Positions 1-64,000 of a stretch of 64,000 nucleotides of DNA are shown here, in pieces; the stretch's first letter is position 1, and each line of letters begins with the position of its first letter. The stretch covers positions 868,001 through 932,000 of the forward strand of contig JADLSH010000114.1 in NCBI GenBank assembly GCA_016169945.1. The letters are read 5' to 3'. The notes beneath the pieces are model-generated. The model did no database searches, had not been told where the DNA came from, and worked only from the letters and a program-made list of their open reading frames with translations. Both the position numbers and the translations under genes were made by a program. This stretch comes from Trachythela sp. YZ-2020 (Eukaryota > Cnidaria > Anthozoa > Malacalcyonacea > Clavulariidae).

Positions 1-461
1 TTTTTTCAACGTCACGTGATCATAATCAACCAATTAAATGATGAGAATCTACTAAGGTGTTATATAATATATAATGGACAGCTACATAAACCCATCGCCA
101 TTCAACTACAACTGTTATGGAGAACAGAGCAACAATCAGTTCAAAAACATCTTTACAATAAGTCTATATGTTACAGTTGCAAAGATGCTATTGTATTGCT
201 ATTATAAGTTCCGCCTTCTTGATGTACTTGCTGTAGCAATTTGGATCAATTTTGTGACATATGTCGCTATTCTATTTCCTATGCCCTGTTAATGAATGAA
301 CTAGCAGAAGGGAAAAAACAAAATTAAAACTGTTTGATATCTAATTTACATGAACTCACACAACAATCGCAGGTCGACCTCCCCAGACATCTTTCTTGAA
401 ACTTCTTCTTCGTTGTAAAAATGCCAATATGGTAATAATTATTCCCTGAAAGATATCTTAC

Positions 462-593
462 CTTTTGGTTATCAATAATATACAAAGGGATGGAGGGGTT
501 GAGGAAAGAGACCAGTGTCCCAAGTGCACACATCAGTGGCTCACAGGAGAGCTTGGGCAGAGGGGGCAGCTCATTTGGGAAAATAAACTTTGT
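462..593 (-). CDS. possible internal exon of an unidentified host gene
   Basis: On the minus strand an open stretch of about 43 codons reads FIFPNELPPLPKLSCEPLM followed by a leucine-rich segment, and ends at a consensus splice donor (CAAAAG|GTAAG, GT at 461-460). The upstream acceptor (CTACAAAG) is weak. Composition is protein-like rather than repeat-like and I see no transposon signature. I do not recognise the family. It could be one exon of a host gene running off the left edge, or a chance open frame. No neighbouring exon was identified. Confidence 0.3.
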
Positions 594-689
594 AGCAATT
601 TCAATATGGTAACAATATATCGAAAACTTCTACATCATGTGTAGTAGCATCCTAGTCAGAGGTGTTTCTTAAATAAATCCTTACTTTAA

Positions 690-800
690 CACATTAGCTG
701 GCAATGCGCACAGATGCGCCCTACTTAATTAGTATTTTACTCTGTCTAACACCAGACGATTTTACTCGTCAGTGGCAGGGTACTGCCAGTTAATGGGTTA
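690..800. repeat. interspersed repeat, related copy near 5.63-5.74 kb
   Basis: The segment shares a block with 5630-5740: a GCGC-containing start, then CTCTGTCTAA, CCAGACGATTTTACTC and a GTTAA-rich end. The two copies are diverged. They look like old non-autonomous repeats; no termini could be fixed. The remaining sequence between 1 and 940 outside the possible exon shows nothing I can support. Confidence 0.45.
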
Positions 801-1016
801 ATGTAAAAAACTTAACAAATTAACGAAATGTTGTAAGAATGTAGAAATTGCACATTTTCTGTGATAACATGTACCAGAAAGCTCCAGTATACACTGTAGT
901 TATATCTCAAACATTTAGATCTTAATAGACCCGGACTCATTTTATTTTGCCTTGGCTATGTATAATTTCAAATAGGTACTCAACGAATAATTTACTGATA
1001 CTAACAGTAAAATGCT

Positions 1017-1612
1017 CTATTAGTCCATTAAGCGTTAAAGTCCCAAAACTCGGAATTAGAAGTGTTAAAGTCCCAAAACTTTTTGGTCAATTTTTCAATA
1101 GAATTGTACCGCTATGGAACAGTCTGCCGGATGAAATTAAATCTTCTCCTTCAGTTCAGTCTCTAAAATCTAAACTTAACAAACACTATAAAACTAAACT
1201 TTATTCATATTTTGATGTTGATAGACCACGAACTTGGAAAACATTTTGTCATAAGTGTCGTTCTTGTGTTATAAATTGTTGTTCATGAAAGTATTATGTT
1301 TTGTAGTGAATTTTATATTTATGTGTATGTATATGTACGTGTATGTATGTGTGTATATGTATATGTTTATGTATATATGTATGTATGTGTATATATGTGT
1401 CTACATATATATAATTATATATATATATTAATGATTCCGTTATGTAACTATAATAGATGTACATTAGTTGAAGTCATAGTGATGTAAATGTAGTGTAGTG
1501 TATTCATGTCAGGCAGGACTTAATTTAGGACTCTATTTGTCCTGTTGTCTGAGCCTTCAATCTTGTATTGTAAAATTAATAAATAAAAAAAACAAAAAAA
1601 CAAAAAACGTTT
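1017..1612 (+). mobile_element. LINE 3' fragment (RT C-terminus plus 3' UTR)
   Basis: The reading frame from about 1017 to 1288 contains the conserved C-terminal signature of LINE ORF2 proteins (FNRIVPLWNSLPDEIKS), followed by a noncoding tail with GTAT/TA microsatellite and an A-rich end with AATAAATAAA near 1577-1610. At its left end a short endonuclease-derived piece (VKVPKLGI) is fused directly onto the C-terminus and partly duplicated. This shows a large internal deletion or template switch during reverse transcription. It belongs with the fragment immediately downstream. Confidence 0.7.
1318..1430. repeat. GTAT/TA microsatellite in the LINE 3' UTR
   Basis: Imperfect runs of GTATGT, GTATAT and TATATA fill this stretch. 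The open frame across it is a repeat artefact. Confidence 0.85.
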
Positions 1613-3706
1613 AACGCTTCAGTTAGAAGCGTCAAAGTCCCAAAACTCGGAATTAGTGATCATTATCCGACCTGTGTTGTATATAAAGGTACTTTCGGTA
1701 GGAAGCATTCACACACATCTATTAAATATCGTTGCTACAAGAACTTTAATGAAGAAAACTTTTGTAAAGATTTATCTCAAGTCCCTTGGAATACAATCGA
1801 TATATTTGATGATGTTGATGGTGCTTTAAACGCATGGTACAACTTATTTCTCGATGTGATTGACAAACATTTACCTTGGCGAGAAAAAAGAGTCAAAAAA
1901 CAACAACAACCTGATTGGATGACTGGCGAAATAATCCAGTGTATGGCCCAAAGGGATCATTTCAAATCAATCAACGATATGGGTAATTACAAGACTCTTA
2001 GAAACCGTTGTGTCTCGTTAATTAGGGATGCAAAAACATCTTAGTATAAAACATGCGTTGAAAATCATAAAGGTGACTCAAAGAAACTGTGGCAATATCT
2101 GCTTGACATTATTCCAACCAATGCTAAAACTGTTCCGTCAAGTTTGCGAAACGACTCAGATCACTCTTCTATATCAGACTCTCAAGGTATATGTGAACAT
2201 TTCAATAACTTTTTCTCCACCATTGTTGACAAGTATATTGCGAATCAAAAATGTTCCAGTAATTTTGATAAATTAACGGAAATGGTCAACTGCAACATTG
2301 ACAATGATGTAAAGTTTAGTATTCCGCTGCTAACCAAAGGGGAAGTTTGCAATTATTTACGTAACTTGGACACGCACAAAGCAACTGGACTTGAAGGCTT
2401 AAGTCATAAGATTTTACAGATGTCAGCCAATTTGATAGCTCCATCATTGACCAAGGTGTTCAATAAAAGTTTAGAATGTGGCATATTTCCAACAAAATGG
2501 AAACTGGTGCCCAGTCTGGTGTCAAGAACTACAGACCCATTGCCATACTCTGCGCTGTCAGTAAAGTACATGAGCGTCATGTTCATAATCATTTTTATCA
2601 GTTTCTCGCGGGTCATAATTTATTACATCATGCCCAGTCTGGTTTTAGGAGAAATCACTCGTGTGAAACGGCGTTATGCAATCTTGTAAATGTGCGGACA
2701 TCCAATATGGAGAGCGGCCTCTTAAATGGGGTTGTATTTATTGATCTTCGCAAAGCTTTCGACATGGTAGATACAGATTTGTTGCTACGAGAACTTGAAG
2801 TCTACAAATGTGATGATCTGACACTAACGTGGTTTAAGTCGTACTTGCAAGAGAGGGACCAACTTGTACAGTTCCGAAGAACTTTATCATCAAAGAAATC
2901 GTCCCAGTATGGTGTCCCCCAAGGAAGTATTCTGTGTCCTCTGTTGTTCATAGCATTTATCAACGATCTTCCACTGTATGTCAACTCCAACACAGATATG
3001 TATGCTGATGATTCGACGATTCTTACTAGTGCTAGAACAGTCGAGGAACTCAATGTTAAATTAACTGAGGATATGGCAAACGTTCAGACGTGGTGTACCA
3101 ATAACAACATGGTAGTAAATAACAGCAAGACAAAGGCAATGATGATAACAACTTATCAGCGTGCAGCCACACTAAATTCAGACTTACAAGTAGAATTTAA
3201 AGGAGTTCTGTTAAAATATACCGACAATGAGAAATTACTTGGTGTTGTTATCAATGAACATCTATCCTGGAAACAACAGATCCACAAAGTAGCAAAGTCT
3301 CTGAGAAAAGGAATACATATTTTGAGACAGATTAAGGAGTAATTTATTACACATGCTTTTTGCAACCTCACATGGACTATTGTTGCACAGTTTGGGGACA
3401 ATCAAGTCATATTACTCGCATACATAAACTGCAAAAGTTGGCTCTGAGAGTTATCTATGACGAACCAAGACTAACATCTTCTGGTCCACTATTCATAGCC
3501 GCTGGAGTTCTACCAATACAGGAAAGACTCAGGCTACGATCAGGTATAATGGTATATAAATCCCTGAACAATTTGGTCCCCACATATATAAGTAACATCA
3601 TCAGTGACCAAACGAGTTACTAGAAGTTCAGTGAGTGATGATCTGTGGATACCGAGAACTAAACTAACAATTAGAGAGAAGACTCTGCCATACAGTGGCG
3701 CTATCT
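1613..3706 (+). pseudogene. LINE ORF2 pseudogene: endonuclease end plus reverse transcriptase
   Basis: The fragment starts in the last motif of the APE endonuclease (GISDHYP near 1652) and continues through the linker and a reverse transcriptase. Visible RT motifs include NYRPIAIL, the block with LRKAFDMVD, YGVPQGSILCP, and the catalytic YADDST box at about 3001-3018. It is inactive: an in-frame TAG follows codon 62 near 2041, a frameshift lies near 2505-2530, and another break lies near 3340. It stops in the segment before the WNSLP block; that block is instead present in the fragment upstream. The family is APE-type, of the CR1/L2/Jockey assemblage. The product would be an ORF2 protein acting in target-primed reverse transcription. 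Confidence 0.8.
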
Positions 3707-4784
3707 TGTCCCCGAGCCGGCGCGAAGCGCCGTGCGAGGGTACTAATTCCGCTCGGATATTTACACCCGGGTATGTGAAAACATTGTGGAATGCAAAGTC
3801 GTCCACCATTTTTTTTTGTCATGGACGGTTTTTTAAGTTATGCGCATGCGCGAGTTAAAGCCGAGAGAAAACTGGTAACTAGCTACATGATGATTGGCTA
3901 AGACAACGATTTTGTTTTTATATGCAAACGTCAGAAAAATAACTGCCATTTTGGCATTTTATTTTTGGCATTTAATTTATAATGCATTTATATGAAAACC
4001 TTTTTCAAAATTGTACTCTGGAGTCGGGACATATTAATTCAGACAAATATTAAGTCTCCAAAACAAGAGAAGTGAAACTTTTTTAGAGGACTTTTATTTA
4101 CTAAAGTCAATAAGAAAATAAAGCAGTCGAAAAGCCGAGAAAGGACAGAGTAAATAGGGTAAAAGGCAGTTTAGTTTTACAAACTTTTCGAAACGTTTTA
4201 GTGAACGGAAGGTTGCATTAAAACATTAATTTGAAGCTTATAGAATGCATAAGAACATACCTACCGCATATATCTCATATTTCTATGGCTAAAACAATTA
4301 ATATTTTAATTATTTTTGTTGCTTTTGTAAACTGTATTGTACTCCAGAAAAGAAATTTAATTATATTAATAATCGAGTTGCCATGGCTACTGTGCTTCCT
4401 CTTCTTCAAACAAAATTTCCATTTTTTATTCTTTCAAAAATTCTCAACCCAAAATAGATTTCCCAAAATATTATTATTTCCTTCCACTCTTCTTTCCAAA
4501 CTATTACAGTAATGATCAAAATTTAAGTAAAACATTTCATATGGCGATAGCCTTTAAGTGCGTCGTGAAGAGGGGTGTAAGCCAGAGGCCCAGAGATCCA
4601 ATTCAGTTTTCAAAGCAAAATTTTGCTTTGAACCCAGATATCTGACTCGTCTACAGGTGGTTGCATAGCAGATTTTGTGATGAAAAAGCTTAGTAACAGT
4701 AATGTTTTGGAATATAGTGTCTGTCAATGTTCGGGTGCATGGGGCGAGGGGTTACTTCAAGCATGTATTTCTAGTATATAGAGA
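3707..4784. other. intergenic AT-rich sequence, no gene seen
   Basis: No coding signature or clear mobile-element terminus was found. A short GC-rich palindrome-like patch (GCCGGCGCGAAGCGCCG) occurs near 3717-3733. Confidence 0.5.
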
Positions 4785-5335
4785 TTACTTCATGGTTGAC
4801 GAGTGCGTACGATTTTTATTCACGAGTTGTGAAAGATTACTAACGAACGAGTGAGCGCAGCGAACGAGTGAGTCAGTAATCTTTCACAACGAGTGATTAA
4901 AATTCGTACAAACGAGACAACCATGAAGTAATTTGTTTATTATATAAGTATAGAGATAATGATTTGATACTGACAGACTCACAGTGAACAACTCGCAAGC
5001 GAAATATATCTAGCCTCAAAAACAGATTTCTTACCGTTTATTTCTTCATTTTCTTGCTGAAATTCAAACCAAAGAGGTTTATCTTAAGTACTTTTAATCA
5101 TGAGAGTTTCCTTGGTGGTAACATAGTCGCTTTATTAGCGAAAATGCAATAAAACTCTCACTTCTATGATTTCGCTAAAACTGGGCGCCATGTTTACAAT
5201 TTTGAGCTCGAAAACACTAGCCAATCAAAACGCAGATACGATAATTGTGAAAAATATCGTCCGCCGTGAGGATACGATTTTTATTTCAACTTTCTACTGC
5301 ACGGAAATCTCTGTACTTATATAATAAAATAGTTT
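4785..5335. repeat. foldback repeat with CGAGTG hairpin arms
   Basis: A long hairpin runs from about 4786 to 4933. The sequence ATTACTTCATGGTTG and a following block with CGTACGATTTTTATT are repeated in inverted form, around a centre rich in GAACGAGTGAG. A second level of inversion joins GTATATAGAGA near 4775 to ACTTATATAATA near 5315-5328. This is probably a non-autonomous foldback transposon. A structurally similar hairpin lies near 27.59-27.72 kb. Confidence 0.55.
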
Positions 5336-7585
5336 ACCACTTGAGATAAGACAATCAACAACTCTAAATTATTTTAAAACAAAAGCGTACATATACTGTT
5401 TAGGTACAAGTATATAGAAACATATAGATTAACGTAGGCCTAGTAGTTTTTCAATTTGTACTTTGTGTGTGTTACTGTTCTAGTTTATGTCATGTAAATT
5501 TAACATGTATCTTAGTTAAGTAGATAATAATAGGACAGAAGGCCCAGTATAAGATTAGCTTTGCTAAACTAGTTTTTGTAATTTACCTTCTTGAAATAAA
5601 GTTTGTTATTATTATTATTATTATTATTAGTAAGCCGCAATTGCGCCATAATGCGCCTACTTTGTCATTTAACTCTGTCTAATGCCAGACGATTTTACTC
5701 ATTAAGGGAAAAGTTTTGAACGTCAATGGCCGGTTAACCAGACTATATATCTGCCCATGTCTCTTGTTAACCGATTAAGCTGCAATGTGCCCTTTACTCG
5801 TCAAGGAGCTAAACAAAGAGATACACATGTAGTACTGATGTATTAATGGTCTTCAATTTCATGTTAGTTCATATGTGTTTCTTACTTGCTGTGTTGTAGT
5901 AAAATTGATATGCTTCCCTCTCCATTAAACCCCTCCCCCCCGGCCCTCCCATTCCGATAACCCTTCTTCCAAACATCCTTGAAAAATAAACCCCAGGGTG
6001 CTAATAAAGGTTTTACAGTATATAATAAATAGTATCAAACAGATAGAATATAACCTAGAGCTTACAGCAGGTATCAAAAACAGGTGAGGATAATATGTTG
6101 GATCCACATCACATTCAACACTGAAAATAAACAGAAGAAATTAGTTTTTAACCTTGTTTCATTAAAAGTGTCACAGAATTACTGAAAAGGCTTGGATAGC
6201 CAAGTATCACACACTCACCTAGTAGGAGATACCGTGGGAGATACCGTGGGGGATACCGTGGGAGATACCGTGGGAGAGCTCATTGTTAACTAGAAAATGA
6301 AATTTTAAAAATATATTGAAATTAGTCAACATGTTTTGCTTCATGGTTTAAGAATAGTTTACATAAACTTGCAACCTGCCATTCCATTAGAGCAGATTAA
6401 CCAAATATGATGGAAATATATTTAGGGCATGTTTTGGTAACAGAGAGTGAAATAACTGCTAATAGGGCATGTTGAGGTGCACTTCAGCTTCATGGGTGAA
6501 GGGTACTGTATATTTTCGAAGAAAAGCCTAAATGCAGGGGTAAGCCGTAAGCAGTTGGAAATACATGCCCGGCATTCTACAAGAATCGAATTGCTCAATT
6601 ATATTCTCCAAAATATTTACGCAATTGGTTGACTTTCAAAGAAAGTTGGAACATTTGTAACAGCCAATAACAACACAGATTATTGTAGCATTCCAGAAAA
6701 CATGCAAACTTCTCTCGTGGAGAAAAATTGGAAGTTCACCCCCTCTTTCCTTTGGATGTACTAGGAATTTTTACTACTATCAGAAGTTGATTGCCCCCCC
6801 CCCCCATCACCCTTCAGACAGCACAAACATTGATAAATATTGGTAAATATTCGAAGCAAATATTCAAAGAGAGCTGCGCGCTTCCCCACGTATAAAATAA
6901 GCGAGCAATCCGCAAATTCTTTGTCGCATATTGTTGCAAATATGCAGTAAGAAGTTAAAACAACAAAAATATACAAGGATCAGCCGGTCAGGGGGTTCTA
7001 CTCTTTTCTAATATCGCAGCCTGAGCTATATTGGTCTATATTATTAGAATTGTATTAAGAAATGTATTCCTGAATAATATTCAAATGCATTCATAGACAG
7101 CATTTCAATTTTAGTAGTAAGTTAATACGCTTCTATGACGCACGTTTGTACGTGCTGTCGATATTGTTTTATGAACGTAAAAGCGAGGATTTATATAAAA
7201 AAACAAGACGCCTGCTGAGGCGTTCACACTGGCCCTGGGGAGCAAGTTTTGTGAGATATATAGACATTGTCCTATGATATATTCACTTCTTAGTTTAATA
7301 TATGTATTGAAGACAAAATTCTAATTAATATTTAAACCAAATTCATCGTGTTGTTGTAATTATTTTAGTAATATACTCCATACGCCCAGCCTCGACAATG
7401 TTATTTTGAGTTGACACGTCGTTGTATTACACACAAACTAAAAATAGCAAACGTAAACAAAAGACATTTTGAGCCATTATTTTGTGATATTTAATAATAC
7501 CTAAAGTCGTAAAGAAAAGTCGATGCCCTAAATGATCAATATCTATCACAGATCATCAACATTCCCACTCGTGGTAGCAACATCT

Positions 7586-7587
<2 letters not shown>
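5336..7587. other. intergenic sequence with small repeats, no gene seen
   Basis: It contains an ATT microsatellite (about 5608-5630), a second copy of the 0.7-kb repeat (5630-5740), four copies of a 12-bp unit GAGATACCGTGG (about 6226-6276) and a C-run at 6794-6805. The segment 6893-7145 has a diverged copy at 29,055-29,245. The short open frames here show no protein family signal. Confidence 0.5.
6893..7145. repeat. interspersed repeat shared with 29.06-29.25 kb
   Basis: Both copies contain GCGAGCA-TCCGCAAATT, CGCATATTGTTGCA, ATATACAAGGA-CAGCCGGTCAGGG, TTTTCTAAT-TCGCA and ACGCTTCTATGA in the same order and direction. They are clearly homologous but diverged. The family is not recognised. 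Confidence 0.6.

Positions 7588-7641
<54 letters not shown>
7588..7641. repeat. GATA tetranucleotide microsatellite at a LINE 3' end
   Basis: About thirteen perfect GATA/TAGA units lie directly against the 3' side of the minus-strand LINE that follows. This suggests that the LINE's 3' tail seeded or targeted the microsatellite. Confidence 0.9.
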
Positions 7642-7642
<1 letters not shown>

Positions 7643-10333
7643 GGTTTATTGTACAAAACATTGCAGTCCAAAAGCTGAATTAAGTTAAATGTTACAATTC
7701 AAGCTCTAGCATGTACTAAAATACTTTACAAACGATAACTAATGTCTACTAATAATCAATAGATTAATATGATACACTATATGATTTATTATAAAATTAT
7801 AAAATATTCTAACAATACTACATTTTCAATGCGTTAAAGTTGATAAAACTGTTCTTGTAACGCTGTGTGTTAAAAACACATTAAACTTGCGATTGTTCGT
7901 CAAGTTAATATCATTATAATCGTATGGAGGAAGTAGGCAGTGTAATTTATGATCATTGTTAGTAACAATATCTTTGAACAGTTTTTCTGTCAGTTCTTGT
8001 CTTCTGTCATTCAGAGTTTGAAGACCTGCAGTGGATAAGGCATCGTTGTATGATACCAAAGGGAAGATGATTCTCATGGCTCTTTTTTGTATCATCTCTA
8101 AGCCATGTGATAAATACTTTGTCAGGCTGTCGTGAAACACCGGACACGCGTACTCGGTAATAGGTCTGATACAGGTGGTGTAAAACTGGACAAGTTCTCT
8201 TGTATCCAAATGGGATCTTTTCAGCTGCGATAGGAAATACAGCCTCTTCCTTGCTTTCTTAATAATTTCAGACATATGTTTGTTCCACTTGAGATCGTGT
8301 GAGATAATTAAACCCAGTATCTTCGCGCAGTTTACTACCTCCAAGGTAGTATCATTAATTTTGATTGGCTCAAAATATGTACTCGATTTACTAAACCCTA
8401 CCCGCAATTCTTTGCATTTACTTTGATTCAGTTGGAATTTATTGGCCAATGCTTGTTCGGTCAAATCATCAACGGAATCTTGAATTGAGCTTGCACTTCC
8501 TTTCTCGACAGTTTCAGCCATACTCGTATCGTCCACATATTTCCACATTTCAGAAGCAGCAATTTCCCAGTCATTGATCATGATTACGAATAGCCAAGGA
8601 CCTAGTTTTGTTCCCTGGGAAACTCCTGCCGGTACTGATTCCCATTCTGAATAACAGTCCTGACTGAGTTCAACTCTTTGCTTTCTACACGACAAGAAGT
8701 CTGTGATCCACATAATGATATGTTGGGGTGTGTCATAGGTTGCCAACTTGCTAAGGAGTAGATAATGATCAATCAGGTCAAAAGCTTTCTTGAAGTCGAA
8801 CAACACAATTCTAGTCGTTGCACCGTTTCCATCTGTTGAACCATTCCACGAATGAAGCATGCTTACGAGGGCTTGAGTAGTACTTGATTTAGGGACTGTA
8901 CCGTATTGATTAGAATCGATTCTCTGAAGCACGGCAGGTTTAACAAAAATACTAACGACATAGTCTTTGGCGATTGTAGATATAATTGGTGTTAGAGATA
9001 TTGGGCGCAAATGTTTATTCACGTCTCTTATTGGTTTCTCTTTTGGGATTGGAATAATATTCGCCTGCTTCCATGACAGGGGAACATGAGCTTCATTAAA
9101 GGTACTGTTCAAAATATCTGATATAGGAGAAGCCAGAATATCTGCGTATTCCTTAAGCACCCAACTAGGGATGCCATCGGGTCCACCAGCCTTACTTGGA
9201 TTTAACGTTGCCAGTTTCTTAAAAAAAGAAAATTCGGTAATTCGAAAATCAAGTGATTCCCCGTTAATTGTGATTTGCGGATTGGTTGAAGGTAAAGGAT
9301 TGAAATTGTTCATAGGTGTAAGAAACGCCTGGTTAATTAGGTTAGCGAAATTGTAAGGGCTGGAAGATGCTGAATCAGGAAGGTTCTCGATGTTACTCAA
9401 CTTTGCAATCGTGTCCTCACGTCCAGACACCTGCTATGACATGCCACACAAGCGTTTTACTTCTCTCCACCATGTTGCTGGTGCACAGGATCTTAAATGC
9501 TTAACCTTTTCCTCGTAGAATTTAGCACGCAATGATTTTCTTTCGCGGTTCACTTGGTTTCTTAGACTTCTAAACGTCATTAGGTCGCCATTTGCTAAGG
9601 CTTTCTAACGATATTTCCTTAGAGCCAAACGTTTGGTAGGTCTTAGGTCCCGTGATTTTATACGAATTGCTGGTTTGGGGAACAGTGTATGTGCAAGAGG
9701 CTGAACCTCCATGGTCGGAGAGGCCAAAAGATGGCAGTTTGATTGGATCCCCGTAAAAACTGTCCATATTCGTCAGGATTAGATCAAGGGTGTTTCGACC
9801 ACGTGTAGGGAATTTGATTAGTTGCTTTAATTTAAAACCATTTCGAAGTCTAGAAGTATTTAGCTTATTAAAGTCTCCGAGTAAGATTATACCACAGTTA
9901 GGAAATCCCGCTTCAATTATAGTTAGGCATTCGTACAAATAATTTATCATGGACACGTTATCTGCTCCTGGCGGATGGTATACAGTACATAGAATAATGT
10001 TCGAAATTCCTCTTGGGAGACGAGGCGGGCTAAGTACCAACAGATTGCTTCAAAATTTATACCAGACAGATTTTCCAAAACCTTATATCTAATTGTTCGC
10101 CGTACGTAAACACATATACGTCCGTGCTGGCCTAGGTCTATCGTTGCACTACTTATAACATTACGGACCTCGTCAATTTTTGGCGCGAGCGACATCAGAT
10201 GGGACAGCATAATTGAGGGTAAAAACAAACTTGGTGAGCCCGCTCTCTGAGTCTGCCTATTTAATGGCACAGGGATACAGCACGTGAGACGATTGTTGTT
10301 ACTTGTTTGACTAGTTCCAGATACTCTTGCCAA
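7642..10333 (-). pseudogene. LINE ORF2 pseudogene (endonuclease and reverse transcriptase)
   Basis: Read leftwards, the frame between about 10,333 and 9,560 carries an APE-type endonuclease with LCTVYHPPGA, LLGDFNKL and the terminal FGLSDHG motif. A linker with one TAG stop near 9435 leads into a 534-codon RT frame at 9430-7826. RT motifs include the block with FDFKKAFDLIDH, PAGVSQGTKLGPW and the catalytic YVDDTS box near 8540-8525. The RT is open, but the endonuclease is broken by a frameshift near 9950-10,040 and the TAG separates the two parts. The GATA repeat marks the 3' end. The amino-acid signatures differ from the LINEs at 1.6 and 12.5 kb, so this is a separate family. Confidence 0.8.
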
Positions 10334-11395
10334 CCTGGCGGGCGATGATGATTCGCTCTCCTTCGAAAAAAAAAATTTCGTCTTCTAGTTGATTTACGTG
10401 ACTTATACTCGTTTACTGGACGATAGGTAATTCGCACAGGGATGCTACGTTTGCTACGGTTAAAATTTTCGCTCGGATTGACGAAATTTTTTCGTGTTTG
10501 TTGTCTGGTCAGCTAACTAGCTTGTTCACCCAATTGAAATTTCGTTGGAACGTTTCAATATCAACAATCTTGACAGGTTGATCAACAAGGTGTGAAGTCC
10601 CAGTAGAGTTATCAATATCGTGTCCTTTTAAGGTTGAGTCTACCTACAGGTCTTGGGCAGAATTAATAGACTGAGTATGTAATTGGTTATGCACCTTAGC
10701 TACGCCTACACTGTTAAAGTTTTTGTTTGAATTTATTAAACTATTTGATGATGATTGTTTGGTAGCCTCGTTAACGTGATCACCCAATTGAGACTTTGTT
10801 AAATAGCTTTCACTCTCAACCTCTTTGGCGTATTGATCAGCAGAGCATGCAGTCTCAGTGGAGTTATTAACATAATGTGCTTTTGAAATTAGATTAAAAT
10901 TGTCCTGTTATTGGACAAAATTGTCAATCTGGGCATGCAGTTGCTTATTAGATAGGCTGTTGGTTTTCCCATTATATTCATCGGTCATTCATTCAGTCAT
11001 TCATTCGTTCGTTCGTTCGTTCGTTCGTTCATTCCTTCGTTCATTCATTCATCGTCAACGTCCGACAACCTTGCGTATAATTCTGAAATTTTGCTTTCCA
11101 TGCTTTGGAGTCCAGCTTCAAGACGCCTAGTTTTATCTTTTTCATTATCAAGTTCGCTTCTTAAAAGCTCAATCACCTGCATAAGATCAGTTTCCATTGG
11201 CTTCGACTGGGTATTTACAAATGACTGCAATGCGTCTGTTCGTGATTTTAAAATTTCAATATTTAATTTAATTGATTCAAGTTCGTCAGTTGTAGGGTTT
11301 TCGGTGCTGCTTAAGTAATTAATAATAATCGTTTGAACATCAGTTTGTGTGCATTTCGCTTCGGTTTTATTAATGCCAATATTAATATTTTTTTA
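10334..11395 (-). pseudogene. LINE ORF1 remnant with coiled-coil region
   Basis: Upstream of the ORF2 remnant on the same strand, a 61-codon frame (11,230-11,045) is a charged heptad-like helix (ELLRSELDNEKDKTRRLEAG), as expected for the coiled coil of LINE ORF1 nucleic-acid-binding proteins. The rest is broken into short frames. A CATT/CGTT tetranucleotide run (about 10,979-11,052) interrupts it. Assignment to ORF1 is by position and composition. Confidence 0.5.
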
Positions 11396-11767
11396 TTAAT
11401 TACCCATATGGTCAACGTCAACAACAGACCTTGTTAACCTTGTTATTACGAGTATACCAGACCACGTTAGCGTCACCGAGGTACTTTCCTCAGATAAATC
11501 AGGAGTTTATACAGATCACAATGTAATCACATTCGAATACGCTGCTCACATTAAAGCTCCAACAAAAACTCTTCGTTATATTTTTTATTATAACAATGGT
11601 GATTTTAATGGTCTCCGTGCAAGCTATTCGCGCAAAAGATCTTTCATCACTAGTTAGTTCCGATCATAATTATGACATTAATACTGATTGGCAACGCTTG
11701 TCAGACGCATTTATGGCTGCAGTTAAAGATCACATTACTTGGTCTCTCATAAGAGACTGCCCCTGTC

Positions 11768-12000
11768 ACCGTACTTAAGTCCTAAGTTATATATGTATAT
11801 ATTCTGTATAGTCAATAAGTTTGTTTTCACTAGTTTAGTTTTATAGGGGTGGTGCCCTGCATGGGTCTCGTTGTCCCGTTTGCGCTAGCCCCATTGGACG
11901 TATACCCTGTAGTTTTCCTTGTTTGTATAATATTATGTAACCTTTTATATGTATGTCCAATAAAGCTGATTAAATAAATAAATAAAAATAAATAAAAAAC
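11768..12000 (+). mobile_element. nested 3' UTR-only LINE insertion
   Basis: This insert separates two parts of one LINE coding frame (CPCH before, PWINGT after). It consists of a noncoding segment ending in GTCCAATAAAGCTGATTAAATAAATAAATAAA. A severely 5'-truncated LINE copy with a TAAA-type tail best explains it; a SINE using such a tail is the alternative. Confidence 0.6.
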
Positions 12001-12002
12001 CC

Positions 12003-14010
12003 TTGCCTTGGATTAATGGAACAATTCTAAATTTAAGAAAAAAACTTTATCCGGCAAAAACTCAAAAAATCTCCATTCAACTTAAGTTTAGGACACTACG
12101 CTCTGAAATTAAACGCCTACTGCGAGAAAGCCGCGAAAACTTTTTTGGAACTCTGATAACAGACTACAAGTGCAATCCAAAGCGTTTCTGGTCCGTGTTA
12201 AAACAAAAATCTAAGTCTCAAAATATACCAAACAAGATTTCCATGAAAACAGCCACCGATGCATCTACTAATCCTATGGACCCACCGTCAAGAACCACTG
12301 CTGAAACTCCTGTTGAAATTGTCAACTTTTTCAACAGGTACTTTACATCTGTATTCACCAGTGACAGTTTACCTCACTATTCTTGCAAGCCAGATGATAC
12401 TCCAAACATAACTGATGTAACTCTAACTCTATGAGAAATTCAAGCTGTCCTTGAAGTGCTGGACATCACAAAAGCAACAGGCTCAGATGGAATCCCCGCT
12501 AGACTACTAAAGGAAACAGCCGAAGTCATAGCTCCATCCTTATGCTGCCTGTTCAATAAATCTCTCACCACAGGCACTCTACCTGACGAGTGGAAACTTG
12601 CCAATGTTGTACCAATACACAAAAAAGGCAACGCTGAATACACAGACAACTATAGACCTATATCTTTATTGCCCATAGTGTCCAAAGTCTTAGAACGGTG
12701 CGTACTTAACAACATCAAATGTCATCTCCAGCAACTAGTCCACAGTAGTCAACATGGCTTTTTCGCAGGCAAATCATGTATAACCAACCTTGTCGAAGCC
12801 CTAGACAACATCGGCTCCCTTCTGGACAGTGGTAATCAAATATACGTGATCTACTTAGATATGTCGAAAGCCTTCGATAAGGTTAATCATGAGCTGTTGA
12901 TCTCCACACTAAGCAAGCTCGGATTTGGAGGTGGCCTACTACAATGGTTCCGGTCCTACTTGACTAACCGTCGACAGCGCGTTACCGCCCTCGGTGCTAC
13001 ATCCAACACCTTGCCTGTAACTTCTGGGGTACCTCAAGGGTCCATACCAGGTCCTATATTATTCCTCCTATATGTTCATGACCTACCCGATGTCGTTAAG
13101 TCAAGTCAAGTTGCTATGTTTGCAGATGATACGAAAATATTTAAGTCTATTGCTTCAGTCAACGATGCGAAATTACTCCAGCAGGACTTGTCCAACTTAG
13201 AATCCTGGTCTTCAACTTCTGGTCTCCCCTTTAATAAAAGTAAGTGTCGGTCGCTGTCTATCATTCGTAAAATGAAGCCAGTGGTCACCACATACAAGAT
13301 GAAGGGTGAATCTCTAGAAACAACGAAATCTGAACGGGATCTTGCTGTCTGGATGTCAACTGATATCACCTGGGATACTCAAGTACTAGAACAATCTTGC
13401 CTTGCTAACAAGTTGCTAGGTTATATCAAACGGAACACACGATTTATTCAGAAAACAAGCGTGAGAAGAGCAATGTATTTATCATTAGTACGCCCCCGCT
13501 TAGGATATGCCACCCAGATCTGGTCGCCACAGTCCATCAGCCTTATTGAAAGATTGGAGAAAATTCAAAGACGTGCCACCAAATTTATTCTTAATCTACC
13601 CTTTTCCAGTCCAGACAGTTATACCTCTCGATTACAGTCTTTATCATTACTGCCTTTATGCTACTGGCATGAGTTTTTGGATTTGGTTTTTACTTTAAAA
13701 TAGTCAACAATCTGGTAATAATAGATCCTTCTGTAGTACCCAAAGTCCGCAGCGCCAGACCAACCAGATCGTCTCAAAACATTGATATAGCTAAGTTTGT
13801 CATTCCAAGGAGCAAAACAACCACGCACCAACGCTCATTCCTACTTCGAACAACCAGGGTGTGGAACAGCCTAGCTGACGAGCAGAACCTTAACGTGACC
13901 AATTTGAACTCGTTTAAATCTACCATTCTAAGTTACTATTTCCGCGCTCTAGAAATCTCCTACGATCCTGACAATCCACGAACATTTAAAACTATATGCA
14001 CGGTATAAGT
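12003..14010 (+). pseudogene. LINE reverse transcriptase, nearly open
   Basis: Two frames (12,003-12,434 and 12,456-13,703) form one RT interrupted by a TGA at 12,432-12,434. Motifs seen are KATGSDGIPARLLKE, NYRPISLLPIVSKVLER, LDMSKAFDKVNHEL, SGVPQGSIPGPILFLLYVHD and the catalytic FADDTK box near 13,120. After a TAG near 13,703 the C-terminal region is still readable to about 14,010 (TTRVWNSLADEQ). Only a handful of lesions are present, so the copy is fairly young. The product would be the polymerase for target-primed reverse transcription. Confidence 0.8.
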
Positions 14011-14235
14011 GTAATACCGCTCGAACTCTGGCTCAGCCTCTTAAGTGCTGCTATTAGTTATGTTGATACTATTTTATGTTTGTATGTCTTAATTTCGGAT
14101 CCGCAGTAATTGGCTCACCCTGTTGCGGTCACCCTGCCTATAGTCGTATGTCTTGTTTTCTCATACTGTATGCTGTTATTGTGTTATGTATTGTAATATT
14201 GGCGAATCTAATAAATAAATAAATAAAATAAATAA

Positions 14236-14772
14236 ATATTGAATCGAAATACCAATATTGTTAAAAAGCAAGAACAAAGCATCATACCAGAATGTGAATG
14301 ACTTTGAAAGTTCGAAAAGCATATAAATGTAACTGTGTATGAAAGCGAGTTAAGAGCAGGTAGGAAATGAAACCCCCTCGCGCTAGACTTATGCAATTGT
14401 AATATATTATTGCTTAAATTTTGAAACAATTGTTACTAAAGTCTAAAGCCCCTCTTCTTGAGAAACATTCCAAATTCTTTTTACAAAGGCAACAAAGCTA
14501 ATATATAATAGCTTTGTAGTTTAATATGAAGTAACTGTATTCTACGTTGTACTATCTAAAATTATGTTGTAAACTTGTAAACAGTCGAAAGTCGCTTAAA
14601 CATAAGGCAACCTTTTCGCCATAATTTCCAGGGATTTTACCAACTGTAACTGCAGCTATTGAATACGCAAAGAAATCTACAACGAACTCATGTGTTGTTT
14701 ATATCAAAGAAAACCAACCATGAAACATAAACACAAGAAAACATTTCCTAATAGACATATTTGTCATATAGT
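14236..14772. other. intergenic sequence, no gene seen
   Basis: AT-rich DNA between the LINE tail and the Polinton-type element. No coding signature or repeat terminus was recognised. Confidence 0.5.
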
Positions 14773-14778
14773 CCGCTC
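14773..14778. repeat. left 6-bp target-site duplication (CCGCTC)
   Basis: CCGCTC directly precedes the element terminus AGTAGGTAACC, and the same hexamer directly follows the other terminus at 24,104-24,109. A 6-bp duplication is the known hallmark of Polinton/Maverick integration. Confidence 0.9.
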
Positions 14779-14940
14779 AGTAGGTAACCCTGTACATCTG
14801 GCGGCGGAAGTGAATTGACACTTGGAAGTAAGAATACCGGAAGTGATGTCACACTTGGAAGTAAGAATACTAATGAGATGACGCAACATAAAGCGTTGCG
14901 TAACATAAAGCGTTGCGTAACGTAAAGCGTTGCGTAACGT
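14779..14940. repeat. left terminal inverted repeat of the Polinton-type element
   Basis: It begins AGTAGGTAACCCTGTACATC and matches the reverse complement of 23,942-24,103 over all 162 bases with one mismatch. Its inner part contains three of the GCGTTGCGTAAC cores at 17-bp spacing, and a fourth core follows at 14,944. A CTTGGAAGTAAGAATAC block is repeated twice inside. Confidence 0.92.
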
Positions 14941-14956
14941 AAAGCGTTGCGTAACC
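14893..14956. promoter_or_regulatory. bZIP-type repeat array, left terminus (4 cores)
   Basis: GCGTTGCGTAAC recurs at 14,893, 14,910, 14,927 and 14,944 with 17-bp spacing. The embedded GTTGCGTAAC fits the C/EBP-family consensus RTTGCGYAAY. Confidence 0.75.
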
Positions 14957-15145
14957 TCCAGGGTTGAACTTGGAATCTCTTGTGAAATATCAATATTACA
15001 CATTTACAACGTTTGATCATTTCCAATAATGTATTTAAAAACAAAAAGAACAATACATGGTAAATTTTAATATAGATTAATGGTTTAACTGTTTATAATG
15101 TACAATATTTCAATTCTGCTGAGATGTTTTAAATGTTTATAATGT

Positions 15146-15670
15146 TCAACAATTCTGCTGAGAGTCGGGATAGAAGCTTTTGAAGAACATCGGGATGAAA
15201 GGTTCTTCAACGTTGGATACGTTTGTTGGTTCTTCAGGTGCCCATTGAAAATAATCACACCGAGTTTCGTTGGAACAGCAAAAGAACTTTCGACCTTTGT
15301 TAGGACCTTCCTTTTTCACTTTTTTCATGGAGCTCGGCTGGCCGTGATAACAGTTCGGTTTCTCAATTTGATTCTCGTCAGCCCACATCCAGAGGGAACA
15401 CGGATTTTCACGTTCTGCACAGGTAAAGTAAGGTCTGCCAAAGCTTTCTTTCATCAAATCTTTGACCACGCGAAACTTTGCAGGCTTGTGGTGTTCTTGA
15501 CATATAGGTTGTTTTAAATCGATGGCTCTCCAGGCTGTCAGGGCTTTTTGAAATAGGTAACCATCGTCTTCCGTACAAATGAAACCACAGCTTGGATTTT
15601 GACCACAGAACCAAAACGACCCATTTTTCGTGGTTGAACAAGAAGCAGGTTTTCCATGCAAACATTCCAT
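15146..15670 (-). CDS. triple GRF-type zinc-finger protein
   Basis: The 174-aa product contains three consecutive GRF-like zinc fingers, at about residues 1-50, 54-100 and 108-153. The third is the most typical: CYHGQPSSMKKVKKEGPNKG, then RKFFCC, then CDYFQWAPEE. GRF fingers are known from TOP3A, APE2 and NEIL3, where they bind single-stranded DNA. A role in handling replicating or single-stranded element DNA is inferred. The gene is leftmost in the element and transcribed outward from the divergent repeat-array promoter. A TATA box lies about 53 bp upstream of the start codon. A truncated relative of its third finger lies at the opposite end of the element. Confidence 0.8.
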   Translation of the reverse strand: MECLHGKPASCSTTKNGSFWFCGQNPSCGFICTEDDGYLFQKALTAWRAIDLKQPICQEHHKPAKFRVVKDLMKESFGRPYFTCAERENPCSLWMWADENQIEKPNCYHGQPSSMKKVKKEGPNKGRKFFCCSNETRCDYFQWAPEEPTNVSNVEEPFIPMFFKSFYPDSQQNC

Positions 15671-15722
15671 TTTACTAGCTTAAGTTGCGTCTCTATTGTG
15701 AGAAGTTTGCTTGGTTCTTCCC

Positions 15723-15730
15723 AATTTATA
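15723..15730 (-). promoter_or_regulatory. TATA box of the GRF zinc-finger gene
   Basis: TATAAATT on the minus strand, about 53 bp upstream of the ATG at 15,670. The bZIP-type array starts about 55 bp further upstream, and a CCAAT box (CCAATCA) lies between. Confidence 0.65.
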
Positions 15731-15784
15731 CTCTCAGCTCGTTCATGTTCAGACACGGCCAACCAATCAAAACCGTAACATAAA

Positions 15785-16127
15785 GCGTTGCGTAACGTTT
15801 AAATACTAATAGCGTTGCGTAACGTTTAAATACTAATAGCGTTGCGTAACGTTCAAATACTAATAGCGTTGCGTAACGTTCAAATACTAATAGCGTTGCG
15901 TAACGTTCAAATACTAATAGCGTTGCGTAACGTTCAAATACTAATAGCGTGGCGTAACGTTCAAATACTAATAGCGTTGCGTAACGTTCAAATACTAATA
16001 GCGTTGCGTAACGTTCAAATACTAATAGCGTTGCGTAACGTTCAAATACTAATAGCGTTGCGTAACGTTTAAATACTAATAGCGTTGCGTAACGTGAAGC
16101 GTTGCGTAACATAAAGCGTTGTGTAAC
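15785..16127. promoter_or_regulatory. bidirectional promoter array: 12 x 27-bp plus 2 cores
   Basis: Twelve cores GCGTTGCGTAAC recur at exact 27-bp intervals from 15,785 to 16,082, followed by two more at 16,099 and 16,116. The spacer reads GTTYAAATACTAATA. Two cores carry substitutions (near 15,947 and 16,116). The array sits between two divergent genes, each with its own TATA box. Because 27 is divisible by three it yields long artefactual frames, which are not genes. A clustered bZIP-binding enhancer is inferred; iteron-like origin function is an alternative. Confidence 0.75.
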
Positions 16128-16157
16128 ATTACAAATGTGACGTCACAATGCATAGAG

Positions 16158-16164
16158 TATATAA
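16158..16164 (+). promoter_or_regulatory. TATA box of the DEDDh-like gene
   Basis: TATATAA, 24 bp before the first ATG (16,188). A usual TATA-to-start distance would place the cap site at or just after that ATG, favouring use of the ATG at 16,206. Confidence 0.6.
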
Positions 16165-16187
16165 TAACCTAAGGATTTACGATACAT

Positions 16188-16736
16188 ATGTATCGAACAC
16201 TCAACATGTATTGTCAACCAATTGATGTCGTGGCAGTCATGGACATGGACGGATACACTGTATCGAACAGATTTTTATGTAAGGAGCTGGGTCTAATGAA
16301 GGTCGGAAACGTAGAAGCCAGGTCCTTCTTTTTCGACATCGGTATGAGTTGGGACGACCTCACCCAAAAAGACAGGAAGACCTGCAGCTTTTTTAAAAGA
16401 CATATCCATAAGCTACCGTTTGGAGTGCCGCGGGGCACCAAAGCATTCCCTATTTCGGATTTGGAGGCAATTGTAGAGAGTTTTTACAGGGAAGTAGGCG
16501 TAAACTCAAACTCTACAATTGCCTACAAAGGGGGTCATTTTGAGAGGGATTTGCTGGCAAACCTCAAAATCCCTTCCGTAAATTTGGAATGCTTCGGTTG
16601 TCCCAAAGCCGAAAAACTTTTTGATCAGCTGGTCTGGTTGGAAACATGTGGCAACCACCTCGAAGCCAATGCGTACCATCACTGTGCAAAAGTCGAAGTG
16701 GAAGCATATGCCTTATGGATGCAGGAGAATCTTTAG
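16188..16736 (+). CDS. DEDDh/Maelstrom-like RNase-H-fold protein
   Basis: The product is up to 182 aa; initiation at 16,206 (MYCQPID) is more likely because of the TATA position. An acidic first motif (residues 18-22, MDMDG) is followed by FFFDIGMSW, then YKGGHFERDLL (113-123), and finally a His/Cys cluster with acidic residues (HHCAKVEVEAYALWM, 164-178). This order resembles DnaQ-type DEDDh exonucleases, whose last motif is a histidine followed by an acidic residue. The added cysteines also recall the ECHC pattern of Maelstrom domains. Nuclease function is an inference. The gene is driven divergently from the GRF gene by the shared array. Confidence 0.55.
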   Translation: MYRTLNMYCQPIDVVAVMDMDGYTVSNRFLCKELGLMKVGNVEARSFFFDIGMSWDDLTQKDRKTCSFFKRHIHKLPFGVPRGTKAFPISDLEAIVESFYREVGVNSNSTIAYKGGHFERDLLANLKIPSVNLECFGCPKAEKLFDQLVWLETCGNHLEANAYHHCAKVEVEAYALWMQENL

Positions 16737-16952
16737 AGACAAGATAAAAAAAACAAAAAAAAACAACAAAAAAAACCCGGTTCTTTTAAGAACCACCACA
16801 TTTACAAAAGAATATAGAACGCATTGTTTGATATCCCTAAGCCAACGGTTCAAACCTGTTAACTATCCTGCGCATGCGTACCAAATTTTCTTACGGTAAC
16901 CACTTGCACGTGATACCGCACGTGATAGCAAGGGTTTATTGCATAACATAAA

Positions 16953-17204
16953 GCGTTGCGTAACGTAAAGCGTTGCGTAACGTAAAGCGTTGCGTAACGT
17001 TTAAATACTAATAGCGTTGCGTAACGTTTAAATACTAATAGCGTTGCGTAACGTTTAAATACTAATAGCGTTGCGTAACGTTTAAATACTAATAGCGTTG
17101 CGTAACGTTTAAATACTAATAGCGTTGCGTAACGTTTAAATACTAATAGCGTTGCGTAACGTTTAAATACTAATAGCGTTGCGTGACATAAAGCGTTGCG
17201 TAAC
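16953..17204. promoter_or_regulatory. bZIP-type repeat array upstream of the polymerase-N gene (11 cores)
   Basis: Cores occur at 16,953, 16,970 and 16,987 (17-bp spacing), then at 17,014, 17,041, 17,068, 17,095, 17,122, 17,149 and 17,176 (27-bp spacing), and at 17,193. Spacers match those of the other arrays. The TATA box of the next gene follows 15 bp later. Confidence 0.75.
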
Positions 17205-17218
17205 AACCATACCGAGGA

Positions 17219-17224
17219 TATAAA
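17219..17224 (+). promoter_or_regulatory. TATA box of the polymerase-N gene
   Basis: TATAAA directly downstream of the repeat array. The start codon at 17,404 is distant, but a probable 5' UTR intron at 17,327-17,401 (AAAG|GTATG to TTTGTTTAG) would shorten the mature leader. Confidence 0.6.
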
Positions 17225-17403
17225 TTGAGGACATATATGTTATTAGGTATTGTGTTCACACAGCCTTCGTGGAGAGAACATTACAGGATATATTTAACGT
17301 TTCGTGCTTGCTTTTGACTTTAAAAGGTATGTTGTTTGACAAACTTTGTGTAAACTTTATCGTATGTGAATAGATAAACTTACGCAAAACTTTTTGTTTA
17401 GAT

Positions 17404-19014
17404 ATGGAAGCGAGAATTGCCGTATGCCAAACTATCGCGGAGCTCGCGGCTTTGGAAAACCTGAGTGTTTTGAATGCGATTGAGCAATGCCTAGTGTTTG
17501 AAAAGAAAGTTGAAATTGTCAACCGTTTGCTCGAATGGGGAATGGAAAACGAACAAATGGGTCTTGTAGCGAACCTTACCGATTCGTGGACTCCACAGCA
17601 ACGACAATTGTTTTTGCACGAATGGCAGAACGACGAGCCTCTTTTGGAAATAAACGAGGATTCACAGCTACATGAATTAACTCGTCACTGGTTACCCGAA
17701 GAAAGAGAGCGCTTCTATCGTGATTGGCAAGACGACGAGCCGCTGCTACAGGTTGGCCGAGGGCAGAAGAGGACCCACGATGAAGTAAACGACGGCGCTG
17801 AAACAAGTACGGCTGGCGAGGTTAACGAAAACAACTTTACGGTGACTGATGTGAAGCAAGTTCAAGTCAAAAAGTTCCGAACGACTGGTACGGATTATAC
17901 TATTCAATTTACTGACACGTTTTCTCATCTGGAACTCTCGCAGTACCACAGCCGCCTTCACGAAATATTTCAAAGTTTATTGGATACTGTCACCCAAGAT
18001 ATTCCCATGCACGATCAAGTCCGTTTTGTGTTGGGATCGCCTCAACTGGAGTACCCCATTTCTCTCCCATTCATGCCACGGCAACGACTTACGACCGAAC
18101 GCGTGTTGGCTGAAATTGAGCGTGTGATCCAATCCAATCATGAATTTGGGCTAAACGAAGCTGTTAACGTCAACCTTATTCATGTGGAAATGCCCCATGG
18201 TGGGAAGGGCACGAAACGAAGCGAAATCAATTTGGAGAAGCATTTGGCTAAAAAAGGTTCGATTGTACGCATTCAAAACAAGGATGAATTGTGTCTAGCC
18301 AGAGCCCTCGTTATTGCCAAAGCTAAAATTGATAACGATAGACAGTACAAGAGTATAGTTGACCATCGACGACCACTACAAACACGTTTAGCTCAAGAAC
18401 TACATCAAAATGCTGGCGTCCCCCTCGGTCCCTGCGGAATGAATGAGGTGAAACAGTTTCAAACCTATCTCTCCGACTACCAAATCAACATCGTGTCTAA
18501 AGAGCACCAAAGCAGTCTCCTTTATTCCGGTCCGGAAAAAGAGAAAAGAATATACCTCTATCTGCACGACAACCATTACGACGTGATCACGAGTATGCCC
18601 GGCTTTTTCGCTCGTAGTATGTACTGTCATACTTGCAAGAAAGCATACAGTAATCGGGGAGATCATATATGTCCTGACGCGTGTAAACTGTGCTATTTTC
18701 CAAACTGTCCTATTATCTCCTGGATTCATTGTGATGCATGTAACCGGTATTTCAAGAGTCAAGAGTGTTTTGACAGACATAAACAAGTGGTGGGAAATAC
18801 AAAATCCATCTGTGCACACGTAGTCAAATGCCCAGATTGTAATACGGTCGTGTGTAACGAGACCCGTCAAGTTACTGTAGACATTCCGTACAAGATTACT
18901 CGGAATGTGAAGACCAAAAACATCGAGACCAAACGCATGAAAAAGGACTATCGAATCGTTTATAACAAACGTGTAATTATTGATGATTACAAAACATTAC
19001 CTTATGGATTTTAA
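17404..19014 (+). CDS. orphan N-terminal region of Polinton-type DNA polymerase B
   Basis: The 536-aa protein resembles the region that precedes the exonuclease in Polinton protein-primed PolB proteins: RIQNKDELCLARALVIAKAK, then PLGPCGMNEVKQFQ, IYLYLHDNHYDVITSMPGFF, and a cysteine-rich block at about residues 407-485 with CHTC, CKLC, CDAC and CPDC pairs. The exonuclease and polymerase palm motifs are absent; the frame ends in a basic tail, and opposite-strand genes follow at once. Two related 24-residue blocks at 61-84 and 95-117 share WxxxxRxxFxxxWQxDEPLL. A QKRTHDE stretch near 122-128 could be a nuclear signal. It may be a deletion remnant or a repurposed DNA-binding initiator; intactness favours the latter. 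Confidence 0.65.
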   Translation: MEARIAVCQTIAELAALENLSVLNAIEQCLVFEKKVEIVNRLLEWGMENEQMGLVANLTDSWTPQQRQLFLHEWQNDEPLLEINEDSQLHELTRHWLPEERERFYRDWQDDEPLLQVGRGQKRTHDEVNDGAETSTAGEVNENNFTVTDVKQVQVKKFRTTGTDYTIQFTDTFSHLELSQYHSRLHEIFQSLLDTVTQDIPMHDQVRFVLGSPQLEYPISLPFMPRQRLTTERVLAEIERVIQSNHEFGLNEAVNVNLIHVEMPHGGKGTKRSEINLEKHLAKKGSIVRIQNKDELCLARALVIAKAKIDNDRQYKSIVDHRRPLQTRLAQELHQNAGVPLGPCGMNEVKQFQTYLSDYQINIVSKEHQSSLLYSGPEKEKRIYLYLHDNHYDVITSMPGFFARSMYCHTCKKAYSNRGDHICPDACKLCYFPNCPIISWIHCDACNRYFKSQECFDRHKQVVGNTKSICAHVVKCPDCNTVVCNETRQVTVDIPYKITRNVKTKNIETKRMKKDYRIVYNKRVIIDDYKTLPYGF

Positions 19015-19085
19015 AATTATATTATGACGTTCACGCCATTTTATGGCTATTTATATAATTTAAAAAAGTTGTTCATACAGTTTGA

Positions 19086-19091
19086 AATAAA
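19086..19091 (+). terminator. poly(A) signal AATAAA of the polymerase-N gene
   Basis: AATAAA lies 72 bp after the stop codon and before the convergent small gene. Confidence 0.6.
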
Positions 19092-19111
19092 TGTTACAAA
19101 ATCTAAGCTTG

Positions 19112-19465
19112 TTAGTTTCCAATGTTAAGTTTGTGGTAATGATCCAAATTCACCCCCGTTTCTTCTTCTAGCGCCGCCACTTGCTTTTCGTTTTTTCTAG
19201 CCAAGTCCCACATCATCATTTCCTTAGCGTTCATACGATAGGTAAAGTTCGGTCCCTGGGGGGCTCGGGGTACCGATACACCTGTTAATGTTTCCAATAT
19301 GATTTGCGTCAACATAATGGAGTGCAACGTCGCATTATCGACAAGCGTCGCTGGTATTATATTCTTCTCTATCAAAAGTCGCATCAAATCCAGAGTTGCC
19401 AAATTTCCCTCTTGCGTTATAATTTTATCCGAAAGCCAATGCGTTACAATGTTTCTCCAAACCAT
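19112..19465 (-). CDS. small unrecognised Polinton-element protein (117 aa)
   Basis: The product is mostly helical in character, with LATLDLMRLLIEKN and a MNAKEMMMWDLARKNEKQVA segment. No known motif was recognised. It is supported as a gene by a TATAAAA box about 56 bp upstream of the ATG, like the other element genes, and by fitting exactly between neighbours. By position it could be a minor capsid or core component, but nothing in the sequence proves this. Confidence 0.55.
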   Translation of the reverse strand: MVWRNIVTHWLSDKIITQEGNLATLDLMRLLIEKNIIPATLVDNATLHSIMLTQIILETLTGVSVPRAPQGPNFTYRMNAKEMMMWDLARKNEKQVAALEEETGVNLDHYHKLNIGN

Positions 19466-19520
19466 GTTGCTTCTTTAAAATGTTTGTTTGATCTGATGAA
19501 AATCAGGAGCGGTGCAGGGA

Positions 19521-19527
19521 TTTTATA
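19521..19527 (-). promoter_or_regulatory. TATA box of the 117-aa gene
   Basis: TATAAAA on the minus strand, about 56 bp upstream of the ATG at 19,465. Confidence 0.55.
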
Positions 19528-19537
19528 GATTTTCTGC

Positions 19538-19810
19538 TTATGGAGTGACTTTCATTTCGTCAAGAAACTTTCCCATGATATCATAATCTTCAGAAATATA
19601 TCCATGCTTGACACATGCATACCAAACCTTTTCAATAAACTCTTCATTAGTATATACATATCTATCTTCGTCGTCATCATAAACGGCAACCCCTTTCTCA
19701 AACTCTTCATCTGTCAAATCGTTTAAGATTTTATTTTCAAAACTAGAAGCACACATATTGACACTAAGCACAAGTTGATTCTTAGCCATGAACAGTATGT
19801 CGATAGTCAT
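19538..19810 (-). CDS. small acidic unrecognised protein
   Basis: The open frame extends to 19,957, but that would overlap the capsid gene start, so I favour the ATG at 19,810 (MTIDILFMAKNQ) or 19,789 (MAKNQ). The product of 84-91 aa is acidic (DEEFEKGVAVYDDDEDRYVY) with a helical C-terminus. No family was recognised. It is divergent from the capsid gene, with about 110 bp between the two starts that would hold both promoters. Confidence that it is expressed is moderate. Confidence 0.45.
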   Translation of the reverse strand: MTIDILFMAKNQLVLSVNMCASSFENKILNDLTDEEFEKGVAVYDDDEDRYVYTNEEFIEKVWYACVKHGYISEDYDIMGKFLDEMKVTP

Positions 19811-19920
19811 GTTGTGTGCTAGAAGCGAAAAACAGTTAAAAAGAGAAAGGCATCGACATCTATTACCATAAGCAGTCAGACCAAGAAGCGGAAAACAGCT
19901 CCTGACATATTCGGATAAAC

Positions 19921-21249
19921 ATGTATCTCGTACATTCCAAGTCACAAGAATGCACAAAGACAGAACTCGATCTGTTCTCTATACCTCCAACACAAGTCAG
20001 TTTGGAAAAAGGACATTGGATAGATCATCAACCTGTTTCCAGTGTATCAGACGGTGGTCCAATCACGTTCCTGTCTCCAGGCACTGAAGATTATGTCGAT
20101 TTATCAAAAACGATTCTTGTGGTGAGAGCAAAAGTGACTAAAGCAGACGGTGCAAATCTTGACGCAGACGAAAAGGTCGGAGTTGTGAACAATTTCCTAC
20201 ACAGTCTGTTCAAACAAGTCGACGTGTTTTTGAAAGAAAAGCAAGTGACACAAGCCACTGGAACTTACGCGTACCGTGCATATCTGGAAACCCTCCTCAA
20301 TTATAATCCGTCAGCGAAAGAGTCACAAATTACCAGCTCTATGTTTTATAAAGACACGGGAGGGAAAATGGACGTTGCCGATCCTACACTGGCAGGTGCC
20401 AACGCCAACCTTGGTCTTAAAGCAAGATATGAATTCAGCAAGACAAGTGGAACTATTGAAATGACCGGACCTATATTCAGCGACGTATTTTTCACCGAAC
20501 GTCTCCTGCTAAGTTTTGTTGACTTGAAAGTTATTCTGAATCGAAGTAGCAAAGAGTTTTGTCTGATGGCGTCTGAGGACGATGTTGATTACAGAGTAAA
20601 GCTAATCGATGCCTATCTCAAGATACGTAAGGTGAAAGTTAGTCCAAGCATTTCCGTGGCTCATGAAATTGCATTGAAAAAAGGACCGGCTATCTATCCT
20701 GTTCGTCGCGTGGAGTGCAAGAGTTTCATTGTTCCCGCAGGAAATCCCTCCCTGAGGAAAGATAACATCTTTAATGGACTTGTACCGAAATCGTTTGTCT
20801 TTGGATTGGTCGATAGCGCAGCGTTTAATGGCGCATACAAGAAGAATCCGTACAACTTTCAACATTTTAACGTGTCCTCTATTGGAATAACCGTGAATGG
20901 AGAAGATATGCCGTTTAAACCGATGCAGCTTTCCTTTGGTGCAAACCCCAGATTTGTTGAAGCATTCAGTACATTGTTTTCTGGTACGGGAAAAATGTAT
21001 TACAACACAGGGAACGATATAACACGAGAAGAGTTTCCAAAAGGATATGCAGTTTATGCTTTCGATCTGACTCCAGATATGTGTGGATCCTCACCTCATT
21101 TTAATGCTGTTCAAAGAGGAAATCTAGCAGTTGACATCAAGTTCTCTGCCGCACCGGCAGCAGCTGTGAGTCTCGTCTGTTACGGGGAATTTGAAAACCT
21201 GATTCAAATTGATGCTGAGAGAAACGTCGTTTACGATTACTCTGGCTAA
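19921..21249 (+). CDS. putative major capsid protein (F54H12.2-like, double jelly-roll type)
   Basis: The 442-aa product begins with the signature of the F54H12.2-like family (ELDLFSIPPTQVSLEKGHW), continues through beta-rich segments and ends with SLVCYGEFENLIQIDAERN. From family knowledge, Polinton capsid proteins of this kind are predicted double jelly-roll fold proteins that form the icosahedral shell. The length fits the family and the frame is intact. The protease gene starts immediately after its TAA, so the two are probably made from one transcript. This is the strongest sign that the element can encode virion-like particles. The fold itself has not been modelled here. Confidence 0.75.
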   Translation: MYLVHSKSQECTKTELDLFSIPPTQVSLEKGHWIDHQPVSSVSDGGPITFLSPGTEDYVDLSKTILVVRAKVTKADGANLDADEKVGVVNNFLHSLFKQVDVFLKEKQVTQATGTYAYRAYLETLLNYNPSAKESQITSSMFYKDTGGKMDVADPTLAGANANLGLKARYEFSKTSGTIEMTGPIFSDVFFTERLLLSFVDLKVILNRSSKEFCLMASEDDVDYRVKLIDAYLKIRKVKVSPSISVAHEIALKKGPAIYPVRRVECKSFIVPAGNPSLRKDNIFNGLVPKSFVFGLVDSAAFNGAYKKNPYNFQHFNVSSIGITVNGEDMPFKPMQLSFGANPRFVEAFSTLFSGTGKMYYNTGNDITREEFPKGYAVYAFDLTPDMCGSSPHFNAVQRGNLAVDIKFSAAPAAAVSLVCYGEFENLIQIDAERNVVYDYSG

Positions 21250-21756
21250 ATGAATACATTACAGATAACTCGTGCACTGGAACAAGATCCTATAACAAGC
21301 AAGAGGTTTTGCGGCGTGTTTCCTAGTGATAAGCTACCTCAGACGATCGATAAATATCCGTGTGGATTTATCGCGAACACTGATCCTAGCACAGAACCAG
21401 GAACGCATTGGGTGGCCTTTTACTTTCCATCAGAAGAGAAAGGAGAATTCTTCGACAGTTATGGGCAACCACCAGATTACTACAGGAATTCGTTTGGAGA
21501 CTTTTTAGAGTCTCATGAATGGGAATTTAACACTCGTAAACTGCAAAGTGTTTGGTCAGATGTGTGTGGACAGTATTGCATATTTTACCTTAGCCATAGA
21601 GCACGAGAACAAAGCATGAATAAAATCGTACATTTATTTAATAACGATACTATGTTAAATGACGCAAAAGTGTCTCAGTTTGTTAAAACTCATTATAAAG
21701 TTATGTTAAAACAGCCCTATGTTGGCCTTAATCAGTTTAGTAAAAAAATTATTTGA
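21250..21756 (+). CDS. adenovirus-type maturation cysteine protease
   Basis: The 168-aa protein has the adenain (peptidase C5) pattern: His53 in GTHWVAFYF, Asp69 in EFFDSYGQPP, Gln99 and Cys106 in LQSVWSDVCGQYC. The Gln-to-Cys spacing of seven equals that of adenain. The known role of the family is to cleave capsid and core precursors during virion maturation. The ATG follows the capsid stop with no gap (TAA then ATG), implying reinitiation or a shared message. A poly(A) signal follows the stop. All catalytic residues are present and the gene looks functional. Confidence 0.88.
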   Translation: MNTLQITRALEQDPITSKRFCGVFPSDKLPQTIDKYPCGFIANTDPSTEPGTHWVAFYFPSEEKGEFFDSYGQPPDYYRNSFGDFLESHEWEFNTRKLQSVWSDVCGQYCIFYLSHRAREQSMNKIVHLFNNDTMLNDAKVSQFVKTHYKVMLKQPYVGLNQFSKKII

Positions 21757-21769
21757 AAAATAATGTTAT

Positions 21770-21775
21770 AATAAA
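21770..21775 (+). terminator. poly(A) signal AATAAA of the capsid-protease unit
   Basis: AATAAA 14 bp after the protease stop, facing the convergent signal at 21,897-21,902. Confidence 0.65.
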
Positions 21776-21896
21776 TGTTAAAAATTCAATGTATGTGTGT
21801 TTTGATTTCTAGTCCCACAATGCCTTTAGCGCTTTAAAAAACAAAAATGACAAGTAAGAAGAGTCTTATTACCGTGCCAAAAATGACAGGAAAACA

Positions 21897-21902
21897 TTTA
21901 TT
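21897..21902 (-). terminator. poly(A) signal of the minus-strand ATPase unit
   Basis: AATAAA on the minus strand, 25 bp after the stop of the 193-aa gene. Confidence 0.6.
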
Positions 21903-21926
21903 AACTTCACAACAATTACATATTGT

Positions 21927-22508
21927 TTATTTATATCTAAGCCATTCTTTTTGAGGTTGTTTTGATGTACTTCCATGTCTCTCTACAAGGGTTTGGAAAT
22001 AATTCGACGAGCTCGCACGTCGTGGGCTATGAAGGATCTCCTCATCCTCTGCAGACGATGTACCGAATTGCTTCCATCTTTCCTCATTTCTCACGATATC
22101 TTTAGGTATATTCATCTTTGATAAAGCACGAAAAAACTCCTTGGAGCCCGTAGGATTAAAATTTTTTCTTGCCCTCATGGCATCGCTGATCAAGTCAGAT
22201 ATGTTTGACTGGGGGATCTTTTTACCGTCAAAATCGACTTGTCCTGATTCGTCCCAAGAAATAACGTCGGGTCTTGCTTTCAATCGGTTTAAAAGTGCTG
22301 TAGCTCTTGAACGCATTGTTTTAGGTATGTGTTCGACAACGTCCGCGTCAGATAAACGTGCTCTCTCTCCAGGCAAAATCAGTGAACACTCGCAAATAGC
22401 CGTAATGACATCCGCGGGACAATGTTCAATAAGCAGTTTCCGCAGTTTAGGTTTACATTTCGTCATAACCTGAAGATAGGGAAGGCTCTCTTTCATGTGC
22501 TTCGACAT
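21927..22508 (-). CDS. conserved Polinton-associated protein, function unknown
   Basis: The 193-aa protein has two parts. An N-terminal helical segment (LPYLQVMTKCKPKLRKLLIE, then HCPADVITAICECSL) is of a kind I recognise from proteins associated with metazoan Polintons. A second part contains ISWDESGQVDFDGKKIPQSN and FNPTGSKEFFRALSKMNIP. No enzymatic motif is visible. A structural or DNA-packaging role is inferred from its place beside the ATPase gene. Its ATG lies only 34 bp after the ATPase stop with no TATA box between, so it is probably on the ATPase transcript. Confidence 0.6.
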   Translation of the reverse strand: MSKHMKESLPYLQVMTKCKPKLRKLLIEHCPADVITAICECSLILPGERARLSDADVVEHIPKTMRSRATALLNRLKARPDVISWDESGQVDFDGKKIPQSNISDLISDAMRARKNFNPTGSKEFFRALSKMNIPKDIVRNEERWKQFGTSSAEDEEILHSPRRASSSNYFQTLVERHGSTSKQPQKEWLRYK

Positions 22509-22542
22509 GATGGAAATGATGACTTTAAGCGACGCACGTAGC

Positions 22543-23187
22543 TTAAGTACGCTTCACGTAGACAATATGTCTTTCCTCGGGCAGAATGTTGGTTCTCAAG
22601 CGCATGTTTTCTGGTGTCAGCTGATGACAGTCAATCATTAAATATCCATATGGTTTACTTGTAGCATCACGAAACGATTCCAAAAGGTAGTTGGTGTGTT
22701 TAGGAAACATTTGTTTGGCAAGTGTTGAAATACCAAGCGAGTCGCGGGGATTTCGGAATATCAACATGTAATGGGAATTCAGACTGATCGTTCGTGACAA
22801 TTTACCGGGTGGAAATAGGTTTTGCGTAAGGTACAACACAGATATGCCTCGATGATGGGAACCGCGGGTAAATAGATCTGACGCACGTTGATCATTGGAA
22901 CACTGGGTCATTAAATAATCCAGTACGACTAGAGAGTTATCATGTCCATCCGCCAAATCGTATAAATCGCTCGGAAAACCTTCCACCAATTCAACGTTCG
23001 ATAACTCATCAAATTCTTTTTGATACTCTCCATAACAGTAAATTACTTTGGTCGGAACAGGATAAAACAGTTCTTTCATATGATGTAGCATAGAACGAAC
23101 CAAATACGATTTCCCACTCTGGCTTTGTCCACAAATATAAAAATTTGCAGGTGTTTTAAATCTCACATCCATCGTGTCCACAAGCAA
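22543..23187 (-). CDS. FtsK/HerA-type genome-packaging ATPase (A32-like)
   Basis: The 214-aa protein has a Walker A loop GQSQSGKS (residues 20-27), a Walker B strand SLVVLDYLM (85-93) and a downstream SVLYLTQNLFPPG segment typical of the Polinton and A32-like packaging ATPases. Such enzymes pump DNA into preformed shells. One feature is odd: the position after the Walker B aspartate, normally a second acidic residue, is Tyr91, which a single base change in an Asp codon would give. The enzyme may be impaired. A TATAAAG box lies about 36-42 bp upstream of the first ATG; Met6 is an alternative start. Confidence 0.82.
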   Translation of the reverse strand: MLVDTMDVRFKTPANFYICGQSQSGKSYLVRSMLHHMKELFYPVPTKVIYCYGEYQKEFDELSNVELVEGFPSDLYDLADGHDNSLVVLDYLMTQCSNDQRASDLFTRGSHHRGISVLYLTQNLFPPGKLSRTISLNSHYMLIFRNPRDSLGISTLAKQMFPKHTNYLLESFRDATSKPYGYLMIDCHQLTPENMRLRTNILPEERHIVYVKRT

Positions 23188-23201
23188 ACAACATAATAAG
23201 T

Positions 23202-23207
23202 TTTATT
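23202..23207 (-). terminator. poly(A) signal of the Bcl-2-like gene
   Basis: AATAAA on the minus strand, 50 bp after the stop codon at 23,257. Confidence 0.55.
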
Positions 23208-23222
23208 TCATAGGCCCCTGTA

Positions 23223-23229
23223 CTTTATA
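23223..23229 (-). promoter_or_regulatory. TATA box of the ATPase gene
   Basis: TATAAAG on the minus strand upstream of the ATPase ATG at 23,187, overlapping the end region of the preceding gene. Confidence 0.55.
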
Positions 23230-23256
23230 GCGAAAATATGCGTTTAGCGAAAGAAA

Positions 23257-23586
23257 TCATTTTGCGGAAAAACTTTCTTCGATCTTGAACTTTGTGAAAT
23301 CAATGGTTTTTAAAACTGTTGCAACTAGTCGTACAGCTCTACGCGTAACGTGTTCGGAGCAAGAGTCATTCATCACATAAACCATTGTTAGGTAAGCTAT
23401 GGCACGACCAAAATTGATAACATTCGTTTCGTGAAAAAGCGTAGTTAGATCACAGGAATAAACACGCGTTGCCATTTGTTCATACAGTGTTTTGTGATGT
23501 TCAAGACAAATATTTATATGATGCGATAACGTTTTCATGTCAATGTCAACGTTATTTTTCTGAAGCTCATCCAAAATCACTTCCAT
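23257..23586 (-). CDS. short Bcl-2/BH1-like protein (putative)
   Basis: The 109-aa product contains LFHETNVINFGRAIAYL (about residues 50-66), which resembles the BH1 motif of Bcl-2 proteins (a phenylalanine, a short turn, then N-W-G-R and a hydrophobic helix). Helices flank it on both sides. No BH2 tryptophan motif or membrane anchor is visible, and the protein is shorter than typical Bcl-2 members. Apoptosis inhibitors of this fold are common in DNA viruses, so a cell-death role is plausible but unproven. The gene has its own TATA box 50 bp upstream. Confidence 0.45.
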   Translation of the reverse strand: MEVILDELQKNNVDIDMKTLSHHINICLEHHKTLYEQMATRVYSCDLTTLFHETNVINFGRAIAYLTMVYVMNDSCSEHVTRRAVRLVATVLKTIDFTKFKIEESFSAK

Positions 23587-23635
23587 TGCAAACCAACACC
23601 AACAACAAATGAAGAGATAACGTCGAAAACGTATT

Positions 23636-23643
23636 TATTTATA
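23636..23643 (-). promoter_or_regulatory. TATA box of the Bcl-2-like gene
   Basis: TATAAATA on the minus strand, about 50 bp upstream of the ATG at 23,586. Confidence 0.55.
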
Positions 23644-23738
23644 ACCATAAAATACAAACATTTGCTAATCTAGACAGAATAATGTTCTGAAGTTAATTAA
23701 CGTTCTAATTAATGTTCATGTTCTGAAAACTATACGTG

Positions 23739-23923
23739 TTAAATCATCAAAGCAATTTTTTTAAGTAGTTCTCTTCTTCTCGGCCTTGTACTGGTCCAGG
23801 CATAGTGAAGTTTACAGGCTGCAGCAAACCTTCTTCTTCGGGAGCCCATTCAAAATATCGACACGAGTTTTCCTTGTCGTTAGGACAACAGAAAAACATA
23901 CGATCCTTGTTGACACCTTTTTT
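23739..23923 (-). pseudogene. truncated GRF zinc-finger gene (C-terminal piece)
   Basis: Read leftwards the frame gives KKGVNKDRMFFCCPNDKENS, then CRYFEWAPEEEG and a tail, with a stop at 23,741-23,739. It is clearly related to the third finger of the gene at 15,146-15,670 but is not identical. It lacks a start and abuts the repeat array of the right terminus. Recombination between arrays probably removed the 5' part of a second GRF gene, so the element may once have had a GRF gene at each end. Confidence 0.7.
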
Positions 23924-23941
23924 GACGCTATTAGTATTTAA

Positions 23942-24103
23942 ACGTTACGCAACGCTTTACGTTACGCAACGCTTTATGTTACGCAACGCTTTATGTTGCG
24001 TCATCTCATTAGTATTCTTACATCCAAGTGTGACATCACTTCCGGTATTCTTACTTCCAAGTGTCAATTCACTTCCGCCGCCAGATGTACAGGGTTACCT
24101 ACT
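23942..24103. repeat. right terminal inverted repeat of the Polinton-type element
   Basis: Inverted copy of 14,779-14,940 with one mismatch, ending in GGTTACCTACT. It carries three GTTACGCAACGC cores (23,944, 23,961 and 23,978) in inverted orientation. Confidence 0.92.
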
Positions 24104-24109
24104 CCGCTC
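24104..24109. repeat. right 6-bp target-site duplication (CCGCTC)
   Basis: Identical to 14,773-14,778. Confidence 0.9.
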
Positions 24110-24169
24110 CTCAATGACGGTCATTTTGAATCAGGTGGACGATTTCGTAATTGGGGCGAGCATGAGCGA

Positions 24170-24395
24170 GCCCCAGTTTGGTGGCTAACCGAGCTCAAGC
24201 GCAATGCATTATGATGCGTACGTTGGTGCGTACGTTGGTGCGTACGTTGCCACGTTGGTGCGTACGTTGCCACGTTGGTGCGTACGTTGGTGCGTACGTT
24301 GGTGCGTACGTTGGTGCGTACGTACACGGAACTTTCACGGCAGTGATTAAACTCCATCGACTTTCCGCCTCTTCTTATTTTACAATAATTATATA
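24170..24395. repeat. interspersed repeat with 12-bp tandem expansion
   Basis: The segment from CAGTTTGGTGGCTAACCGAG to the AATAATTATATA end has a second copy at 29,303-29,440. Here it is expanded by tandem GCGTACGTTGGT units (about 24,218-24,333), whereas the other copy has only a remnant. Open frames over it are artefacts. Confidence 0.75.
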
Positions 24396-24949
24396 GATCG
24401 TTTTCAGTGACGTCACGGCTTTTTTCCAGCTTATTTTAGTATAATACTTTCTATGTTTTGCATAGAGCAGGCAAAAATATACCTAGAGCCAAAATTTGGG
24501 AGCGATAGCGTTTTTGGTGGCTGAACTGTGGGGAAATTAAAATGTGAAATGTTTGCTTGATTAGTAGTGATTAGTACGGGGACGCTATGTTGGTGTACCA
24601 CTTTGGTACACCAACATGGCGGCCAAAATACTAATGCCCGAAGAAAGCCGAATTTTAATCAAAATGGTTAGATTTATACACAAAATGACTTAGATATCAC
24701 ATTTAAAGCTTAACCAAGCCTAAGACGTCGAATTGTGTGAAAGAAATAGCTTTCCGCGACCTTTGAAAATGCACTGACGTCAGCATTGCCAAAATTCAAA
24801 ACTCTATAACTCTAGAAGGAATGGTCGTATCAACCTAAACATTTCGACAAAAACTCACAACAACGATCTGCAAAACATATATAACGACCAGCTTTATAGG
24901 ATGTATAATTTAGATTTTACAATTTTGATGACGTCACGTGAAAACCATC
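24396..24949. mobile_element. MITE with TATA target duplication (554 bp)
   Basis: The ends are inverted (GATCGTTTTCAGTGACGTCA and, from the other side, GATGGTTTTCACGTGACGTCA). It is flanked on both sides by TATA (24,392-24,395 and 24,950-24,953). The homologous repeat at 29.3-29.5 kb reads straight through this point, giving an empty site. There is no coding capacity. The superfamily is uncertain. Confidence 0.8.
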
Positions 24950-24953
24950 TATA

Positions 24954-25430
24954 GTTTTCAATTAACAAACGTCCCGGAACTTCTGGCAAATTATGAATAA
25001 ATCCCACCGGCTGTTTTGTGAAATTGACAATTTTTCATGCGATGAAATATATTCTTACATGCGATCGAAAATATAGCCACATTTATGTAAAGAAACTCAA
25101 AAGGAGCCACTCATCGGACAAATAACAAATGGAAATGCATGCTGATTAATGACATAACAAAAGAAACTATCAAGACAACAGATGTTTCTTTAAAGTTTAG
25201 ATTGTAAATTCGTATAAAGTAGTGTGCACATGTCAACAACAGTCGCGAGTGTCTTAAAATTTATAAACCTTTCAAATCGATTTACACCCGTTTTCAAAAT
25301 TGCGCGACAAGTCTACAAGTAGGTTTTATATAACCTTCATTTGTGTGATTTGCTGGAGAAATATTAGCTTTAAATTGTAACATTCATAATATAGAATTTG
25401 ACAAACAAGAGTGTTTATGAAATAGCGTTG
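24954..25430. other. intergenic sequence, no gene seen
   Basis: It continues the repeat shared with 29.44-29.46 kb for about 25 bp, then AT-rich DNA without recognisable content. Confidence 0.5.
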
Positions 25431-26835
25431 TCTCACGTAGCTAAAAATAGATTCCCTCAGCTAAGACCCCCCACGAGACTCAGACAAACAAACTACTATT
25501 TAATATAGAATTATACTAGCAGCGAACTATCATTGGCATATTTTTTATTTTATCTGCACTAAAACTCATTCAAATTTACACCAAAGTTAGAACATGGTTA
25601 GTACTAAGCACTGTTGCTGGGGAACGTGTGCAAGTGATTCGAGATATCCAGAAAAATTGCCGAAATCGCTTCAGGAAATGAGAGCTTCTGGGCAAAAGGT
25701 ATTTATACCTTTTCCAAAACCGTCGCAAGGAATTGAAAAGTCTCGTCGCTGGGTTTCAGCATGTTCGCGGAAAAACTTTGATGTATCAATGATAAATAGG
25801 AACACATATATTTGTGCAGTTCATTGGCCAGGCGAGAAAAGGCCCGCGGATAAAGGGCCAAAGTGGTAAAGGGCCTTCGGCGTTTACCACTTTGCTTCAA
25901 GCCTCGACATTTTAACCACCGCTTGAGTTGATCGACAGTATAATCTGATGGATCATGCTCAAAATATGAGCCGGGAACGCCGTCGTTTTCAGTGAGAGTT
26001 GTTAAATTTATCGGAGAAGCACTACAAATTCATTTTTAAACCAGACACAGTGCCAAAGGGCGGTTCTCTCTTTTACAGAACTGTATTTAAAAATAGACTA
26101 TTAAATCAATAAGTTAACCGGCTTGTGAAATATTTTTTCAACATATTTTTTTATTGTCAAATCAAAATAGTTTTACTTATCAACGGAAGATTCCTCAGTG
26201 AAAAGAGTTTATATTTGAAATTATTTTACGTATAAGTGACAATTAATCTTTCATTTGAAATAAATCCGTATTTTAAATATAGAATATAGTCGATAGAATA
26301 GTAGACAATCCTAGCCCTAGCTTCTTTTATAGTATTAAAACTAAAAGGTAAACAAAATAGACTATAAATAGTGGATACTAATACAGCGACAAAATAGTAA
26401 ATTTTAAAAATAATGGGCACTATAAAAGCGAATATAAAACACCAAAAGAGCAAAATAATGGGCACTAAATCGACAAAAAATGGTTTTTAAGCGTCCAAAC
26501 TTAGTATAAACACGAAAGCAACAATATATTAATATAGACTATATAGGATAGTAGACCTATTTATAGCAGCGACAGAATAGTCCATACTAAAGCGATGAAA
26601 TAGCCTATATTACAACTACCAAAGCAAAAATATCGACACTGGCACTTCGACTAAAGCAAAAAGTACAACGTGTGTATGATTCCGCACAAATAAACTTTAA
26701 ACAAACTATCAAATTATCAAAATAACTCGCAGCAAGCTCTCAATCATAATACAATTTATATTAAGAGTTGCCAATGTTTGTCTGAGTCTTGGCGGGGGGT
26801 CGGAATTCGTGACGTCACGTCGAGACAACGCTATT
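25431..26835 (+). mobile_element. THAP-containing DNA transposon, internally deleted (1405 bp)
   Basis: The terminal inverted repeats start AATAGCGTTGTCTC on both sides. They continue, with gaps, through GACCCCCC and GACTCAGACAAACA about 60 bp in, next to GTGACGTCACG on the right side. A 2-bp AT duplication is possible if the termini are trimmed to AGCG. It encodes one THAP-like frame but no visible transposase core, so it is a non-autonomous derivative, perhaps of an ISL2EU or P-like element. Confidence 0.65.
25594..25869 (+). CDS. THAP-type zinc-finger DNA-binding domain (fragment)
   Basis: The 91-codon frame has the C2CH arrangement of THAP domains: paired cysteines at the N-terminus (CCWGTCASDSRYP), FIPFPKP, SRRWVSAC, and YICAVHW near the end. 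THAP domains bind transposon ends in P-element-like and THAP-bearing ISL2EU transposases. The catalytic part is missing. The frame stops soon after the domain, so this is either one exon or a truncated protein that could act as a repressor. Confidence 0.65.
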   Translation: MVSTKHCCWGTCASDSRYPEKLPKSLQEMRASGQKVFIPFPKPSQGIEKSRRWVSACSRKNFDVSMINRNTYICAVHWPGEKRPADKGPKW

Positions 26836-27584
26836 GTACTATGTCCGGAATATTCTATTAATATTCAAGCGGAAGCAGGTTTGACACATCTGAAGCAGGT
26901 TTGACACATTATTTAACGAATAAATGTATGATTCTTCCAAGTTTCAAAATCATTGACTATTTGACGAGATAGATTTTCCTGTTCGGCTTTTATTGTGATT
27001 GTTAATTCAAGCTTTTAGTTTCTATTTCTAACTTTATTTCGGTTTAACGTCATTATCTAAGCATTGAATTTAAAATTTATTTTGTTTACATCTGGTATTT
27101 TTAGATCGCGTGACAAACACAAACGCATAGAAGTATGTACGACGCAAAGTTTATTATATTTCACTTGCTATTGTCATTTTTATTTCATTTACAGTTCTGA
27201 CTTCTGACACACTTCTAGCAGCGTGAGCGTATCCGATTTTTCCATCAAACTACAGCATCAATATTAATTGCTGCAATTACATAGCGCTTTCTGGAAATTT
27301 CTGAAAATGTATGTTCATATTATATAAAGCCGTTAAAACGGGTATTATACACAAATCGTGCGAAGATGACCACTGAAACATAGTAAAGTAATAAAATGAC
27401 ACATGTTTTGCTCGCATCTTATTATTGCTCTTGCTCAGGCTCGCCCCATGGTGCTTGGCATCTCCCTAGTCACAAGTGATTCTGTACGGGTGTCTGTGGA
27501 AATGCAAGTTTGTGACATTGACCAATTCCCATTTCTAGACACTGATCCCTTCGGGCCAGTGTAATAAGCGTGTTTGTTTGTATA
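26836..27584. other. intergenic sequence, no gene seen
   Basis: A short tandem duplication (GAAGCAGGTTTGACACAT twice, near 26,872-26,910) is the only structure noted. Confidence 0.5.
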
Positions 27585-27725
27585 GGTAATAGCATGGTTT
27601 CGAGTGCAATTTGGATATAACATGCACGAGTGAGTCCGAAGGACGAGTGCTATTTGAGGTCTTTGAAAAACTCACGAGTGCATGTTATATCTAAATTTCA
27701 CGAGAAACCATGCTATTACTTATTA
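27585..27725. repeat. foldback hairpin with CGAGTG arms
   Basis: GTAATAGCATGGTTTCGAGTG and an ATATAACATGCACGAGTGAG block return in inverted form to AACCATGCTATTAC near 27,706-27,720. The loop contains CCGAAGGACGAGTG. The design is like the hairpin at 4785-4933. Confidence 0.65.
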
Positions 27726-28034
27726 ATAATATGCATAAAAATGTTCGAGACAATTATACTTTCAACTTACTATAGCTTCGGGCCTTCGGCGAACCGTCCA
27801 CTGATATAAAGTTTTCGCTCCATTTATTATCTGTATGAATTGCCAAGCATTTGAAAGTGAAGTGAACCATGTGGATTTCTTATAAATTTCATGTTAACTA
27901 AATTTTCCACCTTTTAAATCACTTTTAAGTCGTCATTTTCGTCCCGAAAATTCAAATTAAGTTTAGGCGAGCGGGCGCCATGTTGTTTTGTTTTGAGCAA
28001 TTTGCACAGACCTAGCGTAAATTTGATTGGTTCT

Positions 28035-28150
28035 TGTAGTGATTACAGATTTTTGCACTGTATTACAGAAAATTGCACTGTATTACAGAAAATTGCACTG
28101 TTGTTACAGATTTTTGCACTGCTGTTTGGGATTAATTGCACTGAAATCAA
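28035..28150. repeat. short tandem repeats around ATTACAGAAAATTGCACTG
   Basis: Four variants of a 20-24 bp unit (TTACAGATTTTTGCACTG or TTACAGAAAATTGCACTG) follow each other, the central ones with the AAAA/TTTT part inverted. Confidence 0.7.
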
Positions 28151-28520
28151 CCAATCACACTCGAGTAATATTTTTATGTATATTATTACAAACGTAAACA
28201 AACGTGCATTTTACCTTTGGAGTTGGGCCAGTGGGCGGTTGCTTGCAATTTAGTATAATTATGTATAAGAAAGGAAAATATATAATTTACTTACTGACTA
28301 CTGTATTATATAAATGTCCAAAGAAATAGGATTCAATTACACTAATTTCTTCCCTTGAAATAACCCTTCTCAGAAATGTTTTTACCCTAGTAGAATTTCT
28401 ATTTTCTTCGTCCTTCGAATGCGTTAACATCGGAGACGGAGCGACGAAGGGGCTCTGATAGATATGAATACTTTTCCACTTCGCTTATATTTAATTAGCA
28501 AAAGGAACAGGAATTAATTC

Positions 28521-28989
28521 CAGGGGCGTCGTGGGTCCCATGTTTTTTTTTGGGGGGGGGCAAGGGCAGCATTTTCCCGACAAACACAATTTTTTCAGAC
28601 GTAAATATTATATTAAGTCATACGAAAATGTTCATAAGTTTTGATTCTTAGAAAAATCGTCAGCGCATCGCCTGGCAGTGTTTACAATCGTGTTGTTTGT
28701 TATTGCCTAGTGCGAACCATGCCAATGTTATATGTGTGGAATCGTATAAAGCATATAACTCTTAAATATTGACTATTCTATAAACTTATATTGGGAAAAC
28801 GTGATATTTGATCTATATATTTTCTTATTCAAACATGTTTCTTATTGTCAAATTAAACAACGAAGAGAAATATAATTCCCGCTCGTATATGAAGGTATGC
28901 TTGACCACGAAGATTCCCACAATATAACAAATTTCCAATTTTCCTGGCCGTGGCCCCCTGCCCCCTCCCCCCCGGCCACGGCGCCACTG
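28521..28989. mobile_element. hAT-type non-autonomous element (469 bp)
   Basis: The termini CAGGGGCGTCGTGGG and, inverted, CAGTGGCGCCGTGGCC fit hAT ends. An exact 8-bp target duplication ATTAATTC flanks it (28,513-28,520 and 28,990-28,997). No coding sequence is present; G-runs and C-runs near both ends could pair. Confidence 0.82.
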
Positions 28990-29054
28990 ATTAATTCTAA
29001 GTATTCTATTGAATTCATATTGCTATAACGTTATATTGAATTGATATTTAGTGT

Positions 29055-29245
29055 AAAATAGGCGAGCATTCCGCAAATTATTTATCGCATATTGTTGCAT
29101 ATATATCATATTAAAATAAAAATATACAAGGAACAGCCGGTCAGGGCTTTCTACTATTTTCTAATGTCGCACTCTGGACTATACTTGTCTATATGAATAA
29201 AATTACAGCATTTCAATTTGGGACGCTTCTATGAAGACTATGATG
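29055..29245. repeat. second copy of the 6.9-kb interspersed repeat
   Basis: Same ordered blocks as at 6893-7145, same direction, diverged. Confidence 0.6.
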
Positions 29246-29302
29246 GCTCTTTCTCGATATATGAGCAACCGAAATCTGCGCGGTTAGAGAGCCTGAGCAT
29301 TC

Positions 29303-29465
29303 TCCAGTTTGGTGGCTAACCGAGCTCAAGCGCAATGCATTATGTCAGGCATTACGTCGGTGCGTACATACACGGAACTTTCACTGCAGTGATTAAACCC
29401 CATCGGCTTTCCGCCTCTTCCTATTTTACAATAATTATATAGTTTTCAATTAACAAACGTCCCTG
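29303..29465. repeat. second copy of the 24.2-kb repeat (empty site for the MITE)
   Basis: Matches 24,170-24,395 and continues directly into the sequence found at 24,950-24,980. It therefore shows the pre-insertion state of the MITE. Confidence 0.78.
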
Positions 29466-31065
29466 AACCAGTGTGCTGTGTACGAAATATCTTGATTACA
29501 ATTATGACAGAATCGTCAGAAAGATGATCAATCTATGATCTGTGTAAAATTTAGCTTTTACTGTGCGGACAGTAGAAATTCAATTTCCCCAACTTATTCG
29601 ATTGTACCATTTATCGACGTATCGCTTCCAAAGATCACTATGTATAATGAAATTAAGGCGAAATTGCGTTGGAATATTCTATCCATTCCCAGTCATCTCC
29701 ATTACGTAACTATGATCAATTAGATTTTTAATAACCAGCTCATTCAATTAAACTTAACCAGCTCGTGTCAAATTTGTAATTCTTGTACATGCCTAATCTA
29801 TCTCAGAGCTTTCATTAGGAAAACATGATCTAAAAACAGCTGCTAAACCACTCTGCCATCGGAACAATATCATATATGACGTAGATCGTGCAGGACTCTT
29901 GGACGTTCAAATATATAGTTAAATTCATACTTTACCGAGTTGATCCTATAGCTATAGCTGGAGCGCCAGCACAAGTCAATGTCCATAGTACAAGTTCGGC
30001 GTCCAAAAAGGACCGACTGAATTGCATGGTTTCGTCTCTTCCAGATCGAAGGAGTCATGAAACCGGTCGAATTCTATTACATGTCATCGTGGAACGGGAC
30101 AAATTCCCGTGTCGATCCAAATCAGTCTGACGGTCTCGTGTACATGTACGTAGTCTCAAAGTTTATTTTCCACAAATAGCATGTCTATAACATGTAGCTC
30201 CTTATATACACTCACTTGTGTATATTTAAAGTGTATATGCATCAGTTCATTTTAGGTAAGCAAATTTACTGCGAAAAGTTGAACATTTGCTTGCGGTAAA
30301 GCTCGTCTGTTGTTAAATATTAGCTTATTAATGTAATCCTTAATATTGCCCCATATTTGATGATGAGCAGGACAAACGGAACGTTAACATGCTCATACGT
30401 AATTACGACTTTCCTTTGTTTGGCCAAATAAGTAAAGTAGGAATAAATTTAACAGAAATCGATTACAAATAGATAGATTGCGCAGAAACTACATAAAGAA
30501 AACTTACCAAAAACCTACGAGTCAAGACGCATCAATTCTCTTCGTCAACGGCTTTCTGTATCAACCAACGTTCCTTTATAAAGAAGCGCTAAGAAAATGC
30601 AATAACAGTAAAATGTTTGCAAACAGATGTCATTTTTGCAGACAGGTACGGCGTAGTTAAATATTCATGTTTTATTTTATCTTTTAAATATACAGCTAAT
30701 CTTGAGTTGCTTGGCAATCCAGCGACTTTTTGAAGCCACTCATGATGGCCGTCATGGACGTATAGAGCCGGAAAAAACACCACTTGGAAACATGGATTTA
30801 CTCTAGAACAGTGAGCTCTATACAGAAAACCAGGAACAATTATTTTAAATTGAAACATTAGGATGAAAAACGGATATTTCTTGCTCATTTTGCTCAAAAA
30901 CAAGCTTTTGATTCAATTTTCCACTCCTCGAAATTCTCCTAGTCTTTTTTAAACTAAATTCCCCCCGCGTGGTTCCCGCTCTTAGCTTTTTTACAATTTC
31001 GTACCCAGTGCTTCTTCGCTTGTTTAATATGCGAAATATTCTTCCGCCTAAAGGAGTGATTTAAT
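29466..31065. other. intergenic sequence, no supported gene
   Basis: Several short open frames (for example 29,888-30,130 and 30,478-30,660) show no recognisable domain or splice context. Confidence 0.45.
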
Positions 31066-31468
31066 AGCCATTTTCACACTAGAAGACGGACAAGTCGTCC
31101 TGACGAACAAATCGTCTGGAAATTTGTTTGTCTAATATGAATTCTAGACAGACAAAAACATAGTTAAACACATTTTGTTTTCCCAAAATACCGCTATTTC
31201 CATTCTCCTCGTGACCGCAATATTTTAATTTGTTCGTGTACTTTGTTCGACGTGTGTGAATCCAAGACGTTTTTCGATGACTTGTTCGTCCAGACGATTA
31301 AATCGTCTTCGAAAAATCGTCTTAACAGACGGACAGAGGGTCGGACAAATTTAGACGATTTGTTCGTCTGAAATTTTGTCCGACTCGTTTTCACTTCAGA
31401 CGATTTGGCCGACTGAGACGATTTGTTCGTCTAGACGACTTGTTCGTCTTCTAGTGTGAAAACGGCTA
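31066..31468. mobile_element. MITE with long subterminal AGACGA repeats
   Basis: The inverted ends read AGCCATTTTCACACTAGAAG and AGCCGTTTTCACACTAGAAG. Inside, ACGAACAAATCGTC and related AGACGATTTGTTCGTC units occur many times in both directions. No coding capacity; superfamily and target duplication not resolved. Confidence 0.7.
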
Positions 31469-31560
31469 ATATGGCTTCGACTATATAGCACCCTTGCCGT
31501 GTTTCCGCTTCACTGGTAGGCAAATTCCAATTATAATAGCAACCATCTTGGAGTGTCGTA

Positions 31561-32560
31561 TTGTGGAAAACAATTGGAATCCCAACGCGTCTGTATGGTT
31601 GCGAACTGTGGAACTATCTTACCAATACAGATATTGGCACTTTATGCCGCGTACAAAGATATGCCGCTAAGTACATCCAAAGTTTGGGCATGAACACTTG
31701 CTCAGAAGCAGCTATAGGAAGCCTAGGGCTGTGGACAATGGAGGGAGTTATTGACAAAGCAAAACTTATTTATCTTGGTAGACTGTGCCAACTACTACCA
31801 AACAGGTGTTTATCTCTAGATTATTTTCATTTATTTACAATGATGACAGAATATCTATTGGTTTTATATCAGACATTGTCAGAATACCCAGTAAGCATGA
31901 ACTGTTAGTTTACTTTAGGAAATATGTTGATGAACAGCACTTCCCAAGTCACAGGGAGTGGCGGAATATTGTTATCTCAAACGTGCAACAGCACGATCAA
32001 AACAACTGGAGAGAAGGCATGAAAACGAAAATTGAACTAACTCACTTTCAAGAGATTCACAGATATATGGAAATGCTTACCTTGTGGGAGATAGCGAAGC
32101 GCAATCCTTTTGACAAAATAGCAATAAACAATTTGGTCAATCTGGTATTTAGAAATGTTTCTGACGTTCTAATGCCCGTGATTGACGAAAACATCAACTC
32201 GTACAGATGCAAACTATGATATAAAGACATTTTGGATATCAACCAGCACTTCCTAATGAATTGTAGTTCCCTAAGTGCATGGACTGCGAAATCAAATGTG
32301 GGATGAAATATATGACAAACTACCAACTCAGCATGTTTACTCGAGAACGAAACCGACCAATATGAATATCTAATAGGAGGAACTTTGCCTTGTACACCTG
32401 CGATATTAACAGAAATTCCTGATAAACTTTGTATCATTGATGGAAAATGGACGATTCAAATGTACTGTAAGACAAATTATCCGAAATATAAAGATTTTAA
32501 CTATATTATGGGCTGGGCCCACAAACTTTAGTTGTTTTAATCGTAAATAGGCTTACATTT
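31561..32560 (+). pseudogene. non-LTR retrotransposon ORF2 C-terminal fragment
   Basis: The frame begins IGIPTRLYGCELWNYLTNTD, a signature of the RT C-terminal region in one group of animal LINEs. It switches frame near 31,850 and ends with KYKDFNYIMGWAHKL near 32,530. A stop near 32,219 and two frameshifts make it a pseudogene. The RT catalytic domain lies outside the fragment. Confidence 0.65.
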
Positions 32561-32639
32561 TATAGTAATTTTAATATAGTAATGTATATATACTGGGTTT
32601 GGTGGATAATCCAAGCGAGTAGATATATACACAATTTAA

Positions 32640-32830
32640 GACCTAACCAGGAACGGTTGCGAAAAATGAAACACTAGGTCCTCTGGCAGGAATTGAACCC
32701 ACGGCCTTGCGATTCCGGTGCAGCGCTCTAACCAACTGAGCCACAGAGGCCAGCGCGTTGAGCTGTAACCTGCAATCTCAACCTGCCGTCTGGGTGCAAT
32801 AGACGCCTCACCTAGCTCCAACAATGGTTG
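32640..32830 (-). mobile_element. tRNA-derived SINE
   Basis: On the minus strand a tRNA-like region (about 32,757-32,683) contains an A-box (TGGCTCAGTTGG), a B-box (GGTTCAATTCC) and pairing acceptor ends (CCTCTG with CAGAGG). The anticodon stem does not pair properly, so it is not a working tRNA gene. A short unrelated leader precedes it. It fits a pol III-transcribed SINE. Confidence 0.6.
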
Positions 32831-32859
32831 GGCGGAGCATTCCTATTTACAAGCGGATT

Positions 32860-34408
32860 TGGGTAGAAAACAAACGGTATGAGTCCGACGGCACAAATTT
32901 CTGTGACTGTGTATAGGCCGTGTGTAGCCTCTACACACTATGTGACAACTGTTCGAGCTAATACAATTAAACGGCCTCGATCCAAATCAAAAACCAACCA
33001 AACTGATGCGAAGCAATAATCAAACCCTTGTGAGTATACTGTTCAGACTGAACAACTGGTAAATTGGCCACAACGAATGCATTACAACTAATAACTCGAA
33101 TAGCCAAACACACTTATAAGTTATAAGTGGCCCCCAATCAATCATTAAGTCGGTGTTAATTAACCATTTGAATACAACTGAGAAGTTGCCCGAACCAATA
33201 CACTATATTTTATAAACTATTCCAACAATAACATCAATAAAATTAAACGGTGTGAGTTAATTAATATTTAAACACAATTGTAAATTGACCCCAGCCAATA
33301 CATAATTAATAGCCGTGAATTGACTATTCAAGCGACGTGTAAATGAAAGTTGGTCTAAACCAATACGTCGAAAGTCTGTGCATGGACATGCTTAGCACGG
33401 TTGGTAATGGCCCCGACCCGTAGATTAATTAGTTGTGAGAGAAGCATGCCAACACAATGAGAATGGCAGCGACACCTCGACCAATACCACTGCATAAATA
33501 GAATATTCCATGTTCTAAATTGACTTCTCGGCACCTACTGAGCCAATAATAAAGCATATAGTAATAGGCCAAACTCAATGCGACAGTTACAGTATATTCA
33601 ACGTCGTTTCTGAAAGCATTCCCTTGGAGTATATAAACAAGTGTTAACCTCGATGGAAAGCAGTTCAAAACGGTGGGAAATTTACTTCTGTATTCCTCAT
33701 AAATATTGGCCACAACCAAGCCACAATTAGCGTTGGAATAAAACAATTGAAAATCGGCGTTGTTCTGGCCCCGACCAAATTCAGTGAATAGAGTAATAGA
33801 CGATTCTGTCTCTCTGGCCCCAACCAGGTTTGAAACCGCCATGTGAATGTATACCTCCCCACCTACAAGGTAAAAGGCCTAATTCATGAAAGCTAAACCG
33901 ATGCAAAGCCTAAATTTAAGTGTCTATGACTATGAGTTGCACCAGGCTAGACGTTACGCTTGGCTACAGCAAGTATGTGTATATGTGGCCTGTGCCGTGG
34001 GAAATGATGCTACACGTCTTATTTACCACCGCTTGCTACACTCGCCTAGTCCTACAGAATGCTTTTCATGCCTTAGGCTTAGCTAACCATTTCCTGAAAG
34101 GGCCGCGACCCACTTCATCTTTACACTCAGCACGATAATTCATAAAATCTCACAAAGCTGGTGCGAAAACAACCAACTCGTTCGGCCCCAACCGAGAGGC
34201 AAAGAGATTACGATTTTTGCATAAAACAAAATACAGACCTCAATATGCAGGGTCAATGCCAATGGTCTTCAGCTGACGCTTGGACTTGGTTGTGTGCCAC
34301 TTGTTCGATGATTTGGCTTCCAACTTCGGTTGGGCCGGCTGGAGAAACTTGAACATCATTTGGTATTTGAGCTTCTTCTGTCTTGACTGAGTTTTTCATA
34401 ATTTCAAG
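32860..34408 (+). promoter_or_regulatory. putative LINE 5' UTR with degenerate GGCCCC-ACCAAT repeats
   Basis: Upstream of the LINE ORF1, variants of GGCCCCRACCAAT recur at irregular 50-150 bp spacing (for example near 33,187, 33,288, 33,476, 33,765, 33,818 and 34,188), interleaved with TTAATTRA blocks. Reiterated promoter units in LINE 5' UTRs are known in other animals. The true element start is not fixed. Confidence 0.4.
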
Positions 34409-35725
34409 ATGGCGAGCGGTCAGACAAATGAGTGCTCTTCAGAAATTAGCTCTTTGTCGCTACAAAAGCATTCTCAAATCTGTAATTCGACTAATAAAAC
34501 AAGATTAAGTAATGAGCAAGATGACTCGCTATCAAAAAGCAAACTAAAACTAACTTGGACAGGGGATTTTGCATCACTAAAGTCGTTTGTGTGCAACGAT
34601 ATGAACCTTCAAGGTGTGTGGAATCAACCTGGTGGAGATAGAAAAGTATTTATTGGAGAATCGTTTCGCATTACGTGGAGGAAAGGCAAAAAGCTTCTTA
34701 ATTTCGAAGGTACAGATTCCCAAAAGATCAAACGGACCTTTTGTATGAAATTCTGTGACATTCAAGAATTTAAATATGATGATCAAAGTGCGAATCCGGT
34801 AGCTGCGTGTGCCGCTGTTCCTCCGACGTGTAAATGTAGTGAGTTGTCTGTCGATCTGGAAGGTATTAAATTGGAGCAAGTGATATCGCAAAATGATGTT
34901 AAAGTAAATGATCACAAGGTGGGAAAACTTAGCGATGTAGTAATTCAACTTAGAAAGGAAGTGCATGACATGCGAGAAAGGTTGGATAAACATGTTGTAA
35001 ATTCGGCTTCGTGTTTATTAAAAGTCATTGACTGTTCAACCCAAACGTCCAGCCCTGAGTTGGGACCTCTCGACGATACTATATATTATAATAATAGAAA
35101 TGCTCACAATAGTGAACAAAAGCCGAGTGAGCCCGAATATGTAAACAACTATATAACAACTCGCCCTCAAGGCTTTTCTCGTGAGAACCGATCTATCAAC
35201 CTTAGGGAGAAACGCCACCAATCGGATTTGGACTCCGAAACATTCGAAGCGGCGATTCAAAGTGCTGATGCTTTGGAAAACCATCCCAAAAACACTTTGC
35301 CGCAAAATACTGTATATCACGGTAATGAAAATTCGTTAGAGGTTAATTGTCCAACTATGCATGAATTTTCCTTTGTGGAAAATCTTGAGGGGAATTCAAA
35401 AGAATCCTCTCAGCTATGTAATTTTAAATCCCAAAGTCATACGCCCGGGAAATACGGTGGCACACATAATTACAATCAAATCCCAGTTCGTATTACCAGA
35501 CTCGGAGAACAACCGAGGAAAAGTCATGCAAAATCAATTCGAAGACCAAAAGTCCGGAACCTTGTCGTTAATAATTACTGCACTGGTAATGATGTACCTT
35601 TACCGCAATATGAACGAAAGTGTAAATCTGGGAATGACAAACCTAAACAAAACAGTGAAGAGGATTTTTGTACGCATCCCAAGTGGAAATACAAATCAAT
35701 AAACTGGTTCCGCTATCATTATTAA
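34409..35725 (+). CDS. LINE ORF1 protein
   Basis: The 438-aa intact frame starts at an ATG preceded by CAAG and contains a coiled-coil-like stretch near residues 165-200 (VIQLRKEVHDMRERLDKH). Low-complexity polar sequence follows, with a basic C-terminus (RRPKVRNLVVNNY). ORF1 proteins of this kind trimerise and bind LINE RNA. No RRM or CCHC knuckle is obvious. The last 58 bp overlap the start of ORF2 in another frame, so ORF2 is probably reached by frameshifting or reinitiation. Confidence 0.7.
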   Translation: MASGQTNECSSEISSLSLQKHSQICNSTNKTRLSNEQDDSLSKSKLKLTWTGDFASLKSFVCNDMNLQGVWNQPGGDRKVFIGESFRITWRKGKKLLNFEGTDSQKIKRTFCMKFCDIQEFKYDDQSANPVAACAAVPPTCKCSELSVDLEGIKLEQVISQNDVKVNDHKVGKLSDVVIQLRKEVHDMRERLDKHVVNSASCLLKVIDCSTQTSSPELGPLDDTIYYNNRNAHNSEQKPSEPEYVNNYITTRPQGFSRENRSINLREKRHQSDLDSETFEAAIQSADALENHPKNTLPQNTVYHGNENSLEVNCPTMHEFSFVENLEGNSKESSQLCNFKSQSHTPGKYGGTHNYNQIPVRITRLGEQPRKSHAKSIRRPKVRNLVVNNYCTGNDVPLPQYERKCKSGNDKPKQNSEEDFCTHPKWKYKSINWFRYHY

Positions 35726-38679
35726 GTGATTTCCCTAAAAGACATAATCCCTCAAATTGTATTTCCATTAAAGCAAACAACCAATGCACTTACAATCCGA
35801 TACAAACTAATCTTAACGTACGTTCGAATGTACAAAACCGCTATCAAAGTTCAAGACTTATTCTTGCCCATTTAAATGTTAGATCGTTAAAAAATAGAGA
35901 CAACTTAATACAGTTGAGACAATTAACACATGAACAACAGTATGATATTTTAACAATATCGGAATCATGGCTTAATTCAACGGTCCGAAATTCAGAAGTC
36001 GAAATTGAAGGTTATACGTTGTCACGTCTAGATCGCCTCAATAAACAAGGAGGAGGCGTTTGTGTCTTTACTCGCACTTCCTTGAAAACTAAGATTATAA
36101 AGGACATATCTGAAATCTCATCAGCGGGTTTTCATCAATTATGGCTGCAAATTCAACACAAAAAAATGAAATCGTTTTTACTATGTGTTGCCTATAGACC
36201 GCCGGATTGTCCAGTTTCATGTCTTGTGGAGGATTTTATGGACAATTACTCGTATGCTCTTACCTTTAGAAAATATATATTTGTAGCGGGTGACTTAAAT
36301 TGCAATTTATTAAAAGTCAGTCCAGAATCTGAAGTGCTGAATGAAATGTGCAACAGTTTGAACTTATCACAACTCATTAAAGAACCTACTAGAGTGACTT
36401 TGCAGTCCTCCTCTCTCATTGATGTGATCCTGGCATCAAATACAAGTTTGGTTGTGAAAAGTGGTGTTGAAGTGACGCATATTAGTGACCATTACCTGGT
36501 TTATTCAATATTAAAACTTAAATTACCAAAACAATTGTCTGGTTATATAGTCACAAGAAGTCTCAAGAATTACTCCCCTGAACGATTTACCAGAGATTTG
36601 GCACAAACTACCTGGCAGGAAAACTTTAATCAAAAATTTCTGAACGTTTTAAACATGCATGCTCCTATAAAGACTATAAAGATCAAACGTCGTTTGTGCC
36701 CTTTTGTCGATAGGGAAATTGTTGAAATGATGAAAACGAGAAAAATATTTCACAGAATCGCTCGTGAAACTGGTCAGGCTTTGGACTGGGACAGATATCG
36801 ATCGTATAAGAATCAGGTTAAAGAAAAATTGAGAGAAGCCGAAAGAAAGTTTGTACATAATAAAATCAATAACAACAATAACAACAATAACTCCTTGTGG
36901 AAAATTATTAGAGAATGTATCCCTAGGAAAGAAATATCACGTCCAGTGTATTCTCGGAATGTTAGTGAGTTGGCAAATGAATTTAATGATTTCTTTACCT
37001 CGGTTGGGGCAAAAGCGTCTGTAGATTCGAGAGCTATGGCTATTACATATGATCTTCCAAGAACTTCTCTTGAAATACCGTTTGACCCTTGTGCAGAAGA
37101 CGACAAATTTCACTTTCATCCTGTATCCTGTGACGTGATTCGCAAAATCATGTACTCGTTTCCATCCAATAAGGCTCCCGGACCAGATAAGGTTTCCATG
37201 TCTTTGATCAAAGATGCTTTGCCCTACATTCTTCATCCCCTTACGGACATTGTAAACTGCTCTTTGCGAGAATCCACGTTTCCCACTGCGTGGAAGTTAT
37301 CGGAAGTCATTCCATTGTTAAAAGAGGGTGACTATGAAATAGCAAATAATAATCGTCCGATTTCCTTGTTATCGGCAGCATCAAAGATTTGCGAGCGTGT
37401 GGCTTTAGAACAGTTAACCGACTATACGACACAGAAGAAATGTTTAAGCGAACACCAAAATGGAAACAAAAAGATGCACTCAACCGAAACATTAAATTTA
37501 TTAATATCGGACAAGATTTTAAAATCCATGGATGATAAGGAGGTCGTGGCTATAGTTTTATTAGATCTCTCTAAGGCCTTTGACAGTATAGATCATGCGT
37601 TACTATTAAAGAAGCTCAATGTGTTGGGCGTATCAAATACGGCAACATGTTGGTTCAAAAGTTATTTGACAGAACGCAAACAGGCTGTGCGTCTTGGATC
37701 GACACTCTCTGAAGAACGCGAAATTACCCATGGTGTTCCACAGGGTTCGATTATTGGACCGATGTTATTTAACATTTATATAAATGATCTACCGATGGCA
37801 CCAAAAGTATGTTCCCTAAAGTCGTTTGTGGATGATTCGAAACTTTTTCTGTCCTTTCCAATCAACGAAATGACGACAGCGGTCAAACTTAACGAGGATC
37901 TTCAAAGAGTTGCTTCCTGGTGTTCGTTAAATAGTCTCCTCATTAATCCAGAGAAAACGAAACTGCTCATGTTTGGAACTCGTTACATGTTGAAACAGAT
38001 ACCTACAAATTTTCAAATTTCTTTATTGGGGAAAGAACTAATTCCTGTAACTTCGGCCACAGTTCTAGGCGTTACATTGGATAGCAGCTTAAAGTACGAC
38101 GAGCATATTACTAAATTGGTTTCCTCTTGTGTAGGAAGCCTATGTCAAATTAACAGAGCAAAGCATATTTTTGATAAGAAAACATTACTTCGTATAATAA
38201 ACGCTTTAGTTTTTAGTAAACTCTATTACTGTTCAACTATATGGTCAAATTCATCAAAGAAAAATATTGCAAAATTGCAAAAAGTTCAAAACTTTGCTGC
38301 ACGTATCGTCACGGGAAAAAGGAAATTCGATCACATCACACCATCTTTAAAACAGCTAAACTGGTTACCAGTTAGTTACATGTTGCGTTTTAGAGACACC
38401 GTAATGGTTTTTAAATGTATCAGAGGTATGGCTCCATCATATTTGTGCTCCATGTTTGAGACAAGATCGCAGCTACATAATTTGAATACGAGAACTAGAG
38501 GAAATTTACAAATACCTTTTTGCAGGACGACGACCGGACAACGTTCTTTTAGCTATCGTGCTGTATCTATATGGAACAGTTTGCCAGAATGGTTGAAAGA
38601 CAATAATTTTAGTTTGCAACGATTTAAACATGAACTTAAAAGTTTATTGTTAAAAGAATTTTTTGAAGATCAGGAATGA
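35668..38679 (+). CDS. LINE ORF2: APE endonuclease plus reverse transcriptase
   Basis: The 1003-aa intact protein begins with an APE-type endonuclease (about residues 60-290) showing LAHLNVRSLKN, ISESWLN, VAYRPPD, VAGDLNCN and the terminal HISDHYLVYS. The RT (about 480-790) shows NNRPISLLSAASKICER, LDLSKAFDSIDHAL, HGVPQGSIIGPMLF and the catalytic FVDDSK box. The C-terminal VSIWNSLPEWLK block follows. All catalytic residues that can be judged are present. The protein nicks target DNA and copies LINE RNA there. Confidence 0.88.
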   Translation: MYASQVEIQINKLVPLSLLSDFPKRHNPSNCISIKANNQCTYNPIQTNLNVRSNVQNRYQSSRLILAHLNVRSLKNRDNLIQLRQLTHEQQYDILTISESWLNSTVRNSEVEIEGYTLSRLDRLNKQGGGVCVFTRTSLKTKIIKDISEISSAGFHQLWLQIQHKKMKSFLLCVAYRPPDCPVSCLVEDFMDNYSYALTFRKYIFVAGDLNCNLLKVSPESEVLNEMCNSLNLSQLIKEPTRVTLQSSSLIDVILASNTSLVVKSGVEVTHISDHYLVYSILKLKLPKQLSGYIVTRSLKNYSPERFTRDLAQTTWQENFNQKFLNVLNMHAPIKTIKIKRRLCPFVDREIVEMMKTRKIFHRIARETGQALDWDRYRSYKNQVKEKLREAERKFVHNKINNNNNNNNSLWKIIRECIPRKEISRPVYSRNVSELANEFNDFFTSVGAKASVDSRAMAITYDLPRTSLEIPFDPCAEDDKFHFHPVSCDVIRKIMYSFPSNKAPGPDKVSMSLIKDALPYILHPLTDIVNCSLRESTFPTAWKLSEVIPLLKEGDYEIANNNRPISLLSAASKICERVALEQLTDYTTQKKCLSEHQNGNKKMHSTETLNLLISDKILKSMDDKEVVAIVLLDLSKAFDSIDHALLLKKLNVLGVSNTATCWFKSYLTERKQAVRLGSTLSEEREITHGVPQGSIIGPMLFNIYINDLPMAPKVCSLKSFVDDSKLFLSFPINEMTTAVKLNEDLQRVASWCSLNSLLINPEKTKLLMFGTRYMLKQIPTNFQISLLGKELIPVTSATVLGVTLDSSLKYDEHITKLVSSCVGSLCQINRAKHIFDKKTLLRIINALVFSKLYYCSTIWSNSSKKNIAKLQKVQNFAARIVTGKRKFDHITPSLKQLNWLPVSYMLRFRDTVMVFKCIRGMAPSYLCSMFETRSQLHNLNTRTRGNLQIPFCRTTTGQRSFSYRAVSIWNSLPEWLKDNNFSLQRFKHELKSLLLKEFFEDQE

Positions 38680-38889
38680 CATTTTTAATAGTTCTTGAAT
38701 AGTTTTTATATATAGTATAGTTCTACAATCTTGGAGGGGTTTTTATAGTTTGGATAACATTTTGTAGTTTAGAAAACATTTTATAGTAATCTTAGAAAAC
38801 ATTTTATAGTTTAAATACTTTATCATGTAATTAAGCACTGAAAAACCCTTTTGGGAGTGTTTAAATGTAATAATAATAATAATAAAAAC

Positions 38890-39030
38890 TACCTTCCGGG
38901 CAGAGCGTTTAACAAACTGATTCCGACTTAATGGGATATCATTGTTTTTTAGCCAATGTTACGCATGACTGCACTTGGAATAATTCAGGCATTTATAAGT
39001 CATTCCTGTGTCTTTAAAAATATTGCAGAC
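38890..39030 (-). pseudogene. LINE RT fragment, distal part (left of the Harbinger insertion)
   Basis: In minus orientation this continues the RT C-terminal region at 43,512-43,660 after removal of the Harbinger element (TYKCLN block near 38,985). It is degenerate. Confidence 0.5.
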
Positions 39031-39033
39031 CTG
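39031..39033. repeat. 3-bp target duplication CTG (left)
   Basis: CTG precedes the terminus GGGCCGG and also follows the other terminus at 43,512-43,514. Harbinger elements make 3-bp duplications. Confidence 0.8.
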
Positions 39034-39239
39034 GGGCCGGTTGTATCAAAGGTGGATAAGTCGCTATCCGGCGGATAAATTTTATCGAGAGTAAAAATTG
39101 CGTTGTACCAAGCTTGGATAGCGTTATCCAGCGGATAAAAAAGCACTATCCGTAGGATAAATTTATCCGAGGTCGGGAGGTAGTTTAAATCCACTATCCG
39201 GTGGATAAAATAAAATTAATGTTAAATTTCACTATTATT

Positions 39240-40701
39240 TCGACAACAACATGGCGCTTTTATACCGAATTCCCGGCTTTTATTATACAACTTACCTCGC
39301 GCAAATATCAGAGCAGACAAAGCTTTTCGGAGAGAAATACCAGACGATGATATTTTACGGTATTATTCCGACAGCGAATTACGAGCCCGATATCGTTTCG
39401 GAAAAGAGGCAATTTCCAACATCGTTCGCCTTGTCGAAGACGATATAAGCCCGACGACTAACAGAACCTTCTGAATTTCGGCTACAAACCAAGTCCTAAT
39501 AACTCTGAGATTTTTGGCCACGGGAAGCTTCCTACAAGTCGTTGGAGATACCATTGCAGGAGTAGACAAGGCTACGGTTAGCAGGGTTGTTCTTCGAGTA
39601 ACTTTAGCTATCGCTGCAAAATTTGACGACTACGTAAAATTTCCGCACACACAACAAGAAAAAGATATCATCAAACAAGGGTTTTATGATCTTGGAGGCT
39701 TTCCATGTGTCATTGGATGTGTTGACGGATCGCACGTGAGAATTCTAGCGCCAGCAGACAACGAACCCAATTTTGTAAACAGAAAGGGCTACCACAGCAT
39801 AAACGTTCAAGGAATATGCGATCACAAGGGTATTGTACCGTACTATTGTTTATATTTACAAGTGTAATTTAATATGTATACACTTGACACATTTCCGGTT
39901 AACTCACTCATTTCCATCACTTAAAAGGAGCGAAGTAAATTTTGTTGAATTGTGACAATTTTACCAATATGACAAAGACAAATTCCGAAGAATAATGTAA
40001 TCTTAAATTGATGGCATAATTCTTCATTTCTTCACAATTTGTTTCCCTTATATTTACTGAAAGTATCTGCTAGCTTTGGTAATTGCACCACTTGGCAATG
40101 GTTTTGTTATGCAAGATCAAGAATTTGGGGGTTAACATGTAATATAAACAAAGAAATTGGTTAGCATTAGATGCTATAATTAGGGGTGCTTATATATCGA
40201 GTAATTTCCATGGTTCTGTTCTTTCAATACAGGAAAGTTTCTCAACGTTGTCGCAAAATGGCCTGGTTCAACCCATGACAGCCACATCTTCCGTAACTGT
40301 GCTATTGGGCTTTGGAAGGAACTTCTTTGGATGATGGTGTTCTACTTGGAGACAGTGGGTATGCCTGCTTGCCTTATCTAATGACACCATACCAAGATCC
40401 AGTGACGGCTAAGGAACGAAGATTCAACAGAGCACAAAAGGTAACCAGGTCATCAGTTGAAAGAGCATTTGGCATTCTGAAACGAAGATTCCATCTCTTG
40501 CACTCCGAAATTAGAATGTTACCTGAGAGTGTATGTACCCTTGTTGCTGCATGTTGTGTCCTTCACAACATAGCAATTGAAAACAACGAACCTATGGAAT
40601 ATGATGATGATGATCAAGACCCACCAGACCTAGGACATAACTATGATGGTGCGAACAGGGGAACGGCTGTTCGAAATCATATAACCAACACATACTTCTA
40701 A
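39240..40701 (+). pseudogene. HARBI1-like transposase (damaged)
   Basis: The reading passes from MALLYRIPG through a frame change to ILRYYSDSELRARYRFGKEA, then after a TGA near 39,465 to VLITLRFLATGSFLQVVGD. The DDE triad is visible: Asp in CVDGSHVRI (codon 39,724), Asp in GSTHDSHIF (codon 40,277) and Glu in VERAFGILKRRF (codon 40,459). A GT-AG intron at 39,830-40,232 restores [17 protein letters not shown] exactly. A frameshift near 40,311 looks like loss of one copy of a repeated 10-bp GAAGGAACTT. The catalytic residues survive but the frame does not. Confidence 0.82.
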
Positions 40702-40842
40702 TAATTAAAGAGGATGTCAAGTCCGTTCTGCCTCTGATGTAAACAATACCAAAATTTCATGTTGTTTCGACATCTTCTATGTTGAAACTCTAATCTATAA
40801 TAATTTAAAAGCATAGCAAACCAGAATGATGTTTGACATTAA

Positions 40843-40932
40843 AGGGGCCCTACAGTCATTTTTGTATGGCTAGGTACCTTAGTAAACAATACTTATGTGG
40901 CAAAGCCGTAAATAAATTACTGTAGGGCCCCT
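40843..40932. mobile_element. 90-bp piggyBac-like MITE with TTAA duplication
   Basis: The inverted ends AGGGGCCCTACAGT and ACTGTAGGGCCCCT are flanked on both sides by TTAA (40,839-40,842 and 40,933-40,936). It lies inside the Harbinger element. The TTAA duplication is typical of piggyBac. Confidence 0.65.
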
Positions 40933-41039
40933 TTAACTAAGTATATCATATTTTATAAATATAGCATGTTTAAAATATATACATTAACTGCATGCTGCCA
41001 GTTTGTTTACATACGGACTTCACTTCTCCTTTAACTAAT

Positions 41040-41765
41040 AGTGTGAAATACATAAACAAAAAAATGTAAGAATTTCAATTATTGCGAACAATTATTTTAT
41101 TAATAACACACAATAATATTGTTGCATTAATTATTAACATATAGTAAAATTTATAAAATATTAAATTATTTCATCTCAATTATACAATTTTTGTAAAAAT
41201 AATGTTTAAAACTTGTACACACAAATTTTGTAATTTATGTAATATATTAAATAAAACCCAGCCTAGCCTGCAAACAAATTTTCAACGTCCCTCTCTCCAG
41301 TTTCTTACCCACAGGGTACGAGATTGTTTCTTATCTAGCATGGAGAGTTTGCTTGCATGCTAAGCCGGGTTAAAATTCATGAGCTCATTGAGCTTGCAGT
41401 ATTCTTTGTCCAAACAGGAAAAGTACAGCTACTGCATATATAACAAGTTGCAACAATTAGTAAGTTTTAAAGTTGCAGAAAGTAAAGACCTCCGCTTAGG
41501 CTTTATATTGTATTCTTATATCCATGGAGATGGGTGTAATATTTTGAGGCACATTCTATTTCTAGGAACAAGCTCAAGGGGTGTAGCATTTTGAGGCATA
41601 CTCTATTTCTAGATATTTCTAGAAACAAGCTTTTAAGCTATTATTTGTGGTTGTCATCTCTTTGTCCAAGACAAAGTGATCCATGATTGAAAGATTGAAA
41701 TGAAGTATTTTGAACAAAGAATACATACCATAGACATATGCTTATTCACAATATTAAAATCAAAA
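41040..41765. other. noncoding interior of the Harbinger element
   Basis: AT-rich DNA between the two convergent genes. A duplicated GTGTAGCATTTTGAGGCA / GTGTAATATTTTGAGGCA block occurs near 41,535-41,600. Confidence 0.5.
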
Positions 41766-41768
41766 TAA

Positions 41769-42984
41769 TTAAATTAGGTTTTGCCCTTGCCTTGCCTGCA
41801 ATTCTTGCACCTCAAGTTTGTATTTTATGTTCAGAAACTTCATATTTTCTACTTCTATCGAGATCTTCTCTTTCTCCAATTCCAGAATTTCAATTTGCAT
41901 CCTTTGAACATCCTGTGTTGTTATTCGTCGTTTCCTGGTGCTGCCACTGCATAAGTAGAAAGCTTTCGGTGGTATTTTGATGTCTTGATGGTGTAGGGAA
42001 TGCCGATGTTGAGGCAAGCTGAGGTGCAGGTGTCACAAGGCACTCACTTGTTTCTGGTGCAACATCGCCTATTAAAGGCTCATGATGGTCCTCATACCCC
42101 AACAATTCATGCAGTGATGGCTGGTCCAGTGTTGAAAAAATGCTCTCGTCATCTGGTTCAATGAGCTGTGTTTCATTTATTATTGTTTGTGTTGGTGTTT
42201 CAGATCCTACGAAAAATAATTAAATTTTTGTTGAATAAGTACTAATTGTGCCCTGTTCATGTTGTTGTATATATTATAAAATATTTAAAGTTTTAAACCA
42301 AGTATGTTATATATTTAAAATTTAAAATTACAAAATAAAATTATTGTCAAATCTATAATATAATATTTGTAATTTGTCTAGAACTTATCTGAAAGTGAAG
42401 CTCTTGAGGTGTCTTCGCGCCCGGCGTAGTTTCTCGTTTTACGGACTGAGTTTATATAAATATTGACCGTATTTGAAAGCTAGGCGGTCTTTAATATGTA
42501 CCAAAATTAAAAGTTAAAAACGCCTGTCTATCTCAGCTCATACATAAAAAAGACAACCATTTTTGTTGATAAATTATGCATAAACCTACCAGATTCAATA
42601 CCCCCTGGTATACCGAAAAAGGCGGGTTCATCGCCAAAAAGTTCGATGATTCTTTGATTTACTTCGCTTGCCGGTTTTGGCGCGTTTTCTCCTCCGGTTT
42701 TTTGTTTTTGGCTTTTTTCTCTGCTGAAATCCTTCTTGGCGCTGCTGATGATTGTTCGCCATTTATCTTTAATTTCGTCCGTGGTTCTCCTGGCGACTCC
42801 TACCGCGTTTACCTTCTCCGTTATCACTTGCCAGACCTCTGCTTTTTTGTTTGTTTGTCAAGACACTCGAAAATTTATTCCGTATCACAGCTAGATTGTC
42901 TTCCGCTGCTTGCAGAATGAGCGTGCATTCTGAAGGCGAAAAATTTGGTTTACGAGATCGCTTTGCTTTCTCGGTGGCCGACAT
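41769..42984 (-). pseudogene. Harbinger Myb/SANT-like accessory protein (two-exon, damaged)
   Basis: From the ATG at 42,984 (MSATEKAKRSRKPNFSPSEC) the frame gives a Myb/SANT-like trihelix domain with VGVARRTTDEIKDKWRTI. A frameshift near 42,830 separates the parts. A second block at 42,200-41,769 encodes an acidic, proline-rich region and a charged coiled coil (RRITTQDVQRMQIEILELEK), joined through a probable intron. In Harbinger elements the Myb-like protein binds the ends and brings the nuclease into the nucleus. The start region reads straight into the TAAAG microsatellite upstream. Confidence 0.65.
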
Positions 42985-43012
42985 TTTGGAAATGATAACG
43001 GTAAAGATAACG

Positions 43013-43083
43013 GTAAAGTAAAGTAAAGTAAAGTAAAGTAAAGTAAAGTAAAGTAAAGTAAAGTAAAGTAAAGTAAAGTAGTA
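43013..43083. repeat. TAAAG pentanucleotide microsatellite
   Basis: About thirteen AGTAA/TAAAG units. A block with CTTTCTCGGTGGCCGACATT before it is duplicated at 43,199-43,260 together with a shorter repeat, showing a local tandem duplication of about 230 bp. Confidence 0.85.
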
Positions 43084-43511
43084 AAGAGAAACAAAACACA
43101 TTTTATATTTATGCGCAATTCCGCTATTCCTCGCGCTTCATACGCATTTTTCATTTTATTCGCCGCATTAACATAACGCATTTTATCAGTGGATAACTAT
43201 CTTTCTCGGTGGCCGACATTGGAAAATGATAACAGTAAAGATAACGGTAAAGTAAAAGTAAAGTAAAAGTAAAGTACTGTAAAAGTAAAAAGTAAAGTAG
43301 TAAAGCAAAGTAAAGTAAAAATTAATTGTACCTGTCATTTTACATAGCAACGCATAACAACGAGCTTACGAAGGATAGCTATTCACCCCGCTATTCGCGC
43401 TTCATACAACGCATTTTTATCCAGTGGATAACTATCCACCGGATAGAAGATTTATCCGCAGGATAGGACTTATCCACCGGATAACTTATCCACCTTTGAT
43501 ACAACCGGCCC

Positions 43512-43660
43512 CTGGTGTTACATGATCGAACTTTTTAATATTTGTGATGATTCGGCAAGCAAAGTTCTGTACTGTTTGTAATTTCTTTAAGTTTTTTGAT
43601 GAAGTATTAGCCCACACAGTAGAACAGTATAACAGCTTGTTAATTACCAGTGCTTCGATG
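43512..43660 (-). pseudogene. LINE RT fragment, proximal part (right of the Harbinger insertion)
   Basis: On the minus strand it reads INKLLYCSTVWANTSS, LQTVQNFACRIITN and KKFDHVTP, closely like the intact LINE at 35.7-38.7 kb (its KLYYCSTIWSNSS and RKFDHITP). The frame ends exactly at the Harbinger insertion point. Confidence 0.75.
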
Positions 43661-44237
43661 AGTAATCATAAAGAAAAACCCGCAAAGCTATTCTTGTTGA
43701 TCACGCGGCATTTTTCTCAATTGGGCGGTGTTAACGAAATAATTATTAAGAGCACGGTTTTGACAATGTCAGTGTCATCATGGCAACATGGCGAAAATCT
43801 GTAATTAAATGCATAAAATTGTTTGCAACTGAAAAACGAAGTCGGTGATCCATGCTTTTTATTTTATACACCAACAGAGCATGATGTTCTGTTTAATAAA
43901 ATCCTTTAGTGTGTGGTTTTTTAGACACAAAATTTTATTGCATTAAAGATTTTCAGATAACTTGTTTAATTGAAATATGGAAAATATGGAATAAATTTGA
44001 AGATCATTAAGGGTAAAACAAAGGAGTAAAACGCCTATCAAATTAACTCTTTTATATCGTGAAAGGGGCAAACAAATGATTGTCCACAAAGCATAATTAT
44101 GGGGAACTTTACTCCAAGCAAACCGAGTGAACTGTTGTTTTTCAGTTTCCATTTGATTTTGATCAGTTAACGTTCTTCTTTAATATATTTGAATGACATG
44201 GACAGCCAAGGTCAGCCGGATAAACGACAGTTAGCTT
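43661..44237. other. intergenic sequence, no gene seen
   Basis: No coding signature, terminus or repeat was recognised. Confidence 0.45.
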
Positions 44238-44420
44238 TAGAACAAATTGAGGGGTTGCTTCGCGTGTGCCTAAAAGATATAAACAAAATCTCGACGTTTC
44301 GAGCTAAAGCCCTTCGTCTGGAGAAATAATAATTTCTCCTGACAAAGGGCTTTAGCTCGAAACGTCGAGATTTTGTTTATATCTTTTAGGCACACGCGAA
44401 GCAACCCTCAATTTGTTCTA
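44238..44420. repeat. near-perfect 183-bp hairpin (foldback MITE)
   Basis: Arms of about 77 bp (from TAGAACAAATTGAGGGGTTG to GAGCTAAAGCCCTT) are inverted copies with very few mismatches. The centre GGAGAAATAATAATTTCTCC is itself self-complementary. The arms include CTCGAAACGTCGA, a motif also found at 60.76 and 63.08 kb. It would form a long stem if transcribed. Confidence 0.85.
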
Positions 44421-45533
44421 TATGTCCGTGGCCGACGCTGATTTAAAGTCTAAGTTAGCTTTAGGATCGCCTTTAGGACGTCCTTGACTTTGAGCTAGTT
44501 CTACTAGATACATTTTTATCCCAAAGCAAAGGATTGAAGGCGGCCAAATGACTTTTTAAATAGCATTTCGTTTGTCCATAGTCCCTATAATACAGTGTCT
44601 GGAAACGCGGTAAACTTGAAAGTTTATAGCCATGTCCGTAGGTTAATATGTTGAGGGTGTACTGAGAGTGCACGTTTTCTTTGTTTTACAAATATTAATA
44701 TTCAGCTGCAGGGATTTATTGGCTGCTTCCTTCATTATGCTGAAAGAACAATGCATGTGTTTACAGAGCGTGAAGGTGCACAAACATGAACAAAAACACT
44801 GTGTTATAGGGACTATGGTTTGTCCGCTATCAATTCGTCCGTCAGGCCGTATCCACGTTTTAATCCGCGTTTTAATCCACGTTTTAATCCACGTGTTATC
44901 CTAACCACAGACGCCATCGGTCCGGTCTATTCAAAACAAACACATTTTGCTAATGCATTGGAAAAATGTGTCTTTAATTCAATAATAGCTAAATGTTGTT
45001 ATCACTTTACCAAACAAATTATAACGTTCGATATCGCAGTAGAAAGTTAAGAGTTAATTTTAATGCAGTATAAGGTTAAAGCGGGTATATAATAAATATT
45101 GAAATAGGTCCACAGATTTGTTTTGTCAAGACGTATATTTTGAACTGTTGCTTGCCTACAGACACCTGTCAACCTGTCTCAAAGAAACGCGTACGTTGTC
45201 ACAACGATTACATCGTACTACAGTAACATATAAGCCTATTTAGATCTCAAGCCAGACTACAGGATATGAAATCATGATGTATTTGTGAGGCTTAAATTCC
45301 ATGATAAGGTAAGAAGTGGATAAATTCAATGTTTACAATAGTGGAGTATTTTAGTGGAATAGATAACTAAGGCAAAACCATGCCTCGGAATCGGTTTCAA
45401 CACAGATATATCTGTATTCAATTCTAAATGTTTTAAATTTTCCGACACATGCCTCCACACCCCTCTAGAAACCTCCTTTTCACATTTGTGCCGTTGATAT
45501 ATTAAATTTTATCCTTAGGCTATGGGGTCCACA
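44421..45533. other. intergenic sequence, no gene seen
   Basis: It contains short CACGTTTTAATC tandem units (about 44,851-44,893) and no coding signature. Confidence 0.45.
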
Positions 45534-45790
45534 CAGTGTGACCAGATTCTAAAAATTAATTATGCCAAGCAGCCGACTAAATTATGCTCAACTGAAATAA
45601 ATTATGCTAAAAAAGCGGAACCGTTTAAATTTATTTTAAAATGTTACTATTAATTTGAAAATTGAAATTGTAAAATGAAAATATTTTAGCATTTTAAACA
45701 AGCTACAGTTTTGCTAGCAAAAGCCATGCAGCACGAGCACAGAATAAATCTAAGTGGAATAAATTAAAGCACGTTCTTCCATAGGCGACC

Positions 45791-47337
45791 CAATCTTGGG
45801 TAGAGTTGTATTACTATACTACAAGTTTGTTTAACAGTAATGTGATAAAATGTGTATTTTTTAAATAAAATTTACTTTCCTAATTGGTAGGTTGTGTCCT
45901 CCTTTTGTTCCTTCTTTGTTGAGCTATTAATTTATCGCGCCTTCTCGCTTGATGCCTGCGGTCGCTACTGAATACATAATGGCGTTAAAAGGCTAACGAT
46001 TCTCAGCCCCGACCCGTCGAGACAAACATTTCAACTCGTGAATTCTCCCCCTTAAATTGCTTTATTCTCCAAGGAAATTCGCCATCATGTAGAACAAACA
46101 CTGATCTTTCATATATAACAATACTTTAACATTTTGTGCAATTTTGGAACCAATATTTTATCAATAGAAATGGGACCCCGGTCTATGGGCCAATTGCGGA
46201 ATTGCAAAGCATCATGGTAGTTTAGTTACACGGCAGAATTTTTCAACATGGCGATTGTATTTTTCGAACGAGGGAAGGTGCTAAACACATGGGAATTGAA
46301 AGAAAAGTTTTATCATTTTCACTTCGATTAAAGTTTATATGAAATCTGTACGGCTTGTTTTATATTTCTACTTTGTCTTGGGTTTCTACGAGCGAGTGTG
46401 GTTGAAATATTCAACATCGCGTACAGAGTCACTGAAGCGGGGAAGGAGTTCGATTCGAGGTTGTCAGACACAAATTTTGGAATAGTTCACAATACAAAGG
46501 TGAGTACTGCATTAAATTATTTTCAGGATAAGGAACACGTTGTGACTCATTGCTTGCCTGAAAATTTCGGCGATCGATTTAATTCTAGCGACTTGAGAGT
46601 AAAAAATGTTTGCACACTTGACCGTCCCGAAACAACACATGTTTGATCAAACTTTATTCTCACAAACCAAAACATTGAGGTTGTTTGGCAGGAAAAATAA
46701 AAACAGTTGCTGTTTGAAATACCGAGCTTTCACATTTCAAAGGTTTTCGATGTTACAAAAAATGTTTAAAAGTGCTATTCACTACTGTTCAAGTGTCTTA
46801 CTGGAGTTTTTTAACCACAACATATTTGCTTGTTTCGAGTATATTTTGGAAAGTTTCGAGGCGTTTGGTTTACGGTCTGTTTTGATAAATATGGCAAGTG
46901 ACATGGAAAAAGTGCCTAAAGGTGAAAAGTGCGGGGGAACGACCTGTTGTGTGGCACTTTGTCGAAGCAACAGTGTAAAAAATCCGGAATTATTCTTCCA
47001 TAAATTTCCTCTGGATTCAAGCTTAAATTAAAGGAAATATGGCTAAGTTTATTGGGAATACAAAGAAAACCTTTAAAAGCCACAACGTGTGTTCCTTACA
47101 CTTTCCCGGTGGAAAGAAATCCTTTGGTGCATTGCCAACTGTCCTTAAAATATCATGCAGACAAACTGTAAACAGTACCCAAGGCAGGGAACATATTTTA
47201 GACAATGACACTACTGAAACAACCCAGTCTGAACAACAAACAACTGGCAGCATAGAGGCACAAGCGTCAATCAATGAAAAATTAAAAACTGAACATGCAG
47301 CTTTAAAAAGAAAATATGACGAGTTATCATCTAAATA
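45791..47337. repeat. left arm of a 1.5-kb palindrome
   Basis: Inverted copy of 48,270-50,106 (minus two later changes there). The inner 1.2 kb is nearly identical by eye, including coding frames; the outer 0.3 kb is more diverged. It starts at CAATCTTGGGTAGAGTTG. Confidence 0.88.
46606..47335 (+). pseudogene. THAP-domain gene piece, left palindrome arm
   Basis: This is the inverted twin of the right-arm gene: MASDMEKVPKGEKCGGTTCC with CCVALCRSN and ELFFHKFPLD, then a stop and one-base frame change, then HNVCSLHFPGGKKSFGALP and a helical tail cut at the palindrome junction. It carries the same lesion as its twin. Confidence 0.7.
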
Positions 47338-47338
47338 A

Positions 47339-47830
47339 TGTTGGCTCTGCAGAATCATATAACAAGCAGTTTGGACTTGCACCAAGCCATGGAGCTTCTG
47401 TGTTAATAATTAACCTACACTGAATACATGCAGTCATCAGTTCATCGAAATTCTTTTGCTCCAAATATTTTTCAATGGCAGTCTGCTCATTACTGTTGGC
47501 CCACTGACATGCTTTTGGGGGCTTTGTAACATTACTTGCTGGCAATAGGATTTTGCTAAGTAGTGATGTGGGGAAAACATGTTCTCTTCGTTTCATTACT
47601 GTACCGAAATATGAGGCAGTTAAACGACCTCGTCGTTCATGAAACCAAAGTTTGCTCTGTGACTGACCTCTTGTATTGCATTCAATGTCAACCATTTGTT
47701 CTTTGGTTGTAAAAATAATGTTTTCAGTATGTGGTGTATACTCCAGAGAAGGTAAATGTTTACACACTTCCGCAAAGTTAGGAACAGTAATTTGTTCCAG
47801 TATAGATTCTCTTATTTCAGTATTGTACAT
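47339..47830 (-). pseudogene. YqaJ-type nuclease (5' part) of the ISL2EU-like element
   Basis: The frame contains LWFHERRGRLTASYFGTVMK, the R-x-x-R-x-TAS-x-FG block of YqaJ/lambda-exonuclease-like recombinases, followed by ACQWANSNEQTAIEKYLEQK. It breaks off in TEAPWLGASPNCLL, where the palindrome arm begins; the downstream catalytic residues are lost. The gene lies directly behind the transposase on the same strand. Confidence 0.75.
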
Positions 47831-47884
47831 TTGAATTGCAAATAGGTTTGCATCATTGAATGCTGTTTTTGAAGCATTATGCTA

Positions 47885-48720
47885 TGGCATAGTTTGTTGT
47901 ATGTAATCACATGATGCCCAAATGGGTAGGGCTCTTAACTTGTGATAGAGAAACTCTAACCAAGTAGCCCAGATACGGGATACGTGTGCTTCTGAAATGC
48001 CAAATCGGTGAGCAATGTCCACCCCCATAAGACCACAACCATAAACAACTCCTGCTCTGGCGACATTGACCTTTTTCGCCCCAGCTTTTTTTCCGATTCT
48101 GCTGAATATTCTACATTGTTACTTGAACCAGCATAAGTTAAGAAATTACATGCCGGTTGCAGAAAGTCAAAGAAAACTTTAAATGTTGCATAATTTTGAA
48201 AACCTGTGTAGAATTTAAAATTTGTGTCACTGGCGAGTACATGCTCTATTGGCAGTACACACTGTTCGTATTTAGATGATAACTCGTCATATTTTCTTTT
48301 TAAAGCTGCATGTTCAGTTTTTAATTTTTCATTGATTGACGCTTGTGCCTCTATGCTGCCAGTTGTTTGTTGTTCAGACTGGGTTGTTTCAGTAGTGTCA
48401 TTGTCTAAAATATGTTCCCTGCCTTGGGTACTGTTTACAGTTTGTCTGCATGATATTTTAAGGACAGTTGGCAATGCACCAAAGGATTTCTTTCCACCGG
48501 GAAAGTGTAAGGAACACACGTTGTGGCTTTTAAAGGTTTTCTTTGTATTCCCAATAAATTTAGCCATATTTCCTTTAATTTAAGCTTGAATCCAGAGGAA
48601 ATTTATGGAAGAATAATTCCGGATTTTTTACACTGTTGCTTCGACAAAGTGCCACACAACAGGTCGTTCCCCCGCACTTTTCACCTTTAGGCACTTTTTC
48701 CATGTCACTTGCCATATTTA
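47885..48720 (-). pseudogene. THAP transposase N-terminal half
   Basis: After the THAP domain (48,720 to about 48,440) the frame at 48,567-47,956 continues through TGFQNYATFKVFFDFLQPAC and SPEQELFMVVVLWGWTL. A changed frame then gives DIAHRFGISEAHVSRIWATW, the helix-turn-helix of DDE_Tnp_4 transposases. No DDE core follows. A stop and one-base frame change splits the THAP domain near 48,570, and a further frame change lies near 47,990. Confidence 0.75.
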
Positions 48721-50106
48721 TCAAAACAGACCGTAAACCAAACGCCTCGAAACTTTCCAAAATATACTCGAAACAAGCAAATATGTTGTGGTTAAAAAAC
48801 TCCAGTAAGACACTTGAACAGCAGTGAATAGCACTTTTAAACATTTTTTGTAACATCGAAAACCTTTGAAATGTGAAAGCTCGGTATTTCAAACAGCAAC
48901 TGTTTTTATTTTTCCTGCCAAACAACCTCAATGTTTTGGTTTGTGAGAATAAAGTTTGATCAAACATGTGTTGTTTCGGGACGGTCAAGTGTGCAAACAT
49001 TTTTGACTCTCAAGTCGCTAGAATTAAATCGATCGCCGAAATTTTCAGGCAAGCAATGAGTCACAACGTGTTCCTTATCCTGAAAATAATTTAATGCAGT
49101 ACTCACCTTTGTATTGTGAACTATTCCAAAATTTGTGTCTGACAACCTCGAATCGAACTCCTTCCCCGCTTCAGTGACTCTGTACGCGATGTTGAATATT
49201 TCAACCACACTCGCTCGTAGAAACCCAAGACAAAGTAGAAATATAAAACAAGCCGTACAGATTTCATATAAACTTTAATCGAAGTGAAAATGATGAAACT
49301 TTTCTTTCAATTCCCATGTGTTTAGCACCTTCCCTCGTTCGAAAAATACAATCGCCATGTTGAAAAATTCTGCCGTGTAACTAAACTACCATGATGCTTT
49401 GCAATTCCGCAATTGGCCCATTGATGCTGCAAAGACCGAAAATTGATTTCGCAGCAGCTTGGCAACCTGGCCTTTTCCACGATTGAGATTTACAGGGAGG
49501 TGCAACGCCAATTTGCAAATACCAAACAGGTATTTTCGGTTACAGCCAGCCAATCACAACCGCGCTTGCGATTGTTTACAATTTTCAAAATCTGATATTC
49601 AAAAAGACTATAAATCAAGATGCTTTCGTCACATTCCCTTATAAATCTCAACGGTAGAGAAGGCCTGGTCGCCAAGTTGCCGCGGTATCAATTTTCGGTC
49701 TTTACAGCATTAATAGAGCGGGGATTCCATTTCCATTGATAAAATATTGGTTCCAAAATTGCACGAAATGTTAATGTATTGTTACATATGAAAGATCAGT
49801 GTTTGTTCTACATGATGGCGAATTTCCTTGGAGAATAAAGCAATTTAAGGGGGAGAATTTACGAGTTGAAATGTTTGTCTCGACGGGTCGGAGCTGAGAA
49901 GTTTCTAACCCTATTATGTATTCAGTAGCGACCGCAGGCATCAAGCGAAAAGTCACGACGAATTAATAGCTCAACAAAGAAGGAATAAAAGCAGAACACA
50001 AGCTATCAATCAGACAAGTAAATTTTATTTGAAAAATACACATTTTATCACATATTTTTACTATTAAAAAACTTATAGTATACTAATACAACTCTACCCA
50101 AGATTG
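48270..50106. repeat. right arm of the palindrome
   Basis: Inverted partner of 45,791-47,337, interrupted by a 290-bp MITE at about 49,421-49,711. Confidence 0.88.
49421..49711. mobile_element. MITE inserted in the right palindrome arm
   Basis: The ends ATGCTGCAAAGACCGAAAAT and, inverted, ATGCTGTAAAGACCGAAAAT begin about 75 bp of imperfect inverted repeat. The left palindrome arm reads straight through the site (46,186-46,196), so it is the empty allele. There is no coding capacity. Confidence 0.75.
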
Positions 50107-50125
50107 AACCGCCAGTGGGTTCTTC

Positions 50126-51140
50126 TACCCTGGTTGCCAGAGGTTCTTGGATTCCGACCTATTATTCTCGCTCGTATTTTGTTTCACGCGGGGCGGAAGA
50201 GAACCTCTGGTGGCACGCGATAGACCACTTTCATAATTCAGATGAGTTTAAATATTCTTTTATGTGCATCTTAATGAGCCTTATCAGCCTCGTTTCTGTG
50301 ACTGAAATTGAATAGAATTTATTAACCTGAACGAGGTCAATGAGGCTTATTAAGATGAACATAAAAGAATATTTCAACTCATCAAAATTATGAAAGTGGT
50401 CTATATGAATCTCACTTCCATGTTCAGTTACAGTTACAGAACTTGTAAAACCGGTTTTCTATTTTGTGACGTATTTTGAACAGTTAACTTCCGGTCATAC
50501 TGTTTCTTGTCAGATTGTCAGAGAAATTTTGAAATGGCCCCAGAAATCTTCAGGAATATACGTATAAATGCATTAATATTTGACGAATATATGATGTTAG
50601 CGTATCCAAATCATGTCTGGCGAATTATAACTTATAATCGGTGATGTAAAAGCTAAGCACGAACATTGTTGCCGCCATTTGGCCACGGAAAGAAACACTA
50701 ACTAAATATGCCTATAGTATTTAATACAAATAAGCGTACCGACTTCTCCCCCATTTTGACGAATTTTAACCAAATTATATCGATGTTTCTTCTACAAAAC
50801 ATACGAAATTTCAAGACAAAAACTTCAGCTATAATTTAAGCCCAATATCGTATCTTTCCGTGGCTGAAAGGCGACAAAAATGTTCGCTGAATAAACTATA
50901 AAATACATACATTTAACATTTTGTTATTTTTGTATAGCAAACCGGTTTTTTGTTTAACCAATCACATCGATTCTATAACTGCTAATTATAACTGACCAAT
51001 CTTGTGCTTGGTACAAATTTTGTACCAAGGGAAGTGAGATTCATATCGCGTGCCGCCAGATGTTCTCTTCCGCCCCGCGTGAAACAAAATACGAGCGAGA
51101 ATAATAGGGCGGAATACAAGAACCTCTGGCAACCAGGGTG
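50126..51140. mobile_element. MULE-like foldback element with 9-bp duplication (1015 bp)
   Basis: The inverted ends of about 105 bp begin TACCCTGGTTGCCAGAGG and, from the other side, CACCCTGGTTGCCAGAGG. GGGTTCTTC flanks it on both sides (50,117-50,125 and 51,141-51,149). Nine-base duplications with long inverted ends are typical of Mutator-like elements. A second hairpin lies inside (about 50,225-50,410). Confidence 0.78.
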
Positions 51141-51497
51141 GGGTTCTTCAAGCCTACCCAGAGAGCTTGCTCGTAGGCTAAGCCAATGCAATGATGTCAT
51201 AATCGTCATCATTATGGTAATGAAATGAGAAATAAAGCAAGTATACAAGACTAGGGACTACTATGATTGTCTGAGCGCATTAATCTGGTTACAAATAACC
51301 AGTATTGGGGAGATTTTTTAAACGTTCCTTCTAAAATAACATTTAATGAAATATGTCCTAATATTATGCTAATATTACGCTGATCCTGCAGTAAGTAAAT
51401 GCAAGAATTGTGCTAAATTTTTCATCATGTTGAACATGTTTCCAAATGATGAAATTATGCTACACTAGCATAATTATGCTAAATCTGGTAACAACTG

Positions 51498-51850
51498 GAT
51501 TCACAGTACACAGTAGGAAAAGCAACAAAAGAACCGCATTCGTTCATGGAGTAAAAAAATATTAATATTATTAAATTAAAATTTAATTATAATTTGAATA
51601 TTAAAGAAAGAATTTGTTGATTCTACCAGTTAGAATTCAATGTGGGAAAATACTGAAAATAAAAAAACATCTGAATTGTAAAACCAGCCTCCATGAAAAT
51701 CTGCAATGAGTCAGACTTTAATTGGAAATGATATTAAAAAATGGACTATAACTTGTCAGATCACTAGATTTAATTATTTGTCTGCAATTCTATTATTTTT
51801 ATAGATTCTTTTTGCAGAAAATTATCAAATGACGTAAATTTTGCAACACA
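51498..51850. other. upstream region of the NLR-like gene
   Basis: AT-rich sequence. A pyrimidine-rich acceptor-like site (GATTCTTTTTGCAG, ending near 51,820) could be the 3' end of a 5' UTR intron. A TGACGTAA element lies just before the start codon. Confidence 0.4.
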
Positions 51851-52628
51851 ATGACGGTGAAACCATTTTCTAAAGAACAATTGAATTTCTTTAAGTTTTC
51901 GACACTTGTTCTTGATGAGTTTCCCAAGGTGTTGCGTCAAACTTTTATCACCATGTGGGACAGCAAGGTTGCCATTAAACCAGGATTCATTGCCTGGGAT
52001 GACAGTAGCAAGGTACGGAACATGCTCCTTGCATCTGAAGGTGGTAAAACTGATATACCAACTGCGAAATCAATTGAAGAGTGGGACTGCACAGCTTTGT
52101 TTAAAGCAACAATCTTTGCCAAAACCTTTGGTGCTTCGAGCAGCAAGGGATCATCTTTGAATGATTTATATTTGAAGAAAGTTAAACCAGTTCCAGGTTC
52201 TTTTCATTCATCAGTTCAAAGTTCAACAGGAAATCAAGATGAGATCTACGCCTTGGCAATTGATCAACTGCGGTTGTTGAGAAACACACTTTGCCATTCA
52301 CCCAAACCAGAAATAGTTAAAACTGATTTTGATAATTATGTACAGTTAGTAACCAACGCTTTAACAGCAGTTAATATTGATACCGCCTTTGTTGATGTTA
52401 TTGGTCAGATGAGCGAGGATGATTTTCCTACAGAGAAAGTTCAAGAATTACATGAATGCCGCGTGAAAGAGTTACAAGCCGTCAGTATGTTTCACGAGAA
52501 TGTGGAGCAGAAATTGTCTTCTATTGATGAACGAACAGAAAAGATAGAAGAAAATGTCGACCAGAAATTATCTTCTATTCATGCAATAATGAAGAATAAG
52601 AGTTTGGGCGAATATAGAAATAGACCAG
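51851..52628 (+). CDS. NLR-like gene, exon 1: DZIP3-like HEPN domain
   Basis: The ATG has a favourable context (ACACAATGA). About 259 residues form a helical domain resembling the HEPN domain found in DZIP3-like proteins (AIKPGFIAWDD, then WDCTALFKATIF). An RNTLCH motif at residues 144-149 fits the R-N-x-x-x-H active site of HEPN ribonucleases. A 20-residue coiled-coil unit (NVEQKLSSIDERTEKIEE, then NVDQKLSSIH) is duplicated at 217-246. The exon ends in phase 1 at 52,628, before a GTAACG donor. From family knowledge, such domains act as RNA-cleaving or signalling effectors of sensors. RNase activity here is an inference. Confidence 0.75.
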
Positions 52629-53827
52629 GTAACGTGAATATTTTTTACTATATATACAACGTATACTCGTAAAGTATCGTGCAGTAAGTCATTTTGCTCC
52701 TATTTTCACAGAGTTTTCTCGAATTTCATATTTTTATATAAAATATACAGTATAAAACTTTTTAAACATAAATACAAAAACACAAGAATCCCTAAGGATA
52801 TAGATTAAAAGTAAATATAATTTATAAATTTGACAGCCAGTTGAAGGTTTGTGAAAAGTTTGTTGCTTTATCCGCTCAGTAACGATGGTTTCGTTAAGCC
52901 ACCTGACTATTGGTTATATGTTTTTGCTATAATCGGAGTAAGTGATTTAAATAAATTTCAAGTTTTTAGTGTTATGAATACAGTGGCGAACGTTTTTTTA
53001 ACTCTGTGATACACGTGAACATGTCCAATGCTGCCCAAGCTAGTCCATCCGTACGGATGGACAAATTCGTCACTGGAACTGTGTTCGGGCTATATACTAG
53101 CATAGGGCGAACCAAACGATTTGTCGATGGTTTGATTCGTCCGATCCGTTCATCCCAAATTTATCAATATATTGCATTAGTTGTGTATGTTCTAAGCCTC
53201 GTTTTGAAATATATCACACAAATTATGAATATATTATGTTGTCTGCTTCGTTCTCAAATATACCACGCAAACTAGCAATATATTATGTGATATGCTTCGT
53301 TCTCAAATATACCACACAAAATATCAGTATATTACGTTGTATGCTTCGTTTTAGAATAAACCAGGTAAATTATATAAATATATTGTGTTATCTGATTTAC
53401 GAATCTCTCCATTCGTGTTCAATCGACGGATCGGACGATCGATCCATTGGACGAATCTTTTAAGCTTACAATAGTCTTACCACATGACTAAAGCTGATTC
53501 ACGAATCTCTCCATTCGTGTTGATCGGACGGATCGGACGAATCGAGCCATTGGACAAATATTTCAAGCATAACCATATCCTTACCAATACCTTATGCTGA
53601 TTCACAAAATTCACGAATTGTACGAATGGAATAGATTCGACAGTGTTGGACAAACTTCAACTCTGCAAGCGCGAAAATTGAGAAAAATAAAAACCGACAA
53701 CAATTTTGGCTTTCGAAAGTAATTTGATACTAGACAGTTTACTAAATATTGAAAGTTTACCAATATAACTCAGAACCTCGTGGATAACCAAATATCAATT
53801 TAATTAATAACATATCATTATACCTAG
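52629..53827 (+). other. 1.2-kb intron with tandem repeats
   Basis: GT at 52,629 and AG at 53,826-53,827 join G|GA cleanly and keep the frame (RPG-TLPKPYIP). Inside are about four degenerate 60-bp units around GCTTCGTTCTCAAATATACC (53,180-53,390) and two 100-bp units around CGAATCTCTCCATTCGTGTT (53,399-53,600). Confidence 0.75.
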
Positions 53828-55872
53828 GAACATTACCCAAGCCATATATTCCAAGCTCTGTTCCCTTGTTTACTGGCAGAGAAGTTGAAGTTGAAGAAAT
53901 TACAAACCTTATCACTGACCAATCAACACGACTGTTAAACATCTGGGGATCTCCTGGATTTGGTAAAACATCCACAGCTATTGGAGTAGCACACCGCCTT
54001 GAGAACCCTGTTTATTTTTTTAAATTGCAGGGTATTACCATAGTAGATGAATTTTTATCCAAAATTTTAAGTATTTTTAAGAGCAATTTAGCAGATCTTA
54101 GTCTAAAACCTATGGACAAACTAGTAAGTATTTTTAGAGAAATTTCTTCTCCAATTTTTCTTATATTTGACAACCTTGATGATCTTCTATCTAGTGAAGG
54201 TAGTTCCGCTAAACTAACACGATTATTGGTAGAATTGTTAGACAGTAATATAAACATCAATATGCTTGTTACAACTAGGGAGCTTTTGGAAAATATGCGC
54301 GATCAAATAAAAGGTTTTCAAGATTTCCGAATTCGACCTCTTCGTCCCGTTTCGTCTGTTAAATTTGTTCGTCAACTTCTCCCTTCATTTTCTGAAAGTG
54401 TTGTTGCAAAGGTGGCTGAAATTTCGTCTCATGTTCCTCTGGCAATGAAATTCGTTGTTTCGTTAGTTGAAAACAACGCTGAGGATATGGCGAATACAAT
54501 ACTTGAGGAATTAAGTCTTTCAGGAAATCTTTTAGAGCAGATAGACAGTCCATACGAGAAAAACATGCAAAGGTTATTCGAGGCTCCTTTTGAGCAGTTG
54601 ACATTAAATCACAAACATGCGCTCATTTCGTTAACCGTGTTTTCATCCGCTAGAATAAGTAGAGATGCTGCCATTGACGTTGTTTCTGAGGAAATGGCAG
54701 CTACAAAAACACTAAAAGCAGTACAAAGCCTTAAAACACTTGTCAAGAAAGCGTTAATTGACGAAGATCCCAATGGAGAATATTACTCTATTCACCCCCT
54801 CATTTTTTCTTTTGTTGTTGATAAAGCAAAAGAAAATTATTTTGAGAATGCTGTCAAATCCTCTAGAATTCGCTTTTGTAGGTATTACTTGATTCTTTTT
54901 GAAAGATTAAACGACGATTTCCTAGCTGGAAAGTCGATAGAGAGTCCCCATATGCAAGACACAATGCAGCATGTAAAGATTGCCATGTATCAATCTATCA
55001 CAAGTAGTTTGGAACATTCCCAAGATATTTTTCGTATCTTATCCAAGTCTGAAATATTCCTTTCTCTTATTCATTTTCCCTTTAGTGCATCACTGAATTT
55101 TCACAAACTATATGATTTATCTATAGAAAAATGCAGAACCCAGCAATGCAATAACTACAATTACTTGAAGTTGTATGTCAGCAAATATTTTGCTTTTTCC
55201 CGCTTTAGTTCGTCTAACTTTTCAGACATACAGGAAGAGATATGTAAAGACGTCATGTTGTTGTCGGATGGTAGTGCGGCAAAACTAGGTTGTTATCAAG
55301 GAATTTCACTTATTTCCAAAGGAAATATGAAGTCAGGTATTGAATGTATTGAAAAACATCTTGACGGATTACGAAAATGCGCTGATCAACAGCTTGTAAA
55401 ATGCTTATGTCTGCAGCTTCTTGCACTTCTTTACACTGATTTGAAAGAGTACAGCAAATCGGCAAACTTCAGTAGAGAGGCTATCGAGGTTTGTAAAGAA
55501 ATTGGTAATTACAATCTCTTTTTAATCGATGATTGTGCGCAAACTTTGTCTTTGACGCACAAGGAATACAAAGGCGAGCAAATAATGTTGTTTCTCCATC
55601 TTCTATATTTGTGGTCAAAAGAAATTTTAAGTGATAATACTAAACTGTACCTCTTTAATGCTGTCCATAAATTACAGCAACAGCTAGAGAGTAACCCATT
55701 TGGTTCAGATTATCTATTTCAAATAGTCTGTTACGGTGATTGTCTTTTAGCTTTTCTTGGTTTGAGTGCAGGACAAGAAGCTCTTTTGAGTGAAAAGATC
55801 GAGTTTCTTAACAAATCAGTGAAGCCTGATGATTGTTGTTCCTTGACAGATAGAGAGCATTTCCTAGTATAG
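53828..55872 (+). CDS. NLR-like gene, exon 2: NB-ARC ATPase and first TPRs
   Basis: The domain starts right after the splice (LFTGREVEVEEI). Visible motifs are Walker A GSPGFGKTS, Walker B FLIFDNLDD, a sensor NMLVTTREL, a GLPL-equivalent HVPLAM and a YYSIHPLI segment in the place of the MHD region. About 340 residues of helical repeats follow, with TPR-like pieces such as YSKSANFSREAIEVCKEIG. NB-ARC proteins are nucleotide-switched oligomerising sensors. The frame ends at a TAG caused by a one-base frameshift near 55,862; coding continues in the next frame. The plant-like NB-ARC, rather than NACHT, is known in cnidarian sensor families. Confidence 0.82.
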
Positions 55873-57311
55873 CAGAGATATCTGCGAATCGGTATCGTTT
55901 GCCTTATCGATTACTCAATTGCTATTCTTTAAAAATGATGACGGACGATCCTACAGAAAAGCAAAGTTTAAATGTTGAAACATGCCGTAACGCACTTGAT
56001 TTTTCACTAAAACATAATGGCAAACAACATGAAGTCACCGCGTTTTGTTACCTTAAAGTGGGCTTGGCTGAGACTGATGTTGAAAAGTACATTCCCGCTC
56101 ATGATGCATTTGATCAAGTTATTAAAATTACGACAACCACTCCTCATAGAAGCAACAACAGTAATGACTATCTTGCCGAGGCTTATATCGGGAAAGGAAA
56201 AGCTTATGATAGCAAGAATAAATTTGAATCCGGTATCGAATTTTATGAAAAAGCACTTAAAATAAAAGAGAAATTGTTCAATGAAGATTCTGAAGAAATT
56301 GCTCGAATTTTATTTTTGCTAGGGACGTTGCAACGGTATGTTAATGATTTGTCTTCAGCTCTTGCAACATTTAAACGGGCTTTGCAAATAAGGATAAAAG
56401 TGTACGATGAGATGCCCATCTCAGGCATAGCGAATGTGAATGTAGTTATGTGTTATATTGTTATCGGAAAAGTGCACTACGAGCTTGGCAACAGCACTGA
56501 AAGTATAGATTGTTTTAAATATGCGCTTAAAGTGAGCACGGATTGCAATCAAGACTGTTCAGTTGCACAAAGTCTTATTTGTATGGAACTTATAGCATTG
56601 CAGGTAGATGAAAACTTGTACATGGAATTGTTTAACCGTGTTTTACCTGTGATGAAGGCAGATTTTAAGATGTTTTTACCATTACTGTATTTGACATTAG
56701 GTTCAAAACAACTTGAGTCAGGAAAGTATGAAGCTGGTCTAGCGTCTCTTCAAGAAGCTCTTGATATTGATTTAGACGTCACACTGAGCGCGGGTGCAAC
56801 TTTTCGAGAATGGACGGTTTCACTCTACATTGCAATGGTGAACATCTTAGTTAATATTGGAAAGCCTAAATTGGCGAGAAGGGCAATTGACAGAGCTACC
56901 AAAATAGCAGAATCACTTCCTGAAAGTAGACAACATCTTTGGTTATTTCGTTGTTATACCTGGAATGGTCGCATACACAACATAATGCGCGAATTTGTTG
57001 CAGCAATTGAGCCGCTTGAACATGCACTGCTGCGTCTTCCAGCCTATGACAAATTCGAAGAATTTAAGTGTCTTAGGGCGATTGCAACAGCTTATTTCAA
57101 TGAAGGGTATTATAAAGAATCTCTTTCGTCGATGTATGACGCATTGCCTATCATTAAAGATCTTTTTCCGGAGGGAAGCAAAGTTGAAGTTGAATTGTTT
57201 CTCTTTGTGGCCGCAATCGCGCAAAAAATGGGAAACACAATTTTAGTAATTAATAATTTGCGCTTAGCGTACAAGGTGTATTCAAAAATTCAAAGAGAAA
57301 GCCATTCTTAG
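55863..57311 (+). CDS. NLR-like gene, C-terminal TPR array (shifted frame)
   Basis: About 483 residues in the +1-shifted frame start at PSIAEISANRY, directly continuing REHF of the previous part. Several TPR units are clear, such as AYIGKGKAYDSKNKFESGIE, then FYEKAL, and VIGKVHYELGNSTESIDCF. TPRs here would be the ligand or partner-binding end. The stop is at 57,309-57,311. Together the three parts make a HEPN-NB-ARC-TPR protein of about 1420 aa. One missing T in CATTTCC would explain the break; it may be an assembly error, a recent pseudogenising change or a polymorphism. Confidence 0.75.
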   Translation, partial: PSIAEISANRYRLPYRLLNCYSLKMMTDDPTEKQSLNVETCRNALDFSLKHNGKQHEVTAFCYLKVGLAETDVEKYIPAHDAFDQVIKITTTTPHRSNNSNDYLAEAYIGKGKAYDSKNKFESGIEFYEKALKIKEKLFNEDSEEIARILFLLGTLQRYVNDLSSALATFKRALQIRIKVYDEMPISGIANVNVVMCYIVIGKVHYELGNSTESIDCFKYALKVSTDCNQDCSVAQSLICMELIALQVDENLYMELFNRVLPVMKADFKMFLPLLYLTLGSKQLESGKYEAGLASLQEALDIDLDVTLSAGATFREWTVSLYIAMVNILVNIGKPKLARRAIDRATKIAESLPESRQHLWLFRCYTWNGRIHNIMREFVAAIEPLEHALLRLPAYDKFEEFKCLRAIATAYFNEGYYKESLSSMYDALPIIKDLFPEGSKVEVELFLFVAAIAQKMGNTILVINNLRLAYKVYSKIQRESHS

Positions 57312-60266
57312 AGAGAACAAATATTGCATATGTTATAGTAGCTGAATTGCGTATATTCCTGATCAATTAAACACAAACATTGTCAATGTCTAGAATATAA
57401 ACAGTGTTTTGCCAGCTGCAGGGACAGCAATAGGCAATTTAAGTTCAGTGTTGATGAGGTTAGGCTTCGTTATTAGCAGAAGTTTGCATCTGTATTGCCC
57501 TTTAAGACTTTCTAGGTTGCCACCTCAGAGATATTTTTACTGTTACGAGCGTCCCGAATGAAATTATATCTGGCTGCTTTTGGTTCAGCGCGCTCATAAA
57601 TACTTCTGCAAACCAAAATATTGTGTGTAAAACTGCTGTACAACTTTCAATATCAAATGCTCCTTATTCCAGATGGACATTTTTTTATCATAATTATGCC
57701 AAGGAACATGGGACCAGAATGTTTTGCCATAATGCTTCAATTCATTGATTTTCTACCTCTGAAAACTGTCGTCGTGACGTTTAACACTGTTTCCAGCTTA
57801 CGTTTCATGCATGCAATGTCTAAGTCTATAAGAGCCTGCATGTTTATCTCAGAGGTGGACGGGGCGTTTGCGGGATTTGGAGATTATATGAAAATTGATC
57901 TGCTGAGAATTGAAAATTTAATTGACCCTTTTATATGAAAAACGAAACTGGATGTTTTCCTGGATATTTGCTGGAGTGGGACGTTGATTAGGATTTTGCC
58001 AGCGTAGTCGTAAGTAAAACAGAACACCAGATCACCTTACAATCCAATCAACACTTTAGCAGTCTAGTTCAACTATTGCAGTTATATAGGCAGTGTATTG
58101 ATAGATGTTATCTGTGTTAGGCTGGTTTGAGCATATATATGGCAAAAACATGACCTTCTTGAGGCAGGAACCGCCGGTAATATGCTAAGAAAAGGAACTA
58201 GGTAATTTGTGTTTCTTTATCGAAGTTAACATGCTCATCACGACTAGCATAGATAGACCATCTTATGGTAATTTTTCATGCCACATAACCAAGGTCTTAG
58301 CAATGCCAGAATCCTGCATGTCTAGAGTTCTGCATAGCTTGTTAAAAGTTGTAGTTTGTTGCTATTTTGTAGTATTAAGTGAGAGAGGTATATATAGCGG
58401 TATTCAAACTGTGGAATTTTGATAACCTGAAATTGAAGTCGAAATACACTATAGGCAGAAATTGAATCTCGTGCTTCATGTGAAACTATATTAATTAATT
58501 CTTAATCAAGTATAATTTCATAAATTATCGAATTGATCAAATTAAGTACACACGAAATCAAGAATATTTAGTGTATAAGTATACATTTCCAAGGCAGATT
58601 AGTATTTTCTAGTATTTTTGTAGTTGGAAAGCTTTCTCATGCTGCATGATTAATTCAGTTTAATGTAATCCCTGCACTGCATTGCTTATATATAATCAAC
58701 TACGGCTATTTTCAGGGACGATGGAACGATTCAACGTAAAAGTGCAAGGGGCACGTTTGTCGGAGTGAAAACGAAGACAAATCGTAGTGTGAAAACGAAG
58801 CTTAATAATCTCATTCGTAAAGTAAGCCAAGCTGTGTTTTCTTAGTCTGTTTCAGATAATGAAATGTTGAAATTTTCCTTTTACCAAATCTGATGAAAAT
58901 AACCCATAGTATGTATTAGTCTCTATTTTGAGCTCATTTGTATTGGGTTCTGTGCATGATTTTATATCCTCATGTTTCGCGCACAGTAGGGTAGGAGATA
59001 GAGATAGAGTTATGATTGGGGTCAAGATCAAAGAGAAATATATTTGTGCGTGAAACATAGGATGTTACCAAAAATTCAGTTATATATGAAACAGTTCTGA
59101 AAGTCAGAAAATACAAGAAAGTTGTGATGTTTGAATTTTTACCTTCTAAAATTTCAAAATTTTCTACTATTTGCAAGAAAACCTAATATGGCAATGAATG
59201 ATAATGATAATGGCAGTGATAATGAATTTTTGAGACTATAACAATACTTCGAAATGCGGCATCCTTGCTTCGTTCCGGCGTTCCTACCTATTCAAAAAGG
59301 ATAAATAATAAAATATAGGTTACGTTTACCCTTCATATATCAATTCTCTTTATAAGAGATGACTCTAAGCCCATCTGCATTTACGAAAGATAATAAGAAA
59401 CTGAAAAGATGCTTTGTCCTTTCTTACCGTTAGTAATATCATATTATTCTCACGTTATGCTCATTATGAGTTTGGTAGCCAGTAAATTTTGTCGCATGAC
59501 CTCATATTATTAATATATTATCAAACTTAATAAATGTAAAATAAAAAATATAAGTCTGTCATTTGAAAGAAATATATATACTACATGCACTTTTTATTTT
59601 TTTGTAATTGTCTTACCCTATGTTACACACTGCGATTTGTTGGGGCGATTTCAGATTTAGCTGATAAAGTTAATGATGACTTTTTTCAAATATTATGTCG
59701 ACAGAATGATGTCGTTAGCACATATCAAAATTAAAATAATTAAAATTATTTTAAATATATTAAAGAGAATCTTAAGTCGGCCGGGCAAAACGCAATGTGT
59801 AAATCTCTATTTTCTAAAAAAATTTCTTGTTAGTCGCCATTTCAGAAAAAAAACTATAGGAAAAACTTACTTTGAATACCAAACTTCTAGCTCATAATAG
59901 CACGCTCGAGACATCAGAGAAACATTGAGACAGTTGTGACGTCACAAATAGTCAAGTATGTTAAAAACATACGTTCACTCATTTTAAAATGAAGGAATAA
60001 CGAATAAAAAAATTGTAAAAGGTCTTTGTATTCTATTTAGTATATCAAGTTCTTTCAAACGGGACAAAATACTTATATTTTTTCTTTTCATCTACTGTGG
60101 TTGATTTAAGTAATGTTGCTACGTACACGTGTTTTTGTATCGTGAAAACTCCATAGTTTCAAGTGAAGTAACATTGTAAACATATACTAGCTACGATAAC
60201 GTAATATCAGCTCCATTACTTACACAATATAATGTTAATGATATGAATGTAACAGCTGAGACGAAT
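57312..60266. other. intergenic sequence downstream of the NLR-like gene
   Basis: No clear gene. The frame at 57,621-57,938 is methionine-rich and shows no family. A clear AATAAA for the NLR-like gene was not found in the first 150 bp. Confidence 0.45.
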
Positions 60267-60960
60267 GGTAAAACGGTGGCGCTAAATGACAAACAATAAG
60301 ATGCATATCGGATACATAAAAAATTGACATGTACTTTAAACTATTCAAAAGTGAGAAACAATTGGGCTTAATATAGTCCAATAATTCTTATGGTTATTAG
60401 CAAAATCCACGAATATAAATTTGTAGAATAATAAAGGTTTGTTTTTTTTAATCGGAATCAATTTACTCTGTTAAAACAGAATGATATGTCATCAGGCACC
60501 TAATTAATAGAATGCAATGAATGGATCATGTGAATTTATTAATTATTTGCCTGTGAATTGCCTTCTTTGTTATCAATTTGTAATTGTTTTAACACCCGTT
60601 GTGTTATCAACGAGCCTCGTACCCAGACCTCTATATAGAAGTTGCGCTGAGCACGTGGATGACATGTTGGGGAGGACGAGAAAAAAACCCCTCATATCCT
60701 CTCCAAGCTCCCCCCTTAGCGATCAGCTCGAAAACATCCAGACGAAGGACCTTCGCTCGAAACGTCGAAGTTCTTGTTGAATTTTTCGTGTAGTTTGATC
60801 TTAAAGACCCGCAGCATATCGTATATATCTTCGCTGGAACCACGCGTTCAAAATATCAGAAAACAAGAGTTGCCTGAGAATCGTGAGAGGAATAGTTTAG
60901 GGCGCAAAACAGAGCCTTGAGAGAACTATATAATTTTGTCAACAAGTGTTTACCTTTCCT
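60267..60960. repeat. first copy of a tandem duplication (uninterrupted)
   Basis: It matches 61,078-61,345 plus 62,884-63,290 in order and direction, starting GTAAAACGGTGG and ending near AATTTTGT. It contains CCTTCGCTCGAAACGTCGAA (60,749-60,768). Confidence 0.8.
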
Positions 60961-61345
60961 TCTTAGCTTTTCTTGTTATAAAAACAGTCTTATGGTGCTA
61001 TTTTTGTTAAGCTGGTTCTTAGAAATTGCAAAACACTAGCCTGACTATAGGTGACTGTGTAATTCTATGAGACAAAATGTAAAACGGTGGTGCTACATGA
61101 CAAACAAGAAGATGCATATCGGATACATAACAAATTGACATGTACTTTAAACTATTCAAAAGTGAGAAACAGTTGGGCTTTTATATAGTCCAAGAATTCT
61201 TATATTTAGCAAAATCCACAAATATAAATTGTACAATATTAAAAGTGTTTTTTACTCCTAAATATCTGTCAAAACAGGATGTAATGAATGGATCACGTGA
61301 ATTTATTAATTATTTGCGTGTGAATTGCTTTCTTTGTCATCAATT

Positions 61346-62883
61346 AATAAAAATAATAATGATTTATTGGTAATACATCCACAGAGTGGCTCTTCGTTTA
61401 CCAATATTCTATGTAGAGATTATATATAATTATTTAGTCTTGTAGATATGCTACTAATTCGTGAAAACGAAATAACCAAATATTAAAACTAATTAAATTG
61501 AGAAAACAAAACGATGTATGTTTATTCATGCACGAATAAACGTTTTTGACTTCTCTACAAAATACGCTGTAGTCTGTGCAATTCCTCATTTCAGTAAGTA
61601 AACTATTAAAAAGTTTTGCCGATTGGTCTTGAAATGTATTGCTAATTAACGGGATTTCAAGTTGTATACTACTACTTGATCTAAGAACTCGAGACTGTTC
61701 AGCTATTTTTAGTGTCAGATAATTCAGCCAATCTATTTCGCGATGATTCGCTTTATGAGCAGCTTTGAGGGTGTTCCATTCGCGTTGTTCTCTTACCGGT
61801 AACCACTTCTGGGACAAGACATCATCTATATTAGCATATCTGCCCAATACAAAGCCAGCTGCTGCTTTTTGCACCCTTTGGAGTCTTTTCTCTAAGTACT
61901 CAGGTAGTGAATGGTAAATTATGTCATTATAATATAGCCTGTTGACCAAGTTCTTACGGATGTTGTAAGGTAGAATGTTTTTAGCTTTCTTAGTATCGCG
62001 AAGGTGAAGTAACAGGATGAGGCTACATGTTTAACATTTTCTTCCCACTTAAGGTGTTCGTTAATATATGATTCTAGTAACTTAGTGGAAGAAACAGGTT
62101 CTACCGAGGTATTGTTTATTTGGATATCAGTCCGTTTATTCTTCAGTGGGTGAACGGATGATAGTTGCGCAGTGGATAGTACCATGAGTTGTGTCTTCAT
62201 TGAGTTGATGACAAGATTAGATTCATTCGACCATTCCTCAGGTTTGTCAACTGTGGACTGCAAATCGGCTACGGAGTTTGTCAGATTTCCAGGCTTACAA
62301 TGAGTATAAAGGGTTGTGTCATCGGCATACTGGTGACATTTTGCCTTCACATATGTGGAAGGTCAACAACATATAAGTTGAAAACGAGTGCATGGACCTA
62401 ATATTGATCTTTGAGGAACCCCAAAGTCGACCGAACACAAGTCATATGTTTTGTCATCAATTTGAAAAAAGTGCCTTCTTAATCCAGTGAGATAGTTTAC
62501 CGTCCATTTAAGATATTCATTGGAAAAACCTAAATGACTAAGTTTCTTGAGAACGGTTTTGTATTTGATGGTGTCGAACGCTTTCGAAAAATCAGCTTGG
62601 ACCATAAGTGTGACTTCACCGCGTTTCATTGCACGAAGTATATCGTCTCTGTAATACTGTCGTGGTTAAGTGACCTTTCCTAAAGCCAGAGATATTATCT
62701 TTAAACAGAGATTTTGAGTTCAGGTATTCGACAAACTGGCGGTGTGTAAGCATTTAAAACGCCTTTGAGAGGACTGGAAGAATGAACTTTGGGCGCATGT
62801 TGGAATTAGTTATATGGTTATGTAATTGTTATGTTATTCTATTATGTTATGGTTATGTTATGTAATTAGCTACATGGTTATGT
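61346..62883 (-). mobile_element. 5'-truncated LINE inserted in the duplication
   Basis: In minus orientation the element runs from a low-complexity TTATGT-rich 5' edge (62,815-62,883) to a TTATTATTTTTATT-type tail at 61,346. AATT flanks it on both sides (61,342-61,345 and 62,884-62,887). The first duplication copy is the empty site. Confidence 0.75.
61434..62815 (-). pseudogene. LINE reverse transcriptase pseudogene
   Basis: Readable blocks in order are HRQFVEYLNSKSLFKDNISG, ADFSKAFDTIKYKTVLKKLS, FGVPQRSILGP and the catalytic QYADDTTLY near 62,330. VSSTKLLESYINEHLKWEEN and a C-terminal region with PEYLEKRLQRVQKAAAGFVLG follow. Frameshifts near 62,640, 62,365 and 61,930 break it. It is a different family from the other LINEs. 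Confidence 0.8.
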
Positions 62884-63290
62884 AATTTGTGATTGGTTTA
62901 ACACCCCTTCTGGAAATCAACCAACCTCGTACCCAGACCTTTACATAGAAGTTGCGCTGAGCACGTGGACGACATGATGGGGAGAACGAGAAGAAAACTT
63001 GTGCTAAAATCCTCACAACCTCTACAAGTTACTCCATGCGCGATCATCTCGAGAACATCCAGACGAAGGACCTTCGTTCGAAACGTCGAAGTTCTTGTTG
63101 AATTTATGGTAGTTTCATCCTAAAAACTCGCAGCATGTCGTGTAGACCTACACTGGAACCACGCGTTCAAGATATTATCTGAAAACAAGAGTTGTCTGAG
63201 AATCGCGACAGGAAATCAGAAATAGTTAAGTGCGCAAAACAGAGCCCCGAGAGAATTATAAAATTTTGTTATAAAGTATTTACCCTTCTT

Positions 63291-64000
63291 ATTTTGAGAG
63301 TGCATGAGAGTCGATGAGAGTTGGCGGTTAAACGCGAGCAAGAGTTGCAACTCTTATCAACGTAATTTACTCTGTCATATATAGCTAGACTTCTCCGTGA
63401 CAAAAGTACATAAACAACAGGGTATTTTTTAATACTGTAGCGTGATGGGGAATTTGCCCCATGCAGTGGCACTGAAGAGAAAAAGGCTGGCTGCTCCAGT
63501 TGTCTGTGCTCTTTGACCAGAATTAAGCTATGAACTTTCAAAGAAAATATTTAATCAATGATTCAATATTTAGTTCTATTTAATTACCAGTGCAAAATCC
63601 GAACAACATTGTTAATTCGTTCTCTATAGTTCAGTCTCCACCCACCTCCATCATCTGATAAAAAGTCTTGTGCCAGTTGATGGTCCAGGTACCAGGTGCT
63701 GAGCCACAATCTATAGTAATGATGGACACTGGTGTAGAAAGTACGGGGGCTGGGTAGCTAACATTTTGCACAGTTGGGGGGGCTATAAGCCTTCACCTCC
63801 TCCAAAATAGATTAGGTCCATATTCTTCAATAATGAACAGGTATGCTCAGGTTGGAACGCTTATTAGAGGTGGAAAGAAGTCAGTACTTTCTTTGGCCGA
63901 AAGAAGTGAGTACACAAGCCCCGCCAAGCAATTTGATCTACCATAACTGTTTATGAAACATAATTTTGCAACATGTTTGCTGTCCATTTTTTTCAGTTCG
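63291..64000. other. right-edge sequence, no supported gene
   Basis: GC content rises after about 63,600 and the base composition differs from the AT-rich DNA before it, which might signal host transcribed sequence. No coding frame with a recognisable family was found. Confidence 0.35.

What the first reader, a model, noticed from the sequence alone, without database searches (positions are those of the whole stretch)
14779..24103. Capsid-encoding Polinton-type element without polymerase core or integrase
Seen: 162-bp termini with one mismatch, an exact CCGCTC 6-bp duplication, intact capsid-like, protease and ATPase genes, and no PolB catalytic or rve integrase frame in 9.3 kb. Known: autonomous Polintons carry both. 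Inference: this is a structural-gene-bearing satellite that depends on a full-length relative for replication and integration, the reverse of the usual non-autonomous deletion product.
Basis: partly seen in the sequence, partly recalled or inferred. Interest (0 to 1): 0.9.

Follow-up and report, generated by a model that had tools for sequence, protein, structure and literature searches.

The report
Gutted Polinton with a polymerase stub
This is a virus-like mobile element, probably from a soft coral, that has lost its polymerase core, integrase and part of its shell genes by internal deletions, so it most likely moved only with help from a complete relative; defective copies of such elements are common, but this one keeps the part thought to prime DNA copying.

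Summary
14779-24103 has 162-bp inverted termini with one mismatch, a CCGCTC duplication, open capsid, protease and ATPase-like genes, and no detectable polymerase core or integrase.

The reading is only partly right. This is an internally deleted Polinton/adintovirus-type element whose named relatives are octocoral. The 536-aa ORF is no separate gene: PolB residues 1-483 are fused in frame to the last 53 residues of PolB, and about 800 codons (exonuclease plus polymerase) are gone. What stays matches, by model and literature, a terminal-protein domain and an OTU protease with its Cys/His pair. The structural set is not intact: penton is undetected, only 31 codons of the PW/pVI-like gene before the capsid remain, and a GRF zinc-ribbon gene is cut at the right end.

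Near-identical termini and full-length capsid and protease suggest a young insertion of an already deleted form, served in trans. That is inference. Copy number and a full-length partner were not tested: all 22 own-genome searches returned 'busy'. Since 96% of vertebrate Maverick copies are defective (literature), a gutted copy is not surprising. The boldest open reading: a satellite that brings its own replication primer but borrows the polymerase.

The parts
14773..14778 (.). left target-site duplication CCGCTC
14779..14940 (+). left terminal inverted repeat, 162 bp, begins AGTAGG
14885..14955 (+). 17-bp iteron array at the left TIR (GTTGCGTAAC core)
15146..15670 (-). GRF zinc-ribbon protein, 174 aa
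   Evidence: PF06839, 1.6e-18
15784..16129 (+). internal iteron array 1 (27-bp and 17-bp units sharing the TIR core)
16188..16736 (+). 182-aa ORF of unknown function
   Evidence: no Pfam or PHROGs family
16939..17204 (+). internal iteron array 2, upstream of the PolB remnant
17404..18852 (+). PolB N-terminal part, residues 1-483: terminal-protein-like domain (about 145-261), OTU-like protease (about 268-401, C297/H391), start of zinc fingers
   Evidence: domain names from PMC11071308
18853..19014 (+). PolB C-terminal 53 codons plus stop, joined in frame; about 800 codons of exonuclease and polymerase missing at the join
19112..19465 (-). 117-aa ORF, unknown
   Evidence: no family
19538..19807 (-). 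89-aa ORF counted from its ATG (139 aa from an upstream TTG), unknown
   Evidence: weak PHROGs matches of unknown function only
19823..19918 (+). 31-codon C-terminal stub of the PW/pVI-like gene, no start codon
19921..21249 (+). [quoted passage not shown]
21250..21756 (+). adenovirus-type cysteine protease, 168 aa
   Evidence: PF00770 9.3e-4, just below the curated cut-off; 41% to the L002 protease, 4e-32
21927..22508 (-). 193-aa ORF, unknown
   Evidence: no family
22543..23187 (-). packaging-ATPase-like protein, 214 aa
   Evidence: weak matches only: FtsK_SpoIIIE 0.016, AAA_22 0.014, terminase large subunit 0.0046
23257..23586 (-). 109-aa ORF, possibly Bcl-2-like
   Evidence: PF00452 8.8e-4, below the curated cut-off; no Bcl-2 chain among the 3 PDB sequence hits
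23834..23923 (-). fragment of a second GRF zinc-ribbon gene, cut off at the right iteron array
   Evidence: 63% to the first, E 2.8e-9
23942..24103 (-). right terminal inverted repeat, ends CCTACT
24104..24109 (.). right target-site duplication CCGCTC

Best explanation
It is an internally deleted, non-autonomous Polinton/adintovirus-type provirus, probably of an octocoral. Shown: intact ends and TSD; in-frame loss of the PolB exonuclease and polymerase; no detectable integrase; penton undetected and PW reduced to a stub; a truncated GRF gene at the right end; major capsid protein, protease and ATPase-like ORFs open. Inferred: the deletions arose during replication of a full-length ancestor; the shortened genome kept its TIRs (origins and integrase sites); it was replicated and integrated, making the 6-bp duplication, by PolB and integrase of a full-length relative in the same cell. 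The kept terminal-protein-like and OTU domains may or may not still act.
For: PolB N- and C-termini joined in one frame: residues 1-483 align with PolBs at 43-70% (44-row A3; of the 120 listed hits one is named, Dendronephthya, and 32 carry DNA_pol_B_2), and residues 484-536 match PolB C-termini at up to 83%. PW stub exactly 5' of the capsid, best of 361 stop-delimited segment ends for both query tails. Signs of loss at PolB, at penton/PW and at the right-end GRF, plus integrase from an unknown place, yet TIRs differ at 1 of 162. The parts with an outside yardstick are unbroken: capsid full length against relatives (442 aa), kept PolB parts (536 codons), protease (149 of 152 residues of the L002 protease aligned). 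In the kept PolB part (145-483) the window departs from 1 of 88 near-invariant columns (1.1%; median row 2.3%; 6 of 43 rows lower) and in the capsid from 1 of 140 (3 of 13 rows lower).
Against: No second copy with this layout was seen. None of the 33 proteins carrying the tail also carries the N-terminal part with the core missing, but only lengths of 295-938 aa were eligible and the window's own genome may not be in that database. The order deletion-then-insertion is argued, not shown: no empty site, ortholog or second copy was available. The 2,224 open codons of the 10 ORFs are weak evidence of youth, because ORFs without a known relative were picked for being open. The constraint test cannot separate selection on the remnant from recent descent from an intact PolB; in the OTU part alone 14 of 43 rows are better kept than the window. 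Where integrase sat in the ancestor is known only from gene models, and two of them disagree (P0247, P0272). A few adintoviruses have no detectable penton (PMC11071296, passage), so penton may never have been there.
Confidence: 0.55

Rival explanations
1. A full-length Polinton inserted here and then lost pieces in place as ordinary decay; it never moved in its deleted form.
For: Most vertebrate Maverick copies (96%) are defective fossils (PMC8097293, passage). Losses at separate places fit piecemeal decay.
Against: Near-identical TIRs and an unbroken capsid and protease point to a young insertion, in which several large deletions without small lesions would be odd; the PolB deletion also kept frame (a 1 in 3 chance).
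Confidence: 0.32
2. An established satellite lineage: many copies share this layout, supply their own terminal-protein primer (the PolB stub) and capsid protein, and parasitise the polymerase, integrase and penton of full-length relatives.
For: TP-like and OTU domains kept in frame with C297/H391 and the Ser244 candidate linking residue; few departures from near-invariant columns; TIRs and iterons intact. Genomes with adenovirus-class virion proteins but no recognizable PolB or integrase have been reported (PMC11071296, passage).
Against: No second copy seen; penton and PW losses would also have to be complemented; in-frame fusion could be chance.
Confidence: 0.1
3. Assembly or haplotype-merging artefact that dropped pieces of a full-length copy.
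For: A 1,156-nt perfect inverted repeat lies elsewhere in the window, so misassembly in the contig cannot be excluded.
Against: No N in the window; the PolB join is in frame.
Confidence: 0.03

Closest known systems
Polintons/Mavericks (Kapitonov and Jurka, recalled; Krupovic et al. 2014; Barreat and Katzourakis 2021)
   Same: TIRs starting AGT, 6-bp TSD, PolB N-terminus, double jelly-roll capsid, adenovirus-type protease and packaging-ATPase-like genes
   Different: 9.3 kb instead of 12.7-24.6 kb for intact vertebrate elements; polymerase core, integrase and most of PW missing, penton undetected
Adintoviruses (Starrett et al.)
   Same: PolB with N-terminal OTU-like domain; the two best viral fold matches of the PolB remnant are adintovirus proteins, at low TM-score (0.18 and 0.17)
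   Different: Adintoviruses also encode an integrase bearing a chromodomain (PMC11071296, passage), not found here
Genomes with adenovirus-class virion proteins but no recognizable PolB or integrase ('meldviruses', PMC11071296)
   Same: virion genes without PolB catalysis or integrase
   Different: The example in that paper's figure 7 legend pairs them with a primase-helicase and a tyrosine recombinase; here no other replicase was recognised and a PolB stub is left
Defective-interfering or satellite genomes (general, recalled)
   Same: ends kept, replicase lost, predicted dependence on a relative
   Different: Interference, helper use and copy number untested

Membership tests
Polinton/Maverick | terminal inverted repeats and 6-bp target-site duplication | tested here: met
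[quoted passage not shown]
Polinton/Maverick | adenovirus-type protease | tested here: met
   PF00770 just below cut-off; 41% to the L002 protease
Polinton/Maverick | FtsK/HerA packaging ATPase | tested here: inconclusive
   weak family matches only
Polinton/Maverick | protein-primed PolB with catalytic core | tested here: not met
   N- and C-termini present, core absent
Polinton/Maverick | rve integrase | tested here: not met
   10 ORFs in Pfam, two integrase pieces by tblastn, best E 0.18
Polinton/Maverick | penton (minor capsid protein) | tested here: inconclusive
   tblastn with L001 and L002 penton pieces, best E 0.48; both queries are distant, so a very diverged penton is not excluded
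Adintovirus | PolB with N-terminal OTU-like domain | tested here: met
Adintovirus | integrase with chromodomain | tested here: not met
Capsid-bearing satellite lineage | several copies with the same layout plus a full-length helper in one genome | not tested
   own-genome search busy on all 22 tries

The most novel reading that the evidence does not exclude
The in-frame gutting of PolB made a stand-alone, possibly self-cleaving terminal protein: a satellite that brings its own primer (TP domain plus OTU protease), keeps the origins and capsid protein, and borrows polymerase, integrase and penton from a full-length relative. This would parallel the separate terminal protein of adenoviruses arising from a Polinton-type fusion.
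Probability: 0.08. Interest if true: 0.75.

Novelty: new variant of a known kind. Interest (0 to 1): 0.38.

Why it matters
If the deleted form is mobile, Polintons have non-autonomous partners that still encode capsid protein, and cis and trans needs of protein-primed animal DNA elements could be sorted out from natural deletions. The PolB stub is also a natural separation of the proposed terminal-protein and OTU domains from the polymerase, a system in which the proposed self-cleavage could be tested on isolated protein. If it is a one-off, it is an ordinary defective copy.

Tried and rejected
Stand-alone novel gene for the 536-aa ORF: rejected, its tail is the PolB C-terminus. Intact virion module: rejected, PW is a stub and penton undetected. 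Assembly gap: no N.

Led nowhere: five viral-contig scans gave no relative. The genome-contig scan gave two stray loci in bacterial MAGs (L001, L002), themselves broken by frameshifts, used only for gene order and as tblastn queries. PDB sequence searches for the capsid profile and the 109-aa ORF gave no convincing relative. PHROGs was uninformative. In the PDB fold comparison of the PolB remnant the listed rows cover residues 268-405 only, so the terminal-protein assignment rests on strand/helix order and the paper, not on a fold match. No base rate of truncated PolBs was drawn, because full-length PolBs exceed its length limit; only the 120 best of 1,615 hits were listed, and 43 of them were chosen for A3 by coverage. 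A2 holds the window's capsid and 13 rows chosen from the 120 listed of 2,203 capsid hits.

Literature: eight searches, listings only except for the six papers named in the report; two searches were mostly off topic. No listed title describes this layout; one search found no held paper with both 'polinton' and 'octocoral'. PMC12721341 (PolB fusion in dinoflagellate elements) was seen as a listing, not read. Two papers were not held; Kapitonov and Jurka 2006 and Starrett 2021 are recalled or cited through other papers.

Full report
Observation. The termini are real: 162 nt, one mismatch, beginning AGTAGG and ending CCTACT, flanked by exact CCGCTC. There is no assembly gap in the window.

PolB. 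The 536-aa ORF has no Pfam family above cut-off. Residues 1-483 match the N-terminus of PolBs; 32 of the 120 listed hits carry DNA_pol_B_2, and the one named is from Dendronephthya. tblastn of nine of those proteins stops at window 18,849-18,852 in seven and at 18,861 and 18,870 in two (P0021, P0119). A search with residues 484-536 alone, among proteins of 295-938 aa, gave 33 proteins, 31 of them annotated with DNA_pol_B_2; the match reaches the last residue in 31 of 33 (P0247 runs on into an integrase, P0262 has 40 further residues). The ORF is thus PolB with an in-frame internal deletion. Counting along P0002 and P0241, about 808 residues are missing (373 + 435); P0241 is itself incomplete, so this is approximate. 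The motifs FFDFEC, DFTSLYP and DTDS, seen in relatives, are not in the ORF (their assignment to exonuclease and polymerase is recalled).

The structural module is damaged. Two stray Polinton loci in bacterial MAGs, both partly frameshifted, show the order penton, PW/pVI-like, capsid, protease (L002, penton incomplete; L001 with a broken protease; the names penton and PW/pVI are recalled and from order). Vertebrate Mavericks have integrase, minor capsid, PW, major capsid, protease in one module (PMC8097293 section 7). In the window, penton pieces find nothing (best E 0.48), and the only PW match at a meaningful place is weak by E-value (0.15 and 0.41) but lies directly 5' of the capsid. It is the best of 361 stop-delimited segment ends for both query tails, with scores 39 and 43 against next-best 34 and 28. 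It is 31 codons long after a stop, with no start. Against this, a few adintoviruses have no detectable penton (PMC11071296, passage). One octocoral gene model (P0247) runs from the PolB C-terminus into an integrase with a chromodomain, another (P0272) has integrase before PolB; that integrase, penton and PW were lost as one block is therefore only a suggestion.

Right end. A fragment of a second GRF zinc-ribbon gene (63% to the first, E 2.8e-9) stops at the iteron array next to the right TIR, so material was lost there too.

Timing. There are losses at three places or more, but the TIRs differ once in 162, the capsid is full length and the protease aligns along 149 of 152 residues of a distant one. 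The further open ORFs (10 ORFs, 2,224 codons in all) add little, as they were chosen for being open. I argue that the deletions preceded insertion and that the insertion used a relative's enzymes. I give this 0.55, and in-situ loss 0.32. In PMC8097293 96% of vertebrate copies are defective (passage), and Krupovic et al. removed Polinton-like elements under 10 kb as incomplete (PMC4028283, passage), so copies like this one may have been overlooked or rightly ignored.

Iterons. GTTGCGTAAC occurs 29 times in the window, all inside the element, against 0.11 expected, at the TIRs and in two internal arrays upstream of the GRF gene, the 182-aa ORF and PolB. It fits the C/EBP-type bZIP consensus as I recall it; no factor was tested. 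The arrays could be replication, packaging or promoter sites.

Limits. Own-genome copies, helper and selection could not be tested (22 busy replies). Papers: passages only of PMC4028283, PMC11071296, PMC6431247 and PMC10120064; section 7 and passages of PMC8097293; sections 7 and 9 and passages of PMC11071308.

Noticed in passing
14885-14955, 15784-16129, 16939-17204, 23942-23997: 29 copies of GTTGCGTAAC, all inside the element, in 17- and 27-bp tandem units shared by the TIRs and two internal arrays; resembles a bZIP (C/EBP-type) site by recall.
   Followed up: partly
23257-23586: 109-aa ORF with a sub-threshold Bcl-2 match (8.8e-4); anti-apoptotic genes are reported in mammal-associated adintoviruses (PMC11071296, passage).
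   Followed up: partly
46182-47337 and 48269-49424: 1,156-nt perfectly complementary inverted repeat with 931 nt between, nested in weaker inverted pairs; a YqaJ-like ORF at 47327-47830 (PF09588 2.1e-4). Young element or assembly artefact.
   Followed up: partly
53866-57311: ATPase and TPR ORFs of NLR-like type, typical of cnidarian genomes by recall.
   Followed up: no
L001 and L002: Animal-type Polinton capsid genes inside contigs filed under bacterial MAGs (Breoghania; Escarpia endosymbiont), probably host contamination.
   Followed up: partly
window:17404-18852 versus BFVD A0A7D4VFN9: Best viral fold match of the PolB stub is a 560-aa 'C2H2-type' protein of Drosophila-associated adintovirus 2 (E 5.1e-10, TM 0.18); it may be another PolB N-terminus without a core, or a split annotation.
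   Followed up: no
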